From Streptomyces clavuligerus (GTDB taxonomy: Bacteria > Actinomycetota > Actinomycetes > Streptomycetales > Streptomycetaceae), in NCBI RefSeq assembly GCF_005519465.1, contig NZ_CP027859.1, forward strand, positions 1,488,001 to 1,552,000: DNA of 64,000 nucleotides, given 5' to 3'. The position numbers were made by a program, and so were the translations under genes. The notes below the pieces were generated by a model. The model ran no database searches, was not told where the DNA came from, and saw only the letters and a program-made list of their open reading frames with translations. Shown piece after piece: positions 1-64,000 of the stretch (its first letter is position 1; the number at the start of each line of letters is the position of its first letter).

Positions 1-917
1 GTGCCGGGCGGCCTGGAGCACCCGGTCGCGGACCTGCTCCGGGGTCTCCACCACCGGGTCGATCGGGTCCGTGACCCCGACGAAGATCTGGTGCTCGGGC
101 GCGGCGTGGTGGGCGACGCAGGCGAGCACCCGCTCGGGGTCGGACTCCCCGGCGAGCTGGAGGAAGAAGGAGCCCGCGCGCAGCCGGAAGAGCCGGGGCA
201 GCAGCTCGGCGTAGTCCACATCGGCGCTGTGGGTGGAGTCCTGGTCCCCGCCGGGGCAGGTGTGCACACCGATCCGGGACCGCTCGTCGGCGGAGAAACG
301 GTCCAGCAGGGTGTTGTTGAGGTCGATGAAGGCGTCGAGCAGCCCCCCGGAGGGGTCCAGCTTGAGCGCGAGACGCCCCTCGGTGAAGTCGATCTGGACC
401 CGGTGGGCCCCCTCGTCCAGACAGCCGCGGATATCGGCCTCGGCCCCGGCGAGCAGATCGTCGACGAAGCGCTCACGGGGGTAGCCGTCAATGCCGTCCG
501 CCGGGTAGAGCAGACTCAGCACGGAGGGCGCGATCACGGCCTGCTTGACGGGCCGCCGGGCGAACCGGCGGGCGGTCCGGAGGTAGTCCGCCGCGTGCCG
601 GGTGTAGTGGAAGGGGCCGCCGGTCAGCCGCGGCAACTGCCGGGTGTGGCCGTCGGCGAAGGGCACCACGGCCCCGTCCGGGGCGAGTTGTTCCAGACCC
701 GCCACCGGGTAGGTGGCGAAACTCGGCTTGGCCTGCTCGCCGTCGGTCACCACCGGGGAGCCCGCGGCCTCCAGACGTTCGATGGTGTCGCGTACCGCTT
801 TCTCCTGGACGGTCGCGAGTTCCTCGTCGGTGATCCGTCCGGCCGCCTGGTCGGCGAGGGCGGAGAGGAGTTCGGCGGGACGGGGGATGCTGCCGATGGG
901 CTCGGTGGGAAGCGTCA
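1..917 (-). CDS. MetE-like (cobalamin-independent methionine synthase C-terminal fold) methyltransferase, partial
   Basis: The frame runs leftward from ATG at 915-917 and is cut by the left edge of the window, giving about 305 residues without the C-terminus. The start reads MTLPTEPIGSIPRP, the usual opening of UROD/MetE-like single-domain proteins. A GVHTCPGG motif at residues 217-224 supplies the His219-x-Cys221 pair that binds zinc in the MetE catalytic domain; the second zinc cysteine would lie beyond the edge. Residues 173-181, HRVQIDFTE, match the substrate-loop strand of the family. These standalone proteins move methyl groups between thiols or corrinoid-type donors; the real substrate here is unknown. 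It is transcribed away from the ACP gene and may be the outer limit of the cluster or an unrelated neighbour. The fold is fairly certain, the function is not. Confidence 0.75.
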
Positions 918-1265
918 TGCGGGGGATGGTAGGGGCGGTTGATCATCCATTCCGGAAAAGTCCCCAGGTGTGAACGATAATGATCGACTTGATGGATGAA
1001 TATTCTTTTCTGTGAGTCGTATTCAGTTCATTTGAGATCGAGACTGACCGACTGTTGTGGGGCCGTGGCAGCGGACCCCACGGTGACCACGCGGTGGGCC
1101 GCAGACCTCCCGACAGACGCCGGACATCACCCGGGTGGACGGGGCGGGATGCCGGGGGCGGGACGCCGGAGGAGGCTGACGCGTGCCGACGGGGACGGAG
1201 CACAGGGTTCGGGCCGTCGTCCCGGGACACCCGGGCCACCGCCGTTCACCCGGTGAGGAGAGGCC
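918..1265. promoter_or_regulatory. Divergent intergenic region, MetE-like / ACP
   Basis: No gene is visible in these 348 bases. Positions 935-1050 are much richer in A+T than the surroundings, as expected for divergent promoters. An 8-base inverted repeat (TCATCCAT at 943-950, ATGGATGA at 992-999) flanks this stretch and could be an operator. A good Shine-Dalgarno (GAGGAGAGG) precedes the ACP start at 1266. No confident -35/-10 pair was assigned. Confidence 0.4.
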
Positions 1266-1517
1266 ATGGACGAGGTGTTCGAGCAGGTCCGCGATGTGTG
1301 CACCGACGTGCTGAACACGGAAGCGGACAAGGTGGTCGCCGGGGCGCGGCTCGTCGACGACCTCGGCGCTGACAGCATCGACTTCGCCGAACTGCGCGAA
1401 GCCCTGGCGGAGAGCCTGGGCGTGGCCCTGAGCGAGGACGCGGTGCGGGCCGCGGTCACGGTGGCGGACCTGGCCGCCCTGGTGCGGAACGGGCTCGGAC
1501 CGCGGGACGGCGGCTGA
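1266..1517 (+). CDS. Acyl carrier protein (83 aa)
   Basis: This is a standalone carrier protein of normal length. The motif LGADSID places the phosphopantetheine-accepting serine at residue 37, and the rest follows the four-helix ACP pattern. The ATG is preceded by a strong GAGGAGAGG ribosome-binding site about five bases upstream. It would hold an acyl or aryl chain as a thioester for partner enzymes. The nearest such enzymes are the thioester reductase at 1865-3181, which could release a carrier-bound chain, and the lost ketosynthase whose tail lies just downstream at 1563-1737. The ACP looks intact although the adjacent ketosynthase does not, so it may now serve another enzyme in the region. 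Which substrate it carries cannot be read from the sequence. Confidence 0.85.
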   Translation: MDEVFEQVRDVCTDVLNTEADKVVAGARLVDDLGADSIDFAELREALAESLGVALSEDAVRAAVTVADLAALVRNGLGPRDGG

Positions 1518-1562
1518 CGAGCGCCGCGCCGGAGCCCGTGGGACCGGTCACCGCGCGACCGG

Positions 1563-1737
1563 TCACCCCGCCAGGGGAACGAGTCCTTCGAGGTCGCCCG
1601 GCGCGATGACCAGGCAGGCGTTGAGGCTGCCGAACCCGAAGGAGTTCGACAGCACGGGAGCCCGTCCGACCCGCCGGGGCCGCCCGGCGACGACATCGAC
1701 CGGACACGCGTCGTCCGTGTGGTCGTGATCGGCCACC
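1563..1737 (-). pseudogene. C-terminal remnant of a beta-ketoacyl synthase (KAS II type)
   Basis: The leftward frame ending in TGA at 1563-1565 encodes about 57 residues with the unmistakable end of a ketosynthase: VDVVAGRPRR, then LSNSFGFGSLNACLVI, then about 14 residues to the stop. In FabF-type enzymes this NSFGFGG-like motif lies in the last ~25 residues. Upstream, the catalytic Cys, both catalytic His residues and everything before them are absent; the reading frame instead runs into the shadow of the thioester reductase gene. A GTG at 1735-1737 could start a 57-residue peptide, but this is a relic, not a working enzyme. It lies between the ACP and the hairpin at 1793-1826, so a KS-ACP pair probably once stood here and was removed by deletion. 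Confidence 0.7.
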
Positions 1738-1792
1738 GGCGGCACCAGACCCGGCGCTCGCCCGGACCTGCTCGTTCCCGCCATTCTCCCGC

Positions 1793-1826
1793 GGCGGACA
1801 GCCGCCCGCACGCGCGGCTGTCCGCC
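1793..1826. terminator. Hairpin terminator downstream of the thioester reductase
   Basis: A perfect 13-bp inverted repeat (1793-1805 with 1814-1826) around an 8-base loop lies 39 bases beyond the stop of the leftward gene ending at 1865. There is no T tract, as is common for high-GC actinomycete terminators. Confidence 0.55.
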
Positions 1827-1864
1827 GTGTCCTCGGCCCGTCCGTGCCGGGTGCGCGCGGTCAC

Positions 1865-3181
1865 TCACAGCCGCCCGCCGGGCGGTGGGTCCAGCCGCGC
1901 CCCCTTGCTCCGCAGATCGTCCAGCATCCGGCCGAAGTACCCGTCGTCGAACGCGGGAGCCGCCCCCGGCGCGGGCAGCAGCCGGTGCGTCCGCTCGCTC
2001 GACACCCACACCCGTCCCCGGGCGCCCGGCGGCAGGATTCTCGGCAGCAGCCCGGCCAGCCGCACGGTGCCCGGCGCCACCCCGGGCAGCCTCTCGACCT
2101 CGGCCACCCAACGGGCGTACGGCACGGGCTCCATGGGGAAGCCCGTCGCGGCCACCCGGCCGAAGTACTCCTGGAACCAGAGGGGCTCCCGTTCCACCGT
2201 GTGGAAGACCCCGCCCCGGGCCGCGTCGTGCAGCGACAGGTCCGCGATCACCCGGCTGGTCCGGTCCACCGGAGCCACCGCCAGCGGGAACCGGTGCACC
2301 GGGAAGCACCCGGCCCGTACGCTCGCCTCCGTCAGCCGCATGAACCAGTCGCCCGGCGCCGCGTTCCCGCGCGTGGACGGCAGGACGACACCCGGCCGGT
2401 ACACGGACACCGGCAGCCCCCGCCGCCCCGCCTCACCCACCAGCAGCTCGGCGACGAACTTGCTCTGGCAGTAGCCGATGTCCACGGGCTCCGGCAGCGG
2501 ATCGTCCTCCACGATCGGGCCCGCGCCCTCCGCGAACCGCCGCAGTACCACCCCCAGCGTGGACACATGGTGCACCGGCACCCCGCCCGCGCGGACCGCG
2601 AACGCCAGGACCCGGACCGTACCGGTCACATTCGCCGTGCGTACCACGCTGTACCCGGACGCCAGATTCACCGACGCCGCGCAGTGGTACACCGCCCCCA
2701 CCTCGGCCGCCAGCGCGCCGTACTCCGCCTCGCCGAGCCCGAACCGGGGCCGGGCCAGCGACCCGGGCACCACCGACAGCCGCTCCGCGTCCGCGGCCGG
2801 GACGCGGTGCCCGGCCAGGGCCTGCGCGAGCCGCCCGCGAGCCGCAGCCGTGTCCTCGCCCCGGACCAGACAGCGCACCCGCCACCGGGTGGCCCGCAGC
2901 AGGTCCGTCAGCAGATAGCCCCCCAGGTAGCCGGTGGCTCCGGTCAGCAGCACCGTGCCGGGCGCGTCCCCCGGGCGGGCCGGTGTCAGGCGCTCGGGCA
3001 CCGCCTCGTACGGCAGCACCAGGTCCGCCCCGACCAGACGTGCCGTTTCCGGAGGCAGGGGAACACCTCCCACCCCTCGACCGTGACCGGGCCCGGGGGG
3101 ACTCGGCAGCCCGTCCCCGGCGGCCCCGGCCCGCGGGATGGTCCCCTGTGCGCGGCGCCGTGCCGCGCGGTCACTCGTCAT
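1865..3181 (-). CDS. NAD(P)-dependent thioester reductase (NAD_binding_4 / male-sterility type)
   Basis: The 438-residue protein has the extended-SDR architecture of carboxylic acid reductase and NRPS terminal reductase domains. A Rossmann motif LLTGATGYLGGYLL lies near residue 65, followed by VYHCAASVN, and the catalytic pair is in DIGYCQSKFVAE (Tyr-x-x-x-Lys). Such enzymes reduce a carrier- or CoA-bound thioester to an aldehyde or alcohol with NAD(P)H. About 40 residues of low-complexity sequence precede the domain, with no attached carrier or adenylation domain, so it must work in trans. The ATG at 3179-3181 overlaps the end of the ligase-SDR gene by 11 bases, which indicates translational coupling and a shared pathway. 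Its natural partners here are that ligase and the ACP at 1266. The family is clear; the substrate is unknown. Confidence 0.85.
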   Translation of the reverse strand: MTSDRAARRRAQGTIPRAGAAGDGLPSPPGPGHGRGVGGVPLPPETARLVGADLVLPYEAVPERLTPARPGDAPGTVLLTGATGYLGGYLLTDLLRATRWRVRCLVRGEDTAAARGRLAQALAGHRVPAADAERLSVVPGSLARPRFGLGEAEYGALAAEVGAVYHCAASVNLASGYSVVRTANVTGTVRVLAFAVRAGGVPVHHVSTLGVVLRRFAEGAGPIVEDDPLPEPVDIGYCQSKFVAELLVGEAGRRGLPVSVYRPGVVLPSTRGNAAPGDWFMRLTEASVRAGCFPVHRFPLAVAPVDRTSRVIADLSLHDAARGGVFHTVEREPLWFQEYFGRVAATGFPMEPVPYARWVAEVERLPGVAPGTVRLAGLLPRILPPGARGRVWVSSERTHRLLPAPGAAPAFDDGYFGRMLDDLRSKGARLDPPPGGRL

Positions 3182-5540
3182 GTCGCTTCTCCTCGGTGGG
3201 CCGGGGCCCTTCCGACAGGGCCGGGTGGTCGGGGGTGAGGTAGGAGCCCGAGAGGTGGTCGCACGCGCCCGCCGCGAGGAGCAGCGCGCCCCGGGTGCTC
3301 CGCCCGGTGGTGACGGTCCGGCCCGCCGCGTGTTCGTCCAGGTACCAGCGCTGTATCCGCGCGTCCCAGGAGCCCGGGGCGGGACGGGAGGTGAAGTGGG
3401 CGGCGGCCATGCCGATGGTGAGCAGGCCGGGGTGGTAGGCGAAGACCGCCACGCCGTGGTGGCGCAGTTCGGCGGCGAGGTTCTCGGTGAACTTGATGAC
3501 GGCGGCCTTGGAGACCGAGTAGGCCGACATGTGCGGCCAGCGGTGGTGCCCGGCATGGCTGGCGACGGCGATGATCCGGCCGTGGCCCTCGATGACCGTC
3601 GGCAGGAACACATGACAGGGCAGAAAGGTGCCGCGGAGGTTCGCCTCCTGGGTGGCCCACCACTGCTCGGGGTCGTTCTCCCAGGCCGGACCGGAGGGAC
3701 CGGCCACCCCGGAGTTGCAGACGAGGGTGTCCACCGCGAACCCGTCTGTCTCCAGCCGGGCCGCCAGCTCGCACAGGGCCCGGTGGTCGGCGCTGTCCAC
3801 GGCGGCGGCGCGCACCTCGCCGAGGGCGGCGAGGGCGGTACGGGCCTCAGCCAGTGTGGCGGGGTCCCGGCCGGTGATCGCCACCCGGGCGCCGTGCCGG
3901 AGGAAGTCCTCGGCGAGGGCCCGGCCCAGGCCGCGCGAGCCGCCGGTGACCAGGACGGTGCGTCCGGTGAGGTCGGGCGGCTCCGGGACGCCGCCGGAGC
4001 CTTCGGGGGCGGGGCCGGGGGACCGGTGCAGCCTGCGCAGGGGCTTGCCGGACGCGGTCCGTTCGACGGCGGGGATCCCGGTGATCCGGTGGGGCCGGTT
4101 GTGGGGCGCCAGGCGCTCCGTGACGAAGTCCTGGAGGGCGGTGGCGAGTCGGGGGGTGAGCCGGGTGCCGGGCGTCAGCACGACGCGGGCCACCGGGCGT
4201 TCGCCGTCCCGGGGGTGGTCCACGGCCACCAGGACCGCGTCCAGGACCGCCGGGTGGTCGCGCAGCACCGCCTCGACCTCACTGGGGGACACCTGGTGCC
4301 CCCGGCACTTGATGATGTCCTTGAGCCGGTCGACCACCCGGAGACAGCCGTCGTCGTCGACCTCGACCAGATCGCCCGTGGCCAGCCACCCCTCGGCGTC
4401 CGCGATCCGCACCAGGCGGCCGTCCGGGCCGAGGAAGCCGTCGGCGACCTGGGGCCCGCGCAGCAGCAGCTCACCCGTCCGGCGCCGACCGCCCCCGGTG
4501 CCGTTCACCGTGTCCTCCACCGCTTCCTCGGCCGTTCCGCCGGGCGGCACCACCCGGTACTCGGTTCCCGGTACCGGGTATCCGCTGGAACCGGCGCGGC
4601 GGGGCCCGCCCCGCCGGACGAAGTGGGAGGTGTTCGCCTCGGTGAGCCCGTACGCCCCGTCCACGGGGACGCCGAGCGCCTGTTCACAGCGGATCGCCGC
4701 CCCGGCGGGCAGTGGCGCGCCGCCGCTGAGCACCTGGTGCAGGCTGTGGGGCCGCCGGTGGTCCGAGGCCGCCCGTTCGGCCAGGTCGTGCACCATCGTC
4801 GGCACGGCGTGCAGCAGGGTGACGCCATGGGTGTCGACCGCGTCCAGCGCCGCGGCGGCGTCCCAGCGGGGCAGCAGAACGACGCTCGCACCGGTGAACA
4901 GCGCGTGGTTGAGGACGTACTGGAGACCGAAGACATGGCTGAACGGGAGCACTCCCAGCAGGACGTCGTCCGGGCTCAGCGGCTGGGCGGCGGAGAGCTG
5001 GAGCAGGCCCGCCACCAGGTTGCGGTGGGTGAGGGCGACCGGTTTGGGGCTGCCGGTGGTCCCCGAGGACCAGGGCAGCAGGGCCAGATCGGCGGGCGGG
5101 TCCTTCGCGGCCGGTCCGCCGCCCCGCCCGGAGGCGGGGGCGGGCCGGGGAGCGGACAGCCGTCCGCCGTCACCGGTGAGCGTGCGGCGGGCGCCGATCG
5201 CCTCGCTCCGGCGGGCCAGTTCGGGGCCGGGCGTGCCATGGACGACGGGACTGACCACCGTGCCCGCGGTGAGCAGCCCCAACAGCCCGGTGACGAAGCC
5301 GACACCGTTCGGCGGGTCGAGCAGAACCCGCTCACCGGGGGCGACCCCGGCGCGCCGGAAGGCGGCGGCCGAGGCCAGGGCCAGGTCGGACAGCTCCTGG
5401 TGGGTCCAGCGCCGTCCGGTGGCGGCGTCGATCAGCGCCGTGCGGGACGCGATGGCCGGAGCGGGGCGCAACAGCTCGTGCAGGGGTGTGCCGGGGATGC
5501 CGGGGGCCGGTGCGCCGGATTCCAGAGGGGCCGTGGACAT
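3171..5540 (-). CDS. CoA/aryl-acid ligase fused to a short-chain dehydrogenase (copy 1)
   Basis: This is a two-domain protein of about 789 residues. The N-terminal ~500 residues form an ANL-superfamily adenylating enzyme: SSGTTGSPKPV (P-loop), GAYGLTEANT, LATGDLVEVD, the hinge-lysine region LKDIIKCRGHQVSP, and the catalytic lysine in ERTASGKPLRR. After a Gly/Pro-rich linker comes a classical SDR with VLVTGGSRGLGRAL, NSGVAG, and Ser / Tyr-x-x-x-Lys in ASHAGHH...SAYSVSKAAV. The fusion suggests that one acid is activated to a thioester and then reduced on a keto or enoyl group. A paralogue with the same architecture lies at 14488-17100. ATG 5538-5540 was chosen because a GGAG lies six bases upstream; ATG 5550-5552 is in frame but lacks a ribosome site. 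The gene overlaps the thioester reductase downstream. Confidence 0.82.
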   Translation of the reverse strand: MSTAPLESGAPAPGIPGTPLHELLRPAPAIASRTALIDAATGRRWTHQELSDLALASAAAFRRAGVAPGERVLLDPPNGVGFVTGLLGLLTAGTVVSPVVHGTPGPELARRSEAIGARRTLTGDGGRLSAPRPAPASGRGGGPAAKDPPADLALLPWSSGTTGSPKPVALTHRNLVAGLLQLSAAQPLSPDDVLLGVLPFSHVFGLQYVLNHALFTGASVVLLPRWDAAAALDAVDTHGVTLLHAVPTMVHDLAERAASDHRRPHSLHQVLSGGAPLPAGAAIRCEQALGVPVDGAYGLTEANTSHFVRRGGPRRAGSSGYPVPGTEYRVVPPGGTAEEAVEDTVNGTGGGRRRTGELLLRGPQVADGFLGPDGRLVRIADAEGWLATGDLVEVDDDGCLRVVDRLKDIIKCRGHQVSPSEVEAVLRDHPAVLDAVLVAVDHPRDGERPVARVVLTPGTRLTPRLATALQDFVTERLAPHNRPHRITGIPAVERTASGKPLRRLHRSPGPAPEGSGGVPEPPDLTGRTVLVTGGSRGLGRALAEDFLRHGARVAITGRDPATLAEARTALAALGEVRAAAVDSADHRALCELAARLETDGFAVDTLVCNSGVAGPSGPAWENDPEQWWATQEANLRGTFLPCHVFLPTVIEGHGRIIAVASHAGHHRWPHMSAYSVSKAAVIKFTENLAAELRHHGVAVFAYHPGLLTIGMAAAHFTSRPAPGSWDARIQRWYLDEHAAGRTVTTGRSTRGALLLAAGACDHLSGSYLTPDHPALSEGPRPTEEKRHDE

Positions 5541-5910
5541 GACGGACTCCATACGTTGTGGGCCGATCCCGCCCGCGCGGTGAGCGGCCGTGCGCCGGGC
5601 CGGGCGGACCGGAGGCGCGGGAAGACCGGGAAGACCGGGAAGACCTGGCCCGTGCCGGTCCGGACGCCCGGGGAACCGGGTGCGCGGCGATCCGGCGGCG
5701 CCCCGGGCGGCCGGAGCCCTGGCGGCTCGTCGGCCCGGGACAGCAGAGCACGGGACGACAGAGCCCGGGACGGCAGGGCGCGGCGGACACGTCCGGCGCC
5801 GCCGGCCGTCCCGCCGCCCTGCCGCACACGATCGGCCGGGCCGCGCCGCCCTGTCCGGTGTCGGGGCCTCCGCTCCGGCCGCGGCACCGTGCGGCCGGGG
5901 CCCGTCGCCG
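5541..5910. other. Intergenic region between O-methyltransferase and ligase-SDR 1
   Basis: About 370 bases lie between two leftward genes without a convincing gene on either strand. The only structure noted is a short tandem of GGGAAGACC units at about 5621-5653. This is long for an operon interior, so a promoter for the ligase-reductase pair may lie here. Confidence 0.35.
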
Positions 5911-7629
5911 TCACCCTCCGGCCGGTCGCGGGGGGTCGGCGGACGGCCCGTCCGTGCGGAGCACCGCCTGGAGCAGACTGCCGTCGAGCGGCAGTTCGTC
6001 CACGGAGACGAGGTCGAATCCGGCGGCGTCCAGCAGTCGCGCGTAGTGTTCCCCGGTGCGCTCCCGGCCGCCCAGATTGCACAACATGTGCAGATCCCAC
6101 GTTACCGCCAGGGACGGGCGGCCGTCGACGGGGAGCAGCCGCTCCACGATCAGCAGTCTGCGGCCCGGCGGCATACGGGAGGCGCAGTGCCGCAGGATGA
6201 CGAGGCACCGCTCGTCGTCCCAGTCGTGCAGCACGCGGGAGAGGACATAGAGGTCACCGCCCGGGGGCACATCCCGGGTGAAGTCACCGGCGATCAGTTC
6301 GCAGCGGTCGGCGCAGCCCGCCCCGGCCAGCCGGGCGCGGGCCCGTTCCAGTACGGGGGCCTGCTCCAGGAGCACACCGCGGAGCAGGGGCGCGTGACCG
6401 AGGAACCGGCACAGGAGTTCGCCGCTGCCGCCCGCGATGTCCACGACCACGCGGACCCCGTCCAGCCCGGCCAGGTCCGGCACGGGGGCGAACATCGGCG
6501 CGTTGGCGGCCATCGCCGCGTCGAACAGCTCGGCCTGGTCGGGATGTTCGGCGAGGTACCCGAAGAACCCCTGGCCGAAGAGGGTGCTGAAGCCTTCCTC
6601 CCCGGTGCGCACGGAGTGCTCCAGGGCCTCGTAGGAGTGGTGGAACAGCCCGCCGTAGAGCAGCGCCACCGGGGCCAGCGAGACCGGGGCAGTACGCCGC
6701 AGGGGCGCGCCGACGGCGGTCAGCGCGTACCCGTCGGCACGGGAGACGACCACGCCGCTGGACTCCAGGTGGCGCAGCAGCCGGGCGAGCGCGTCGGGGT
6801 CGACGGCGAGCCGCCCGGCCAGCTCGTCCGCCCGGGCGGGCAGCAGGTCGGGCACCCCCAGCCCCACGGCCACCGCGATGGCCCGGGTGGTCCAGGCCCC
6901 TGTGAGCAGGGTCAGCAGGGTCCGCAGACACCGGTCGGGGGCGTGGGCCGGATGCGCGGCGAGCGCCGCCGGGTGGAAGCCGGGGACCCGCAGCTCAAGC
7001 CGCCGGTACTCCAGGGGGGTCGGGCCGCCGGGGTCGCGGAAGTAGAGGACCGTGCAGTTCTCGTCCGGGTTGTGCCCGCCGCCGTCGGGGACCAGACCGC
7101 CCCGCTCGCGCAGGAGGGCGCGCAGACCGAGGAGGATGGCCTCGTCCCCTGTGGTGACCCCCAGCGCCAGGTGGTGCTCATGGGGCTCGGCCCGCTCCCG
7201 TTCCGCGATCCGGGTCAGTGGCGAGCCCGGCGGCACCGGCAGCACGAACAGCTCGACCTCCATCCGGTCCGGCCCGCCCACCGGGAGGCCGATGTGCAGG
7301 ATGGACACGTCCAGCTCATCGGCGGGCAGCCGGTGGCGCAGCGCCAGCCGGTCCCGCACCACCGTGCTGGGCACCGGTCCTCGTACCCGCAGGCCGGACG
7401 CGCGCAGAGCGGCCGTGAGCCGCTCGGGCGAGGGCGGGAAGACCAGCGCGGCCACGTGCTCCGGCACGCAGTGGGCCGCCACGGCCGCCCGCTGGTCCGC
7501 GTCGAGCGCGCGGAGCAGCCGACCGAGGGCGTCCTCGCCCCCGTTCCGCCGGACGAAGGCGAAGGCTTCGCCGAGTACTGTCGCGTCCGCCGGGTCGAGC
7601 TCGTCGGCCCAGCCGTTCTCTGCTCTCAT
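5911..7629 (-). CDS. SAM-dependent O-methyltransferase (Methyltransf_2 type) with a ~220-residue N-terminal extension
   Basis: The 572-residue protein ends in an acetylserotonin/hydroxyneurobilin-type methyltransferase. It shows a winged-helix dimerisation segment (AIAVAVGLGVPDLL...DELAGRLAVD), the SAM site VVVDIAGGSGELLCRFL, GDFTRDVPPGG, and the catalytic-base region VLHDWDDERCLVILRHC. Family members are usually 330-350 residues. The extra ~220 N-terminal residues contain strand-rich sequence (DVSILHIGLPVGGPDRMEVE; HHLALGV) that I do not recognise. The enzyme would methylate a phenol or enol hydroxyl, plausibly on an aryl unit made in this cluster. Start ATG 7627-7629 has GAGGAG about six bases upstream. 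It is the first gene of the leftward set that continues with ligase-SDR 1 and the thioester reductase. Confidence 0.8.
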   Translation of the reverse strand: MRAENGWADELDPADATVLGEAFAFVRRNGGEDALGRLLRALDADQRAAVAAHCVPEHVAALVFPPSPERLTAALRASGLRVRGPVPSTVVRDRLALRHRLPADELDVSILHIGLPVGGPDRMEVELFVLPVPPGSPLTRIAERERAEPHEHHLALGVTTGDEAILLGLRALLRERGGLVPDGGGHNPDENCTVLYFRDPGGPTPLEYRRLELRVPGFHPAALAAHPAHAPDRCLRTLLTLLTGAWTTRAIAVAVGLGVPDLLPARADELAGRLAVDPDALARLLRHLESSGVVVSRADGYALTAVGAPLRRTAPVSLAPVALLYGGLFHHSYEALEHSVRTGEEGFSTLFGQGFFGYLAEHPDQAELFDAAMAANAPMFAPVPDLAGLDGVRVVVDIAGGSGELLCRFLGHAPLLRGVLLEQAPVLERARARLAGAGCADRCELIAGDFTRDVPPGGDLYVLSRVLHDWDDERCLVILRHCASRMPPGRRLLIVERLLPVDGRPSLAVTWDLHMLCNLGGRERTGEHYARLLDAAGFDLVSVDELPLDGSLLQAVLRTDGPSADPPRPAGG

Positions 7630-8362
7630 CCGCACTCCTCGTGACCGGCCACCGGTCCGGGGCCGCGGGCCGGACCTCGCGTCGTCATCCCATGATGCGG
7701 ACGCGGGCCGGGGCGGCGCAGCGCGAACCCCGCGGCGCCCGGACACGCGGGGGAGCGGACGTCGACGGGCAGGCCGCCACGGCCGAACGCCGACGGCCCT
7801 GGCCCCGGGCCGCTCACCGGAGCCGGGCCGGGTGCTGACGGCCCGGTGTGTCCGGCCGGGGACCGCGTGTGCGTCCGGAACGGGCGTCCCGCCGTCCGCC
7901 GGGCCTGTCCGGGGCCGGGGCGGGGACCGGGGCGGCGCAGCGCGAACCCGTGGCGCCCGGGCACGCGGGGGAGTGCGGGCGGTGCGCCGGACGGGCGGAA
8001 GAGCGGATGGGCCCGACCGGCGGCGGCGAACGGGAGACGGCGGGCGGTGGTCAGCGGGCCGGGCGCCCGGGTGGGCGACGCGGCGGCCCGCCGGGGTTGG
8101 CGACGGGCCTGCGCGGCCGGCAGCCGGTCGGCGACCCGGCCGGCCCCGGGCCCATCGACGGGGAGTGCCCGGCCCCGGGGCCGGGGAACCGGTGGCGGGC
8201 GCGGGGCCCGACGACCGCTCCGGAACCGGCGGACGGCAGCGGAAACCCGGTGACCGCTCCCTGGTGGCCCCGTCATCCCCTGTGCTATGCAAGGTGGTCG
8301 TCCCGCTCCGGCGGACCCGGCCGCCGTCGCTCCGTCCACCCGATCCGATGGGAAGTGATCCG
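7630..8362. other. Long divergent intergenic region containing a direct repeat
   Basis: These 733 bases separate the leftward O-methyltransferase from the rightward protease. No frame encodes a recognisable protein, although the extreme G+C content creates long open frames. The region must hold promoters for both flanking genes. Its clearest structure is the pair of ~45-base near-identical direct copies listed separately. Confidence 0.45.
7710..7974. repeat. Two ~45-bp direct repeats about 215 bp apart
   Basis: Copy 1 is at about 7710-7755 and copy 2 at about 7929-7973. Both contain GGGGCGGCGCAGCGCGAACC followed by GGCGCCCGG-A/G-CACGCGGGGGAG, and they differ at only a few positions. They lie in non-coding DNA upstream of the O-methyltransferase. 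They could be duplicated regulatory sites or a footprint of recombination; there are no terminal inverted repeats or transposase to make them an insertion sequence. Confidence 0.6.
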
Positions 8363-9157
8363 ATGGCAGGTACCCTCCGTGCCGCGGGCGGCTTACGCCC
8401 GCGCGTTCTCCTCCTCGTACTCCTGCTGATGGCCGCCACCCTCACCGCCGCCGTCACCGCCGCTCCCACCGCGCACGCCCGGTCGCTGACACCGGTCGGC
8501 GGCGGCACCGGGATCATCTTCCGGATCAGCCCGGCGCCGGAGGACCCCCGGAGTTACTACATCTGCTCCCTCACCGCCGTGGGCCGCGACCGGACCGGCA
8601 ACCTCGTCGCCCTGACCAACGCCCACTGCTTCATCGACGAACAGGGGAACAAGCTGACCGGCGCCGAGGTCTACCGGGACACCTCCCCGCCCGGGACCGC
8701 CTTCGCCCCGGCGCCGGTCAACGACTCCCGGCCCGATCTGATGACCGGCCCGATCGGCCGCGTCACCCATGTCAGTACGCCGAACAACCTCCTCAACAAC
8801 GGCCCCAAGGGCCTCGACTTCGCGGTCATCGACCTGGACGAGTCCCGGGTGGCCCCCACCACCACCGTCAACGGGACGACCATCACCTCCCTCGGCGCCC
8901 CGCCGCCGACGGGCACCCGGATGTGCAAGCAGGGCCATCGCACGGGCCTCACCTGCGGCGCGCGGGTCGGCACCAGCGGCATCTGGTTCACCCATCTGAT
9001 CTGGACCAACGGCGGGGACTCCGGCGCCCCGGTCGTGCTGGGCGAGACCCTGGTGGGCAACGCCTGGGGCGCCCAGCACAGCTCCCCGATCCTGAGCATC
9101 CTCGACGAGCTGGACACCGTGGGCGGCGTGGGCGCGGGCTTCCGCCTGGCGACCTGA
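8363..9157 (+). CDS. Secreted trypsin-like serine protease (S1 family)
   Basis: The 264-residue product starts with a signal peptide: a basic n-region, a Leu/Val-rich core around residues 15-24 and likely cleavage after THA near residue 38. The mature part carries all three catalytic residues: His88 in ALTNAHC, Asp152 in DFAVIDL and Ser220 in NGGDSGAP. Two cysteines flanking the His and a pair near MCKQGHRTGLTC can form disulfides. ATG 8363 was chosen over the in-frame ATG at 8348 because GGAAGTG is correctly placed before it. It resembles actinomycete extracellular S1 proteases that degrade protein outside the cell. There is no evidence that it belongs to the biosynthetic pathway, and it may simply be an inserted neighbour. 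Confidence 0.85.
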   Translation: MAGTLRAAGGLRPRVLLLVLLLMAATLTAAVTAAPTAHARSLTPVGGGTGIIFRISPAPEDPRSYYICSLTAVGRDRTGNLVALTNAHCFIDEQGNKLTGAEVYRDTSPPGTAFAPAPVNDSRPDLMTGPIGRVTHVSTPNNLLNNGPKGLDFAVIDLDESRVAPTTTVNGTTITSLGAPPPTGTRMCKQGHRTGLTCGARVGTSGIWFTHLIWTNGGDSGAPVVLGETLVGNAWGAQHSSPILSILDELDTVGGVGAGFRLAT

Positions 9158-9374
9158 CACCCCGGGGCCGCCCGGAGCCCGCGCCCCTCCGGTCGGCCGT
9201 CCCGCCCCGACATTTCGGCGGTGTTCGATGTCGACTTCGGTCACACCGTTCCCTCCGTTCGCTTGGAGCACCCCCGTCCTGGGCATTTGCCCGTGGGTGG
9301 GTCGCGGACCGCGGCCCGGGAGGTCGCGGCGCACGGGTTCTCCCGTCCGCCGTCGCGGGGAGGGGAGACCCAGG

Positions 9375-10172
9375 GTGGAAGTGCGGGATTCGGCTCGGAC
9401 GGTTCTGATAACCGGGGGTTCCAGCGGCATCGGGGCCGCGGCCGTACGTGCCTTCGCGGAACGCGGTGACCAGGTCTGGTTCACCTACCACCGGGGTGCC
9501 CGGCGAGCCGGGGAGCTGGTGCGTGAACTGGCCCTCGCCGAGGGCGGCCGCCCCCACGCGCTGCCGTTCGACCAGGGCGACTGGGACAGCCTCAAAGAAC
9601 TGCTCAAGGCGTTACCGCAGACGGTGGACGTCCTGGTGAACAACGCGGCCCTGGGCACCGCGACGGTCGAACAGGCGGGCGCGACCTCACGGCACATGGA
9701 GGACGAACTCTTCACCCGGGTGAACTGCCTGGGACCGCTGTGGCTGACCCGGCACCTCCTTCCCGGCATGGTGAAACGCGGATACGGCAAGATCCTCACG
9801 GTGTCGAGCGTGGGCGGCGGGATCGCGGCCTTCCCCGGATTCCGGGACGCCGACGGCATGAGCAAGGCCGCGGTCGCCTTTCTGACCCGGCAGTGGGCGG
9901 CGGAGTTGAGCCATGAGCCGGTGGAGGTGTTCTGCGTCTGCCCGGGGGCCGTGGACAGCCCCATGTTCCGGCAGAGCACCCTCGACCCGCTGTCCCCCGC
10001 CGACGCCGCCGAACTGGTCACCCGCCTCCCGCGGGGCCGTCTCATCCGGGCGGAGGAGATCGCGGAAGTGCTGTGGTGGCTGACCACGGCCGCCGCCGTC
10101 CCCCTGCACGGCGCGGTCATCGACGCGTCCATGGGGCTGGGCGTCCGCCCGGGGCTGATCACCAACCGCTGA
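9375..10172 (+). CDS. SDR-family oxidoreductase lacking the catalytic tyrosine
   Basis: The 265-residue protein has a standard SDR Rossmann start (VLITGGSSGIGAAAVRAF) and NNAALGTATV. The catalytic region reads TVSSVGGGIAAFPGFRDADGMSKAAVAFL. The serine and lysine are present, but the position of the invariant Tyr four residues before the Lys is Asp (DGMSK), so ordinary hydride-transfer chemistry should be impaired. It may be a binding or regulatory SDR, or be decaying like the decarboxylase next to it. GTG 9375 was chosen because GGGGAGGGGAG ends about eight bases upstream; the longer in-frame extension is Pro/Arg-rich and non-coding in character. The broken decarboxylase follows 50 bases downstream on the same strand. 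Confidence 0.78.
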   Translation: MEVRDSARTVLITGGSSGIGAAAVRAFAERGDQVWFTYHRGARRAGELVRELALAEGGRPHALPFDQGDWDSLKELLKALPQTVDVLVNNAALGTATVEQAGATSRHMEDELFTRVNCLGPLWLTRHLLPGMVKRGYGKILTVSSVGGGIAAFPGFRDADGMSKAAVAFLTRQWAAELSHEPVEVFCVCPGAVDSPMFRQSTLDPLSPADAAELVTRLPRGRLIRAEEIAEVLWWLTTAAAVPLHGAVIDASMGLGVRPGLITNR

Positions 10173-10222
10173 GCCCGGCACACCGCCCGGCTCAGCCCAC
10201 CGTTGCAGGGAGCCCATGGCCC

Positions 10223-11613
10223 ATGCGTACACAGGACGAGCACCTACCTGACGAAGACGTACCTGACGAAGACGTACCTGACGAAGACGTACCGGACGAA
10301 GACGTACCGGACGAAGGTGTACCGCACGAGCGAGGAGCGCGGGAACACCGGGAGACGGAGCGCACACCGGGCGAACGGCCGCAGGAGGAAGAAGAGGAGG
10401 AAGAAGAGGAGGAAGAAGCAGGGACGGCCGACCTCTGGGCCGAGGGAGACCTCACTCGCGCCGTCACCGCCGCCGCCCGGGTCCTGGACACCTATGTCCA
10501 GGACAGCCAGCGCGGCCGGGCCCCCGTGCTGCGCCAGACACCCCCCGGCGCCCTCGCCGGGAAGCTGCGCCTGCGCGAGTGGATCGCGCGGGGCGGTATG
10601 ACCGACGAGGACCTCACCGCGTTCCTCACCGACTACCTGGACGAGAGCACCCGGCTGCACCACCCCGGCTATCTCGCGCACCAGTGCGCCGTCCCCGGCA
10701 TCGGAGCCGCCGTCGCCGACCTCGTCCACGGCGTCAGCAACAACGCGATGTCCCTCTACGAGATGGGCGCCCCCGGAGTGGCCGCCGAGTCGGCCGTCAT
10801 CCGGTGGATGGCGGAGAAGGCCGGCTGGCCCGCCGACACCGCCGGCGGGGCACTCGTCCACGGCGGCTCCCTCGCCAACCTCACCGCGCTGCTCGCGGCG
10901 CGCGCCCGTGCCTTCCCCGACGCCTGGGACGACGGCACCCCGCCCGGCGCGGTCGTCCTCGCCCCCGCCAACGCCCATCTGTCCGTGGCCCGCGCCGCCG
11001 CCGTCCTCGGCCTGGGACGGCGCGCCGTGCACCCCCTGCCCTGCGACGGACTCGGCCGCGTCCGGGGCGAGGCGGTGGCGGACCGCATCGCGGCCCAGCA
11101 CCGCGCGGGACGCCGGGTGCTCGCCGTCGTCGCCAACGCCTGCGCCGCCCCGACCGGCCTGTACGACCCGCTCCCCGCCATCGCCGGGGCCTGCCGGGAA
11201 CACGGCGTCTGGCTCCAGTCGAGGGCTCCAAGGCCCAACTCGGCCTCAAGGTCTTCCTCGGCCTCGCCCGCCGGGGCGAGGCCGGACTGGCGTCCTACAT
11301 CCACGGCCGCCACGAGGCGGCGCGCACCCTCTGGCGGCTGATCGGGGACCGGACCGCCTTCGAGGCCCTGAGCAGGCCGGAGAGCAACATCGTCTGCTTC
11401 CGGCACATCGACGGCCCCGGCCCCGGCAGCGACAGGAAACACATCGCCGTACGCGACCGCCTCATCCGGGAGGGCAGCTACCACCTGGCGTCCTCGGTGG
11501 TCGGCGGCAGACGCTGGTGGCGCGCGACCGTCATGGCCCCTGCCACCGGAACGGACACGTTCCACGGGCTTCTCGACACCCTGGAACGCGCCTACCGGGA
11601 GGCCGACTCCTGA
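10223..11613 (+). pseudogene. PLP-dependent decarboxylase (group II, DOPA/tyrosine-decarboxylase-like), broken by internal deletion and frameshift
   Basis: Frame 1 from ATG 10223 encodes a repetitive acidic N-terminus, then a typical group II decarboxylase: NNAMSLYEMG, GALVHGGSLANLTALLAAR, NAHLSVARAAAVLGLG, VLAVVANACAAPTGLYDPL and CREHGVWL. Relatives continue HVD...GIE...W-AHK with the PLP lysine. Here, after about position 11217, that segment is missing and the protein resumes in the next frame with VEGSKAQLGLKVFLGLARRG, normally found ~85-90 residues later, and runs to the stop at 11613. A deletion therefore removed the PLP-binding Asp and Lys and shifted the frame. No active enzyme can be made. 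Intact, it would have decarboxylated an aromatic or acidic amino acid. The coding bias is unchanged on both sides, so the loss looks recent, or is a sequencing/assembly error. Confidence 0.82.
10245..10330 (+). repeat. 15-bp minisatellite, about 5.7 copies
   Basis: The unit TACCTGACGAAGACG is repeated in phase with the codons and encodes (D-E-D-V-P)n at the N-terminus of the broken decarboxylase. Copies 1-3 are identical; copies 4-5 have single changes. A run of Glu codons follows at about 10382-10426. Both regions are low-complexity additions not expected in the enzyme family. Confidence 0.9.
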
Positions 11614-11797
11614 GCCCCGGCGGCGTGTTCGGGCGGCGGCCCGACCGTGTCGCCCGCGCCCTCCGTTCTGCTACGGTGCACATATGTTCCTTTCTCGTGT
11701 GTAGGAGTCAGCGCCCACCACGCCCACCGGGCGTGGTTTCCGTCGCCCCCGCACACCTGAGCGCCATCGGTCCGGCGCTGTCTCCGAGGAACGTGAT
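11614..11797. promoter_or_regulatory. Intergenic region upstream of the MFS exporter
   Basis: These 184 bases contain an A/T-richer patch at about 11670-11705 (GTGCACATATGTTCC) that may be the promoter of the exporter at 11798. No hairpin or recognised operator was identified. Confidence 0.3.
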
Positions 11798-13075
11798 ATG
11801 TCCCCGTCTTCCACGGCACCTTCCCCTGCCCCCTCGTACGCGGCCGTGCTGCGCACCCGCTACGCCTGCCGCACCTTCGGCGCGGCGCTGCTGGGCAGGC
11901 TCTCCTACGGAATGGTCTCGCTGTCGCTGATGCTGGCGGCCAAGGAGGCCACCGACTCCTATGCCGTAGCCGGTACCGTCGTGGCGCTGTTCGCCCTGAC
12001 CAGTGTCTTCCTCTCACCGACCCGGGCCGGTCTCGTCGACCGGTACGGGCCGCGCCGGGCCCTGCTCCCCATGGCCGCCTGCTATGCGCTGCTGCTGGCC
12101 GGGCTGGCCTTCGCGACCTCGTGGCCGGGCGGCTCGGGAATCCTGCTGGGCATCCTGGCGGTGCCCGCGGGCGCGTGCACGCCGCCGCTCGGCCCGGTGA
12201 TGCGGACCGTCTGGAGCGACCTCCTGCCCGACCGGCGGCTCCTCCAGCGCGCCTACAGTCTGGACGCGGTCGCCGAGGAACTCCTCTTTGTCGCAGGTCC
12301 GTTGCTGGTGGGGCTGCTGATGCACATCGCGTCACCGTCGGCCGGGCTCGCCGTGAGCGCCGCGCTCGTCGGGACCGGCTCGCTCGCCCTGGTCATGTCC
12401 CCGGCGGTGCACGGCTGGGCCGGCCGGCAGCGGGATTCCGCCGCAGCGGCCCCGTCCGGGGGGTCCGTCCCCGGCGGGCGACCCGGCACGCCGCTCCGAC
12501 GGCTGTCGCGAGGCGGCCCCGGTCTGCGGCAGGCGATCGTCGTCTCGGCCGCGGTGGGCACGGCTCTGGGAGCGTTCGAACTCCTGGCGATCGCCGTCGC
12601 CGACGAACACGGGACCCCGGGGTCGGTGGCCTGGATCTTGGCCGCGCTCTCCGGCGGCAGCGCGATCGGCGGCCTGGTCTACGGCGCCGTCGCCTGGCGT
12701 GCCTCCAGCAGGCTGCGGCTGGCGGTCCTCGCGGCGGCCCTGGGGCTGGTCCTGGCCGCGGCCGGGCTCTTCCCCCATCCCGCCGTGCTCGTCGTGTGGG
12801 CGGCGATCGGCGGACTCTTCATCGCCCCGGCCCTCACCACCGCCTATCTCATCGCCGACGAATGCGCCGACCCGGCCTCCCGCACCCGGGCGGGCGCATG
12901 GGTCAACACCGCTCTCAACGCCGGTTCGGCGGGGGCGACCGCCGTCACCGGGCTCCTGCTGGGCCATGTCCCGGTGCCCGTGTGCTTCGCGCTGGCCGCC
13001 GCCCCGGCCGTGCTGTCCGCGGCGACGGCCCTGTACCGGCCCCGGCGGCCCGTCCCCGTGCCCGTCGGCCGCTGA
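11798..13075 (+). CDS. Major facilitator superfamily exporter (425 aa)
   Basis: This is an integral membrane protein with 12 predicted hydrophobic segments and the MFS cytoplasmic motif between helices 2 and 3 (GLVDRYGPRRALLPM). A central hydrophilic loop (GWAGRQRDSAAAAPSGG..., residues ~205-245) separates the two six-helix halves. It resembles actinomycete drug-efflux permeases, which use the proton gradient to export small molecules. It may export, or give resistance to, a product of this cluster, but the substrate cannot be read from sequence. It converges on the acyltransferase gene, whose stop lies 15 bases away on the other strand. Confidence 0.82.
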   Translation: MSPSSTAPSPAPSYAAVLRTRYACRTFGAALLGRLSYGMVSLSLMLAAKEATDSYAVAGTVVALFALTSVFLSPTRAGLVDRYGPRRALLPMAACYALLLAGLAFATSWPGGSGILLGILAVPAGACTPPLGPVMRTVWSDLLPDRRLLQRAYSLDAVAEELLFVAGPLLVGLLMHIASPSAGLAVSAALVGTGSLALVMSPAVHGWAGRQRDSAAAAPSGGSVPGGRPGTPLRRLSRGGPGLRQAIVVSAAVGTALGAFELLAIAVADEHGTPGSVAWILAALSGGSAIGGLVYGAVAWRASSRLRLAVLAAALGLVLAAAGLFPHPAVLVVWAAIGGLFIAPALTTAYLIADECADPASRTRAGAWVNTALNAGSAGATAVTGLLLGHVPVPVCFALAAAPAVLSAATALYRPRRPVPVPVGR

Positions 13076-13090
13076 GCGGACGGGGGAGGA

Positions 13091-14491
13091 CTACGCCCCG
13101 CCGCGACGGCGGGCACCGTTCCCGGCGGTGTCGTGCAGGATCTCCACCTCCCGCGCCCAGCGCCGGACCAGCCGCCCGGGGTCCCGCTCCGGCGCGGAGA
13201 CGAGCGCGGAGAGACGGGCCACCCGGCCGTCGGCGGCCAGCAGGGTGAAGCAGTCGGTGCCCGCGGGCAGCCAGGGGACGGCCGTCACGGCGGTGACCCG
13301 GCTGCCCAGCACCCGTCCCAGCTCCGGGACCCGGACATGGGACGCCGTCAGCAGCACCCCGCGGGGGTCGGTGAGCCGCCGCAGGAGCCGGACCGCCAGA
13401 CGTTCCGGGGCCCGTTCGGTGAGGACCCGCAGGGCGGCCCGGCGCCGGTCCAGGGTGCCGCGGCTCGTTCCGGCCATGATCGCGGCCAGCCGGGCCGCGG
13501 GGTCCGGGAGGGCGAGCGGCAGGGGGACGCGGACCGGCCAGAGCCGGTTGACGTGGCGCAGCTCCCGGCCGCCGCCGTCCGCTCCCCGTGCGCGGGTGCT
13601 CACCGGCACCAGGGCGGTCCCGGGCGCGCCGGGGCCCGGCCGTCCGTCGCGCAGGGCCCCCGCGAGAGCCGCGAGGTGGACCTGGTTGACCGTCGCCCCC
13701 GTGGCACGGGCGGTCGCCGTCAACAGGCCGAGGTCGACCGCCGCGTGGGACAGCTCCCGGGACGGGCGGGAAGCCGCCGCCGGTGGCGGAGCGGCGGGCA
13801 CCGGGGCCGCCGCCGCACCGGGGAGCAGATCCGGCAGCAGGGACAGCAGCCCCGCGCACACATCGCGCCCGACGCGTCCGTACGCGCCCGGCCCCGGCCC
13901 CGTACCGCCCCGTGTATCGCCCCATGTACCGCTCCGTGTACCGCTCCGTTCGGCGAACAGGGCGCCGAGCACGGACAGCAGCGAGAGGCCGTCGAGCACG
14001 GCGTGGTGGGCGAGCAGGCTGAGCGCCCACTCCCCGCCCGCGTCCCTGTCCCCGCCCGTGCCCGTGCCCGCGTCCCTGTCCCCGCCCGTGTACCCGTCCG
14101 TGCCCGCGCCTGTGTCCCCGGCCGTCCCGCCGCCCCGGTGCAGCCACAGTCCCCAGCGCGGTCGGCGCCCGTCCAGCGGCAGACCGGGCAGCGCCCGCGC
14201 CGGGCGGGGGGTCGGGTCCCGGTCCGTCAGCACATGGACGTGGTGCGCCGGGTCGAAGGCCGGGTCCGGCTCCCACCGGGCGCCTTCCCCGTCCCCGACC
14301 AGCCGGTGGGTGAGCGGGGGCAGCCCCCGGGAGCGGTCGCCGACGAGCGCGTACAGCCGTTCCCGGTCGGGGCACGGCCCCCGCAGCCGCAGATGGAAAC
14401 CGAAGTACAGATCCGTGGGGTCTCCCGCCAGGGCGTCCAGGGCCAGGAAGGCCCTGGACACCAGTGAGGCGGGGACGGCACCGGCGCTCAC
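13091..14491 (-). CDS. WS/DGAT-like or condensation-superfamily acyltransferase
   Basis: The 466-residue protein has the HHxxxDG catalytic motif (HHAVLDG at residues 162-168) shared by wax-ester synthase/diacylglycerol acyltransferases and NRPS condensation domains. The rest fits WS/DGAT better: an early DPTDLYFGFHLRLRG, DPAHHVHV, a PxR-type region and, near the end, DPRGVLLTASHVRVPELGR. It would transfer an acyl or aryl group from CoA or a carrier to an alcohol or amine. It starts at GTG 14489-14491, overlapping the upstream ligase-SDR by four bases (GTGA), and is the last gene of the leftward MIO-enzyme operon. Two insertions made of short DNA repeats, (GTDGYTGGDRDAG)-like and (RSGTWGDT)-like, flank the catalytic motif and are unusual for the family. 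Confidence 0.72.
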   Translation of the reverse strand: MSAGAVPASLVSRAFLALDALAGDPTDLYFGFHLRLRGPCPDRERLYALVGDRSRGLPPLTHRLVGDGEGARWEPDPAFDPAHHVHVLTDRDPTPRPARALPGLPLDGRRPRWGLWLHRGGGTAGDTGAGTDGYTGGDRDAGTGTGGDRDAGGEWALSLLAHHAVLDGLSLLSVLGALFAERSGTRSGTWGDTRGGTGPGPGAYGRVGRDVCAGLLSLLPDLLPGAAAAPVPAAPPPAAASRPSRELSHAAVDLGLLTATARATGATVNQVHLAALAGALRDGRPGPGAPGTALVPVSTRARGADGGGRELRHVNRLWPVRVPLPLALPDPAARLAAIMAGTSRGTLDRRRAALRVLTERAPERLAVRLLRRLTDPRGVLLTASHVRVPELGRVLGSRVTAVTAVPWLPAGTDCFTLLAADGRVARLSALVSAPERDPGRLVRRWAREVEILHDTAGNGARRRGGA

Positions 14492-17100
14492 CCTCCGCCG
14501 TCCGCCCGGCGCGGTGGATCGGCGAGGACGGACTCGGTGGTGACATAGCGTCCGGAGAGGGCGTCCGCGGGCCCCGAGACCAGCCGGACCAGAGCCCGTG
14601 CCGCGTCCTCGGCGGGGGTGAAGCGGCCGTTCTCGTACGCGGTGTGCAGCCACTCGCCGATCAGGTCCTCCCAGTGGTCGCCGGTCGGGTGCCGCCGCAG
14701 ATGGTCGGCGGTCATCCCGCTGTCGACCAGCCCCGGGTGGAAGGAGAACGCGGCGATCCCGTGCGGTTCGAGTTCGGCGGCCAGACACTCCGTCAGCCGG
14801 ATACCGGCGCTCTTGGAGACGGAGTAGGCGGAGGCATGGGCCCAGCCCTGCTGCCCCGCGACGCTGACGACGTTGACGATCCGGGCCCCGGCCCCGGCGG
14901 CGATCATGCCGGGGACGACGGCCCGGCAGGCGTTCACGACGCCCCGGACGTTGGTCTCCTGGGCGTCCCACCACTCCTCTCCTCCGACCTCCCACAGCGG
15001 GCCCCTCGGCCCGGTGACCCCGGCGTTGTTCACCAGGACGCCGATGGGTCCCAGCGCCCCGGTCGCCTCTTCGACGGCCCGCCGGACGGCGGCGGGGTCG
15101 CGGACGTCCATGGGGATCGCGCGCACCCGGGTGCGGTCGTCGGGGGCCGCGCGAGCGACCCGTTCCGCCGCCCCGGCGAGCGTCCTGCCGTCCCGGCCGG
15201 TGATCACGACATCGGCCCCGGCGGCGGCGAGCGCCTCGGCGAAGAGCAGCCCGAGACCCCGGCTCGCACCGGTGACCAGCGCGGTACGGCCGTGCAGCGC
15301 CCCGCGGGCCGTGGCGGCGGCCCGCGCCGTCAGCTCCCGCCGCAGCAGCTTGCCCGTCGCGTTGCGCGGCAGTTCCCGTACGGTCTCGATCGCACGGATC
15401 CTGCGCTGCGGCGGGACCCGCTCGGCGACGTGTGCCAGCAGGGAGTCGAGCAGGGAGGCGAGAGGGGAAGGGAGAGGGGAGCCGGGCGGCGGGTCGGGCA
15501 GCGGCCGGGGTATCCCGCTCTCCGGGCGCAGGACGACATACGCCTTCGGCAGCTCGCCGCAGTCGGGGTCCGGGACACCGACCACCGCCGCGTCGGCGAC
15601 GGCCGGATGGGTGAGCAGGACCGCCTCCGACTCGGCCGGGGCGACCGAGTGCCCCTTGTACTTGATGAGTTCCTTGAGCCGACCGGTGACGAAGCAGTAG
15701 CCGCGGGCGTCGACGCGGGCCAGGTCGCCGGTGTGCAGCCAGCCCTCGCCGTCGGTCAGGGCCGGGGCCGGTGCCGTGCCGTCACCGGCGGGGCCGGGGC
15801 TGATCTGCGGTCCGCGCAGCCACAGTTCGCCCTCCGTGCCCGGGGGGAGTTCCGCTCCGGTCTCCGGGTCGGAGATCCGGACGTCGGTACCGGGAAGCGG
15901 GAGGCCCACGGACCCCGGCGGCGGGTCCTCGGCCCCATCGGGTACCAGGAAGGCGCAGCCCAGCTCGGTCATGCCGAACCCCTGGCGGACCACGGCGCCG
16001 GTCCGGCGGGCGCAGGCGTCCGCGATCTCCGGTGCCAGGGGCGCGCCCCCGGAGAGGATGATCCGCAGGGAGGAGAGGTCGTACCGGTCGACGGCCGGGT
16101 CCTGGGCGAGCAGCCGTACGGTCGGCGGGGCCAGGAAGGCGACGGTGATCCGGTGCCGTTCCACCGCGTGCAGCAGCTCCTCCAGGGAGAACCGCGCTCC
16201 GGTGAAGGCCAGCGTGGCGCCGGAGCGCAGGGAGTGGTTGAGCGCCATCTGCATGCCGAAGATGTGCCGCCAGGGGGCGGCGGCCACGATCACGTCGTCA
16301 GGGGTGAGGCGCTGGCGCGCGTGGATCTGCGCGAGGTTGACGGACAGGTTGCCGTGGGTGAGCCGGATCAGCTTGGGCGGTCCGCTCGTACCGCTGGAGG
16401 AGAGGAGGACGGCGGTCGCGGTCGGGTCGGGTATGGGGAAGTGCTCCGGGACGCCTTGCGGCGTGCTCTCCGGACCTGGTTCCGGTTCCGGTTCTGGTTC
16501 CGTTTCCGGCTCGGGTCCCAGCTCGGGTCCGGGGCCGTCGCCCGGCTCCGGCTCCGGCCCGGTGTCCGGCTCTTCGAGCCCGGCTCCGGTGTCGGTGAGG
16601 AGGGTGTGGCGCAGCGCGCGGGCGCCGGGCAGGGGCCGCAGGGCGTCCCAGGCGTCCCGGGTCGTGACCAGCGACCGGGCGTGGGCGGTCCGGATCAGAC
16701 GCTCCCATTCCGCCGGGGGAGCCAGCGGGTCCAGGGGCAGGACGGTCGCCCCGGCGCGCAGGGCCCCGTGGTAGGCGGCGGCGAAGGGGACACCGTTGCC
16801 GAGGAGCAGGGCCACGGTCTGCCCGGGGCCGATCCCCCGGTCCGCGAGGGCACGGGCGGCGCGGTCGACGAGTGCGGTGAGGCGGGCGTACGAGGTCCGC
16901 TCGCCGGTGCGGCAGTGCAGCAGGGCCGTGGCCTCCCCGGGCGCACGGGGGGAGAGATAGGGGAGGGGGACCCCTCCGGCCCCGGTCTCCGCCCCGGTCA
17001 TGGTCTCCGCCCTGCTCGCGGTCTCCGTTCCGGCCCTGGTCTCCGTTCCGGTCCCGGTCCGCTCGATCGGCTGCCGCTGCGATTGCTTCGGCTCGGTCAT
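14488..17100 (-). CDS. CoA/aryl-acid ligase fused to a short-chain dehydrogenase (copy 2)
   Basis: This is a paralogue of the protein at 3171-5540, 870 residues long. The ligase domain shows LLSSSGTSGPPKLIRLTH, RQGFGMTELGCAF, LHTGDLARVD, LKELIKYKGHSVAPAE and the catalytic Lys in LPRNATGKLLRRE. This is close to plant and bacterial 4-coumarate:CoA ligases, which fits the MIO enzyme upstream. The SDR domain shows ALVTGASRGLGLLF, NNAGVTG and SVAGQQG...SAYSVSKSAG with intact Ser-Tyr-Lys. Before the P-loop, a linker of (E-P)n and G-P repeats comes from simple-sequence DNA at about 16470-16570. ATG 17098-17100 overlaps the methyltransferase stop (ATGA). The likely role is to activate a cinnamic-type acid as a thioester and reduce or modify its side chain; this is inferred from context. 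Confidence 0.83.
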   Translation of the reverse strand: MTEPKQSQRQPIERTGTGTETRAGTETASRAETMTGAETGAGGVPLPYLSPRAPGEATALLHCRTGERTSYARLTALVDRAARALADRGIGPGQTVALLLGNGVPFAAAYHGALRAGATVLPLDPLAPPAEWERLIRTAHARSLVTTRDAWDALRPLPGARALRHTLLTDTGAGLEEPDTGPEPEPGDGPGPELGPEPETEPEPEPEPGPESTPQGVPEHFPIPDPTATAVLLSSSGTSGPPKLIRLTHGNLSVNLAQIHARQRLTPDDVIVAAAPWRHIFGMQMALNHSLRSGATLAFTGARFSLEELLHAVERHRITVAFLAPPTVRLLAQDPAVDRYDLSSLRIILSGGAPLAPEIADACARRTGAVVRQGFGMTELGCAFLVPDGAEDPPPGSVGLPLPGTDVRISDPETGAELPPGTEGELWLRGPQISPGPAGDGTAPAPALTDGEGWLHTGDLARVDARGYCFVTGRLKELIKYKGHSVAPAESEAVLLTHPAVADAAVVGVPDPDCGELPKAYVVLRPESGIPRPLPDPPPGSPLPSPLASLLDSLLAHVAERVPPQRRIRAIETVRELPRNATGKLLRRELTARAAATARGALHGRTALVTGASRGLGLLFAEALAAAGADVVITGRDGRTLAGAAERVARAAPDDRTRVRAIPMDVRDPAAVRRAVEEATGALGPIGVLVNNAGVTGPRGPLWEVGGEEWWDAQETNVRGVVNACRAVVPGMIAAGAGARIVNVVSVAGQQGWAHASAYSVSKSAGIRLTECLAAELEPHGIAAFSFHPGLVDSGMTADHLRRHPTGDHWEDLIGEWLHTAYENGRFTPAEDAARALVRLVSGPADALSGRYVTTESVLADPPRRADGGG

Positions 17101-17990
17101 CGCTCTCCCTCCCCGCTGGGGGACGCCTCGCTGCCGGATGTTCGCATTCTGGACGGGTGGGTGCCCGACGGGCGGGTATCGGACGGGCCGGTGCCGGACG
17201 GGCCGGTGCCGGACGGGCCGGTGCCGGACGGGCCGGTTCCGGACGGGGGAAGTCTGCGGGCGATGGTGAGCCCGTCCGCGAGGGGCAGCATGACCGACTC
17301 CACCCGGCTGTCGGCGCGGACGCGCTCGTTGAACAGGCGGATGGCGCGGCCGTTCCCGGTGCATCGGGGGTCCGCCGCCTCCCCGGCGTAGAGGACGTTG
17401 TCGGCGAGCAGCAGTCCGCCGGGCCGGACCCGGGGGACGAGCAGCTCCCAGTAGGTGTCGTAACCGGGTTTGTCCGCGTCCAGGAAGACCAGGTCGATCA
17501 TGGGTTCCTCGGGCAGTTCGCGCAGCCTCTCGGCGGCGGGGCCGAGCCGGGTCTCGATCCGCTCGGCGACCCCGGCGTCCCGCCAGGCGGCCAGGGCGAC
17601 CCCGGTCCACTCCTCGGAGATGTCGAAGGTGAGCACCCTGCCTCCCGGCGGCAGCCCCAGGGCGAGCGCGAGCGTCGAGTAGCCGGTGAAGGTGCCGACC
17701 TCGACCACCAGCCGGGCGGCGGCGATCCGGCACAGCAGGGTCAGCAGGACACCCTGTTCATGCGGGATCTGCATCTCCGAGGCCGGGCCCAGCGCCCGGG
17801 TCTGTGCGATGAGCCGTCGCTGGACGGGTGTCGGGGGTTCTGCCTGGGCGAGGAGATAGCGGTACTGGACGGGGTCCAGGCCCAGGGACTTGATGTCCTC
17901 CTCGGCCATGACGGCTTCCTCCATGGCGGTGTTCTCCACGGCGGTGTTCTCCTCGGCCGACCGTGTGCGGCCGGTGCCGATCCGGTTCAC
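17097..17990 (-). CDS. Caffeoyl-CoA-type O-methyltransferase with a repetitive C-terminal tail
   Basis: This is a class I SAM-dependent methyltransferase of the caffeoyl-CoA/catechol family. It has LVVEVGTFTGYSTLALALGL (SAM-binding), VLTFDISEEWTGVA, and the metal/substrate motif IDLVFLDADKPGYDTYWELL followed by LLLADNVLY. Members methylate one hydroxyl of a catechol carried on CoA or a carrier, which fits a pathway from tyrosine through coumarate or caffeate. GTG 17988-17990 was chosen because GAGGAG lies about six bases upstream; in-frame ATGs near 17910-17925 are alternatives and would drop a repetitive ENTAVENTA leader. The C-terminus is extended by (G-P-S-G-T)n residues encoded by a 15-bp minisatellite. 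The gene follows the MIO gene by 20 bases and overlaps ligase-SDR 2. Confidence 0.82.
   Translation of the reverse strand: MNRIGTGRTRSAEENTAVENTAMEEAVMAEEDIKSLGLDPVQYRYLLAQAEPPTPVQRRLIAQTRALGPASEMQIPHEQGVLLTLLCRIAAARLVVEVGTFTGYSTLALALGLPPGGRVLTFDISEEWTGVALAAWRDAGVAERIETRLGPAAERLRELPEEPMIDLVFLDADKPGYDTYWELLVPRVRPGGLLLADNVLYAGEAADPRCTGNGRAIRLFNERVRADSRVESVMLPLADGLTIARRLPPSGTGPSGTGPSGTGPSGTGPSDTRPSGTHPSRMRTSGSEASPSGEGER
17151..17246 (-). repeat. 15-bp minisatellite, six copies plus a partial
   Basis: The unit GGACGGGCCGGTGCC (plus strand) is tandemly repeated in codon phase within the 3' end of the O-methyltransferase and encodes a PSGTG-type tail. The copies at 17181-17225 are identical; the flanking copies at 17151-17180 and 17226-17240 have changes. 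The tail lies beyond the catalytic fold and is likely dispensable. Confidence 0.9.
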
Positions 17991-18010
17991 GGGGTGCTCC
18001 TCGGGACGGT

Positions 18011-19603
18011 TCAGCTGACGATGGTCCGGTGGCCGTTCTCCGCTCCCGCTCCTCCTTCCGCTTCCCCTTCCGTTCCTGCTTCCGCTTCTCCTCCGGTGAG
18101 GCTGTCGAGGAGGTCGGCGACGCGGCGGACCTCCTCGTCCAGCGGCCGGTCCTCCTCCACGGGCGCGCAGAGCAGTGCGATCCGCGCGGTCAGCGCGGCG
18201 CAGGCGGGGGCCTGGGGGCGGCCGGAGAGATGGACGGCCTGCCGCAGGGCGACCGCGAGCGAGCCGTGGAGCAGCCGCAGCAGCCGGGCGGTCTCCCAGG
18301 CGTTGAGGGCGGCCTGGGTGCCGAAGGGGATGACGTCCTGGTTGTGCAGATTGGTGGGCAGGCTCTGGATGGAGGCGGGGTGCGCGGAACGGCGCATGGC
18401 GGCGACGAGGGCGGTGGCCGCGAGCTGGACGCCCTGCAACGCGTGCTGACGTCCCGGGTCGGCGGAGAGCATGGGCGGCAGCCCGCCGTTGCGCCCCGGG
18501 TCGATGAGGAGATCGAGCTGACGCTCCGCCAGATTGCCGAGCTGGACGGCGGCGAGGGTGGCCAGATCGCAGGCGAACGCGGCGGGCTGCCCGAAGAAGT
18601 TGCCTCCGTGGGCCACGAGGTCGCGTTCGGGGAAGAAGAGCGGGTTGTCGCTGACGGAGCGCAGGTCCCGCGCCACGACCTCCTGGGCCTGGCCGATGGC
18701 GGCCGCCGCCGCGCCGATGAGCTGCGGGGTGCACCGTACGCTGTACGGCTCCTGGAGCGAGCGGGTCCCCGAGGCCACCGTACCGTCCAGCAGGGCGCGC
18801 AGCTCGGCGCCGACCCGTGAGGTCTCCGGATGGCCGAAGGCGTCCAGCAGCTCGGGGGCGAGGAAGGCGGGCTCGGGGCCGAGGACATCGGTGAGGACGG
18901 CGGAGAGCAGAACGGCGGCGGAACGGGAGCGCAGCAGCGAGGCCACGGCGAGCCCGGCGACGGCGGCGGTGACGGAGACGCCGTTGACCAGGGCGAGCGC
19001 GTCCCTGCCGCCGAGTTCGAGAGGGCGGAGGCCCGCGCGGGCGAGCGCTTCGGCGGCCGGGAGGCGCTCGCCGCCGGTGTGGGCGGCGCCCTCGCCGCGC
19101 AGGGCGCGGGCGATATAGGCGAGGGGGATGAGATCGCCGCTGGCGCCCAGGGAGCCGAGCTGTGGCACGGCCGGAGCGAAGTCGGTGGCCAACGCGTCGA
19201 TCAGGGCGTCCAGTACCTGGGGGGAGGCGCCGGAGCGGCCCTGGCAGAGCGAGCCGAGCCGGACGAGCATCGCCGCCCGGACGAGGCCGGTGGCGAGGTC
19301 CGGTCCCTGGCCCGCCGTGAGATGGGCGAGTGTGTTGTCCGCCTGGCCGACGGCGTCCGCCCGGCCCGGGTAGTCGACCAGGGGGCCGAATCCGGTGGTC
19401 GCGCCGTAGACCTCCTGACCGTCGGACATCCGGCGCAGGGCGAACTCATGACAGTCCCGCACGCGTTCGCGCACCCCCGGCGCGAGAACGATCCGCACCG
19501 GGCCATGGGCCGCGCGTTCGAGGTCGGTGAGGGTGAGCGGGTCGTCCGGGCCTATGGACACCAGGGCGGAGGGTTTGGCTCCGGGGACGGGTGTGGGGGG
19601 CAT
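18011..19603 (-). CDS. MIO-containing aromatic amino acid ammonia-lyase, tyrosine-type (or aminomutase)
   Basis: The 530-residue protein belongs to the HAL/PAL/TAL family. The Ala-Ser-Gly triad that cyclises into the MIO electrophile is at residues 154-156 (GSLGASGDLIPLAY). Catalytic Tyr66 is in VYGATTGFGPL, and VSDNPLFF, GGNFFGQP and LHNQDVIPFG match other active-site positions. At the selectivity position the sequence is AHLTAGQG (His94-Leu95); His-Leu is characteristic of tyrosine ammonia-lyases, whereas histidine enzymes have Ser-His. It should therefore convert tyrosine to p-coumarate. Tyrosine 2,3-aminomutases of nine-membered enediyne clusters belong to the same family, so beta-tyrosine formation is the main alternative. 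ATG 19601-19603 has GGAG seven bases upstream. It leads a four-gene leftward operon. The Gly/Glu/Ala-rich last ~25 residues are low complexity. Confidence 0.87.
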   Translation of the reverse strand: MPPTPVPGAKPSALVSIGPDDPLTLTDLERAAHGPVRIVLAPGVRERVRDCHEFALRRMSDGQEVYGATTGFGPLVDYPGRADAVGQADNTLAHLTAGQGPDLATGLVRAAMLVRLGSLCQGRSGASPQVLDALIDALATDFAPAVPQLGSLGASGDLIPLAYIARALRGEGAAHTGGERLPAAEALARAGLRPLELGGRDALALVNGVSVTAAVAGLAVASLLRSRSAAVLLSAVLTDVLGPEPAFLAPELLDAFGHPETSRVGAELRALLDGTVASGTRSLQEPYSVRCTPQLIGAAAAAIGQAQEVVARDLRSVSDNPLFFPERDLVAHGGNFFGQPAAFACDLATLAAVQLGNLAERQLDLLIDPGRNGGLPPMLSADPGRQHALQGVQLAATALVAAMRRSAHPASIQSLPTNLHNQDVIPFGTQAALNAWETARLLRLLHGSLAVALRQAVHLSGRPQAPACAALTARIALLCAPVEEDRPLDEEVRRVADLLDSLTGGEAEAGTEGEAEGGAGAENGHRTIVS

Positions 19604-20095
19604 GGGTGACTCCGGGGGAAGGAGGGGGAAGAGCAGGGGGGAGGGACGGGATGGGACAGGTGGTACGGGTGCGGGACCGGCCGGTGATTTCCTGCATCAC
19701 CCGTAAAGCCCGTATTACCCGTATCCACGGTGCCGGTGTCACGGCGTCATGACGTCACGGCACCACGGCGTCATGACGCCACGGGGCCGCAGGTCGGCAG
19801 GGAGACGAGGGCGCCGCTCGCAGTCAGGGAGCCGCCGGTGGTCAACACTTCTCCGGCCGACCGCCTTCCGCCGGATCAGGCCCGGCCCGTCGTCGCCAAC
19901 CGCAGCGCGCACAGCAGCTCCCGTTCTCCGAGGGGTCGGAGTGACACATCTGGCAGAGAGGCGGTGTGATCATCCCCTTGTCGGTCGGAACTATGCGCGC
20001 TCGCCGTCAATGTGTGCACGGAGTAAATCGGTTCCGGACATGATCGATCGGATTCGTTTTCATCCGTTGTGTCCCCCTCGGTCTGCCGCCTTCGG
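19604..20095. promoter_or_regulatory. Promoter/operator region upstream of the MIO-enzyme operon
   Basis: These 492 bases hold no gene. Near the MIO gene are two kinds of ordered site. Three tandem 9-bp units of the form CCCGTANNN occupy 19700-19726. Two palindromic elements built on GCGTCATGACG are centred at 19749/19750 and 19773/19774; the second is a perfect 14-bp palindrome at 19767-19780. The centres are 24 bp apart. This spacing suggests dimeric regulator binding on nearly the same helix face. The rest (19790-20095) is featureless. Confidence 0.5.
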
Positions 20096-21178
20096 TCACT
20101 CCCCGAGGGGCGCGTCCGCGCCCTCCGTCTCCGCCGTTCCCTCCTCGGCCGCGCGCACCAGCGCGTCCGCCGCCACGAAGCGCAGGTCCCGTTCCAGCAG
20201 CCCTTCGATCACGGTCGGCAGGGCCGCCACGCTCTGGCGGCGGTCACCGCCGCCGTCGTGCATCAGGATCAGGGAGCCGGGACCGGCGTGGTCCAGCACC
20301 GTACGGGCGATCTTCTCCGGTCCGGGGCGGGCCCAGTCCCAGGAGTCGACGTCCCACAGGGCCAGGGCGGGCCCGCCGGTCAGGAGCTCGTCCAGGCTCT
20401 CCGGGGTGCGCGCGCCGTACGGCGGGCGGAAGACCCTCGGGACCCGGCCCACCGCGCGGTCGAACGCCTCGTCGGTCCGCTCCAGTTGCAGCCGGAATTG
20501 ACGTCGGCTCAGATCCGGCAGGAACGGGTGCGACCAGGTGTGGTTGCCGAGACTGTGTCCCGCGTCCACGATCCGTCGCACCTCGTCGGGGAGCGCGTTC
20601 ACATGGAGGCCCACACAGAAGAAGGTGGCGTGCACGCCGTAGCGGGCCAGAATGTCGAGCACCTGACCGGTGAAGAGCGGGTCGGGGCCGTCGTCGAAGG
20701 TCAGCGCGATCTCACGGCGGTCGCGCGGTCCATGGCGGAACCAGCGGCCCGTCCGGGCGAGTTCCGCCTCCCGCGCGGCGCTGCGCCGGATGCCGCCGTG
20801 GTAGTCGTCGTCCCGACCGGTCTGGCCGCCGCCCTCCGCCGTCAGCGGGGAGAGGGAGGCGAGATCGGTTCTGGCCCGTTCGGCGAGGGCCCGCGCCGGT
20901 ACGGAGCCGAAGTCGGGGCGTTCGGGGAGTACCCAGGGGTCGGCGCGGTAGACCGTCAGACCGGCCGCCGCGAAGATCCCGTCCACCAGACCGTTGGTGC
21001 TCTCCACGACGACCGCGCGGGGCGGTTCGGAGGACGGGCCGGGCGCCCCGAGCCAGGCGGTCAGCTCCGGTACGCGCTCCGCGCCCCAGTGCGTGGGGGC
21101 CATGGCCCGGTTCCCTTCGGCGTCGATGACCTCCACCTCGTAACCATCGGCTGACCAGGCGATTCCTGCGTACAGCAT
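20096..21178 (-). CDS. Polysaccharide deacetylase (NodB domain) with an IS110-transposase-like N-terminal domain
   Basis: The 360-residue protein has two parts. Residues ~155-345 are a complete NodB deacetylase: ALTFDDGPDP (Asp162/Asp163), GNHTWSHPF (zinc ligands His213 and His217), FRPPYGARTPE, ALWDVDSWDW and LILMHDGGGDR. Such enzymes remove N- or O-acetyl groups from glycans or small glycosides. Residues 1-~125 (MLYAGIAWSADGYEVEVIDA; AVVVESTNGLVDGIFAAAGL; then a TDLASLSPLT segment) closely follow the RuvC-like DEDD domain of IS110 transposases. The first catalytic Asp, however, is Ala7, while Glu59 is kept, so nuclease activity is unlikely. No signal peptide is seen, suggesting a cytoplasmic enzyme, perhaps acting on a sugar or acylated intermediate. 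The start at 21178 is preceded by GAGGAAAAC. Confidence 0.8.
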   Translation of the reverse strand: MLYAGIAWSADGYEVEVIDAEGNRAMAPTHWGAERVPELTAWLGAPGPSSEPPRAVVVESTNGLVDGIFAAAGLTVYRADPWVLPERPDFGSVPARALAERARTDLASLSPLTAEGGGQTGRDDDYHGGIRRSAAREAELARTGRWFRHGPRDRREIALTFDDGPDPLFTGQVLDILARYGVHATFFCVGLHVNALPDEVRRIVDAGHSLGNHTWSHPFLPDLSRRQFRLQLERTDEAFDRAVGRVPRVFRPPYGARTPESLDELLTGGPALALWDVDSWDWARPGPEKIARTVLDHAGPGSLILMHDGGGDRRQSVAALPTVIEGLLERDLRFVAADALVRAAEEGTAETEGADAPLGE

Positions 21179-21703
21179 GCGTTTTCCTCCTCAGAGCGGG
21201 GCGGGGCGGGGCCGGGCCGGGCGGGACGAGCCCGGATGGGGTGGGACCGGGCGGGACGAGCCCGGATGGGACGGGGGCGGTGCGGCGCGGATGCACGGGC
21301 GGACACGGATACGGGTGCGGGCCCGGGCACGAGCACGGGGGTGCGGAGAGGAACGCCGTTGTGGGCAGGCGAAGTTGGCGATGCCCGTGGTGCGGGCGCG
21401 TACGAGGGGGTGGGGCCTGGGGGCGGGTGGACGGGTGACCGCCGGAGCCGATTCAGGATTCCCGGTTCCGGTCTTCTGCGGGGTGGGCTGTTGCGCCCCG
21501 TCTGGCCACTCTGGCCTCTTCAGCCCCTCTGGTCAGGGGTTTTGCTGCTGGGCTCAGGCCCCGACGGGGTTCGGCAACGCGCCCGATCCCCACCGATGTC
21601 CATGAACTCTCCATCATTGCGACACAAGTACGACACAGGCACGCTATTGTTCGCATGCCCCGCCGAAGGTCCAGACCATACCCAAGGGCGACAACCGCGC
21701 GCC
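21179..21703. promoter_or_regulatory. Divergent intergenic region, deacetylase / NRPS, with a SARP-like site
   Basis: The 525 bases contain no convincing gene. A 25-bp direct repeat (about 21216-21240 and 21246-21270, period 30) lies close to the deacetylase. Nearer the NRPS the DNA becomes less GC-rich. CGACACA occurs twice exactly 11 bp apart (21620-21626 and 21631-21637), and TATTGT at 21645-21650 begins seven bases after the second copy. Direct heptamers with 11-bp spacing just before a -10 box are the arrangement bound by SARP activators. Confidence 0.45.
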
Positions 21704-24700
21704 ATGCCCGTGAACATCTCCTGTGCCATCGCCTTCCCGGATCAACTGCCGCCGGGGACCACGCTCTTGGAGGACACCATCAACGCCCAGCCCGCACCGT
21801 TGACCGTTCCCGACCTCCTTGACGCCCGGGCCGCGAAACAGCCCGACCGGGTCGCGATCGAGGTGCGCGGCGGCGGCTCCCTCACCTACGGGGAGTGGCG
21901 CGAACGGGCCGTCCGGGCCGCCCAGGGGCTCGCGGACGCCGGAGTCCGCCCCGGCGAACTCGTGGCCCTGCGCTTCACCGACCGGGAGTGGGACGGCTAC
22001 GCGGTCGCGAACCTCGCCGTCCACTACGCGCGGGCGGCGGCCCTGCCGCTCCGCGCCGACCTGGCCGAACCGGAGGCCATACGGCTCGCCGGGATCTGCG
22101 GCGCCACCACGGTCCTGCGCGGGGGCGAACTGCCGCCGCTGGGCGCCGCCCTGGGCGGGGCGGACCTGTCGCTGACCGAGGTCGAGACGGCGGCCCGGAA
22201 CACCACCTTCGGCCCTGGCCCGGGCGCGGCGCCCGGTCACGGGCGAACCGGCCCCGACCCCGGCGATCTCGCCCAGATCGTCGGGACCTCCGGCACCACC
22301 GGCGACCCCAAGGGGGTACGGGCCTGCCACGCCAGCCTCACGGCGGGCCTGCGCCTCGACCCCCGCCCCCGCCCCTACGCCCACTCACACCATGCCCTCC
22401 ACTCCTTCCCCATCGGCACCAACGCCGGTCAGGTGATGCTCATCAGCGCCCTCACCGGCGCGCCCACCACCGTGGTCCTCCCGCGCTTCGACGCCGAGGA
22501 GTTCGGCCGGACCATCGAGGAACGGGGCGTCGGCACCGTCTTCCTCGTCCCGTCGATGGCGATCGAACTGCTCAACTCCGGTGTGCCCGACCGGTACGAC
22601 CTCTCCGGCGTGCTGCTGCTCGGCTCCTCCGCCGCCGCCCTTCCCGCGCCCGTCGCCCGGGCCCTCGCCGAGGCCCTGCCGAAGGCCACCGTCGTCAACG
22701 TCTACACCTCGTCCGAAGCCGCTCCCGCCCAGCTCTCCGCCGTTGTCGGCCAGGCGCCGCCCGGTGCGGTGGGACGTCCCACCGACCCCCGGGACCTGCG
22801 GATACTCACCCCGGACGGCACCCCGGTACCGTCCGGCGGAACGGGCGAGATCTGGCTGCGCCAGCCCGGCCCCCCGCGCTCGTACGCCGGTGACCCCACC
22901 GCCGGTACCACGGTCTTCCGCGACGGCTGGGTACGGATGGGCGACCTCGGCCGGCTGGACCAGGACGGCTATCTCCATCTGGTGGACCGCGAGAGCGACG
23001 TCATCAAGTCCGGCGCGCTCAAGGTCTCCACCCTCCGGATCGAGGACGCGCTGCACGAGCACCCGGATGTCGCGGACGCGGCGGCGCTCGGCATACCGCA
23101 CCCGGTCATGGGGGCGGTGCCGGTCGCCGTCGTGGTCCCCGCCGCCACTGGTCTGGACCTCGACGCGCTCCGGCTCTTCCTCAGCACCCGCCTCGCCCGC
23201 GCCGAACTGCCCGTGCGTGTCCTGCTCGCCGACGACCTGCCGCGCAATGCCTCCGGCAAGGTGGTCAAGCACCGGCTGCGCCCGCTCTTCGCGCCGACGG
23301 ACGAAGGCCGGGAGGCGGACGCGGCATCCACCGTGGGCGCGGCGGGCAGGACGAGCGCGGCCGATACGGCGGGTGTGGCGGGCGTGGAAGGCGTGGCAGG
23401 CATGGCGGGCACCGCCGCCCCGGCCGCCGTCCGGCCCCCCGCCACCCCCACCGAACGGCGCCTCGCCGCGATCTGGCAGGAGGTGCTGGGCCGCCCGGTC
23501 CGGAGCGCCGCCGACGAGTTCTTCGCCCTGGGCGGCGACTCCTTCCGCGCCGTGCACCTCGCCACCGCCGTCGCCGACCGGTTCGGCGTCGACACCGGCG
23601 CCGATCTCGCCTTCGGCCGCCCGTCGCTGCGCGCCCAGGCCGCCTGGCTGGACGAGGAGACGGCCCGGGAACGGACCGCCGAGGCCGCCGACGCCGCCGA
23701 AGAGGCCCCCGGACCGGAGCTGCCGCCGTATCTGCGCGCCCTGCGGGCCCAGCACCACGAGACCCCGCTCACCAGCCAGCAGGAGGACTTCCTTGCCTGG
23801 ATGGCCGAGGAGGACGGCCGGGACGTCGGCGCCGTCCCCGCCCTCTTCCGGGTCACCGGCCCACTGGACCGCCCCGCGCTCGGCCGCGCCCTGTCCGCGC
23901 TGGTGGCGCGTCACCCCGCCCTGCGGACCCGGTTCGTCCCCGTCCCCGGCGGCGTACGCGGCCTGGTCCGCACCGTCCTCGACGAGGAGCCCCGCGCCCG
24001 CGTCACCCTGCGGGACGCCCCCGGCGCCACCGACGAGGAGGTCAACGCCCTGCTCATCGCCGAACGTGACCGTCTCACCGACCTGGCGGCCGATCCGACG
24101 GCCCGGCTGCTCGTCGTCTCCCGTGCCCCCGAGGACCACATCGTCCTGCTCGCCGTGCACCACATGGTCGCCGACGGCTGGTCCATCGGTGTCCTGCTGC
24201 GCGAACTCGGCCTCGCCTACGACGCCCTGCGCCGGGGCCGCACCCCCCGGCTGCCGGAACCCGGCCTGTCCTACCCGGAGCTGGTGCGCTGGGCGGGCGA
24301 CCGGTGGGAGAGCGGCCGACGGCACTTCGCCACCGCTCTCGCGGGCGCCCCGTCCGCGCTCGACCCCTTCCCCGGGCGGCGCGCCGTCGACCGTGTGCAC
24401 ACCGTCGCGCACCCCTTCACGATCGCCTCCGGCCCCGCCGGACTGCTGCGGGAACGGGCGGGAGCGCTCGGCGTCACCCCGTTCATGGCCGTCGCCGCCC
24501 TGTGGAGCGGACTGCTCGCGGCCCGCGCGGACAGCCCCGACCTGGTGCTCATGACCCCGGTCCCCGGCCGGACCAGGGCCGAGGCACAGCAGGCCGTCGG
24601 CTGTCTGGTGCAGTCCCTGCTGGTGCGCGTGGACTGTTCCGGCGGGCCCGGCTTCGCCGAACTCGCCGAGCGGGTACGGCGGGCCGCGACCGGTGCGCTC

Positions 24701-25018
24701 GACCACCAGATGTATCCGTACGCCGAGTTCAAACCGCATGTGGTGGCGTTCCCGGCCTGGCTGCGGTACGAGAGCTGGGCCGCCGACGCCCATCTGCCCG
24801 GCCTGCGCTGCGAGCCGTGGGAGCTGCCGCGCGGCACCACCGTGCCCTGGCCGCTGCCCGGCGGGGATCTGGGGGTGCCCGAACTGACCGTGGTGGAGCA
24901 GCCGGACGGGTCGCTGAACTGCTGGATCCAGTACAACGCGCTCGCCTTCGAGGAGCCGGTGATCACCGCGCTCGCCGATGACTTCCGCGCGGCCCTGAGC
25001 GCTGCCACCGCGTCCTGA
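21704..25018 (+). CDS. NRPS 1: adenylation - carrier - condensation (A-T-C)
   Basis: The 1104-residue protein has an A domain (~30-545) with VGTSGTTGDPKGV, VYTSSEAAPAQL, VRMGDLGRLD, VDRESDVIKSGALKVST and the catalytic Lys in LPRNASGKVVKH. In place of the FDxS motif whose Asp binds the alpha-amino group it reads SFPIGTNAGQ, so it should activate a carboxylic acid without an amino group, such as an aryl or fatty acid. The T domain follows (ALGGDSFRAV, Ser613), then a C domain with HHMVADG at 819-825. It therefore looks like the loading module, possibly using a coumarate-type acid from the MIO operon. ATG 21704 gives the natural domain start but has only a weak AAGGG upstream; an in-frame ATG at about 21596 is the alternative. 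The linker at ~555-575 (AGVAGVEGVAGMAG) is repetitive. Confidence 0.85.
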   Translation: MPVNISCAIAFPDQLPPGTTLLEDTINAQPAPLTVPDLLDARAAKQPDRVAIEVRGGGSLTYGEWRERAVRAAQGLADAGVRPGELVALRFTDREWDGYAVANLAVHYARAAALPLRADLAEPEAIRLAGICGATTVLRGGELPPLGAALGGADLSLTEVETAARNTTFGPGPGAAPGHGRTGPDPGDLAQIVGTSGTTGDPKGVRACHASLTAGLRLDPRPRPYAHSHHALHSFPIGTNAGQVMLISALTGAPTTVVLPRFDAEEFGRTIEERGVGTVFLVPSMAIELLNSGVPDRYDLSGVLLLGSSAAALPAPVARALAEALPKATVVNVYTSSEAAPAQLSAVVGQAPPGAVGRPTDPRDLRILTPDGTPVPSGGTGEIWLRQPGPPRSYAGDPTAGTTVFRDGWVRMGDLGRLDQDGYLHLVDRESDVIKSGALKVSTLRIEDALHEHPDVADAAALGIPHPVMGAVPVAVVVPAATGLDLDALRLFLSTRLARAELPVRVLLADDLPRNASGKVVKHRLRPLFAPTDEGREADAASTVGAAGRTSAADTAGVAGVEGVAGMAGTAAPAAVRPPATPTERRLAAIWQEVLGRPVRSAADEFFALGGDSFRAVHLATAVADRFGVDTGADLAFGRPSLRAQAAWLDEETARERTAEAADAAEEAPGPELPPYLRALRAQHHETPLTSQQEDFLAWMAEEDGRDVGAVPALFRVTGPLDRPALGRALSALVARHPALRTRFVPVPGGVRGLVRTVLDEEPRARVTLRDAPGATDEEVNALLIAERDRLTDLAADPTARLLVVSRAPEDHIVLLAVHHMVADGWSIGVLLRELGLAYDALRRGRTPRLPEPGLSYPELVRWAGDRWESGRRHFATALAGAPSALDPFPGRRAVDRVHTVAHPFTIASGPAGLLRERAGALGVTPFMAVAALWSGLLAARADSPDLVLMTPVPGRTRAEAQQAVGCLVQSLLVRVDCSGGPGFAELAERVRRAATGALDHQMYPYAEFKPHVVAFPAWLRYESWAADAHLPGLRCEPWELPRGTTVPWPLPGGDLGVPELTVVEQPDGSLNCWIQYNALAFEEPVITALADDFRAALSAATAS

Positions 25019-25456
25019 CACCACTGCCTCCTGACACCGTCACCTCCTGACACCACCGCTTCCTGACACCGTCACCCCGACACCGTCACCTCCTGTCCTG
25101 ACACCGTCACCTCCTGACACCGTCGCCTCAGGGTCCGGCGCACCGGCGCACCGACCTCTGAGCACCGTCGCCCGTCGACGGCCGCAGCCCACGCCTGTGG
25201 CACTCCTGCCGCATCGCCGTCGCCCCCTCCGCCCCCCTTCGCCCGCCGTCAGCGTCGACGCCGGGCCCTGTCCCCGTGCCTCCGGCCCGTCCTGCCCCAC
25301 CCCGCGTCGACCCGCGCCGGGCAGGAGCGGGAGCCCGACCACGCTCCCGCGCGCACCTGCCACTTCCCGCCCCGTTCCCCGTTCCCTGTTCCCCTTTCTC
25401 CGCTCCCGTTCCACTCGCGCCACGCGTTCCGACGCCGAACCGACCGAGGAAGACCT
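25014..25456. repeat. 16-bp tandem repeat and intergenic spacer between NRPS 1 and NRPS 2
   Basis: From the NRPS 1 stop codon to about 25131, a unit close to CCTGACACCGTCACCT recurs about seven times with small changes. The TGA stop of NRPS 1 is itself part of the first unit. The remaining 325 bases to the NRPS 2 start show no gene. GAGGAAG precedes the NRPS 2 GTG. The spacer is long for adjacent NRPS genes, so an internal promoter is possible. Confidence 0.7.
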
Positions 25457-28400
25457 GTGATCAGCACCCCCGCCAGCGCCGCCCAGCAGGGCATCTGGAT
25501 CAACGAGCGGATCGCGCCGCTCGGCTCCGTCCACCACATGCCCTTCGCCGTCCGTCTCGAAGGCCCCCTGGACCCCGCCGCCCTCGCCGCAGCCTGCGCC
25601 GATGTCGCCGCCCGCCACCCCGCCCTGACCCTGACCGTCCACGAGGAGGACGGTGTCCCGGTGCTCACCCCCGGCCCGGCGCCCGTGCTGACCGTCCGCG
25701 ACACCACACCCGAACGGCTGCCCGGCGAGCTGGCCACCGCGAGCGCGGAACCGTTCGACCTCGCGGCGGGACCCCCCGTACGGCTCACCCTGCTGCGCAC
25801 CGACCCGACCCGCGCCACGCTGCTGGTCGTCGCGCACCACATCGCCTTCGACGGCACCTCCACCGATGTGTTCCTGAGCGACCTGGCGGCCTGCTACGCC
25901 CACCGCACCGGCGCCGGACCGGCCCCCGACGCCCCCGGCGCCGACAGCACCCCGCTCACCCACGCCGCCGACCTGCCCGAGCCGGACGCCCGCGCGGTCG
26001 CCGACGCCTCCGCGTACTGGGCCGACCGCCCGCTGCCCGGTCCCACGGTGCTGCTGCCCGGCCTCGACACCGGCTCCGGCGCGGGCCCCGACGGCGGCGA
26101 CGGCGCCGGTCCTGGCGCGGCCGTCGACTTCGACCTCGACCCCGCCCTCCGCGCCGACCTCGCCGACACCGCCGGGAAACTCGGCGTCACCTTCTTCGAA
26201 CTGCTCCTCGCCGCCGTGCACACCCTGCTGCTGCGGTACGGGAACGAGCGCCCCGCCGTCACCGTCGGCCTCGGCACCCGCACCCCGCACGCCGCCGACC
26301 GGATCGGCATGCACGCCAACGAGCTGCCCGTGGTCACCGCCCCCGCACCGGGCACCTCCTTCGGCGAGTTCGCCCGCGCGGTCCGCGCCGAACTGCGCGG
26401 CTGCTACCCGCACCGCCGCGTCCCCCTGTCCCGCGCGGTCCGGGGCATGCGGCCCGGCCTCTCCCTCGCACCCGTCATCCTCACCTACCGCCGCCGGATC
26501 GCCCCCGTCACCTTCCCGGGCGTCCGCGCCACCATCGACTGGACGCTCTTCCCCGGCACCGCGCGCGGCGCCCTCCGCTTCCACCTCCTCGACGGCCCGG
26601 ACCGGCTCCGCGTCCTGCTGACGCACCGCACGGATCTGCCGTCCCCGGTCCGGGCCGACCGCGTCGGCGCCCATCTGCGCCGACTCCTCGCCTCGATCGC
26701 CGCCGCCCCCGGCACGGCACTCGCCGACCTGCCGCTCCTGGACGAGGAGGAACGCGCCCCGCTGCGCGGACCCGAACCGGCCCCCGACGCCCCCGGCGCC
26801 ACCCTGCCCGCGCTGCTCGCCCGTTCCTTCGCCGCGCACGCCGAACGGCCCGCCGTGACGGTCGGCGAACAGACCCTGGACTACGCGGAACTGGCCACCG
26901 CCGCCACCGGCCTCGCCCGGCGGCTCACCGCAGCCGGGGTCACCCCCGGCACCGTGGTCGCCGTCTGTGCCGAACGCTCCGCCGAGATGGTGGTGGCCGT
27001 GCTCGCCGTCACCCTCGCCGGGGGCGCCTATCTGCCCGTCGACCCGTCCTACCCGGCGGAGCGCGTCTCCCTGGTACTCGCCGACGCGGGCGCGCGGCTC
27101 GCGCTCGCCGGGCGGAGCACCGCCCCTCTGGTCGAGGGGTACGGCGACACACTCCTGCTCGACGACCTCTTCACGGGCGCCGGGAGCGGTGGGCCCGAGA
27201 GGTCCGAGGGCTGCACGGGCGCCGGGAGCGGTGGGGCCGACGGTTTCCCGGGCGCCGGGTCCGAGGGCTTCATGGGCGCCGCTCGGGGCGGTGCCTCCGG
27301 CGCACCGCTGCCGCTCCCCAGCCCCGACGACCTCGCCTATCTCATCTACACCTCCGGCTCCACCGGACGCCCCAAGGGCGTCGAGGTCCCCCACGGCGCC
27401 CTCGCCCATCTCCTGCTGGCCTTCCGCGACACGCTGGCCGCCGGGCCCGACGACGTCTGGCTCGCCGTCACCTCGCTCTCCTTCGACATCTCCGCCCTCG
27501 AACTGCTGCTGCCGCTGATCACGGGCGGCCGGGTGGTGATCGCGCGTGAGACGGAGACCCGCGACGGCCGAGCCCTGGCCGCCCTGGTCGAGCGGCACGG
27601 CGTCACCCACGCGCAGGCCACCCCGTCGGGGTGGCGGCTCCTGCTGGACGGCGGGCTCGCCGCCCCCGCCCTCACCGCCCTCAGCGGCGGCGAGGCCCTG
27701 CCCCTGGCACTCGCCCGCCGACTGCGGGAACGTGTCGCGCGGCTCTGGAACGTCTACGGGCCGACGGAGACCACCATCTGGTCCACCGCCGCCGAGGTGC
27801 CGCCCGCGCCCGACGAGGTCACCGTCGGCCGCCCGATCGCCGGTACCACCGCCCTCGTGGTCGACCCGGCCGGACACCCCGTACCGCACGGTGTCACCGG
27901 TGAACTGGCCCTGGGCGGCGCGGGCCTGGCCCGGGGCTACCGGGGCCTGCCCGAGCGCACCGCCGAACGCTTCGTCACCGACCCGGCCACCGGTGTCCGC
28001 CACTACCGCACCGGCGACCTCGCGCGGGTCCGGCCCGACGGCGCACTCGACTGCCTCGGCCGCCTCGACGACCAGATCAAACTGCGCGGCCACCGGATCG
28101 AACCCGGCGAGATCGAGGCCCGGCTCCAGGAACACCCCGCCGTGGCGGCTGCCGCCGTCGCCGTCCGGGGCGACGACGGAGACCCGGCCGGCCGGATGCT
28201 CGTCGCGTACCCGGTCTGGCACCGGGAGACCCCCGTACCGACCGGCGCCGACCTGCGCTCCTTTCTCGCCCGGACCCTCCCGGACGTGATGGTCCCCGGC
28301 GTCGTCCACCCGCTCCCGGCCCTGCCGCTCACCCCCAACGGCAAGACGGACCGCACGGCCCTGCCCGAACCGGCCCGGGGCACACCGCAGACCGAGCCGG

Positions 28401-28666
28401 ACCCCGAATCCCCGGACGAGGGCTGGGACGAGCTGGCCGACGTGATCGCCGCCATCTGGTGCGAGGTGCTGGACCTCCCCACCCTCGGCCGCCACGCCGA
28501 CGTCGTCGACCTCGGCGCCCACTCCCTGACGATCACCCAGGTCGCGGCCCGTATCCGGGACCGCCTGGGGGTCGATGTCCCCCTGCATGTCTTCTACGAG
28601 GAGCCCACGACGGTGGCCACGGTGACCGACGCGGTCGTGCGTGAACTGCTGGCGGAGGAGGCGTGA
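25457..28666 (+). CDS. NRPS 2: condensation - adenylation (glycine) - carrier (C-A-T)
   Basis: This is a single-module synthetase of 1069 residues. The C domain has HHIAFDG at 127-133. The A domain has LIYTSGSTGRPKGV (~629), SFDISALELL with the amino-binding Asp, NVYGPTETTIW, YRTGDLARV and a C-terminal NGKTDR lysine motif. Reading the specificity-pocket positions against GrsA gives D-I-L-Q-L-G-V-I-W, essentially the known glycine code (DILQLGLIW). The T domain shows DLGAHSLTI with Ser1023. GTG 25457 was chosen because GAGGAAG lies five bases upstream and the C domain begins at once. NRPS 1 already ends in a C domain, so two C domains meet here and one may be silent or do non-standard chemistry. 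A Gly/Ser repeat linker (GAGSGG) interrupts the A domain near residue 575-610. Confidence 0.88.
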   Translation: MISTPASAAQQGIWINERIAPLGSVHHMPFAVRLEGPLDPAALAAACADVAARHPALTLTVHEEDGVPVLTPGPAPVLTVRDTTPERLPGELATASAEPFDLAAGPPVRLTLLRTDPTRATLLVVAHHIAFDGTSTDVFLSDLAACYAHRTGAGPAPDAPGADSTPLTHAADLPEPDARAVADASAYWADRPLPGPTVLLPGLDTGSGAGPDGGDGAGPGAAVDFDLDPALRADLADTAGKLGVTFFELLLAAVHTLLLRYGNERPAVTVGLGTRTPHAADRIGMHANELPVVTAPAPGTSFGEFARAVRAELRGCYPHRRVPLSRAVRGMRPGLSLAPVILTYRRRIAPVTFPGVRATIDWTLFPGTARGALRFHLLDGPDRLRVLLTHRTDLPSPVRADRVGAHLRRLLASIAAAPGTALADLPLLDEEERAPLRGPEPAPDAPGATLPALLARSFAAHAERPAVTVGEQTLDYAELATAATGLARRLTAAGVTPGTVVAVCAERSAEMVVAVLAVTLAGGAYLPVDPSYPAERVSLVLADAGARLALAGRSTAPLVEGYGDTLLLDDLFTGAGSGGPERSEGCTGAGSGGADGFPGAGSEGFMGAARGGASGAPLPLPSPDDLAYLIYTSGSTGRPKGVEVPHGALAHLLLAFRDTLAAGPDDVWLAVTSLSFDISALELLLPLITGGRVVIARETETRDGRALAALVERHGVTHAQATPSGWRLLLDGGLAAPALTALSGGEALPLALARRLRERVARLWNVYGPTETTIWSTAAEVPPAPDEVTVGRPIAGTTALVVDPAGHPVPHGVTGELALGGAGLARGYRGLPERTAERFVTDPATGVRHYRTGDLARVRPDGALDCLGRLDDQIKLRGHRIEPGEIEARLQEHPAVAAAAVAVRGDDGDPAGRMLVAYPVWHRETPVPTGADLRSFLARTLPDVMVPGVVHPLPALPLTPNGKTDRTALPEPARGTPQTEPDPESPDEGWDELADVIAAIWCEVLDLPTLGRHADVVDLGAHSLTITQVAARIRDRLGVDVPLHVFYEEPTTVATVTDAVVRELLAEEA

Positions 28667-31600
28667 TGAACCCCTCGCACTCCCCCCTGACACCCCCACC
28701 CCTCACCCCCGCACCGCAGGGCCCCGTGCCCCCATCCGTCCCATCCACAGAACCTGTGAGCGCACCGCCCGCGCACTCGGGTGCCGCTGTGTCGTGCGTG
28801 TCGGAGGTGTCTGCGTCTGCGGTTCAGGTTCCTGCCGCTGCCGGGGTGGCGGGCCCGGTGCCGCCCCCGTCCGTGTCGGTCGGCGCCGTTCCGTCCGTCT
28901 CCGCGCCGCCAGTCTCTTCGACGGCGGGTGCCAGGCCCGTTGCGGGGGCGGTGACCGTGTCTTCGGTGTCCTCCTCCACCACGCCGGTACGATCGGCGCC
29001 CGCGCACTCGGGTGCCGCCGTGCCGTGCGTGCCGGAGGCGTCTGCGTCTGCGGGTCAGGTTCCTGCCGCTGCCGGGGTGGCGGGCCCGGTGCCGCCTTCG
29101 TCCACGTCGACCGGTGCCGTTCCGTCCGTCTCCGCGCCGCCGGATTCCTCGACGGCGGGTACCCCGCCCAGGCCCGTCGCATCCGTGCGACCGGTACCCG
29201 CGCACTCCGGTGCCGCCGTGGCGTCTGTGCCGGAGGCGTCTGCGTCTGCGGTTCAGGCTCCTGCCGCTGCCGGAGCGGCGGGCCCGGTGCCGCCTTCGTC
29301 CACGTCGACCGGTGCCGTTCCGTCCGTCTCCGCGCCGCCGGAGGCTCCGACGGCAGCCGTGCCGCCCGCCCCCGTGCGAGCGGTGAGCGCACCACCCGTG
29401 GCCGTCGCCGCACCATCCGCGCCGGTCGGCCCCGTGCCGCCGGACTCCTCGGCGCGGGACGCGCCGCCCGCGCCCGCACCGTCCCGGCGGGCGCTCAGCG
29501 GTGAGCAGCGGGCCCTGATCGCGCGGCGGCTGCGGGAGCGGACCGCCGCTGCGGCGGCGCGGCCCGCCGGTATCCCGGCGCGTCCGGAGGGGGAACCCCC
29601 GCCGTTGTCGCTCGCGCAGGAACGGCTGTGGTTCGTCGAGCAGTTGACGCCCGGCACCGCGGCCTACGTCCTTCCCACCGCCGGGCGGCTGCGCGGCCCG
29701 CTCCGCGCCGGGCCGCTCGCCGAGGCGCTGCGCCTGATCGCCGTCCGCCACGACACCCTCCGCAGCTCCTTCCCCGTCGACGAGGACGGCGCGCCCCGGG
29801 TGCGCGTCGCGCCCGCCGACGGCTTCACCGTGCCCTGGCGGACGCGCGATCTGGGCGAACTCCCGGCCGGGGAACGGGAGACCGCCGCCCGCGCCGCCGT
29901 CGAGGCCGAGGTCGCGCTCCCCTTCGACCTCGTGGACGGGCCCCTGCTGCGGGCCCTGCTGCTGCGCCTCGCCGACGACGACCACGTCCTGGTGATCTGC
30001 CAGCACCACCTCGTCGGCGACGGCTGGTCCGCCGGGGTACTCCTGGACGAACTCCTCACCGGCTACGAGCGGCTGGCCCGGGGTGCCACCCACGCCCCGC
30101 CCCCGCTGCCCGTCCGCTACGGCGACTTCGCCCACTGGCAGCGCGAGCGCCAGAGCCTGCCGCAGGCCACCGCCGACCTGCGGTACTGGTGCGAGGCGAT
30201 GGCCGGGGTCCCGCCGCTGGACCTGCCCACCGACCGGCCGCGCCCCGCGCTGCCCGGACCCGGCGGGGCGACGCACACGTTCCGGCTCGACGCCGACACC
30301 TGCCGGGACGTCCGCGCGCTCTCCCGGGCCCGGGGCGCGACCCTCTTCATGACCCTGCTCGCCGCCTTCCAGGTGGTGCTCGGCCGCTGGTCGGGGCAGC
30401 GGGACTTCGCCGTGGGCACACCGTTCGCGGGCCGCCCCACCGAGGCCACCGAGGGCCTGATCGGCCTGTTCAGCACGGTGCTGCCGATCCGGGCCGACCT
30501 CGGCCCACCCGAGAACGAGCCCGAGCAGGGGCAGGGGCAGGGGCAGGGGCAGGAGCCCGGCTCGGGGCCCGGCACCGCCGACGACAACGGCACCGCACCC
30601 ACCTTCGCGACCGTCCTCACCCGGGTCCGCGCCGCCGCCCTCGGCGCCCAGCAGCACCGCGAAACCCCGTTCGAACGACTGGTCGAGACCCTGGACCTGC
30701 CGCGCGACCTCGGCCGACCGCCCCTCTTCCAGGTCTCCTTCGCGCTCCAGAACCACCGCGCCCACACCGTCCACCCCCGCGACCTGGAGTGGCGCACCTT
30801 CCCCTTCCACGGCAGCGGCGTCCATCTCGACCTCGGTCTCTACTGTACCGAGACAGCGGACGGCGGCCTCGACGCCTTCGTCACCTACCGCACCGACCTC
30901 TGGGACGCCGAAACCGTCGCCCGCCTCACCGGGCACTGGCAGCGCGCCCTGTCCCGGGCCGCCGCCGACCCCCACACCCCCATCGACGCCCTCGACCTCC
31001 TCACCCCCGCCGAACGCGACCGGGTGCTGTACGAGTGGAACGACTCCGGCGCCGCCCACCCGGCCGCCGCGACCCTCGCCGACGCCGTCGCCGCGCAGGC
31101 CGCCCGCACCCCCGACACGGTCGCCCTGGTCCACGAGGGCCGCACCCTCACCTACGCCCAGCTCGACCGCCGCGCCAACCGGCTGGCCCGGCTGCTGCGC
31201 ACCACCGGCGCCGGACCCGACCGGCTGGTCGGCGTCTGTCTCGATCAGGGCCTCGACCAGGCCGTCTGCCTGCTCGCCGTGCTGAAGTCGGGCGCCGCGT
31301 ACGTACCGCTGGACCCCGAGCAGCCCCGCGAACGCCTCGCCCATATGCTCACCGACTCCACGCCGGTCGCGCTCGTCACCACCTCCGTGCGACGGTCCCT
31401 GCTGACCGCGTCCGACGCGCCCGTCCTGCTGCTCGACGGCATCGCGGACCGGCTCGCCGCCGTCCCCGACACCCCACCCGCCGACGGCGTCGGCGCGGGA
31501 CCGGACCACCTCGCGTATGTGATCTACACCTCGGGCTCCACCGGCACCCCCAAGGGCGTGGCCGTGCAGCACCGCCAGGTGCTCACCTATCTCGCCGGGG

Positions 31601-34600
31601 TGCGGCAGCGCTTCGCCGAGGCCGGACTGCCGGACGGCGCCCGCTATGTCCTGCTCCAGTCGCTCGCCTTCGACTTCGGCCTCACCACCCTCTATCTCTC
31701 GCTCACCACCGGCGGCAGTTTGCATCTGCTGCCCCCGCGCACCCCCGGCCCCGAGCTGGCCGCCTATCTCGCGGAGCAGCGCGTCGACTGCGTCAAGCTC
31801 ACCCCCTCCCATCTGGCCGCGCTGAGCGCCCAGGTGGACGACCCGGCGGAGCTGCTGCCCCGGCGGCTGCTCGTCCTCGGCGGTGAGGCGTCCGGCTGGG
31901 AGTGGGCGCGCGGGCTCGCGGCGGCGGGAGCCCGTTCCGGCTGCCGGGTGATCAACCACTACGGGCCGACCGAGGCCACCGTGGGAGCCACCACCCATCT
32001 CGTGGACCCTGCCCTGCCCGCGGCGGGGCCCACCACCCCCATCGGGCGCCCGCTGCCGGGCGCGCGGGTCTATCTGCTCGACGCCCGGCGCCGCCCGGTG
32101 CCCGCCGGGGTGCCGGGGGAGCTGTGGATCGGCGGCGACCGGCTGGCACGCGGCTATCTGGGCCTGCCGGAGCTGACGGCCGAACGCTTCCGCGCCGACC
32201 CCTTCGTCCCCGCCGCGCGGGACACGCGCCCGGCCACCGCCCCGGGACCCGGGGCAGCGGCCCCGCCCCAAAAGGGCCGCATGTACCGCACGGGGGACCT
32301 CGCCCGCCACCGCTCCGACGGCACGATCGAATTCCTCGGCCGCGACGACCACCAGGTCAAGATCCGTGGCTACCGGGTCGAACTGGGCGAGGTGGAGGCC
32401 CATCTCGCCCGCCTCCCGCACGTCGCCCAGGCCGTCGCCGCCGCCCGGGGCCCCGCCGGTGAACTCGTCCTCGTCGGCTATCTCGTCCCCACCGCGGACG
32501 GGACCCCGCCCCCGGTCGCGGAGGTGCGCCGACTGCTGGCCGAGAAGCTGCCCGACTACCTCGTCCCGTCCCGTTTCGTCGTCCTGCCCGACCTGCCCCG
32601 GCAGGCCCATGGGAAGGTCGACCGGCGGGCCCTGCCCGAACCCGGCGCGCCCGGCCCGGCCGGTGCCGCCGCCCGGACGGCCCCCGCCACCCCCACCGAG
32701 GAGACGATCGCCGCCTGCTGGGCCGCCCTCCTCGGGGTGGAACGCGTCGGCACGCACGACGACTTCTTCGACCTCGGCGGCCACTCCCTGCTGGCCATGC
32801 GGATGGTGGCCGCCCTGCGCAAGCTGCTCGGCCCCGAGGCGCGGATCACCCTCATGGACGTCTTCCGGGAACGGACCGTCGCCGCGCTCGCCGCCCTGGC
32901 CGACCGCTCCGGGTCCGAGCGCGGCCCGAGCCGTCTGCTGCACGAGCTGACCCCCCGCCAACCCGCCGACCGCGTCACACTCTCCCTGGTCTGTCTGCCG
33001 TACGGCGGCGGCAGCGCCGTCGCCTACCAGCCGCTCGCGGATGCCCTGCCGCCCGGCGTCGCCCTGCACGCCGTCGCCGTCCCCGGGCACGACCTCGGCA
33101 TGTCCGAGGAGTCACTGCCGCTGGAGGAGGTGGCCCGCCGTTGCGCAGAGGAGGTGCTGAACGGGGTGCCGGGGCCGGTCGCGGTGTACGGGCACTGCGG
33201 GGTGGGCGCGGCGCTCGCCGTCGAGCTGGCCCATCGGCTGGCCGCCGCCGGACGGGAGCCCGCCGCCGTCTATCTGGGCGGTATCTTCCCCTTCGCCCGG
33301 CCCACCGAGGGCCTGCTCGGCCTGCTCGCCCGTTTCTCGGTGCTCGACCGGCGGCGCAGCGGACGGCTCCATCTGAACTGGCTCCGCTCCATGGGGGCCG
33401 ACCTGGAGGGCCTGGACCCGGAGCAGTTGGCGACGATCGTTCGGAATGTACGGGAGGACTCCCGCGCGGCCGAGGCGTACTTCACGGAGCGGCTCGCACG
33501 GCCCGTACCCGCGCTGGGCTCCCCGGTGATCTCGGTGATCGGCTCCGCCGACCCGGGCACCGAGTTCCACCGCGAACGGTTCCGGGAGTGGGGCTTCGTC
33601 GGTTCCACCACCGCCGTGGCCGTGCTCGACGAGGGAGGCCACTACTTCCTCAAGCACCGTGCCGCGGAACTGGCCGAGATCGTCACCACGGTCCACCCGG
33701 CGGTGGCGGAGTCGCGCGCCGGGTCCTGCCACGCGCCGGCCCCCGGAACCACAAACACCACAGAGCACATGGAGCACACAGGGCACATAGAGCAGGCAGA
33801 GCGGGCAGAACGGTCGGAGCACGCGGACATCACCGCCCTCACCCGGGCCCGCCGCCCCGCGCGCGCCACCTGGTGGCTGGACGGCGTCCACCACGCGCCC
33901 GCCGCAGGTGAGCGCCCCGCCGCCCCGGCGGCGACCCGCCGTGACACCCGCCGTTTCGTGGCCGTCGCCGCCTCCCAGACGATCTCGCAGACCGGTTCGG
34001 CGCTGACCGAGTTCGCCCTGCCGCTGTGGATCTATCTGGCGACGGACTCGGTCGCCTGGTTCGGCCTCTTCGCGGTCCTCGGGATCGTGCCCGGACTGCT
34101 GGCCGCCCCGGTCCTCGGCGGCCTGGTCGACCGGGTCGACCGCCGCCGGGTGATGCTCCTCTCGACCCTGGTCTGCGGCACGTCCGAGGCGGTCCTCGCG
34201 CTGCTCCACACGTTCGGGACCCTGCGGCCCTGGCATGTCGGGGTGCTGATGGCGATCCTCTCCGTCTCCCTCACCGGGCAGCGGCTCGCCTTCCAGTCGG
34301 CGATTCCGCAGCTCGTGCCGAAGCGCTATCTGGGCCATGCCAACGGGGCCGTCCAGATATCCGGCGGCATCGCCCAGGTGGTCGCCCCGCTCGCGGCGGT
34401 CGGTCTGCTCGCCGCGATCGGGCTGGGCGGCGTGCTGCTGATCGACGTGGTCAGCTACGCGGTGGCGGCGCTGGTCCTGCTGACCGTCCGGTTCCCGCGC
34501 ACGCTGGCCGCCCGGCGGCGCGAGACCCTGCGGCAGGAGATCACAGCCGGGTTCCGGCTGGTCTGGCGCAGACCCGGGTTCCGGGCGATGCTGATCTTCT

Positions 34601-35265
34601 TCGCTGTGCTCAACCTCTTTCTGCCGGTCCTCTTCCAGCTCGTCCCGCCGCTGGTGCTCGGCTTCTCCGGGCTGGGCACGGTGGCCACGGTCTCCCTCGC
34701 CGGGGGGATCGGCGCGATCGCCGGCGGACTGGCGATGGGCGTCTGGGGCGGGCCGCGCCACCGCCGCATGCGCGGGATGCTGCTCGTGGTGCCGGTACTG
34801 GCGTTCTTCTCCGTCCTCACCGGGCTGCGGCCCGAGCTGCTGCTCGTCTGCGCCGGGGTGTTCGGGATGTCGGCGTCGCTCTCGCTGCTCAACGGCATCT
34901 ATCTGACCATCATTCAGGTGAAGGTGGCGCAGCGGTTCCACGGCCGGGTGATGGCGCTGAACCAGCTTGTCGCGTGGTCCACCCTGCCGGTCGGGTTTCT
35001 GCTGATCGCGCCGTTCGGCACCCGGTATCTGGAGCCGCTGATGGCTTCCGGCGGCGGCCTCGCCGACACCGTGGGCACCGTGCTGGGCACGGGCGACGGC
35101 CGGGGGATCGGACTGCTCTACCTCCTGCTCGGGGCGGCGATCCTGCTCCTGGGGGCGGTCGCCCTGCGGGTGCGGACGCTGGCCCGCTTCGACCGGGAGA
35201 CACCGGACGCCCAGGCGGACGACCTGGTGGGTCTGGCCGCCCTCACCTCCGCACGCACCGACTGA
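28666..35265 (+). CDS. NRPS 3: condensation - adenylation - carrier - thioesterase fused to an MFS exporter
   Basis: This is a 2199-residue protein. A Pro/Ala/Ser-rich N-terminus (~1-270) holds three long repeats. Then come C (HHLVGDG, 447-453), A (VIYTSGSTGTPKG, ~951; FDFGLTTL; NHYGPTEATV), T (DLGGHSLLAM, Ser1374) and TE. The TE motif is YGHCGVG, so its nucleophile is Cys1511 rather than Ser; its His is in GGHYFLKH (His1659). From ~1760 to the end there is a full 12-helix MFS transporter (LGGLVDRVDRRRVMLL). The A pocket reads D-F-T-L-V-G-H-V-G, near aspartate-type codes but not an exact match I know. It would add the last residue, release the product and export it. ATG 28666 overlaps the NRPS 2 stop by one base behind GGAGGAGG; GTG 28663 is an alternative. 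The C domain carries a (G-Q)n insertion near 620. Confidence 0.87.
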   Translation: MNPSHSPLTPPPLTPAPQGPVPPSVPSTEPVSAPPAHSGAAVSCVSEVSASAVQVPAAAGVAGPVPPPSVSVGAVPSVSAPPVSSTAGARPVAGAVTVSSVSSSTTPVRSAPAHSGAAVPCVPEASASAGQVPAAAGVAGPVPPSSTSTGAVPSVSAPPDSSTAGTPPRPVASVRPVPAHSGAAVASVPEASASAVQAPAAAGAAGPVPPSSTSTGAVPSVSAPPEAPTAAVPPAPVRAVSAPPVAVAAPSAPVGPVPPDSSARDAPPAPAPSRRALSGEQRALIARRLRERTAAAAARPAGIPARPEGEPPPLSLAQERLWFVEQLTPGTAAYVLPTAGRLRGPLRAGPLAEALRLIAVRHDTLRSSFPVDEDGAPRVRVAPADGFTVPWRTRDLGELPAGERETAARAAVEAEVALPFDLVDGPLLRALLLRLADDDHVLVICQHHLVGDGWSAGVLLDELLTGYERLARGATHAPPPLPVRYGDFAHWQRERQSLPQATADLRYWCEAMAGVPPLDLPTDRPRPALPGPGGATHTFRLDADTCRDVRALSRARGATLFMTLLAAFQVVLGRWSGQRDFAVGTPFAGRPTEATEGLIGLFSTVLPIRADLGPPENEPEQGQGQGQGQEPGSGPGTADDNGTAPTFATVLTRVRAAALGAQQHRETPFERLVETLDLPRDLGRPPLFQVSFALQNHRAHTVHPRDLEWRTFPFHGSGVHLDLGLYCTETADGGLDAFVTYRTDLWDAETVARLTGHWQRALSRAAADPHTPIDALDLLTPAERDRVLYEWNDSGAAHPAAATLADAVAAQAARTPDTVALVHEGRTLTYAQLDRRANRLARLLRTTGAGPDRLVGVCLDQGLDQAVCLLAVLKSGAAYVPLDPEQPRERLAHMLTDSTPVALVTTSVRRSLLTASDAPVLLLDGIADRLAAVPDTPPADGVGAGPDHLAYVIYTSGSTGTPKGVAVQHRQVLTYLAGVRQRFAEAGLPDGARYVLLQSLAFDFGLTTLYLSLTTGGSLHLLPPRTPGPELAAYLAEQRVDCVKLTPSHLAALSAQVDDPAELLPRRLLVLGGEASGWEWARGLAAAGARSGCRVINHYGPTEATVGATTHLVDPALPAAGPTTPIGRPLPGARVYLLDARRRPVPAGVPGELWIGGDRLARGYLGLPELTAERFRADPFVPAARDTRPATAPGPGAAAPPQKGRMYRTGDLARHRSDGTIEFLGRDDHQVKIRGYRVELGEVEAHLARLPHVAQAVAAARGPAGELVLVGYLVPTADGTPPPVAEVRRLLAEKLPDYLVPSRFVVLPDLPRQAHGKVDRRALPEPGAPGPAGAAARTAPATPTEETIAACWAALLGVERVGTHDDFFDLGGHSLLAMRMVAALRKLLGPEARITLMDVFRERTVAALAALADRSGSERGPSRLLHELTPRQPADRVTLSLVCLPYGGGSAVAYQPLADALPPGVALHAVAVPGHDLGMSEESLPLEEVARRCAEEVLNGVPGPVAVYGHCGVGAALAVELAHRLAAAGREPAAVYLGGIFPFARPTEGLLGLLARFSVLDRRRSGRLHLNWLRSMGADLEGLDPEQLATIVRNVREDSRAAEAYFTERLARPVPALGSPVISVIGSADPGTEFHRERFREWGFVGSTTAVAVLDEGGHYFLKHRAAELAEIVTTVHPAVAESRAGSCHAPAPGTTNTTEHMEHTGHIEQAERAERSEHADITALTRARRPARATWWLDGVHHAPAAGERPAAPAATRRDTRRFVAVAASQTISQTGSALTEFALPLWIYLATDSVAWFGLFAVLGIVPGLLAAPVLGGLVDRVDRRRVMLLSTLVCGTSEAVLALLHTFGTLRPWHVGVLMAILSVSLTGQRLAFQSAIPQLVPKRYLGHANGAVQISGGIAQVVAPLAAVGLLAAIGLGGVLLIDVVSYAVAALVLLTVRFPRTLAARRRETLRQEITAGFRLVWRRPGFRAMLIFFAVLNLFLPVLFQLVPPLVLGFSGLGTVATVSLAGGIGAIAGGLAMGVWGGPRHRRMRGMLLVVPVLAFFSVLTGLRPELLLVCAGVFGMSASLSLLNGIYLTIIQVKVAQRFHGRVMALNQLVAWSTLPVGFLLIAPFGTRYLEPLMASGGGLADTVGTVLGTGDGRGIGLLYLLLGAAILLLGAVALRVRTLARFDRETPDAQADDLVGLAALTSARTD
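28768..29345 (+). repeat. Three long imperfect repeats encoding the NRPS 3 N-terminal linker
   Basis: Copies begin at about 28768, 28999 and 29197 and share a ~150-bp core translating as PAHSGAAV..V.E.SASA.Q, then PAAAG.AGPVPP, then GAVPSVSAPP. DNA identity is high across the core and drops in the ends, showing recent duplication of a disordered linker before the C domain. Confidence 0.85.
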
Positions 35266-35289
35266 GCGCCCGGCCGAAGCACGGGCATA

Positions 35290-35333
35290 CGGGTACGGGG
35301 TCGGCCGCCGCACGGCGGCCGACCCCGTACCCG
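35290..35333. terminator. Bidirectional hairpin terminator
   Basis: A perfect 20-bp inverted repeat (35290-35309 with 35314-35333) with a 4-base loop lies between the rightward NRPS 3 gene, which ends at 35265, and the leftward gene ending at 35407. It is well placed to stop transcription from both sides and marks the end of the NRPS operon. Confidence 0.8.
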
Positions 35334-35406
35334 ACCGGCCGACCCGTCGACCTGCCGAGGAGCCGACCAGCCGGGGAGACGGGGAGGACGGCGGCGACGG
35401 CGGCGC

Positions 35407-36909
35407 TCACCGCATGGCGAGGGTGAGCGCTCCGGTGACCGTCTGGCGATGCGCCTCGTGGAAGGTGCGCTCAGGACCGTACAGGGCGAAGTACCACTTC
35501 CGGTTCGCCCCCGGCTTCCCCCGGCGGTTGTAGTTCTCCAGGGTGACCACGTCCTTGCCGTCCTTCAGCACGACCCCCGCGAAGTGGTACGCCCACGGCG
35601 GCCTGGCACCCGACTCCTGGTCCGCCTCCTGCTCGGGCCTCGACCGGCCCCGCGTGGAGTAGATGGCCAGCGCTTCGCCCACCCGCGCGTCGGCGGCCTC
35701 GTTGATGCCCAGTCTGGCGTCCCGTTCCTGATCGGGCCGGTCGTACGGCAGATGGCGCGACTTGGCGAGACCGGTCACCTTCTGCGCGACGGCCTCGATG
35801 CGCTCCTTGGTGGCGTCCGACGGCTCCTCGCCGAAGAGCCCGGACTCCTCCAGCCGGTCGACCAGGAGCTGTTGCAGCGCCGGATAGGTTTCGAGCTGCC
35901 GGGACCTCATCGCGCCGAGGAGCGCTCTGGCGTGGTCCAGCGGCATGTCGGCCTCCCCGAGGTCGTCACGGGCCGCCCTCAGGGCCGGCATGACCTCCCC
36001 GTCGTGCTCCTCCTCGATGTCGATGTCGATGTCCGCATCCCGCCAGCTGAACAGCAGATACCCGCTGTCGTTGGGGAGCCGGCGGGCCAGGTCGCCGGGT
36101 GTCATGCCCGGCTGGGTCACCAGGCGGGGGTACGAGGTCAGACCGAGGACGTCGTCCGGCTTCTGCTCGTGCTCCACCCGTTCCGTCCCACCCTCCTCCG
36201 GGGCGAGCAGCACCCTGTTCAGCGACTTGCCCGTGACGACGCGGGCGACCTCGATGCACTGGTCCACCCGCAGCATGTCCTCGTCGCCGTGCTCCTGACC
36301 GCCCGCGACGATCACCGGCCGCCACTTCCGCAGCCCGCGGAGGGACAGCTCGCCGGGCACCTCCCCGTCCGCCGGTCTGAGCCGCACGGCCGCACCCGAT
36401 GCCTGGAGCTCCGCGTTCGCGTCGGCGACGACGGACTCCACCGCGTAGAGGTCCTTGCCCTGGGCATGCCTGCCCACCGCCACATTCCCGCTCGTGGAGC
36501 AGATCCACGGGTCGTCCTCCGAGTCGCTGTCGGACTCGCTGTCGCTCAGGGTGACGTTCGCCTCGATGTCCGAGTGATCGAAGAACTCCTCCTCCTCGCT
36601 GCTGTTGCCCTCGTCGCTGCTCTTGCCCTCCTCCCGGCCGCTGTCCTCCGCCCACCGGAGGGTTGTCTCCGGCTCCCGCTGCACGCTGACGGACCGCTGC
36701 ACGGACCGCTCGTCCGGACCGGTACCGTCCCGCTGCTGTTCGATCATCCGCACCACCGCCGCGTTGCCGATGGCGCGTTGCAGGGCCCCGATCGCCTGTG
36801 GCGGGAGGGGGCCGCCCGCGAGCGGCGCTCTGGTGCCGAGCCGCGGGGACGGGCCCGGCGCGCGACGGACACCGGCGGACTTCTCCGGCTGCTCCTTCTT
36901 CGCCCGCAT
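35407..36909 (-). CDS. Putative cargo/toxin of an extracellular contractile injection system (eCIS-type N-terminus)
   Basis: The 500-residue protein begins with a disordered basic/Pro stretch and then LQRAIGNAAVVRM at residues 43-55. The LQR..GNAAV..(M/L) motif is common near the N-terminus of actinobacterial proteins linked to eCIS particles. An acidic Ser/Asp/Glu tract follows (~93-133). The remainder contains conserved-looking blocks: VDQCIEVARVVTG (Cys218), WAYHFAGVV (His442) and DVVTLENYNR (Asp453/Glu458/Asn459). Cys, then a His on a strand, then an acidic/amide residue is the order of a papain-like triad, so a cysteine protease or deamidase toxin is possible; this is inference. There is no signal peptide and no eCIS structural gene in the window. 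ATG 36909 has AGTGAGGGGG upstream. It seems unrelated to the biosynthetic genes on either side. Confidence 0.5.
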   Translation of the reverse strand: MRAKKEQPEKSAGVRRAPGPSPRLGTRAPLAGGPLPPQAIGALQRAIGNAAVVRMIEQQRDGTGPDERSVQRSVSVQREPETTLRWAEDSGREEGKSSDEGNSSEEEEFFDHSDIEANVTLSDSESDSDSEDDPWICSTSGNVAVGRHAQGKDLYAVESVVADANAELQASGAAVRLRPADGEVPGELSLRGLRKWRPVIVAGGQEHGDEDMLRVDQCIEVARVVTGKSLNRVLLAPEEGGTERVEHEQKPDDVLGLTSYPRLVTQPGMTPGDLARRLPNDSGYLLFSWRDADIDIDIEEEHDGEVMPALRAARDDLGEADMPLDHARALLGAMRSRQLETYPALQQLLVDRLEESGLFGEEPSDATKERIEAVAQKVTGLAKSRHLPYDRPDQERDARLGINEAADARVGEALAIYSTRGRSRPEQEADQESGARPPWAYHFAGVVLKDGKDVVTLENYNRRGKPGANRKWYFALYGPERTFHEAHRQTVTGALTLAMR

Positions 36910-37211
36910 GACGAACCCCCTCACTTCTTGTCTCTGTCTCCTTGGGCACCTTGTTACGAGGGTGGCCGCCGGTCGTGAAGGGCCAAAGGGGCAGCCCTGA
37001 GACACGATCGCCTGTCCGACCGTCCGGACACCTCGGCCCGCGCACCGCCGTACGGGGCGTGTTTTCCGGCCGAAGCCACCACAGCCAGGGGCAGATCGAC
37101 CGGAGGGACACCGGCCCGGATCCCCGCATGGCCTTCGGAACAGCCCGGACGAGTACCCCCGTCGACCGTGCCGCCGCACCGGGAACTCCGGTATCCCCGG
37201 CCGAGCCGGGT
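36910..37211. promoter_or_regulatory. Intergenic region upstream of the eCIS-cargo-like gene
   Basis: About 300 bases between two leftward genes without a gene. The part adjoining 36910-36960 is A/G-rich on the minus strand and includes the ribosome site. A promoter for the cargo-like gene is expected here, but no boxes were assigned. Confidence 0.3.
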
Positions 37212-38792
37212 TCAGCCCACCCTGGCGCGGTCCGGTGCCTGTGGCGTCCGCCCGGTGTCCGCCGCCGTGCTCCCGGTCTCCTTTCCGTACCGCGCGATGG
37301 CCCCCGAGGCGAGCGCCATCGGGACCGCGATGACCGCGGCGACCCGGCCGAGCGGCATCGCGGCCAGCATCCAGCCGACGAGCGGCGGGCCGACGATGCC
37401 GCCGGACTTGCTGCACGCCGCGGAGAGTCCGCTGCCGAGGCCGCGGAAGGCCGTCGGGTACACCTGCGCGGTGTAGGGGCCGAGCACGGAGACCACACCG
37501 CTGGCACCGGTGAGGAGGCCGATCAGGACCGGGACGGCGACCCGGGGGTTGTCCAGCGGTACGGCGATGAGCGCGATGAGCGATCCCGCGGTGATCGCGC
37601 CGTAGAGCGTCATGGTCTTCCGGGTCGACCAGCGGCTGTAGAGCCAGGCGGCGACCGCGGTGCCCGGTACGGAGAGCAGGGCGGAGGCGAAGAGGATCTC
37701 CGAGGCCGGGGTCCTGAGACCGGAGTCCTTGAGCACGGTCGGCAGAAAGGTGACGAACCCCCAGTAGACCAGTCCCCAGGAGAGGGCGAAGCCGGAGATG
37801 ACCAACGTCTGGCCCAGATATCCGGGGCCGAGGAGCGCCCGCGCACCGCCCGGGGTCCGCGGTTCGGCCGGGGCGCGCGTCAGACCGAACTGAAGAGCCA
37901 TGCGCCGCGCCTCGGCGCTGCGTCCGCGCGACTCCAGGAAGCTGGGGGACTCCGGAATCCACCGGTTGAGGCCCAGCAGGGCGAGGGCCAGCGGGAGCTG
38001 GAAGAACCAGAGACTCCGCCAGCCGTACGAGGGCTCAAGGAGCGCGGACAGCCCGCTGACCGCCAGATAGCCGCCGACGGTCGTCAGCCCCGCGGTTAAC
38101 ACCATCAGCCCGCTGCGTCCGGGGAACACCTCGGACATCAGCGCGTACACGATCGGCAGCATGCCGCCTGCCGACATCCCCATCAGCAAGCACATCAGGA
38201 CGTTCGCCTCGAAGCTGGGCATCGCGCCGCACACCGTGGTCGCCACGAACAGCAGCGCCGCGAGCAGGACGGACGAGCGGCGGCCGATACGGTCCGCGAG
38301 GTGGCCCCAGAGCAGCGAGCCGAGCACCGTGCCGGTCAGCCCGCCCATCGGCAGCGCGGCGACCTCCGCGGCCGTGAGACCGTACTCGGCGCGGGCGCCG
38401 GGCAGGACGAAGGCCAGTGTGGCGGGCTTCATCTGATCGACCACCAAGGCGAACGACAGGACGGCGACAAGCCGTCTGCGCAGCCGGGTCCGCTGCTGTG
38501 CGGAGACGGGCGGGTCCGGTATGGGGGACCCGGCCGCCCCGGGGGCTCCTGTGGGCGGGTGGCCGAGGCGCCGGGGCAGGAGCCCCACGCCGGACAGGAC
38601 GAGCCCGAACACGATCGCCGCCATGGCGAGCCACATGGAGGCACCCATCGTCATATGGGCCATGTGATAGTGCATTTCGGCGGCGTCGACGAACATCCGG
38701 ATGTGCTCGGCCACCCCCGCCGAACAGACCACGATCCCGGACCAGAAGAGGAGCGGACGCGGGATCAGTCCTCGATCCCTGAGACGGTTCAT
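37212..38792 (-). CDS. MFS transporter (AAHS / sugar-porter type) with an extra N-terminal two-helix segment
   Basis: The 526-residue membrane protein is longer than the usual ~440. Residues ~125-500 are a complete 12-helix MFS core with LWGHLADRIGRRSSVLL between helices 2 and 3 and an RxxG-type PTAFRGLGSGL loop, as in aromatic-acid:H+ symporters and related carriers. Ahead of it are two extra hydrophobic helices (~15-30 and ~50-70) separated by a His/Met-rich segment (EMHYHMAHMTM). Leu232 is encoded by TTA (38097-38099, minus strand), the codon read by the bldA tRNA in Streptomyces, so production may be developmentally limited. It lies divergently from the MerR-like gene in front of the enediyne cassette and could export or import a pathway compound. 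Substrate unknown. GGAAGAGA precedes the ATG. Confidence 0.8.
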   Translation of the reverse strand: MNRLRDRGLIPRPLLFWSGIVVCSAGVAEHIRMFVDAAEMHYHMAHMTMGASMWLAMAAIVFGLVLSGVGLLPRRLGHPPTGAPGAAGSPIPDPPVSAQQRTRLRRRLVAVLSFALVVDQMKPATLAFVLPGARAEYGLTAAEVAALPMGGLTGTVLGSLLWGHLADRIGRRSSVLLAALLFVATTVCGAMPSFEANVLMCLLMGMSAGGMLPIVYALMSEVFPGRSGLMVLTAGLTTVGGYLAVSGLSALLEPSYGWRSLWFFQLPLALALLGLNRWIPESPSFLESRGRSAEARRMALQFGLTRAPAEPRTPGGARALLGPGYLGQTLVISGFALSWGLVYWGFVTFLPTVLKDSGLRTPASEILFASALLSVPGTAVAAWLYSRWSTRKTMTLYGAITAGSLIALIAVPLDNPRVAVPVLIGLLTGASGVVSVLGPYTAQVYPTAFRGLGSGLSAACSKSGGIVGPPLVGWMLAAMPLGRVAAVIAVPMALASGAIARYGKETGSTAADTGRTPQAPDRARVG

Positions 38793-39265
38793 CGGAGTCT
38801 CTTCCCTTCGGCTGACGTGCGGGACAAGGCAGGGCAGGGTTGAATTTCGAACGATGAGGGTGTGAGGGAAGAAGCGCAGGGCGGAACGCGGGCCCGATTC
38901 CCGGAGGACATCTCAGCAGCCTTCGGTTCCCCCGGTCTTCTTCTCGATTGCGCACTCCGGGTGGTCGGCGACGGTATCCGTCGGGGTTCTGGGCAGCGGT
39001 TTCACCCCCTTCGGCGGGCACGGCGGAGCGCCGAGGAGCACCCGGGAGGGCCGGCGCTGCCGCTCCATGGCCGCAGGGAGGGCGCACGGGAACAGAGGGG
39101 CCGGCGAGGTGGAACCGGAGCGACGGGGTGGACGCGGGCCCGGGAGCGGGGCGGGTGCGGGGCGGGTGCGGGCCCGGCAATCTGGAAGACGAAGTGTCCG
39201 GGAAGTGCGGTTACTTTGGGAAGGACCGCGGATTCCCCGCTGCTTCGGAACAAGGGGGTACGTCC
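38793..39265. promoter_or_regulatory. Divergent intergenic region, MFS transporter / MerR-like regulator
   Basis: The 473 bases contain no supported gene; open frames here have no recognisable protein features. Promoters for the leftward transporter and the rightward regulator should both lie here. A good AAGGGGG ribosome site is seen at 39252-39258. No clear operator palindrome was found. Confidence 0.35.
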
Positions 39266-39613
39266 ATGAGTCTCTCCGTTCTCAGCGCTGTGTCCGGAAT
39301 TCCCGCCACGACTATTGAACGATATCTGCGCGAAGACCCCACTGAGGTGGGGAAGAATGATTACGGGACGGCCCAACTGGGCCGTCTGGCACTGATGCGG
39401 GCGCTCGTCGACATCGGTGGCCACTCCCTTTCCGAAGTGGCGGAAATCATGGGCGCGGTCGGCGCGGTCGAACCGCCGACCGTGTCGCGGCCGGACAGCG
39501 GAGGCTCTGGGGCAGGCGCTCCGCTCGCTGTCGGCGAACTCCTCACGGACGCGCTGCGCCTTGCCCTCGGAAGGCTTGCCTCAGGAGCGAGGACGGCGAG
39601 TACCGCCCGGTAG
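39266..39613 (+). CDS. Small MerR-like DNA-binding regulator (115 aa)
   Basis: Residues 1-65 match the MerR winged-helix domain. SVLSAVSGIPATTIERYLRED aligns with the recognition helix and the following R-Y-x-R/E segment, and YGTAQLGRLALMRALVDIGGHSLSEVAEIM fits the wing and helices 3-4. The long coiled-coil dimerisation helix and effector domain of classical MerR proteins are missing; the last ~45 residues are Gly/Ala/Ser-rich. It may bind DNA as a minimal regulator or antagonise a full-length one. Its position, 357 bases upstream of E3 on the same strand, suggests control of the enediyne cassette. Codon use in the first 40 codons is less GC-biased than in the neighbours. AAGGGGG lies seven bases before ATG 39266, which favours this start over longer in-frame extensions. 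Confidence 0.6.
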   Translation: MSLSVLSAVSGIPATTIERYLREDPTEVGKNDYGTAQLGRLALMRALVDIGGHSLSEVAEIMGAVGAVEPPTVSRPDSGGSGAGAPLAVGELLTDALRLALGRLASGARTASTAR

Positions 39614-39970
39614 CGCACACGGGGAGATGCCCGGCCCGACGGCAGCGTCCGATGATGGTCCCCGCTGACACATGCCAGAGGCGTATACCGACGAGAGGGC
39701 CGATCATGCCGACCGTTCCCGGCACGCCGCGCCGACTGCCGTCGGCTCCGCCCCCGGCCCGGGTGGCTTCGGGGTCCGGCCCGGCGCCCTGCGGGGGACA
39801 CCGGGCGGCCGGCCGTACGCGGGGCCGGTGCCCGGGCGCAGCGCCGCCGTGATGGGCTGAGCACCATGGAAGTGGACGCCCGTTCAGCGGTCCTGTGTAC
39901 ATTCTGAATTCGACGGCATTTCATGTGCTCCGCGTGTGAAAGAAAAATCGACGAAGGGTGGTGGAGCTTC
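39614..39970. promoter_or_regulatory. Leader region of the enediyne cassette
   Basis: These 357 bases separate the MerR-like gene from E3. From about 39895 to 39965 the sequence is notably A/T-rich for this window (TGTACATTCTGAATTC and onward), consistent with the main promoter and 5' leader of the cassette. No gene is supported. Confidence 0.4.
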
Positions 39971-40942
39971 ATGGGAGCAGATCTGCGTGCGCTGCGGCGC
40001 CGTATTCTCACCCCAAATGTTTCGCAAGTGAGTCTCGATGAACGTGGTTTCCACAAGAAGGACCCTGCGGCGCAGGAGCTTCTGGAGAACATCGGTCGCA
40101 ACTTTCTCGCGGGATACGGTCACGCCGCGGAGTCGCGCTCGCTCGCGGAGCTCGAACACCGCCTGGACATGGTCCCGGTGCGCTTCCGGGGTTTCGCCCA
40201 CGAAGGCGCGGCGATGGGGTGCACCGTCGTCGACGCGCTGCCGGGCAGCCGCGGCAGACGACTGGCGGGTTTCCTGGCGGGGGACGGGCGGCACCACGTC
40301 TACATGGCGTACGTCGGCATCGGCTGGGCCATGGCCAGGCTGCCGCGGTTCCGCTGGCCCGGTCTCTCGGCGACCTCCCCGCTCCTGCGGTGGCTCGTCC
40401 TCGACGGCTACGGCTTCCACCAGGCGTACTTCCACACCACCAAGTACGTCTACGGACACCACCAGGACGCCCCCCGGCGCTTTCCCTTCGAACCCGCCTC
40501 CTATGTCCAGCGCGCCATGGACCAGGGCATCGGCCGCGCGCTGTGGTTCATCGGCGGCACCGACCCCCAGTCTGTCATGAACCTGATCGAACGATTCCCC
40601 ACGGCCCGCCACGCCGATCTGTGCGCGGGCGTCGGACTCGCCGCCACATACGCGGGCGGCGCGGACGAGGAGGAACTGCGGTTGCTGCTGCGGCTCGCCG
40701 GGGAGCACGCGCGCCAGGTCGGCCAGGGATCGGCGTTCGCCGCCGAGGCGCGTGAGAAGGCGGGGCTCACCGGTCCCGAAACCGGGCTCGCCACCCGGGT
40801 GCTGTGCGGCCTGGAACCCGCCGAGGCGGCCCGGCTCTGCCGCGAATTGCAGCCCGGCCGGCCGGACGACGCCGATGGCCATGCCTATGAGGAGTGGCGC
40901 CAGAGAATCGCCGAGAAAATTTCTGTCCGAGGAGAGGTGTAG
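39971..40942 (+). CDS. unbL: Enediyne biosynthesis protein E3 / UnbL (DUF1702)
   Basis: The 323-residue protein has the family's signature opening MGADLRALRRRILTP...RGF and later conserved blocks (FAHEGAAMGCTVVDAL, YVGIGWAMARLP, DGYGFHQAYFHT, RALWFIGGTDP, ADLCAGVGLAATYAGG). E3 is present beside the PKSE in enediyne clusters and is needed for maturing the polyene into the core, but its reaction is not established. The start was set at ATG 39971, with GGTGGAG about six bases upstream, because it matches the family N-terminus; ATG 39923 would add 16 residues (MCSACERKID...) without a ribosome site. It is the first gene of the rightward cassette; E4 begins six bases after its stop. It is likely a soluble or membrane-associated partner of E4 and E5. 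Confidence 0.92.
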   Translation: MGADLRALRRRILTPNVSQVSLDERGFHKKDPAAQELLENIGRNFLAGYGHAAESRSLAELEHRLDMVPVRFRGFAHEGAAMGCTVVDALPGSRGRRLAGFLAGDGRHHVYMAYVGIGWAMARLPRFRWPGLSATSPLLRWLVLDGYGFHQAYFHTTKYVYGHHQDAPRRFPFEPASYVQRAMDQGIGRALWFIGGTDPQSVMNLIERFPTARHADLCAGVGLAATYAGGADEEELRLLLRLAGEHARQVGQGSAFAAEAREKAGLTGPETGLATRVLCGLEPAEAARLCRELQPGRPDDADGHAYEEWRQRIAEKISVRGEV

Positions 40943-40948
40943 AGAACC

Positions 40949-42913
40949 ATGGCCGCACGGAAATTGTTACGCAGGCAAGCTCCTGGAATCGTCGCTCTCA
41001 CGCTCATGGCGAGCACCTTCTATGCCGTACGCCTTCCGACGCCTTCCGAGGCCGATGTGGCACGTATGGCGAGTGGATACTCCTTCCGCCCCATGTCGGT
41101 CTCCATGCCCTCCGGATTCGATCAGCAGACGATCCGCAAGGTGAACAGGGACTACAAGGACATCGCGGCATGGATCTCGTCCGTCGGCGCGGGTGTCGCG
41201 ATGAACGATGTCGACGGCGACGGACTCTCCAACGACCTGTGCGTTACCGACCCCCGTATCGACCAGGTCGTGGTGACCCCCACCCCGGGCAAGGCCGCCG
41301 ACCGGTACCGCGCCTTCGCGCTGGACCCCGCGCCGCTGCCGATGAGCAGCACCATGGCGCCGATGGGCTGCGCCGCCGGGGACTTCAACGAGGACGGCGT
41401 CAGCGACCTGATCGTCTACTACTGGGGCCGCACCCCGGTGCTCTTCCACGGCAAGCCGACGAAGCCGGGCCGGGCCGCGAAGGGCGGTGCGCCCGCGCGC
41501 GCCGTGTCCGGCGCCCCCGGGAAGGACGTACTGACCGCTGACTCCTTCGAGCCCGCTGAGCTGGTGCGGGACGTGGGCCGGGCGACCTACACCGGACCGC
41601 AGTGGAACACCAACGCCATCACCATCGCGGACTTCGACGGGGACGGCCACGAGGACATCCTCATCGGCAACTACTTCCCCGACAGCCCCGTCCTCGATCC
41701 GACGCTGGACGGCGGCGTGGAGATGAACGACTCGCTCTCGCACGCCCAGAACGGCGGTGAGGACTTTGTCTACCGCTGGACCCCCGACGGCTTCGAGCGG
41801 GCCGACGGCGCGCTGCCCAAGGAGGTCAGGAAGGGCTGGACGCTCGGCGCCGCCGCCACCGACCTGGACGGCGACCACCTGCCCGAGCTGTATCTCGCCC
41901 ATGACTTCGGCACCTCCCGGCTGCTGCACAACCGGTCCAGCCCCGGGAAGATCCGCTTCTCGCCCGTCGACGGACCGCGCGACCCGCTGGTCCCCCGCTC
42001 CAAGCAGCTCGGCCGCAGCTCCTTCAAGGGGATGGGCGTCGACTTCGGGGATCTGGACGGCGACGGCCTCCACGACATGTTCGTCAGCAACATCACCACC
42101 TCCTTCGGTATTCAGGAGTCCAACTTCACCTTTATCAACAAGGCGGCGAACAAAGAGGCCCTGAGCAGTGACTTCAAGGTCGGCAGGGCCCCCTTCGAGG
42201 ACCGCAGCGTCCCGCTGGGCACGGCCTGGTCCGGCTGGGGCTGGGATGTGAAGACCGGAGACTTCGACAACAGCGGTGAGCTGGAAATCGTTCAGACCAC
42301 CGGCTTCGTCAAGGGCAAGACCAACCGCTGGCCCCAGCTCCAGGAGCTGGCCACCACCAACGACGGACTGACCCACGACCCCGACTGGTGGCCCCATGTG
42401 AAGGAGGGCGACGACATCGGTGGCGACCAGACCCTGCGGTTCTTCGCCAAGGGCGGCGAGGGCCGGTACCTCAATGTCGCCAAGAAGCTCGGTATGGCGA
42501 TACCCATCCCCACCCGGGGCGTGGCGACCGGTGACGCGGACGGCGACGGCCGGCTCGACCTGGCGGTGGCCCGGCAGTGGGGCGAGCCCGTCTTCTACAG
42601 CAACCGCAGCCAGGACCCCGGCGCCCACCTCGGTCTGACCCTCACCCACCCCTCCGGTTCGCCCGTCGTCGACACACAGGTCACCGTGGTCCACCCGGAC
42701 GGCTCCCGGCATGTCGGCCGGGTCGACGGCGGCGGCGGCCACTCGGGCAAGCGCAGCCACGAGGTCCACATCGGGCTCGGCGACGGCGTCGAGGGCCCCC
42801 TGAAGGTGCAGCTCCGCTGGCGCGACAGGACAGGGCAGGTGCGCGATCAGGAGCTGAAGCTCGCCCCCGGGCGCCACTCCATCGAGCTCGGCACCACGGC
42901 GAAGGAGAAGTGA
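40949..42913 (+). CDS. unbV: Enediyne biosynthesis protein E4 / UnbV (FG-GAP repeats, ASPIC/UnbV domain)
   Basis: The 654-residue protein begins with a basic segment and one hydrophobic helix (residues ~10-28: APGIVALTLMASTFYAV), a signal or membrane anchor. The body has repeated calcium-binding FG-GAP loops, for example NDVDGDGL, ADFDGDGHED, TDLDGDHLPE, GDLDGDGLHD, GDFDNSGELE and GDADGDGRLD. The C-terminal ASPIC/UnbV domain ends the protein. It probably acts outside or at the membrane in core maturation, together with E3 and E5; the chemistry is unknown. Codon 7 is TTA (40967-40969), rare in streptomycetes and read by the bldA-encoded tRNA. Placed so early, it could gate translation of E4 and, through coupling, of E5 and PKSE. 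GGAGAGG precedes the ATG, and the stop is followed at once by the E5 start. Confidence 0.93.
   Translation: MAARKLLRRQAPGIVALTLMASTFYAVRLPTPSEADVARMASGYSFRPMSVSMPSGFDQQTIRKVNRDYKDIAAWISSVGAGVAMNDVDGDGLSNDLCVTDPRIDQVVVTPTPGKAADRYRAFALDPAPLPMSSTMAPMGCAAGDFNEDGVSDLIVYYWGRTPVLFHGKPTKPGRAAKGGAPARAVSGAPGKDVLTADSFEPAELVRDVGRATYTGPQWNTNAITIADFDGDGHEDILIGNYFPDSPVLDPTLDGGVEMNDSLSHAQNGGEDFVYRWTPDGFERADGALPKEVRKGWTLGAAATDLDGDHLPELYLAHDFGTSRLLHNRSSPGKIRFSPVDGPRDPLVPRSKQLGRSSFKGMGVDFGDLDGDGLHDMFVSNITTSFGIQESNFTFINKAANKEALSSDFKVGRAPFEDRSVPLGTAWSGWGWDVKTGDFDNSGELEIVQTTGFVKGKTNRWPQLQELATTNDGLTHDPDWWPHVKEGDDIGGDQTLRFFAKGGEGRYLNVAKKLGMAIPIPTRGVATGDADGDGRLDLAVARQWGEPVFYSNRSQDPGAHLGLTLTHPSGSPVVDTQVTVVHPDGSRHVGRVDGGGGHSGKRSHEVHIGLGDGVEGPLKVQLRWRDRTGQVRDQELKLAPGRHSIELGTTAKEK
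40967..40969 (+). promoter_or_regulatory. TTA (bldA-type) leucine codon in E4
   Basis: Codons 5-8 of E4 read AAA TTG TTA CGC, so Leu7 is specified by TTA. In Streptomyces the only tRNA for this codon is the bldA product, which accumulates late in growth, so TTA codons often tie antibiotic genes to development. Confidence 0.8.
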
Positions 42914-42914
42914 C

Positions 42915-43925
42915 ATGACGGACACGACCGCAGAGATGACAGCTCCCGCGCCGCGCTACGATCCCAAGGTCGTCACCGCCCTGCGCCGGTTCGCGATCTC
43001 GATCTCCGTCTTCAACATCCTCGGCTACACCCTGCTCGGCTTCGAACAGCCCTGGACCTGGCCGCTGTTCGCTCTTGCGACCGCCTACGCCGTGGAAATA
43101 GTCCTGGAGGTCGTCGCAGCCCGCGCCGAGGGCAGGACGGAGCGCTTCCGGGGCAACGGGGTACGCGGGGTCGTCGAGTTCCTCTTCCCCGCGCACATCA
43201 CCGCCCTCGCGCTCAACATGCTGACCTATGTCAACGACCGCGTCTGGGTGATGCTCTTCGGTGTCATCGTCGCCGTCGGTGCCAAATGGGTGCTGCGCGC
43301 GCCGGTGCGCGGCAGGCTGCGGCACTTCATGAACCCGTCGAACTTCGGCATCGCGGTGATCCTGCTGCTGTTCCCCTGGGCGAGCATCGCACCCCCGTAC
43401 CACTTCACCGAGTATGTCTCGGGCCCCCTCGACTGGCTGATCCCGCTCGTCATCATCATGACCGGCACTCTGCTCAACGCGAAGCTCACCGGCCGCATGT
43501 GGCTCATCATGGCCTGGCTGGTCGGATTCGTCCTCCAGGCGGTCCTGCGCGGACTGATCTTCGACACCGCCATCCCCGGAGCCCTCGGCATGATGACGGG
43601 GGTCGCCTTCGTCCTCTTCACCAACTACATGATCACGGACCCCGGCACCACGCCCTCCAAGCCCGTCGCCCAGATGGCCTTCGGCGGTGGCGTCGCCCTC
43701 ATGTACGGGGTGCTCACCGCGCTGGGCATCGCCTACGGCATCTTCTTCGCCACCGCGGCCGTCTGCCTCGTCCGCGGCGGCTATCTCTGGTGGATCGACA
43801 TCTCGGCCCGGCGCGGACTGAGCCTGGCCCCCGCTCCACCCACTGCGGACACCGACTCCCCGGTGGCCGCCCTCGCAGGCCCCGGGGCCACCCCGGGCAC
43901 GGAGAAGGAGGCGATCGCCGCATGA
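42915..43925 (+). CDS. unbU: Enediyne biosynthesis protein E5 / UnbU (membrane protein)
   Basis: The 336-residue integral membrane protein has about eight hydrophobic segments and family blocks such as FNILGYTLLGFEQPWTWPLF, RGVVEFLFPAHITALALNML, HFMNPSNFGIAVILLLFPW and LFTNYMITDPGTTPSKP. The N-P-S-N-F-G and T-D-P-G-T-T motifs resemble those of RnfD/NqrB-type flavin-bearing electron-transport subunits, which hints at a redox role; this is inference from motif similarity. E5 always accompanies E3, E4 and PKSE in enediyne clusters. The ATG begins two bases past the E4 stop, and the 3' end overlaps PKSE by four bases (ATGA), so the three proteins are translated together. The C-terminal ~30 residues are a soluble Pro/Ala tail. 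Confidence 0.93.
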   Translation: MTDTTAEMTAPAPRYDPKVVTALRRFAISISVFNILGYTLLGFEQPWTWPLFALATAYAVEIVLEVVAARAEGRTERFRGNGVRGVVEFLFPAHITALALNMLTYVNDRVWVMLFGVIVAVGAKWVLRAPVRGRLRHFMNPSNFGIAVILLLFPWASIAPPYHFTEYVSGPLDWLIPLVIIMTGTLLNAKLTGRMWLIMAWLVGFVLQAVLRGLIFDTAIPGALGMMTGVAFVLFTNYMITDPGTTPSKPVAQMAFGGGVALMYGVLTALGIAYGIFFATAAVCLVRGGYLWWIDISARRGLSLAPAPPTADTDSPVAALAGPGATPGTEKEAIAA

Positions 43926-46900
43926 CATCGCGCATAGCCATCGTGGGTATGGCGTGCCGTTATCCGGATGCGGCTTCGCCTCGTGAGTTGTGGGAGAACG
44001 CTCTCGCGGGCCGCCGGGCCTTCCGCAGGCTGCCGGATGAGCGGATGCGGTTGGCGGACTACTGGGACCCCGACCCCGCCCGTCCCGACCGTTTCTATGC
44101 CCGTAACGCGGCGGTGATCGAGGGGTACTCCTTCGACCGGGTGGGTCACAAGATCGCGGGGAGTACGTATCGTTCGACGGATCTGACGCACTGGCTGGCG
44201 TTGGATGTGGCGGGGCGGGCGTTGGCGGATGCGGGTTTCCCGGGTGGGGCGGGGCTGCCGGGGCGGCGTACGGGTGTGGTCGTCGGTAACACGCTGACGG
44301 GTGAGTTCACCCGTGCGAATACGCTGCGGTTGCGGTGGCCGTATGTGCGGCGGGTCGTGGGGGCGGCGTTGCGGGAGGAGGGCTGGGACGACGGGAAGCT
44401 CGCCGGCTTCCTGGACGCCGTGGAGTCCTCGTACAAGAGTCCGTTCCCGCCGGTGGACGAGGACACGCTGGCCGGGGGGCTGTCGAACACGATCGCGGGG
44501 CGGATCTGCAACCACTTCGATCTGGGCGGCGGCGGTTACACGGTGGACGGGGCGTGTTCGTCGTCCCTGCTGTCGGTGACGCAGGCGGCGAAGTCCCTGA
44601 TCGACGGTGACACCGATGTGGTGGTGGCGGGGGGTGTGGATCTGTCGATCGATCCGTTCGAGATCATCGGTTTCGCGAAGACGGGTGCGCTGGCGCGGGG
44701 GGAGATGCGGGTCTACGACCGGCGTGCCGGCGGGTTCTGGCCGGGCGAGGGCTGCGGCATGGTGGTCCTGATGCGTGAGGGTGACGCGCTGGCGGCCGGG
44801 CACCGGGTGTACGCGACGGTGGCGGGCTGGGGCATCTCCTCCGACGGGCAGGGCGGTATGACCCGGCCGGAGGAGCGCGGTTACCGGCTCGCTTTGGAGC
44901 GTGCTTATGAGCGGGCCGGGTTCGGTATCGGGTCGGTGGCGCTGTTCGAGGGCCATGGGACGGGGACGGAGGTGGGTGATGCCACGGAGCTGGGGGCTCT
45001 GGGCGGGGCGCGTGCGGCCGGTGGGCCTGTCGGTCCGGCGGCGGTGGTGAGTTCGGTGAAGGCGCAGATCGGGCACACGAAGGCGGCGGCCGGGGTCGCG
45101 GGACTGATCAAGGCCGCGATGGCCGTCGACGAGGAGATCCTGCCACCGGCTGTCGGCTGTGGGGAGCCCCATGCCCTGCTCACGGGGGAAGAAGCCCCGC
45201 TGAGGGTGCTGCGCCGGGCGGAGGTGTGGCCGCAGGGGGCCCCGGTCCGTGCCGGGATCACCGCGATGGGCTTCGGCGGCATCAACGTCCACGTCGTCCT
45301 CGACAAACCGGAGGGCACCACAGCCTCCGTGCCGCGAGCCTCCGTGCCACGCCGTACGCTGACCGGCCGTCACCGCGTGCTCGCCTCCTCCGTCCAGGAC
45401 GCGGAACTGCTCCTGGCCGATGCCGACTCCCCCGGGGAGCTGCGCGAGCGCCTGGCCGGGCTGGCGGACTTCGCCGCCCGGGTCTCCTACGCCGAACTGG
45501 GCGACCTCGCCGCCACCCTCCAGCGGGAACTGCGCGACGCGCCCTGCCGGGCCGCCGTCGTCGCCTCCTCACCCGACGAGGCCGAACGGCTGCTGCGGCT
45601 GCTGGTCGACGTCCTGGACACCGGCGGTACCGAACACCTCACCGAGGACGGTCTGGCCTTCCTCGGCCGGGTCCGGGGCCCCGCCCGCATCGGCTACCTC
45701 TTCCCCGGACAGGGATCGGGGAAGAGCACCGGCGGCGGCGCGTTGGGGCGCCGCCTCACCGAGGCGGCCGAGGTCCACGCCCGCGCCGCCCTCCCCAGCA
45801 CCGGCGACACCGTCGCCACCGAGTCCGCCCAGCCCCGCATCGTCACCGGCTCCACCGCCGGGCTGCGCGCCCTCGACGCCCTCGGACTGGACGCGACCGT
45901 CGCCGTCGGCCACAGCCTCGGCGAACTCTCCGCCCTGCACTGGGCCGGAGCGCTCGACGCGGAGTCCTTGCTGCGTATCGCCCGGCTGCGCGGGCACACC
46001 ATGGCCGAGCACAGCGCCTCGGGCACCATGGTCTCGGTCACCGCCCCCGCGCCCGCCGCCGTCGCTCTCGCGGCCGGACTGCCTGTCGTCACCGCCGCGT
46101 ACAACGGCCCCGGGCAGACCGTCCTCGCCGGACCCGTCGACGCGGTCGAAACCGTCCTGGAGCGCGCCCGCGCCGCCGGAACGGCCGCCGTGCGGCTGCC
46201 CGTCTCGCACGCCTTCCACTCCCCGCTCGTGGCCCCCGCCGCCGACGCGTTCCTGGCACAGCTGACCGGATTCGCCTTCGGGCCCGTCCAGCAGTCCCTC
46301 GTGTCCACGGTCACCGGAGACCCCCTGGCCGCCGACACCGACATCCCCGCCCTGCTGCGCCGCCAGATCACCGAACCGGTGCTCTTCACCCAGGCGGTCG
46401 AGCAAGCCGCCCGGGACACCGACCTCTTCGTCGAGGTCGGACCCGGAGCAGTCCTCGCCCCCCTCGCCACCGCCGTCACCGGCGTACCGGCGCTCTCCCT
46501 GGACACCGACAGCGAATCGCTGCGCCCCCTGCTGCGGGTGGCCGCCGCGGCCTATGTCCTCGGTGCGCCGCTCACCCTCGACCGGCTCTTCCGCGACCGG
46601 CTGATCCGGCCCCTGGAGGTCGGCGCCGAGCTGCGCTTCTTCGCCAACCCCACCGAGCAGGCCCCGGACATCCGGGTGGAAGGCGGCCGGGACACCACGG
46701 CCTCCGCCGACCCGGCACCGCAGGCTCCCGGGCCCGAGGAGACCCGGGCACAGGCCGACGACGACGCGCCCAGCGCTCTCGATGTGCTGCGCTCCATCGT
46801 CGCCGAGCGGGCCGAACTCCCCCCGGAGACGGTCGGTACCGACATCAGGCTCCTGGACGATCTGCACCTCAGCTCCATCACGGTCGGCCAGATCGTCAAC

Positions 46901-49780
46901 CGCGCCGCCCAGCGGCTCGGCGTCCCCCCGGCCGCGACCCCGCTCAACTTCGCCACCGCGACCGTCGGCGAACTCGCCGAGACCCTTCAGACCCTCGCCG
47001 ACACCGGGCAGCCCGGCGACGCGGACCCCACCCCCGTGGTGGCGGGCGCCGCCGCCTGGGCCAGGCCCTTCGCCGTCGACCCGGTCGAACTCCCGCTGCC
47101 CGCCCCCGGGCTCGCGGAGGGCGACGGCCCCTGGACGGTCCACGCCGAATCCGGGCACCCATTCGCCGAGGAGCTGCGCGCCCGGCTCGCGGCCTCCTCG
47201 CTCGGGGCGGGCGTACTGGTCTGCCTGCCGCCCGCGTGCACCGAGGCACAGCTCGCCGACGCGCTGCGCGGGGCGCAGGCCGCCCTCGCCGGGGAGGACA
47301 TCCACCGCTTCGTACTCGTCCAGCACGGCCGCGGCGCCGCGGGCCTCGCCAAGACCCTGCACCTGGAGGCCCCCCGGCTGCGCACCACCGTCGTCCATCT
47401 GCCCCCGGACGCGTACGACGCGCACGCGGCGGCCGGTTCCGTCGAACAGGTCCGCGCCGAGACCGCCGCGACCGCCCGCTTCAGCGAGGCGTACTACGAC
47501 GCCGCCGGGGTCCGCACGGTGCCCGTTCTGCGCCCGCTTCCGGTGCGCCCGGCCCGCGCCCGGCAGCCCCTGGGCTCCTCCGACGTCCTCCTCGTCACCG
47601 GCGGCGGCAAGGGCATCACCGCCGAATGCGCCTTGGCGGTGGCACGTGACAGCGGCGCCCGGCTGGCCCTCGTCGGCCGCTCGGACCCCGCGTCCGACGA
47701 GGAGCTGGCGGCGAACCTGCGGCGCATGGCGGACAGCGACCTCACCGTCGCGTACGCCCGCGCCGATGTCACCGACCCCGAGCAGGTCCGTACCGCGGTC
47801 GAGCGGCTCACCGGCGAACTCGGCCCGGTGACCGCCGTCCTGCACGGCGCGGGGCGCAATGAGCCCGCCGCCCTCGGCGGACTGACCGCCGACGACCTGC
47901 GGAGCACCTTCGCCCCCAAGGTCGACGGGCTGCGGGCCGTCCTGGACGCGCTCGAACCGGACCGGCTGCGGCTCCTGATCGCGTTCGGCAGCATCATCGG
48001 CCGCGCCGGACTGCGCGGCGAGGCCCACTACGCCACCGCCAACGAGTGGCTGACCGATCTCACCGAGGAGTTCGCGCGATCCCATCCGCACTGCCGGACC
48101 CTGTGCCTGGAGTGGTCCGTGTGGTCCGGGGTCGGCATGGGCGAACGGCTCTCCGTCGTCGAGTCACTGGTCCGCGAGGGCATCACCCCCGTCACCCCCG
48201 ACCAGGGTGTGGAGATTCTGCGCCGGCTGGTGGCCGACCCCGACGCGCCCGCCGTGACGGTGATCAGCGGCCGTACGGAGGGCATCGCCACCGTACGCCG
48301 TGACTCGCCGCCGCTGCCCCTGCTGCGGTTCGTCGAGAAGCCCCTGATCCGCTACCACGGCGTCGAACTGGTGACCGAGGCCGAGCTGAGTGTGGGCAAC
48401 GACCCCTATCTCGCCGACCACCTCCTCGACGGCGACCTGCTGTTCCCCGCCGTCCTCGGCATGGAGGCGATGGCCCAGGTCGCGGCGGCCGTCACCGGCC
48501 GCACCACGGTCCCGGTCATCGAGGACGCCGTGTTCCTGCGCCCGGTCGTGGTCCCGCCGGGCGGCAGCACCACCATCCGCGTCGCCGCGGTCGTCACCGG
48601 CGACGACACCGTCGAGGCGGTCGTGCACAGCGCCGAGACCGGCTTCGCCGCCGAGCACTTCCGGGCCCGGCTGATCTTCACCGATGACACGCCCGTGCCG
48701 GACGGATCACCCCTCCCCGTCCCGGAGGGGACACCGCCGGTGGCCCTCGACCCGTTCGACGGCCTCTACGGGGACGTGCTGTTCCAGAGCGGACGCTTCA
48801 CCCGGCTGCGCCGTTACCACCGGGCCGCCGCCCGGGAGGTCGACGCCGAGGTGGCGACGGCGGGTGGCGAGGGGTGGTTCGCCGGTTTCCTCCCCGCGGA
48901 GCTGCTGCTCGGCGACCCGGGCATGCGGGACGCCCTGATGCACGGCAACCAGGTCTGCGTACCGCACGCCACGCTGTTGCCGCAGGGGGTCGAGCGGATT
49001 CACCCGTGCGGCGGCAAACCCGCCGGCGAACTGCTGCGTTACAGCGCCGTCGAGCGGCACAGGGAAGGGGACAGCTACACGTACGACATCGCGGTGCGCA
49101 CGGCGGACGGTGACATCGTGGAGCGCTGGGAGGGGCTGCGGCTGCGCGCGGTGCGCAAGCGTGACGGCGCGGGCCCCTGGGCGGCACCGCTGCTCGGCCC
49201 CTATCTGGAGAGGACGACGGAGGACCTGCTGGGCGTACGGCTGTCCGTGGCGGTGGAGCCGGTGGCGGCCAAGGGCGAGGCGAGCACCCGCCTCCGCCGC
49301 TCTCGTACGGCCGCCGCCGCGTCGCGCGCCCTCGGCGCCCCCACCCGGCCGCGGTACCGCGCGGACGGACGGCCCGAACTTCCCGGCGGCCGGTCCCTCT
49401 CGGCCTCCCACGGGCCGGGCTTCACGCTCTGCGCGGTGTCCGGTCCCGACGACGGGACCGTGGCCTGCGACGTCGAAGAGGTCGCCGCCCGCCCCGCCCC
49501 GGAGTGGGAGGCACTGCTCGGCGCACGGGACGCGCTCGCACTGCTCGTGGCACGGGAGACCGGTGAGGACACCGACACCGCGCGGACGAGGGTGTGGGCG
49601 GCGGGCGAGTGCCTCCAGAAGGCCGGGGCCACCGCGTCCGCTCCGCTCGCCCTCGCACCCGCCCCCCACGACGGCTGGGCCGTGCTCACCTCGGGTGGGT
49701 TGCGGATCGCCACGCTCGCCACCCGGATACGCGGGGCCGCGGAGCCCGTCGTCCTCGCGATCCTCACAGAAAGGCGCTAG
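43922..49780 (+). CDS. pksE: Enediyne polyketide synthase, PKSE (KS-AT-ACP-KR-DH-PPTase)
   Basis: This is a 1952-residue iterative type I PKS of normal PKSE length. KS: VDGACSSSLLS with Cys212. AT: VAVGHSLGELSAL with Ser665. The central ACP carries LDDLHLSSITV; Ser985 (or Ser984) takes the phosphopantetheine. KR: LLVTGGGKGITAECAL (~1223) with Tyr1370 in GEAHYATANEW. DH: NDPYLADHLLDGDLLFP with His1500. The C-terminal PPTase has ACDVEEVAAR (~1848) and RVWAAGECLQKAG, so the enzyme can prime its own ACP. It builds a linear polyene from acetate/malonate units in repeated cycles, the common precursor of all enediynes. ATG 43922 overlaps E5 by four bases. Part of the KS region (44150-45150) uses noticeably less C-rich, more G/T-ending codons than the rest. 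Domain assignment is firm. Confidence 0.97.
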   Translation: MTSRIAIVGMACRYPDAASPRELWENALAGRRAFRRLPDERMRLADYWDPDPARPDRFYARNAAVIEGYSFDRVGHKIAGSTYRSTDLTHWLALDVAGRALADAGFPGGAGLPGRRTGVVVGNTLTGEFTRANTLRLRWPYVRRVVGAALREEGWDDGKLAGFLDAVESSYKSPFPPVDEDTLAGGLSNTIAGRICNHFDLGGGGYTVDGACSSSLLSVTQAAKSLIDGDTDVVVAGGVDLSIDPFEIIGFAKTGALARGEMRVYDRRAGGFWPGEGCGMVVLMREGDALAAGHRVYATVAGWGISSDGQGGMTRPEERGYRLALERAYERAGFGIGSVALFEGHGTGTEVGDATELGALGGARAAGGPVGPAAVVSSVKAQIGHTKAAAGVAGLIKAAMAVDEEILPPAVGCGEPHALLTGEEAPLRVLRRAEVWPQGAPVRAGITAMGFGGINVHVVLDKPEGTTASVPRASVPRRTLTGRHRVLASSVQDAELLLADADSPGELRERLAGLADFAARVSYAELGDLAATLQRELRDAPCRAAVVASSPDEAERLLRLLVDVLDTGGTEHLTEDGLAFLGRVRGPARIGYLFPGQGSGKSTGGGALGRRLTEAAEVHARAALPSTGDTVATESAQPRIVTGSTAGLRALDALGLDATVAVGHSLGELSALHWAGALDAESLLRIARLRGHTMAEHSASGTMVSVTAPAPAAVALAAGLPVVTAAYNGPGQTVLAGPVDAVETVLERARAAGTAAVRLPVSHAFHSPLVAPAADAFLAQLTGFAFGPVQQSLVSTVTGDPLAADTDIPALLRRQITEPVLFTQAVEQAARDTDLFVEVGPGAVLAPLATAVTGVPALSLDTDSESLRPLLRVAAAAYVLGAPLTLDRLFRDRLIRPLEVGAELRFFANPTEQAPDIRVEGGRDTTASADPAPQAPGPEETRAQADDDAPSALDVLRSIVAERAELPPETVGTDIRLLDDLHLSSITVGQIVNRAAQRLGVPPAATPLNFATATVGELAETLQTLADTGQPGDADPTPVVAGAAAWARPFAVDPVELPLPAPGLAEGDGPWTVHAESGHPFAEELRARLAASSLGAGVLVCLPPACTEAQLADALRGAQAALAGEDIHRFVLVQHGRGAAGLAKTLHLEAPRLRTTVVHLPPDAYDAHAAAGSVEQVRAETAATARFSEAYYDAAGVRTVPVLRPLPVRPARARQPLGSSDVLLVTGGGKGITAECALAVARDSGARLALVGRSDPASDEELAANLRRMADSDLTVAYARADVTDPEQVRTAVERLTGELGPVTAVLHGAGRNEPAALGGLTADDLRSTFAPKVDGLRAVLDALEPDRLRLLIAFGSIIGRAGLRGEAHYATANEWLTDLTEEFARSHPHCRTLCLEWSVWSGVGMGERLSVVESLVREGITPVTPDQGVEILRRLVADPDAPAVTVISGRTEGIATVRRDSPPLPLLRFVEKPLIRYHGVELVTEAELSVGNDPYLADHLLDGDLLFPAVLGMEAMAQVAAAVTGRTTVPVIEDAVFLRPVVVPPGGSTTIRVAAVVTGDDTVEAVVHSAETGFAAEHFRARLIFTDDTPVPDGSPLPVPEGTPPVALDPFDGLYGDVLFQSGRFTRLRRYHRAAAREVDAEVATAGGEGWFAGFLPAELLLGDPGMRDALMHGNQVCVPHATLLPQGVERIHPCGGKPAGELLRYSAVERHREGDSYTYDIAVRTADGDIVERWEGLRLRAVRKRDGAGPWAAPLLGPYLERTTEDLLGVRLSVAVEPVAAKGEASTRLRRSRTAAAASRALGAPTRPRYRADGRPELPGGRSLSASHGPGFTLCAVSGPDDGTVACDVEEVAARPAPEWEALLGARDALALLVARETGEDTDTARTRVWAAGECLQKAGATASAPLALAPAPHDGWAVLTSGGLRIATLATRIRGAAEPVVLAILTERR

Positions 49781-49783
49781 ACC

Positions 49784-50242
49784 ATGGCGGACTACTTTGA
49801 ACACCGGCACATCGTCGGCTTCGAGGAGACCAACCTCGTCGGCAACGTCTACTACGTCAACTATCTGCGCTGGCAGGGGCGGTGCCGCGAGATGTTCCTC
49901 AAGCTGCACGCCCCGGACGTGCTCGCCGATGTGCGGGCGGACCTGAAGCTCTTCACGCTCAAGGTGGAGTGCGAGTTCTTCGCCGAGATCACCGCCTTCG
50001 ACGAACTGTCCATCAGGATGCGGCTCGTCGACCTGGCGCAGACCCAGCTCGAATTCACCTTCGACTACGTGAAACTGGAGCCCGACGGGGACGAGGTGCT
50101 GGTGGCGCGGGGCCGCCAGCGGGTGGCCTGCATGCGCGGACCGAATACCGCGACCGTCCCCTCCGTGGTCCCCGAAGCGCTGGTCCACGCGCTCGAACCG
50201 TACACGGGGGCCGCGAGCCCCCGGCTGAGGAGGACGGCATGA
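49784..50242 (+). CDS. tebC: Enediyne thioesterase E10 / TEBC (hotdog fold)
   Basis: The 152-residue acyl thioesterase is of the 4-hydroxybenzoyl-CoA thioesterase type. HRHIVGFEETNLVGNVYYVNYLRWQGRCRE is the characteristic start; in this family the Asp of other hotdog enzymes is replaced near E-x-x-N-x-x-G-N, and TEBC proteins share the NVYYVNY segment. It hydrolyses the polyene (or its beta-keto acid) from the PKSE carrier. It starts four bases after the PKSE stop and overlaps the E6 gene by four bases (ATGA), making stoichiometric co-production likely. Length and sequence are typical, and nothing is missing. Confidence 0.94.
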   Translation: MADYFEHRHIVGFEETNLVGNVYYVNYLRWQGRCREMFLKLHAPDVLADVRADLKLFTLKVECEFFAEITAFDELSIRMRLVDLAQTQLEFTFDYVKLEPDGDEVLVARGRQRVACMRGPNTATVPSVVPEALVHALEPYTGAASPRLRRTA

Positions 50243-50811
50243 GCCCCGCCCGGCCGCCCGCCCGCGAACGGCCCGACGCGCAGGGAGCGGGAGCGGTCCC
50301 GGATGTGCGGGACCCTCGTGAGCTGCGCGGCGCCTTCGGGACGTTCGCCACGGGGATCACGGTCGTGACGGTGGGGGGAGCGCTGCCCCGGGGCATGACC
50401 GCGAATTCCTTCACCGCCGTATCGCTCGATCCGCCCCTGGTCCTGGTCTGCGTGGGCCGCGAGGCGGTCATGCACCAGGTCCTCCTGAACGCCGAGCACT
50501 TCGCCGTGTCCGTGCTCGCCGCGGACCACCGGGAGGTGGCCCGGCACTTCGCCGACCGCTCCCGGCCCCTGGGCTCCGGGCAGTTCGCCGTCGGCGACTG
50601 GCGCCCCGGCACGGTGACCGGCGCACCCCTGCTCACCGGGGCCCTCGCCCACTTCGAGTGCGCGGGCCGCGCCCGCTACGACGGCGGCGACCACACCGTG
50701 TTCCTGGGTGAGGTGCTCGCCCTGAGCCGGGCCCCCGCCGGGGAGGCGCTGCTCTTCGCCGGCGGCCGCTTCCGGAACCTGGCGCCGGAACACGCGGAGG
50801 CGGCGGCATGA
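50239..50811 (+). CDS. NAD(P)H:flavin oxidoreductase, E6-like
   Basis: The 190-residue protein is of the HpaC/flavin-reductase domain family: RELRGAFGTFATGITVVTV, then RGMTANSFTAVSLDPPLVLVCV and HFAVSVLAADHREVARHFA, and the late strand GDHTVFLGEVLAL. It supplies reduced FMN or FAD to a partner oxygenase; candidates here are the FAD monooxygenase at 60117-61502 or enzymes outside the window. The position, directly after E10 and before the P450, is that of E6 in nine-membered enediyne clusters such as C-1027. It overlaps both neighbours by four bases (ATGA at each end). Confidence 0.88.
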   Translation: MSPARPPARERPDAQGAGAVPDVRDPRELRGAFGTFATGITVVTVGGALPRGMTANSFTAVSLDPPLVLVCVGREAVMHQVLLNAEHFAVSVLAADHREVARHFADRSRPLGSGQFAVGDWRPGTVTGAPLLTGALAHFECAGRARYDGGDHTVFLGEVLALSRAPAGEALLFAGGRFRNLAPEHAEAAA

Positions 50812-52163
50812 GCTGGGCGGCACGCACCCCGCCGGGGCCGCTGCGCAGAGAGCTGCCGCGGCTGTTCCGCAAACTGGTCACCGACCGGCTCGGGCTGCTG
50901 ACGGAGGCCGCGGCGCTGGGGGACGCGGTCCGCGTGACCCTGGGCCCCCGGACGCTGTACGTCTTCAACCACCCCGACTACGCCAAGCACGTCCTGGCCG
51001 ACAACAGCGCCGCCTACCACAAGGGAATAGGGCTCACCGAGGCCAGACGCGCCCTGGGCGACGGGCTGCTGACCAGCGAGGGCGAGCTGTGGCGCACCCA
51101 GCGCAGGGCCGCCCAGCCCGCCTTTCAGCACCAGCACCTGGCCGCTCAGGCGGATGTGATCGTCGAGGAGACGGCGAAGCTGATCGCCCGGCTCCGGGCG
51201 CAGGAGTCGGGCGCGCCGGTCGACTTCACCCAGGAGCTGACCGAGCTGACCCTCGGGGTGCTGGGACGCACCCTGCTGCACACCGACCTGACCGCGTACG
51301 GCACGGTCGGACACGCCTTCGAAGCCGTGCAGGACCAGGCGATGTTCGAGATGGTGACGCAGGGGATGGTTCCCCTGTGGGCGCCGCTGCCCCAGCAGCG
51401 CCGCTTCCACCAGGCCCGTGCCGAGCTGCGGCGCGTGGTGGACCAGCTTGTCGCGGAACGGACGGACCGGCCCGCCGAGAGCCCGGCCGACGACGTGCTC
51501 TCCCGGCTGATCGACTCCACCCGGCGGGAGCCCGACCCCGAGGTCGGCCGCAGACGTCTCCACGACGACCTGGTGACCCTGCTGCTGGCCGGGCACGAGA
51601 CGACGGCGAGCACGCTCGGCTGGACGTTCCACCTGCTGGACCGCCATCCGGAGGCCGCGGCGCGGGTCAGGGAGGAGGCGCGCGGCGCCCTCGGCGACCG
51701 CGCGCCCGTCCTCGGGGACCTGCACGCCCTGCCGTACACCGGGATGGTCGTACAGGAGGCGATGCGGCTCTATCCGCCCGTGTGGATTCTGCCGCGGCGC
51801 GCGCAGCGGGCCGACGACGTCGGTGGTTACCATGTGCCTGTAGGGACGGATGTACTTATCTGTCCCTATACGCTCCACCGTCATCCGGAGTTCTGGGCGG
51901 AGCCTGAGCGCTTTGACCCCGAGCGCTTCGATCCGGCCCGGCCCGCGGACCGGCCCCGCTACGCCTACATCCCGTTCGGCGGGGGGCCCCGGTTCTGCAT
52001 CGGCAGCAACCTCGGCATGACGGAGGCCGTCCTGGTGACGGCGATGATCGCGCGGGAGCTGACACTGCGGACGGTGCCGGGACGCGAGGTGGTGCCCGAG
52101 CCCATGCTGTCGCTGCGGGTCCGGGACGGCCTGCGGGTCGAGGTACGGGCCGCCGCGCAGTGA
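50808..52163 (+). CDS. Cytochrome P450, E7-like
   Basis: The 451-residue P450 has all core motifs: AGHETTAST (I-helix oxygen-activating site), EAMRLYPPVW (ExxR), and the heme-binding loop FGGGPRFCIGSN with Cys397. It lacks an N-terminal membrane helix, so it is a soluble bacterial enzyme needing ferredoxin partners that are not encoded nearby. Its place at the end of the E10-E6-E7 string matches E7 of nine-membered enediyne clusters, where a P450 is thought to oxygenate the core or its precursor. ATG 50808 overlaps the flavin reductase stop. A short stretch near 51827-51875 has unusually A/T-rich codons (CCT GTA GGG ACG GAT GTA CTT) compared with the rest. A strong terminator follows. Confidence 0.92.
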   Translation: MSWAARTPPGPLRRELPRLFRKLVTDRLGLLTEAAALGDAVRVTLGPRTLYVFNHPDYAKHVLADNSAAYHKGIGLTEARRALGDGLLTSEGELWRTQRRAAQPAFQHQHLAAQADVIVEETAKLIARLRAQESGAPVDFTQELTELTLGVLGRTLLHTDLTAYGTVGHAFEAVQDQAMFEMVTQGMVPLWAPLPQQRRFHQARAELRRVVDQLVAERTDRPAESPADDVLSRLIDSTRREPDPEVGRRRLHDDLVTLLLAGHETTASTLGWTFHLLDRHPEAAARVREEARGALGDRAPVLGDLHALPYTGMVVQEAMRLYPPVWILPRRAQRADDVGGYHVPVGTDVLICPYTLHRHPEFWAEPERFDPERFDPARPADRPRYAYIPFGGGPRFCIGSNLGMTEAVLVTAMIARELTLRTVPGREVVPEPMLSLRVRDGLRVEVRAAAQ

Positions 52164-52181
52164 ACCGCGGCGGCCCGTCGA

Positions 52182-52218
52182 GCCGTCGGGGGAGGGGCGG
52201 TGTCCCTCCCCCGACGGC
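52182..52218. terminator. Bidirectional hairpin terminator after the enediyne cassette
   Basis: A perfect 15-bp stem (52182-52196 with 52204-52218) with a 7-base loop lies 18 bases after the P450 stop and just four bases from the stop of the leftward AraC gene. It separates two convergent transcripts. Confidence 0.8.
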
Positions 52219-52221
52219 CGG

Positions 52222-52986
52222 TCAGCCGGCGATCGCCTCCAGCGCGGCCATCCGCATGTCCAGCAGTGCCAGCAGCACCGGCGGGTCGAGCGTGCCCATG
52301 GGGCGCAGGTCGATGTCGGCGGGCTTGGCGACAGTGTCCGCGTTCACGGTGACGGGGCCGTAGGCCCCGATCGACGGGGCGGTGTCGGATTCGGCCCCGT
52401 CGACCTCCTCCATCCCGTAGGGGACGGACTGCACCAGTACATGCCATGTCCCGTAGGGGACGTCCTCCAGGACATAGGGCCCCGGGCGGTCGAGCACCGC
52501 ACACCGCGAGGGCTGCCCCTGCGGGATGCAGCCGGCGAACAGTCCGATGAAGACGGGCCCGGGGGCGGTGCCCTCCGAGGCGCGGACGGTGCCCCGCAGC
52601 AGGGCGGAGCGCGTTCTGCCCGGTCCCGTGCCGGCCATGTTGATCCGCGGGGTGTAGCCACCGAGCTGACGGTATGTGGTCGGGGCCAGACCGACGGAAC
52701 TCTTGAACCGGGAGCTGAACGTGCCGACGCTCTGGTATCCGACGATATTGCTGATATCCGCGATGTTCAGCTCGGTGCTGACGAGGAGCCGTTTGGCCTC
52801 CTGGAGCCGGAGCGCGGAAAGAAATCTTCCGGGTGAAGTGCCTGTCATGTTCTTGAACATTCGGGTGAAGTGGAATTTGCTGAACATCGCCGTTTCGGCC
52901 ATGTCGTCGATGGTTATTTCTTCCCCGAGATTCTCGTACATGGAGCTGATGACTCGTGTTACTGCTCGTTCGGCAGTGGTCTGCAT
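52222..52986 (-). CDS. AraC-family transcriptional regulator with a C-terminal beta-rich extension
   Basis: The 254-residue protein has the double helix-turn-helix DNA-binding domain at its N-terminus. Helix-turn-helix 1 is ITIDDMAETAMFSKFHFTRMFKNMTG; helix-turn-helix 2 is ADISNIVGYQSVGTFSSRFKSSVG followed by the family end P-T-T-Y-R. In most AraC proteins this domain is C-terminal. Here it is followed by ~130 residues of strand-rich sequence (FIGLFAGCIPQG; GPYVLEDVPYGTWHVLVQSV) resembling transthyretin/carboxypeptidase-regulatory beta-sandwiches, which may sense a ligand. The start was set at ATG 52986 with AGGAGAGG close upstream; ATG 53025 is an alternative. AraC-type regulators occur in nine-membered enediyne clusters. 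It is convergent with the cassette and divergent from the oxidoreductase genes, so it may control both. Confidence 0.85.
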   Translation of the reverse strand: MQTTAERAVTRVISSMYENLGEEITIDDMAETAMFSKFHFTRMFKNMTGTSPGRFLSALRLQEAKRLLVSTELNIADISNIVGYQSVGTFSSRFKSSVGLAPTTYRQLGGYTPRINMAGTGPGRTRSALLRGTVRASEGTAPGPVFIGLFAGCIPQGQPSRCAVLDRPGPYVLEDVPYGTWHVLVQSVPYGMEEVDGAESDTAPSIGAYGPVTVNADTVAKPADIDLRPMGTLDPPVLLALLDMRMAALEAIAG

Positions 52987-53772
52987 AAACCTCTCCTGCG
53001 TCAGTTTGCCTGCTTCTTGTCTCATCAGGTCTTCGGTGATGTGCGGCTCCGCGCAGGCGCGGTGCGCCCGTCGGCTGTCGCGACGGCGGCGGCGCGGTGT
53101 GCGGGCATGGCAAGATGACGAACCATCAGTTCTCTTCGTTGGTACTGATGGTCGCGGCAGTGGTGGTTCACGGACGCAGCCGGCGGAACCCCTCCCGCCG
53201 TGGAGCGGAGCCGAAGGGATGCCGCAGGTGCCGTAAGCGGACCTTCTCCGCAGTCCGCAGGAGTACCTCGTTCCCGTTATCTTCCGTGAAGGTCGTCTCG
53301 ACGGCCGCGCCGTCCTGTGGCATGGCGGCGACGAGGCGGTGCCCACGGTCGGGGACCGGTGGGGCGGGGCGGTGCGCGAGTATCGGCGGGAGCCGCTCGT
53401 CCGCGTGCGCCGGGCTCCGGATGCCCGCTCGTCGATTCTGTCGAGTCATGGGGAATCGATCCGTGATAAGTCGGATGCGACGATGGTGTGAGCATCCGCT
53501 CGCCATCGCGTATCAGTACCGGTCAAAACGGGCTCCCTCGCGGTCCAGTCGATGTCGGTATGCGGGTCTTGCACCCGTTTTAGATGCAGGTGACTGTGTG
53601 TTCATGCCTGATTTGAGCTGCCTCGACGAGGGTACTTGCTTGTCGAGTTCAGGCCAAGGGTGTGATGGTTGCCGACTCGCGCGTACCGCATCCAGCAATC
53701 TGCAAGTTGTTTGAACGAACTCAGTCTTCCTAGTTTGAGGGTGGTTAAACCTATCGATGTATTCAGGAGACA
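52987..53772. promoter_or_regulatory. Long divergent intergenic region, AraC regulator / oxidoreductase operon
   Basis: At 786 bases this is the longest gene-poor stretch in the right half. G+C content falls clearly between about 53450 and 53770, the likely promoter region for the operon starting at 53773 (ribosome site AGGAG). One short leftward frame, 53168-53323 (51 codons, MPQDGAAVETTF...), has gene-like codon bias and contains a TTA codon. It has no ribosome site and no recognisable family, so it is noted but not called. Confidence 0.4.
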
Positions 53773-54339
53773 ATGGCTGTGGAAACTACCACGGACAGTG
53801 CAAGAACCCGCACGCTGGAGGCGTTCGCGGACACCATCGTCCCCGGCAGTAAACGGTGGGAGGGGGACCGGGCGGTGGCCGGGGCCTCGGACGACGCGGG
53901 TGCCGTCGAGGCGGGTGCGATCCAACTGCTGGAGTGGGACGCGACAGGACTGGCCGGGGGCCTCGACGAACTGGCACGACTGCTGAACGAGCACACCTCG
54001 GAGTACGCCCGGGAGCACGGCCTGCGACTGGACGACGACGTGGAGCCCTTCGTGGCCCTGGACTTCGACCACCGGACGGCCCTGGTCCAACGGCTGACCG
54101 CGCCCGGCCACCCCGAGAAGCAGTTCTGGGTGCTGCTCACCCTCTTCAGCAACATGGCCTACGACTCGGCCGCCCATCTGCACACCGCCGAGGCGATCGC
54201 CCAGGGCCACCCCGGGCTCCTCGCACTCGGGTTCACCCCCCCGGACCCCGACGGCGTCTGGCGCTACCCCGCACACTCCTACGGCCGTCCGCTCGCCCGC
54301 CTCCACCCGGGCACGACCCCCTCAGGGAGTCCCGCATGA
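53773..54339 (+). CDS. DUF5987-like small protein (gluconate-2-dehydrogenase subunit-3-like)
   Basis: The 188-residue protein begins with RTLEAFADTIVPGSKRWEGD, the opening found in small partner subunits of GMC-type dehydrogenases (gluconate 2-dehydrogenase subunit 3), and contains FWVLLTLFSNMAYDSAAHLHT. It lacks the twin-arginine signal that many of those subunits have, so it is probably cytoplasmic. Its stop overlaps the GMC oxidoreductase start by four bases (ATGA), strong evidence that the two act as a complex. In position it could be equivalent to the E8 gene that precedes the E9 oxidoreductase in nine-membered enediyne clusters; I infer this from order, not from a sequence match. AGGAG lies five bases before the ATG. 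Confidence 0.65.
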   Translation: MAVETTTDSARTRTLEAFADTIVPGSKRWEGDRAVAGASDDAGAVEAGAIQLLEWDATGLAGGLDELARLLNEHTSEYAREHGLRLDDDVEPFVALDFDHRTALVQRLTAPGHPEKQFWVLLTLFSNMAYDSAAHLHTAEAIAQGHPGLLALGFTPPDPDGVWRYPAHSYGRPLARLHPGTTPSGSPA

Positions 54340-55991
54340 CCACCGCGCAGAACACCGATGTCCTGGTCGTCGGCTCCGGCTTCGGCGGTGCCATCGCCGC
54401 CTACCACCTGGCGGCGGGCGGGGCCCGGGTCACGGTGCTGGAACGCGGCCCGTGGCTGGAGGGGAAGGACTTCGAGCACGACTACAAACTGGGCTCCTCC
54501 TACACCCGGGCCTTCGACTTCACCGTCGGTGACGGCATGAGCGTGCTGGGCGGCAACTGCGTGGGCGGCGGCAGCGTCGTGTACTTCGCCTCGATGCCCC
54601 GCGCCCCGCGCTTCGTCTTCGAGCGGCACGGCAGCATCGGACGGCGCATGTGGCCCGCCGCCATCAACCGCGACACTCTCGACCCGTGGTACGACCGCGT
54701 CGCCGAGGCCATGCCCGTCACCACCCAGACCTGGGACGACGTCACCTACGCGGGCGGGCTGTGGGCGGCGGCCTGCCATCACGCGGGTCGCACCGCCAAC
54801 CCGCTGCCGGTCGCCGTCGACACCGAACGGTGCGTCAACTGCAACTGGATGATGGCCGGCTGCCGCTTCGACGCCAAACGCTCCCTGCTCTTCAACTACC
54901 TGCCCGCCGCCCTCGCGCACGGCGCGCGCGTCCTGCCGCTGCACGAGGTCCAGCGGATCGAGCGCACCGACGACGGCGGCTACCGCGTCCACTACGACAC
55001 CGTCGACGAGGAGGACTACCGCGTCCACACCGGCACCGGGGCGATCGACGCCAAACTCGTCGTCCTCGCGGCGGGCGCCGGAGCCACCCCCGTCATCCTC
55101 CAGCGCAGCGAAGCCGCCCTCGGCACGATGCCCCGGGCGGTCGGCCGGTACTTCTCCGGCAACGGCGAACGCCTCAACACGGCCGTCATCAACGAGGACC
55201 GGGCCGCCGAGGTGCTCGGCCTCACCCGGGGCGAAGGCCCCGCCTACGGTGCCAACCACATCGGCCGCGGCCCCACGGTCGCGAGCTGGGACCGGCTCGA
55301 CGGCTCGCTGCCCGAGTACTCCCGCTACTCCCTCGAACAGCTCTACTTCCCGCCGGGTCTCGGCACGATCCTCGCCCAGACGGCCCGCGGTGAGGGACCC
55401 ACCTGGTTCGGCCGGCACAAGAAGGAGATCCTCAAGCGCTGGAGCTCCTGGCTGACCATCTTCACGATGAGCGAGGACGACAACGAAGGCGTCTTCGGCC
55501 CGCCCCCGCCCACCGGCAACGCCACCCGCATCTCCCAGCAGATGCTCGGCCACGGCAGCCTCAGCTATGTCCCCACACCCAACACGCTCCACGGCTGGGC
55601 CAGCTCGGACGCGGAGGTCGCCGACATCCTCGGCCGGGACGGGCTGGCCGAGGTCATGCCGTGGACCAACGACGTGGTGGGCGCCTACACCGTGCACCCG
55701 CTCGCCTCCTGCCGCATGGGCGACGACCCCGGCACGTCGGCCCTCGACGACGGCAACGAACTCCGCGGCCACCCCGGGATCTTCGTCACCGACAGCTCCG
55801 CGATCCCCGGTGCTCTGACCGTCAACCCGGCCATGACCATCGCCGCTGTGGCCGAGCGGGCCATGCCGGGCATCGTCCGGGCGGCCAGGGAACGGGGCAT
55901 CGACGTCACCTATGGGGCCCCCGCCCCCGACGGCGCCACGAGCGGACGGCGCGGAGTCCTGCCTCTCACCACCCCTCTGGTACGAGGATGA
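54336..55991 (+). CDS. GMC-family FAD-dependent oxidoreductase
   Basis: The 551-residue flavoenzyme has an N-terminal dinucleotide fold (VLVVGSGFGGAIAAYHLAAGGARVTVLERG), a GMC signature region (GGNCVGGGSVVYFASMP), and the C-terminal GMC domain with HPLASCRMGDDPGTSALDDGNELRGHPGIFVTDSSAIPGALTVNPAMTIAAVAER. A Cys-containing segment VNCNWMMAGC near residue 167 resembles that of cholesterol-oxidase-like members. It would oxidise an alcohol or dehydrogenate a C-C bond of an enediyne intermediate. Its family and location match the E9-type oxidoreductases of nine-membered enediyne clusters; this correspondence should be checked. It overlaps both the DUF5987-like gene and the AhpD-like gene by ATGA, so the three are one translational unit. 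Confidence 0.88.
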   Translation: MTTAQNTDVLVVGSGFGGAIAAYHLAAGGARVTVLERGPWLEGKDFEHDYKLGSSYTRAFDFTVGDGMSVLGGNCVGGGSVVYFASMPRAPRFVFERHGSIGRRMWPAAINRDTLDPWYDRVAEAMPVTTQTWDDVTYAGGLWAAACHHAGRTANPLPVAVDTERCVNCNWMMAGCRFDAKRSLLFNYLPAALAHGARVLPLHEVQRIERTDDGGYRVHYDTVDEEDYRVHTGTGAIDAKLVVLAAGAGATPVILQRSEAALGTMPRAVGRYFSGNGERLNTAVINEDRAAEVLGLTRGEGPAYGANHIGRGPTVASWDRLDGSLPEYSRYSLEQLYFPPGLGTILAQTARGEGPTWFGRHKKEILKRWSSWLTIFTMSEDDNEGVFGPPPPTGNATRISQQMLGHGSLSYVPTPNTLHGWASSDAEVADILGRDGLAEVMPWTNDVVGAYTVHPLASCRMGDDPGTSALDDGNELRGHPGIFVTDSSAIPGALTVNPAMTIAAVAERAMPGIVRAARERGIDVTYGAPAPDGATSGRRGVLPLTTPLVRG

Positions 55992-57031
55992 GGAGGCTCC
56001 TGCTGAGGAGCGCGCGCGGCGCCCTGGTGCGGGTCCGGCATGTGTCCGCCGTACGGCCCGCTGCCGCCCGCGGCCAGGTCGCCGCCGTCTACCGGCAGGC
56101 GGAACGCGACTTCGGCGCCGTCGCGCCCCCCATCGCCCTCCACTCGCCCGCCCCCGATGTCCTCGCGGGCGCCTGGGCGATGCTCCGGGAGACACTCCTC
56201 GTCGGGACGGTCATGGGCCGGACGGCCAAGGAGGCCGTGGCCACGGCCGTGTCCGAGGCCAATACCTGCCCGTACTGCGTCCAGATCCACGGTGCGACGC
56301 TCTCCGGCCTCCGCTCCGACGCTCCCCCGGACGCCGCCGGCGACGACGGTCCGGTCGTCGCGTGGCTCAGGGAGGGCCGGCGGCGACCACCCGGGAGCGG
56401 CGGCGGGCCGCCACCGTGCCCTCCGGCAGCAGTACCGGAAATGGTGGGCACCGCCGTCGCCTTCCATTACCTCAACCGCATGGTGAACGTCTTCCTCGAC
56501 GATTCGCCGCTGCCCTCCGCCTCGCCTCCGGCCGCGCGCGACGCGGTCCTGCGCATGGTCACCCGCGCGCTGCGCGCCCGGAGCGCGGAGTCCCCCGCCC
56601 CGGGGGACTCCCTGGCGCTCCTGCCCGAAGCGCCGCTCCCGGACGACCTGGCGTGGGCGGCGGCCACCCCGCACATCGGTGCGGCGTTCGCCCGGGCGGC
56701 CGCCGTCCTGGAGGCGGCAGGGGCGCGCTCCACACCCGTGCCCGTCCGCTCGCTCGTCCTCGCCGAACTGGAGCGCTGGGACGGACGGCCACCCGGCCCC
56801 GTCCGCACCTGGCTGGAGGAGAGGACCCGACCCCTGCCGACCGAGGCCCGTCCGGCGGGGCGGCTCGCCCTGCTGACCGCGCTCGCCTCCTACCAGGTGG
56901 GGCCCGCGGACATCGACGCCGTACGCGCCACCGCCACGGGCTCCGCCGACCGGCTGCTGGTGGAGCTCACCTCGTGGGTCAGCTTCGCGGCGGCCCGGCG
57001 CGCGGGCCGCCGGCTGGCCGGGCTCGGCTGA
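55988..57031 (+). CDS. AhpD / carboxymuconolactone-decarboxylase-like protein
   Basis: The 347-residue all-helical protein carries the AhpD catalytic motif EANTCPYCVQIHG with Glu90, Cys94, Cys97 and His101; this C-x-x-C-x3-H set can reduce peroxides or act as a redox switch. At about 350 residues it is roughly twice the size of a single AhpD domain. The second half (from ~150) is likely a divergent repeat without the cysteines (VPEMVGTAVAFHYLNRMVNVF, a helix typical of the fold's end, then a helical extension). It is the third member of the ATGA-linked trio with the DUF5987-like and GMC proteins. It may remove peroxide made by the GMC oxidase, protect against enediyne-derived radicals, or have its own step in maturation. 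The family is clear; the role is inferred from context. Confidence 0.78.
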   Translation: MRRLLLRSARGALVRVRHVSAVRPAAARGQVAAVYRQAERDFGAVAPPIALHSPAPDVLAGAWAMLRETLLVGTVMGRTAKEAVATAVSEANTCPYCVQIHGATLSGLRSDAPPDAAGDDGPVVAWLREGRRRPPGSGGGPPPCPPAAVPEMVGTAVAFHYLNRMVNVFLDDSPLPSASPPAARDAVLRMVTRALRARSAESPAPGDSLALLPEAPLPDDLAWAAATPHIGAAFARAAAVLEAAGARSTPVPVRSLVLAELERWDGRPPGPVRTWLEERTRPLPTEARPAGRLALLTALASYQVGPADIDAVRATATGSADRLLVELTSWVSFAAARRAGRRLAGLG

Positions 57032-57245
57032 ACCGCGCTCAGCACTCTGGGAGAAGACACCGGGACCCCCGTTGGACCACGCTGGCCTGACACCGGCCCC
57101 GGCTCCCGGTCCACGGTGCGGTGCGCACGGGGCGCGTCCCGCACCGGTACCTCCCCGTTCCGACCCGTTCCGAGCGCTCCCGCAGGCCCGTACCCCCCTC
57201 ATATCCATGGATTCCCGGTTTTCCGAACAGAGACGAGAGCGAGCG

Positions 57246-58049
57246 ATGTCCGAACTGACGACCGTGCTCAAGGACCTGGCCGCGGCGGGCGACGAGACCG
57301 ACCGCATGGTGGCGGATCTCGACGACGCCCAGTGGGCGCTGGACACCCCGGCTCCCGGCTGGACGATCACCGACCAGATCGCCCATCTGACCTTTGTCTT
57401 CCGGCTGGCCGGAACCGCGGCGGCCGACCCGGAGACGTTCCGTGCCCTGGCCGAGGGTGCCAAGGGCGACTTCGACGGCGCCGTACGGGCCGCGCTCGCC
57501 GCCTACCGGGGCGACTCCCCGTCCGCTCTTCTCGCGCGCTGGCGCGACCAGCGCGCCGAGACGATCGACGCCCTCGCCGCCGTGCCCCCGGACCGCGTGG
57601 TGCCCTGGCTGGTCAACCCGCTGCCACCCGCGGTCCTCGCGTGCGCCGGGCTCATGGAGACCTTCGCGCACGGCCAGGACATCGCCGACGCGCTCGGGCT
57701 CCGCCGCGAACCGGCCGACTGGCTGCGCCACATCGCCGGATTCGCCGTCCTCACCCGGGACTTCGGCTACCAGACACACGGCCTGACTCCGCCCGTCGAG
57801 CCGTTCCGGTTTGAACTGACCGGACCCTCGGGCCAGCCGTGGACGTTCGGCCCCGAGGACGCGGCCCAGCGCGTCACCGGCCCCGCACTCGACTTCTGTC
57901 TGCTCGTCACCCGGCGCCGCCACCGCGACGACCTCGCCCTGACCGCCACCGGTGCCGCCGCGGACCACTGGCTCGGCATCGCCCAGGCGTACCGCGGGCC
58001 CGCGGGCGAGGGCCGCAGGCCCGGCCAGTTCCCCGGCACCGCCCGGTGA
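57246..58049 (+). CDS. TIGR03084-like DinB-superfamily metal-binding protein
   Basis: The 267-residue protein belongs to the actinobacterial DinB/mycothiol-dependent maleylpyruvate isomerase superfamily. [27 protein letters not shown] contains the first metal-ligand His, and [18 protein letters not shown] the H-x3-D pair of the second site. The C-terminal ~90 residues form the usual small alpha/beta domain of the family. Some relatives use mycothiol as cofactor, which would fit detoxifying reactive intermediates, but no substrate can be named. ATG 57246 was chosen with the GAGAGCGAG purine tract upstream; ATG 57207 is an in-frame alternative. The stop overlaps the epoxide hydrolase start (GTGA), tying it to that step of the pathway. 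Confidence 0.8.
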
Positions 58050-59272
58050 CGGCCGACCCCGGGCCCGGCGCCGTCCCACCGCCGGCTTCCGTGTCCGACC
58101 CGGCGGAGAGGTACCGTGTGCGGCCCTTCCGCATCGACATACCCCAGCAGGACCTCGATGACCTCCACGAGCGGCTGGACCGTGTCCGCTGGCCCCGGGA
58201 GGCCCCGGACGGCGGCTGGGACCGGGGCGTACCGCTCGGCTACCTCAAGGAGCTCACCGCCTACTGGCGCACGGCCTACGACTGGCGGGCCGCCGAGGCC
58301 CGGCTCAACGAGCACCCCCAGTTCCTCGCCGACATCGAGGGCGTCACGGTGCACTTCCTGCATGTGCGCTCGCCGGAGCCGGACGCCAGACCCCTGGTCC
58401 TCACCCACGGCTGGCCCGGCTCCGTGGTGGAGTTCCTCGGTGTGATCGGGCCCCTCACCGATCCGCGACGGTACGGCGGAGACCCGGCCGACGCCTTCCA
58501 CCTGGTCGTGCCCTCGCTCCCGGGGCACGGCTTCTCCGGCCCCGCCCCGGGGCCCGGGTGGGGCTATCCGCAGATCGCCCGGGTCTGGGACGCGCTCATG
58601 CGCGGGCTGGGATATGACACCTATCTCGCCCAGGGCGGCGACCACGGGGCGTTCATCTCCCTCGAACTGGCCCGGCTGGCACCGGACCGCGTGACCGGGG
58701 TGCATGTCAACATGCTCTTCGCGATCCCGTCCGGCGACCCGGCGGAACTCGCGGACCTCACCCCGTCGGACCTGGAGCGGCTCGGCCGGATGGTCCGCTT
58801 CGACCAGGAACTGTCCGGCTATATGAAACTCCAGGCCACCCGCCCGCAGACGATCTCCTACGGCCTCACCGACTCCCCCGTCGGCCAGCTCGCCTGGATC
58901 ATCGAGAAGTTCATGGAGTGGACCGACTCGGAGACGTCACCGGAAGAGGCGGTGGACCGCGATGTGCTGCTCACCAATGTCATGCTCTACTGGCTGACGG
59001 GTACCGCCGCGACCTCCGCCCACCTCTTCTACGACGCCCGCCCCTATATGCAGAAGGTCTTCACGCCGGGGGTGCGGCCCGAGCCGGTTCCCGTCCCGCT
59101 CGGTGTCCTCGTCCTGAAACCCGACTTCGCGCCGGTGCGCAGCCTCGCCGAGCGCGACCACCCGGGCATCGTGCACTGGACCGAGATCGAACGGGGCGGT
59201 CACTTCGCCACGCTGGAACAGCCGACGGCCTTCGTGGCGGACGTCAGGGAGTTCGCGCGCCGGCTGCCCTGA
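58046..59272 (+). CDS. Epoxide hydrolase (EHN + alpha/beta-hydrolase)
   Basis: The protein is about 408 residues long. The N-terminal EHN domain reads [26 protein letters not shown]. The alpha/beta-hydrolase fold then provides the oxyanion motif THGWPGS, the nucleophile elbow AQGGDHGAF (Asp nucleophile) and the catalytic His in [12 protein letters not shown]. It matches the EphA-type epoxide hydrolases that open the warhead epoxide to a vicinal diol in nine-membered enediyne pathways (SgcF, NcsF2, KedF). The GTG at 58046 overlaps the stop of the upstream gene. A second GTG at 58091 ([13 protein letters not shown]) is closer to the domain start and equally possible. It ends the rightward operon, followed by a strong terminator. 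Confidence 0.9.
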
Positions 59273-59299
59273 GCGCCGCCCGCGCGGTGGCGGAGGAGA

Positions 59300-59345
59300 G
59301 AGCCGTGTGCCCGGCCCGGGACATCCCGGGCCGGGCACACGGCTC
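59300..59345. terminator. Bidirectional hairpin terminator
   Basis: A perfect 22-bp inverted repeat (59300-59321 with 59324-59345) with only two unpaired bases, between the convergent epoxide hydrolase (ends 59272) and methyltransferase (ends 59377) genes. It is the strongest hairpin noticed in the window. Confidence 0.85.
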
Positions 59346-59376
59346 CGCGCGTCCGACATCCCCGGCCGGGCACGGG

Positions 59377-60120
59377 CTACACCGGAGCCCGGCGCGCCAC
59401 GAACAATCCGCGCCCCGACTGCACGTCCGGCAGGTACTCCGCCGCACAGCCGGCCTCCGCGAACGCGTCCAGGTACTGGCGCCGGGTCCACAGCCCGAAG
59501 ACATGGGTCTCCGTGAAGTGCTCGATACCCCGTGCGTCCGCCACCACCCAGTGGCTCTCCACCGCGGCGCTCGCCGGACCCCGCCGGGTGTGCGAGGCCC
59601 GTGTCACCGTGACCCCCCCACCCCGCACCACATCGGCGGCGACATGCCCGTCGAGGAACGTCTCGGGGAAGTACCAGGGCTCCACGACCAGGACACCCCC
59701 CGGTGCGAGATGCCGCTCCATCCGCCGCAGCGCCGCCACCAGGTCCCGCGGCGACGGCAGATAGGCGACGGCGGTCGACAGGGAGATCACGGCGTCGTAG
59801 CTGCGCCCCAGGTCGACCTCGCGCATGTCCGCCACGTGCACGGCGACTCCCGGGAGCTTGCGCCGGGCGACCTCGGCCATGGGCGCCGAGAGATCGACGC
59901 CCTCCACATGGCGGAAGCCGTGGCGCAGCGCCAGCAGGTGCTCGCCGGTGCCGCAGCCCATGTCCAGGAGGGACTCCGCCCGGGGACAGCGGTCCCGTAC
60001 GAGACCGGAGACCAGTGCCGCCTCCGCGGCGAAGTCCTGGCCACGAGCCGAGTACACCAGGTCGTAGAGCGGGGCGAGGTGCCGGGTGAAGGACGAGGCT
60101 TCCCGCCGGCCGCCGGTCAC
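59377..60120 (-). CDS. SAM-dependent N-methyltransferase resembling DesVI/TylM1 amino-sugar enzymes
   Basis: The 247-residue class I methyltransferase has LLDMGCGTGEHLLAL as SAM site, VEGVDLSAPM, a DMREVDLGRSYDAV strand and GGVLVVEPWYFPETFLDG. This order and wording, including EPWYFPE and the later HFTETHVFGL, closely follow DesVI/TylM1/RdmD-type dTDP-amino-sugar N-methyltransferases. It would mono- or dimethylate an amino sugar, as found on several enediynes, although no nucleotide-sugar genes lie in the window. The GTG at 60118-60120 overlaps the FAD monooxygenase stop (GTGA), so the two are co-translated. A simpler alternative is an amine methyltransferase for a non-sugar group. Confidence 0.78.
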   Translation of the reverse strand: MTGGRREASSFTRHLAPLYDLVYSARGQDFAAEAALVSGLVRDRCPRAESLLDMGCGTGEHLLALRHGFRHVEGVDLSAPMAEVARRKLPGVAVHVADMREVDLGRSYDAVISLSTAVAYLPSPRDLVAALRRMERHLAPGGVLVVEPWYFPETFLDGHVAADVVRGGGVTVTRASHTRRGPASAAVESHWVVADARGIEHFTETHVFGLWTRRQYLDAFAEAGCAAEYLPDVQSGRGLFVARRAPV

Positions 60121-61502
60121 CCGGGGTGCCCCGGAACCACCGGGTCGGCCGCGGCCGGGCGGGCCAGGGCCTTCGGCGGGCGGCGCAGCGCGTGCCGCAG
60201 CACCCGCAGGGCGGTGCGCGGGCGCATCAGGGCCTGTGGCGGGTCGATGAGCCCGGCCACTCGCATCATGCCGTCCGTCAGCCGGGCGTCCTTGGTGGCC
60301 GCGTACTGCACCCGAGCCATGTAGGCGTTGCCGAACCGCACCTTCAGCGTGCGGCGCCCCTCCACGCCGGGGAAGGCCAGATCGCCGCCCGCCGAGACGT
60401 CCCAGGGGATGTCGATCGCCCGCGAGACGTCCCGGTGGAAGAGCTGCGGGACGACGGGCCCGCCCCGCCGCAGCCGCTCGCGCAGCGCCGTCGCCTCGAT
60501 CGCGGCGACACTCATGCCCTGCCCGTAGACCGGGTTGAAGCTGCACACGGCGTCCCCCAGGACGAGCAGCCCGCCGGGGAAGCGGGTCAGGCGCTCGTAG
60601 CGGCGGCGCACGCTCGCCGGGAAACGGAAGGACACCGGGTCGTCGAGCGGCTCGGCGCCGCGGACCGCGCGGTAGATGTCCGGTACCGGAAGCGACCGCA
60701 CATACTCCAGGAACGCCTCGGGATCGGTGGGCGGCTGGTCACCGAGGATGCCCGTCAGCGACAGGATGCAGCGATCCGGGCCGACCTGGCCGAAGAACGC
60801 GCCGCGCGGATGGTCGGGCGAGGCGACCGGATTGATCGACTGCACGCCGTCGAACATCCCGGGCTCCGTGCGATAGTGCCGTGTGGTGTACGCCAGGTCG
60901 ATCTTCACGCGCTCCTCGTCGGGCCTCTGGTAGCCGAACTCCTCCAGCCACACCGGGGTGCGCGAGCCCCGTCCTGTCGCGTCGACCACCAGGTCGGCCG
61001 CCAGCTCGTCGATGGTGTCGTCCGCGATCCGGCGTATCCGGACTCCAGTGATCCGCTCGTGGGACGGTGTGGCGGTCAGCCCGAGGATCTCGTGGCCGTC
61101 CCGGAACACCACACCCGGCAGGGCGGCCACCCGGTCCCGTGCGCACCCCTCCAGATAAGGGCGCGGCGGGGTCAGCGACGTGAGACCGGTCCGGGCCGGG
61201 CGCAGTCGGCGCGCGTCGAAGAACCAGCGCATCTCGCCGAGGTCGCCGACCGGCATCCCGGCGGAGGCCAGCTCCTCGGTGAAGCCGGGGAAGAGATCCT
61301 CCAGGATCAGCTGCCCCCGGGCGTGCAGCCCGTGGGCGTGCCGGGTGTGCGGGGTGCCCCGCCGGGGCCCGCGGACACCGACCACCGTGTCACGGTCGAC
61401 CACCACGACCTCGGTGTAGAACTCGGCGAGTACACGGGCGGCGAGGATTCCGGCCATGCTCCCACCGAGCACGACGGCCCGGTCCCTGGTGCGGCTGGTC
61501 AT
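60117..61502 (-). CDS. FAD-dependent monooxygenase
   Basis: The 461-residue flavoprotein has a glutathione-reductase-type nucleotide fold. VVLGGSMAGILAARVLAEFYTEVVVVDRD is the FAD-binding motif with the usual G-x-G-x-x-G changed to G-G-S-M-A-G. RHAHGLHARGQLILEDLFPGF is typical of a group of actinobacterial monooxygenases. LLVLGDAVCSFNPVYGQGMSVAAIEA is the GD motif that contacts the FAD ribityl chain. It likely hydroxylates or epoxidises a pathway intermediate and may use NAD(P)H directly or flavin from the E6-like reductase. It begins the leftward pair with the N-methyltransferase. ATG 61502 is preceded by GAGGAGG. No halogenase Lys or W-x-W-x-I-P motif was seen, which argues against a halogenase. 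Confidence 0.83.
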   Translation of the reverse strand: MTSRTRDRAVVLGGSMAGILAARVLAEFYTEVVVVDRDTVVGVRGPRRGTPHTRHAHGLHARGQLILEDLFPGFTEELASAGMPVGDLGEMRWFFDARRLRPARTGLTSLTPPRPYLEGCARDRVAALPGVVFRDGHEILGLTATPSHERITGVRIRRIADDTIDELAADLVVDATGRGSRTPVWLEEFGYQRPDEERVKIDLAYTTRHYRTEPGMFDGVQSINPVASPDHPRGAFFGQVGPDRCILSLTGILGDQPPTDPEAFLEYVRSLPVPDIYRAVRGAEPLDDPVSFRFPASVRRRYERLTRFPGGLLVLGDAVCSFNPVYGQGMSVAAIEATALRERLRRGGPVVPQLFHRDVSRAIDIPWDVSAGGDLAFPGVEGRRTLKVRFGNAYMARVQYAATKDARLTDGMMRVAGLIDPPQALMRPRTALRVLRHALRRPPKALARPAAADPVVPGHPG

Positions 61503-61711
61503 CGCGGGTACCTCCTCTGGGATCGCTGAACGGACGTTCTCCGTCCTGCGCGTACGACCTTCGCGCCCCGTGACGCCGACCCGCATCTCCTGGATTGCGC
61601 ACTGCTGTGAACAGGACCCCGCGGTAGGGCATTCCAGAAGATGCCGTGCGGTGGACGCGACCACCACGATGACGGTGATTCCCGGACACTCCCGAGCCTG
61701 GAGGTACGTTG
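61503..61711. promoter_or_regulatory. Divergent intergenic region
   Basis: These 209 bases separate the leftward monooxygenase from the rightward secreted protein and should hold both promoters. The stretch 61590-61680 is less GC-rich. GGAGG lies seven bases before the ATG at 61712. No operator was identified. Confidence 0.35.
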
Positions 61712-64000
61712 ATGCGCAGCGCGGCCCGGTGGACCCGTACCCGACACCGGCACATCCGGCTGCCCGGCGCGATCGGGCTGGCGGTGGCCACGGCCTTCTC
61801 CCTCGGCGCCGCGCCACCGCAGGGCGCCGCGCCACCGGACCCGGTCTCCGCCCCTGCCCCTGCCCCCGCGGCCGCCCGCCCGGCCGGGGAGCAGCCGCGT
61901 GCCGTCACCTTGATCACCGGCGACCGGGTGCTGCTGACCGGAGCGGGTCGGTCACCCGCCGGGGTCGAGCGGGCCCCGGGGCGCACCGGTGTGCGGTTCA
62001 GCAGTTACCGCGTGGACGGCCACCAGTACGTCGTCCCGGAGGACGCGCGGCACCTGCTGCGCGCGGGCCGCGTCGACCGGCGGCTCTTCGACGTCACCGC
62101 GCTGCTGGGCGCGGGCTACCACGACCGGGGCGCGGACCTGCCGCTCACGGTGGACGGAGAGCGGCGGGGACTGCCCGCGGCGCAGCGGGCGGCCTTCTGG
62201 AAGGATCTGGCCGGCCGCTCCCGAGCCGCCGTCCCCCGTACGGCCCGCGCCCAGGGACCGGCGGAGGACGCCGACGGACCCCTTGTCCTGCTCGCCGACG
62301 GCGCGTCGGCGGACCTCGGGTCCCCCGCGGCGGAAGTCCGGGCGGACCGCGGCGCGGACGCGCCCGGCCGTACGCGCGCAGCCGCTGACTCCTCCACCTT
62401 GACCGTTCGCCATCTGGACCGGGACGGAACACCCGCCGCCGACTCCGAGACGATGGTCGTCGGGCTCGACGCACCGGTGCGCCACTTCCTCCACGACGAC
62501 GACGGCACCGCTCAGGCACGGCTGCCGCGCGGCCGGTACCTGCTCGTCGGCGACATCGTCGACCGGGCGGGCAACTGGCACCGGGTCGTACGGCCCCTCC
62601 TCGACCTGACCGGGGACACGGTGGTCACCGTCGACGCCCGCACCACCCGGCCCGTCACCACGGCCGTCGCCCGCCCCGGCGCCCGGCCCGCCGCGGTCGA
62701 CCTGGGGATCGAACGGCACCACGGCGACCGTGTGATCAGTGTCTCCCTGGGCTCCGCGGCCTTCGGCCGGCTCTACACCGCGCAGCTCGGCCCCTCGGTT
62801 CCCGCCGCCGCCATGACCTCCGGGATCTCCTCCACCTGGGGCGCCCCCGGGCCCGCGGGAGACTTCAGCGACACGCCCTACAGCTACCATCTGCTCGACA
62901 CCCGCCCCGGCGGGTTCTTCACCGGCTTCGAACGCCGGGTCCGCGACGCGGAGCTGGCCCGGCTGGAGGCGTCCCACCTCACCCAGACCACCGGCAGACG
63001 GGGCGTGAAGGGCTTCTTCGGCAAGGCGCCGGGCTTCGCGGCCGTGTCCGGGACGATGCTCCCCGTCACCCTGCCGTCCCGGGTCACGCACTACCTCGAC
63101 ACCCGGGACACCGAGTGGTCCGGCGCCTTCGGCGAACAGATCACCGGCGCCGACGGATTCGGCCAGTACGCCACCGCCATGGGCTCCGACTACCGCGCCT
63201 ACCGCGCCGGGCAGCGGACCACCGAGCGGTGGAACGCGGCTGTGTTCGCGCCCTTCCTCTTCCGCCCCGACCACGCGGGCCGCAAGGGCGACACGATGTG
63301 GGTCGGGGTGCCCCTCTTCACCGACCAGGACGACCACCGGGCGGGTTCGCTGACCGACAGCGAGTCCATCCGCCTCTACCGGGACGGGCGGCTCGTCGGC
63401 GTCTCCGGCGGCGGCCAGCTCACGACCCGGGTACCGCCCGGCCCCGGCAGGTTCCGCATCGAGAGCAGCGCTTCCCGGCCCTCCTGGTTCCGTCTCTCGG
63501 ACCGGGTGAAGTCGGTGTGGACCTTCTCATCGGACACGACGCCCGGCGCCGGCGCGCCCCTGCCGCTGTGGGCGGTCCGGTACTTCCCCCGGGTCGACGC
63601 CCACAACAACCTCGTGCCCGAGCCCGGCCGGGCGGCTTCGCGGACCTTCAGCCTCCCGCTCTCCGCCGAGCCCCATCCGGGCGCGGACACCGGCGCCGTA
63701 CGGTCGCTGCGGCTGAACGTCTCCACCGACGGGGGCGCCACCTGGCGGCCCGCCCCGGTCGTACCGGACGGCTCCGGCGGGTGGCGGGCGACGGTACCCC
63801 GTCCGCACGGCGCCCAGGGCCTGTCCCTGCGGGCCCGGCTGACCGACGAACGGGGCAACACCCTGGAGCAGACCACCCACAACGCCCTGCGGGCCGGGGG
63901 CACGGCGCCGCCCGACCCCGGCACCGGCCCCGCCGAGCCGTCGCGCACCTGCACCAACGCCCCGGCGACTCCCCACCTGAGCCACAGCGGCTTCCGGATT
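61712..64000 (+). CDS. Secreted subtilase-like protein apparently lacking the peptidase domain, partial
   Basis: The frame is open from ATG 61712 to the window edge (763 residues, end missing). It starts with a signal peptide (basic n-region, hydrophobic ~18-33) and an Ala/Pro linker. Residues ~63-146 match the propeptide-side region of large streptomycete S8 peptidases: AVTLITGDRVLL, SYRVDGHQYVVPEDARHLL, RLFDVTALLGAGY. In those proteases the catalytic domain with D-T-G, H-G-T and G-T-S-M motifs follows. Here, after ~80 non-descript residues, the sequence goes straight to their C-terminal region (TLTVRHLDRDG..., RLPRGRYLLVGDI, then YTAQLG...), and none of the catalytic motifs appears. It is probably an inactive exoprotein, perhaps a binding or inhibitor relative. 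The missing domain could only lie past the edge, which would be an abnormal order. Confidence 0.65.
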   Translation, partial: MRSAARWTRTRHRHIRLPGAIGLAVATAFSLGAAPPQGAAPPDPVSAPAPAPAAARPAGEQPRAVTLITGDRVLLTGAGRSPAGVERAPGRTGVRFSSYRVDGHQYVVPEDARHLLRAGRVDRRLFDVTALLGAGYHDRGADLPLTVDGERRGLPAAQRAAFWKDLAGRSRAAVPRTARAQGPAEDADGPLVLLADGASADLGSPAAEVRADRGADAPGRTRAAADSSTLTVRHLDRDGTPAADSETMVVGLDAPVRHFLHDDDGTAQARLPRGRYLLVGDIVDRAGNWHRVVRPLLDLTGDTVVTVDARTTRPVTTAVARPGARPAAVDLGIERHHGDRVISVSLGSAAFGRLYTAQLGPSVPAAAMTSGISSTWGAPGPAGDFSDTPYSYHLLDTRPGGFFTGFERRVRDAELARLEASHLTQTTGRRGVKGFFGKAPGFAAVSGTMLPVTLPSRVTHYLDTRDTEWSGAFGEQITGADGFGQYATAMGSDYRAYRAGQRTTERWNAAVFAPFLFRPDHAGRKGDTMWVGVPLFTDQDDHRAGSLTDSESIRLYRDGRLVGVSGGGQLTTRVPPGPGRFRIESSASRPSWFRLSDRVKSVWTFSSDTTPGAGAPLPLWAVRYFPRVDAHNNLVPEPGRAASRTFSLPLSAEPHPGADTGAVRSLRLNVSTDGGATWRPAPVVPDGSGGWRATVPRPHGAQGLSLRARLTDERGNTLEQTTHNALRAGGTAPPDPGTGPAEPSRTCTNAPATPHLSHSGFRI

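Follow-up and report, generated by a model that had tools for sequence, protein, structure and literature searches.

Streptomyces clavuligerus, the industrial clavulanic-acid bacterium, carries on its megaplasmid pSCL4 a stretch of 64,000 nucleotides (henceforth the window), matched there at 100%, with a set of biosynthesis genes for an enediyne, a known kind of DNA-cutting natural product, and this locus raises the question of which enediyne class it could specify when the E2 gene lies on another replicon (C1 denotes the chromosome and C2 pSCL4; other positions are window coordinates). That this species has enediyne-like clusters was already on record (PMC4640377), which means that the mere existence of the cluster is no novelty. 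An enediyne cluster is defined by the E3/E4/E5/E/E10 cassette (PMC5181780), and these five genes are adjacent in the window. Indeed, all seven genes of the originally predicted E3-E4-E5-PKSE-E10-E6-E7 cassette were found in the expected place and order, on the + strand in one operon (39923-52163). E3 (39923-40942; Pfam, 453 bits) is the sole DUF1702 gene in the window and belongs to the E3, not the E2, clade. It is followed by E4 (40949-42913; FG-GAP repeats and UnbV/ASPIC by Pfam, 61% identical to C-1027), E5 (42915-43925; a membrane protein of the RnfD/UnbU kind with a weak RnfD-type Pfam match, 71% to C-1027) and PKSE, an iterative enediyne polyketide synthase of 1952 residues (43922-49780, ATG at 43922; 66% to C-1027 PKSE). 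The E10 thioesterase (49784-50242) has as its best PDB match 4i4j, an 'ACP-polyene thioesterase' (257 bits), and then CalE7 (220 bits); the E6 flavin reductase (50239-50811; Pfam, 144 bits; PDB 4r82, 213 bits) is 61% identical to annotated SgcE6, and the E7 cytochrome P450 (50808-52163; Pfam p450, 269 bits) 66% to the C-1027 P450.

With gene starts from a simple home-made caller, three of the six junctions are four-base overlaps (E5/PKSE, E10/E6 and E6/E7) and the remaining ones leave 6, 1 and 3 bases between genes, so that the coupling predicted for most junctions was overstated; further four-base overlaps join DUF5987 to GMC and GMC to AhpD downstream. We compared 80 named PKSE loci, with flanks of up to 10 kb, some cut by contig ends, and found homologues of E3 in 79, E4 in 72, E5 in 72, E10 in 77, E6 in 76 and E7 in 69. 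This recurrence argues that the grouping did not arise by chance.

The PKSE is organized as KS-AT-ACP-KR-DH-(PPTase-like) and contains the KS Cys-His-His, AT GHSLGE, ACP LHLSS, KR and DH motifs. Its C-terminal PPTase-like region can be aligned with the same part of the PKSEs in the C-1027 clade. A search of this region for SxSH and GxDxE gave no match, as also in the S. globisporus protein; the prediction that the enzyme has every expected active-site residue and its own PPTase is thus borne out for the first five domains and not in full for the last. Phylogenetically, the window PKSE lies within a 38-row Streptomyces clade (support 100) that also includes S. globisporus and the C-1027 producer CB02366. 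In this tree, built without a characterised ten-membered PKSE, it groups with known nine-membered producers, in a 7-row sub-clade adjoining the C-1027-containing Streptomyces clade, the C-1027 producers forming its sister clade. The deep separate branch that would have signalled novelty was looked for and did not appear.

The cluster spans ~37.2 kb to ~77.5 kb, 13 kb beyond the window. On its left, divergent from the cassette, an MFS transporter (MFS1; 37212-38714, - strand; Pfam MFS_1, 106 bits) has a homologue in none of the 80 loci and is equivalently placed in a second pSCL4 cassette described below (76%) and in the compact cluster of the genus-mate G548 (69%). To the right lie an AraC-type regulator (52222-53346, - strand; Pfam HTH_18; 54% to C-1027 AraC; 68/80 loci) and, on the + strand, a DUF5987 protein (53773-54339; Pfam, 304 bits; 65% to C-1027; 58/80), a GMC oxidoreductase (54336-55991; Pfam; 80% to C-1027; 58/80), an AhpD-like protein with a CPYCVQIHG motif (55988-57031; without a Pfam match, 46% to a C-1027 gene annotated alkylhydroperoxidase; 52/80) and a mycothiol-isomerase-like, TIGR03084-type protein (57246-58049; Pfam MDMPI_N; 66% to a C-1027 gene annotated TIGR03084; 43/80). 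The flanking genes had been thought to match no known enediyne cluster; the frequency of DUF5987, GMC and AhpD-like genes, and the presence of all three in C-1027, contradicts this. Then follow an epoxide hydrolase (58118-59272, + strand; Pfam EHN; PDB 5f4z, 545 bits, and 4i19, 480 bits; 58% to C-1027; 4/80 within 10 kb), a methyltransferase, probably for an amino sugar (59377-60120, - strand; Pfam Methyltransf_25; 44% to C-1027; 2/80 within 10 kb), and a flavin epoxidase of the MonCI/Lsd18 kind (60117-61502, - strand; 61% to C-1027; PDB MonCI, 178 bits, and Lsd18, 171 bits; 5/80 within 10 kb). An uncharacterised ORF on the + strand (61991-64000, continuing past the window to 64231) is included by position only, having no Pfam or PADLOC family in its window part and no homologue in the 80 loci. 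A SgcJ homologue lies at 75.7-76.1 kb (PDB 4i4k, 156 bits). Only 0 to 8 of the 80 loci have homologues of the epoxide hydrolase, epoxidase or sugar genes at up to 10 kb from PKSE, so that it is the C-1027 comparison that ties these genes to the cluster.

For that comparison we picked 51 ORFs from the table of plasmid SGLP1 of Streptomyces globisporus C-1027 (NZ_CP013739.1) and searched them against C2:1328001-1592000 and 20 kb of C1 (E <= 1e-10). Twenty match best within 39.9-77.6 kb (31-80% identity, the weakest being an aminotransferase at 31%), E10, E4 and E3 also match the window with slightly higher scores at the second cassette, and 18 are matchless in these stretches; the benzoxazolinate and halogenase genes (sgcD, sgcG, component II, PaaK-like, acyltransferase and halogenase) were sought there without a match. 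Conversely, between E3 and a C-methyltransferase ~13 kb outside the window, 23 of the 25 ORFs are matched by a C-1027 gene, the amino-sugar set included. An apoprotein gene was not found in the cluster, PF00960 matching nowhere on C2 and CagA nowhere in the stretches covered; C1 has one weak PF00960 match above the curated cut-off (28.6 vs 25 bits; C1:4178442, in a 334-aa ORF) and another below it (16.1 bits), and an apoprotein gene could thus lie remote from the cluster.

We know of no function for E2. In enediyne clusters the DUF1702 genes usually come as a tandem pair of relatives, E2 and E3, and the window has E3 only, a point missed by the original prediction. Neither E2 nor a recognisable remnant was found between MFS1 and E3, nor any E2 on the whole of pSCL4; the single E2 of the genome is intact and solitary on the chromosome (C1:6418560-6419543), where the C-1027 E2 also finds its best S. 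clavuligerus match (64%, 397 bits). The chromosomal DUF1702 protein is at best 70% identical to E2 references vs 46% to E3, and keeps 103 of 105 E2-invariant residues. At columns separating 12 E2 from 10 E3 rows, neither set containing the chromosomal gene, 16 of 17 show the E2 letter and none the E3 letter. In a DUF1702 tree of 156 rows, E2 and E3 separate and the chromosomal copy falls with E2, and a careful tree of 44 rows supports the split at 100/100; an AU test did not reject a tree with the gene forced to the E3 side of the split, on its stem (p 0.093), so that its exact place may differ. Of the other genomes of the genus, 31 contain a true E3: in 24 of these it stands in tandem with E2, in one E2 occupies a different position in the cluster, in one, a draft, a separate contig carries a partial second match, and five gave no second gene; the E2-E3 distance reaches 50 to 79 kb in other genomes.

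E2 is the published marker that separates nine- from ten-membered clusters, the rule being applied at cluster level (PMC5181780); ten-membered clusters are marked by R3. By that rule alone the window cluster would not count as nine-membered, and its placement in the nine-membered lineage is a prediction from the PKSE tree and the shared gene set. The nine-membered reading of the original prediction finds support in the lineage of known producers and in the epoxide hydrolase, but E2 is not in the cluster.

A second E3-E4-E5-PKSE-E10 cassette, likewise missed, lies 170 kb from the first on the same plasmid (C2:1355909-1370268). It repeats the arrangement MFS1-E3-E4-E5-PKSE-E10-AraC, the first six proteins being 68-85% identical to those of the window, again without E2, and its AraC is fused with a StrR-like part in a single annotated ORF. 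Its region (C2:1328001-1428000) yielded no homologue of E6, full-length E7, DUF5987, GMC, AhpD, TIGR03084 or the sugar genes. In strain F1D35, whose plasmids were searched, E2 is present at 100% identity on pF1D35B and the second cassette on pF1D35A, so E2 may serve the second cassette.

How do these pieces belong together? It is somewhat unlikely, in our estimate, that both plasmid loci form one pathway, with the second providing a regulator, CMD and an alternative PKS cassette, the window the tailoring and the chromosome E2. The C-1027 StrR-like regulator (46%) and CMD (62%) do have their highest-scoring matches in or close to the second cassette rather than in the window, and the genes common to both cassettes are under constraint (dN/dS ~0.17 to 0.43); but the CMD gene (C2:1377352) is separated from the second cassette by ~9 kb containing other genes, so that its link may be chance, two PKSEs for the same polyene would be redundant, and at least 13 S. 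clavuligerus plasmid records (plasmid records only) have the second cassette and no window-type one. Such a joint pathway would be compatible with our preferred reading, not exclusive of it. Quite improbable is the original view, in which the NRPS, ligase-SDR and MIO-lyase genes at 3-35 kb would construct the periphery of a new enediyne. These genes adjoin the cassette, and C-1027 has a MIO-family aminomutase, 37% identical to the window MIO protein over 86%, as well as adenylation and condensation genes. In the PDB, however, the MIO protein scores highest against an ammonia lyase (237 bits) and only slightly lower against tyrosine aminomutase (218 bits), which is not decisive. Homologues that cover 40% of the length of left-hand genes occur in 0 to 4 of the 80 loci (flanks up to 10 kb): those of the three NRPS ORFs in one or two, at no more than 32% identity, and those of the ligase-SDR ORFs in three and four. 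Being so rare near enediyne loci, and giving no sign of belonging, the NRPS and ligase-SDR ORFs are probably part of a neighbouring cluster.

We also think it unlikely that the cluster works without E2, the chromosomal gene being a stranded leftover or having a new role and the product being a shunt polyene or other core. Such a product may hold for the mini-clusters of S. niveiscabiei (L092), S. anulatus JCM 4721 (L119, the same genome as G166) and G223, which resemble the window in having E3-E4-E5-PKSE-E10 and an AraC homologue, with E6 in two of three, and have a single DUF1702 gene per genome. That such loci occur without E2 in draft genomes (L092 and L119) suggests that some products may be made without E2, and in the 156-row tree the E3s of the window and the second cassette have those of L092 and L119 as their closest neighbours, a grouping that the careful 44-row tree did not recover. 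In the stretches read, however, the three mini-clusters showed no E7, GMC or DUF5987, and the window retains E7, DUF5987, GMC, AhpD-like, TIGR03084, epoxidase and hydrolase genes that they are missing; nor do the conserved E2-invariant residues resemble a dead leftover.

We therefore favour the reading that most of a nine-membered enediyne cluster probably lies in the window, with the chromosomal E2 supplied in trans. If the cluster is expressed, PKSE and E10 would make the polyene, and E3, E4, E5, E6, E7, DUF5987, GMC and the AhpD-like and TIGR03084-like proteins would convert it into the core, as the shared gene sets suggest. The flavin epoxidase and epoxide hydrolase would provide a core diol, a C-1027-like set (NTP-transferase, 4,6-dehydratase, aminotransferase, methyltransferases and glycosyltransferase) would attach an amino sugar, and E2 would act together with the plasmid-encoded proteins. 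The search of the cluster turned up neither apoprotein nor benzoxazolinate nor halogenase genes, so the predicted product should differ from C-1027. An obligate two-replicon pathway, in which the megaplasmid holds the synthase and tailoring genes, along with another, partial cassette that has a regulator of its own, and the needed E2 acts from the chromosome, is a possibility that we hold tentatively; if true, the compound would be made only by cells with both replicons. Located alone on another replicon, E2 can be removed without touching the cluster, and a search confined to the cluster would score the pathway as lacking E2. Plasmid records of several S. clavuligerus strains, with the second cassette and no window-type one, offer natural comparisons.

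Among genus-mates, G548 has a compact cluster of the nine-membered type (C1:1573811-1596693 of its genome) in a single block, MFS1 / E2-E3-E4-E5-PKSE-E10-E7 / AraC / DUF5987-GMC-AhpD-TIGR03084. It shares with the window MFS1, the core genes, E7, AraC, a StrR-like gene, DUF5987, GMC, AhpD-like, TIGR03084 and a SgcJ-like gene. It differs in its E2-E3 tandem, in an operon without E6 and in a PKSE read in two pieces, and epoxide hydrolase, epoxidase and sugar genes were not seen within the 120 kb read; its E2 is 65% identical to the chromosomal E2 of S. clavuligerus. Unlike the window cluster, the C-1027 cluster has a tandem E2-E3 and the apoprotein, benzoxazolinate, halogenase and HpaB genes, none of which was found in the S. 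clavuligerus plasmid stretch searched, and it lacks counterparts of MFS1, the SARP-type regulator and the 61991-64231 ORF. Gene order outside the core also differs, so that C-1027 is not the near-identical characterised cluster that would have spoken against novelty: its core and sugar genes match, but order, aromatic and apoprotein genes do not. What the two have in common is the core cassette, E6, E7, AraC, DUF5987, GMC, AhpD-like, TIGR03084, epoxide hydrolase, epoxidase, SgcJ, acyl-CoA dehydrogenase and amino-sugar genes and an MFS pump, in C-1027 likewise carried on a linear plasmid.

All seven core genes of an enediyne cassette lie in the window in the predicted order E3, E4, E5, PKSE (the enediyne polyketide synthase), E10, E6 and E7 (39923-52163), on a megaplasmid (C2) of 1,795,495 bases, of which the window covers positions 1488001-1552000. 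Four-base overlaps, expected at most junctions, do exist, but at three of six. The PKSE starts at ATG 43922, overlapping the E5 stop, and the active-site motifs of its KS, AT, ACP, KR and DH domains were all detected; the claim that every expected residue is present stands for these domains, but the PPTase motifs are not clear. A 12.2-kb query spanning the cassette matches the Streptomyces clavuligerus plasmid records NZ_CP086233.1 (pSCL4 of strain DSM 738) and NZ_CP045850.1 at 100%. Passages of PMC4640377 announce enediyne-like clusters for this species and state as background that, judged by cluster homology, it might make enediyne-like compounds, most such clusters being taken to be silent; on that account the window cluster is an orphan of an already announced kind. 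We conclude that the cluster is of a known kind, announced before for the species, but unusual in its arrangement.

In a tree of 101 PKSE rows, with no characterised ten-membered PKSE among them, the window PKSE is sister to a second PKSE of the same plasmid (support 100), followed by that of Streptomyces sp. NPDC020965 (99). Its 7-row clade (99) adjoins a clade of 31 Streptomyces rows, among them CB02366, a producer of C-1027, and S. globisporus. Of 7985 candidates in a protein search, 6029 reached E <= 1e-100; among the matches listed (120 of 6029), the nearest protein attributed by name to another organism shares 74% identity. One database protein (P0002, 1907 aa) is 77 residues shorter than the second PKSE (1984 aa), the missing stretch lying near the C-terminal PPTase-like region.

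The second PKSE belongs to another cassette (L019-L020, C2:1355909-1370268, window coordinates -132091 to -117732), composed of a divergent MFS gene, E3, E4, E5, PKSE, E10 and a regulator that joins AraC and StrR-like parts in one annotated ORF; no E2, E6 or GMC homologue is found nearby. Six genes compared with the window gave identities of 68-85% and dN/dS of 0.17-0.43. The second cassette, 83% identical in DNA to that of the window, occurs in 13 of the 20 records listed (S. clavuligerus plasmids). In this plasmid-only collection the window flanks are matched at 99% or more only by the two full-size records; the window cluster might lie on the chromosomes of the other strains. Small E3-E4-E5-PKSE-E10 loci also occur elsewhere (L092; L119 in G166; L227-L228 in G223), sharing an upstream run of short genes that includes an SDR and a methyltransferase; E7, GMC and DUF5987 are all absent from the sequence read at these loci. 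Another genome has a compact nine-membered-type cluster of core genes only (L266-L271, G548:C1:1573811-1596693), its PKSE read as two pieces and 120 kb of sequence showing neither sugar nor aromatic genes.

The C-1027 record (NZ_CP013739.1) has two adjacent DUF1702 genes, which we take to be E2 and E3, in line with a DUF1702 tree of 156 rows with an E2 and an E3 side. The window and the second cassette have one DUF1702 gene apiece, both E3. The third such gene of this genome lies on the chromosome (C1:6418560-6419543) and, judged by its sequence, is E2: it scores 451 bits (70%) to the best E2 reference versus 245 bits (46%) to E3, has the E2 letter in 16 of 17 separating columns and the E3 letter in none, and keeps 103 of 105 E2-invariant residues. 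A careful 44-row tree, in which the E2/E3 split has support 100/100, places it with Streptomyces E2s (93/82). Held with the E3 rows, it gives an AU p of 0.093, so it might possibly sit on the stem of the split. As to E2 itself, a passage of PMC5181780 has it predict nine-membered clusters, and R3 ten-membered ones.

How usual is it for E2 and E3 to be linked? By our own gene caller, the two lie within 600 bases in 61 of 80 named PKSE loci (the best 80 of 181) and further apart in 4; E3 alone was called in 10, E2 alone in 1 and neither in 1, with 3 unclassified. The E2-only and empty loci are a missed call at L094 (two adjacent DUF1702 genes) and L123, which begins at the PKSE. For 7 of these 10 loci with E3 alone, whole-genome searches with best-reference classification found an E2 elsewhere in the genome: at a distance of 50 to 79 kb (L100, L109, L129, L132), about 6 kb off (L108), on a different contig in the case of a MAG (L070) or solely at a second, tandem locus (L080). 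A single DUF1702 gene per genome was found for L092, L119 and L125, and likewise for the unclassified L074, L095 and L131. Among 392 genus genomes, this one included, 38 match the window E3; apart from it, a true E3 (324 bits or more) is present in 31, and the remaining 6 contain just weaker relatives. A tandem second DUF1702 match, taken as E2, occurs in 24 of the 31; in G464 E2 lies about 28 kb from E3 in the same cluster, the draft G616 has a partial match of unassigned class at the edge of another contig, and five (G427, which repeats L119, S. anulatus JCM 4721; G428, G538, G463, G661) gave no second match. DUF1702 matches occur in 43 of 297 family genomes, and besides S. clavuligerus just one of the genomes listed, a 670-contig draft (G075), has such genes spread over different contigs. 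From these surveys, the S. clavuligerus genome is the only one found here with E2 and E3 on separate finished replicons, and this split is the feature worth testing. Other DUF1702-like arrangements were also seen: an E3/E4/E5-like trio with no PKSE in 12 kb read (L283, G661:C1:1550527-1554271), and four genes within a few kilobases in G239, G334, G490 and G543, scoring well below true E2/E3 (in G239, roughly 284 to 229 bits with PF08012).

The chromosomal E2, some 330 kb from the right end of C1, has dhaK on one side and a block of other genes on the other; the 20 kb read contain no further DUF1702 gene and no further homologue of a cassette gene. According to a passage of PMC5702194, a 303-kb stretch at the right end of the chromosome can transfer to pSCL4; by these figures E2 is near this stretch but outside it. 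Strain F1D35 carries an identical E2 (100%) on a 278-kb linear plasmid and the second cassette on its other plasmid. Arm exchange is a plausible route by which E2 may have moved.

Within flanks of up to 10 kb, some shortened by contig ends, the same 80 loci (best 80 of 181) have homologues of DUF5987 and GMC in 58 each, of the AhpD-like gene in 52, the TIGR03084-like gene in 43 and AraC in 68; the counts are lower for the epoxide hydrolase (4), the epoxidase (5), the sugar-type genes (0 to 8) and MFS1, the transporter divergent from the cassette (0). On the left (3-35 kb), three NRPS ORFs have homologues over 40% of length in 1, 2 and 1 of the 80, at 32% identity or less, and the remaining genes tested in 0 to 4. 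In one ORF (29605-35265), an MFS transporter domain comes after condensation, adenylation, carrier and thioesterase domains. Another (18011-19561) encodes a plasmid-borne MIO-type aromatic amino-acid lyase; at 516 aa it seems different from the single matching gene reported in a passage of PMC4640377 (SCLAV_5457, 559 aa).

Gene by gene, 20 of 51 ORFs chosen from the C-1027 record have their best match between E3 and about 77.6 kb (window coordinates). E10, E4 and E3 also match there, with the second cassette scoring slightly higher for all three. The best match of E2 is chromosomal, those of the StrR-like regulator and CMD fall in or close to the second cassette, and 7 ORFs match only generically elsewhere. 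For 18 no match was found in the stretches searched; genes missing there include the apoprotein, sgcD, sgcG, halogenase, HpaB and 3,5-epimerase. A weak chromosomal match to PF00960, the neocarzinostatin-type apoprotein family, lies just over the cut-off in a 334-aa ORF (L009, G000:C1:4178442-4178609); control genomes gave matches in 4 of 14, none over the cut-off. Identities to C-1027 counterparts are 58% for the epoxide hydrolase, 61% for the epoxidase (best PDB matches MonCI and Lsd18), 59% for the NTP-transferase, 62% for the 4,6-dehydratase, a weak 31% for the aminotransferase, 44% and 36% for two methyltransferases, 45% for the glycosyltransferase, 53% for the MFS pump, 62% for the acyl-CoA dehydrogenase and 59% for SgcJ (PDB match 4i4k). 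In reverse, a C-1027 counterpart exists for 23 of the 25 block ORFs and is lacking for two, the SARP-type regulator and the ORF at 61991-64231. Together with the DUF5987, GMC and AhpD-like counts, these counterparts contradict the original prediction that the combination of flanking genes matches no known enediyne cluster, and the neighbourhood, judged by such homologies, is not new.
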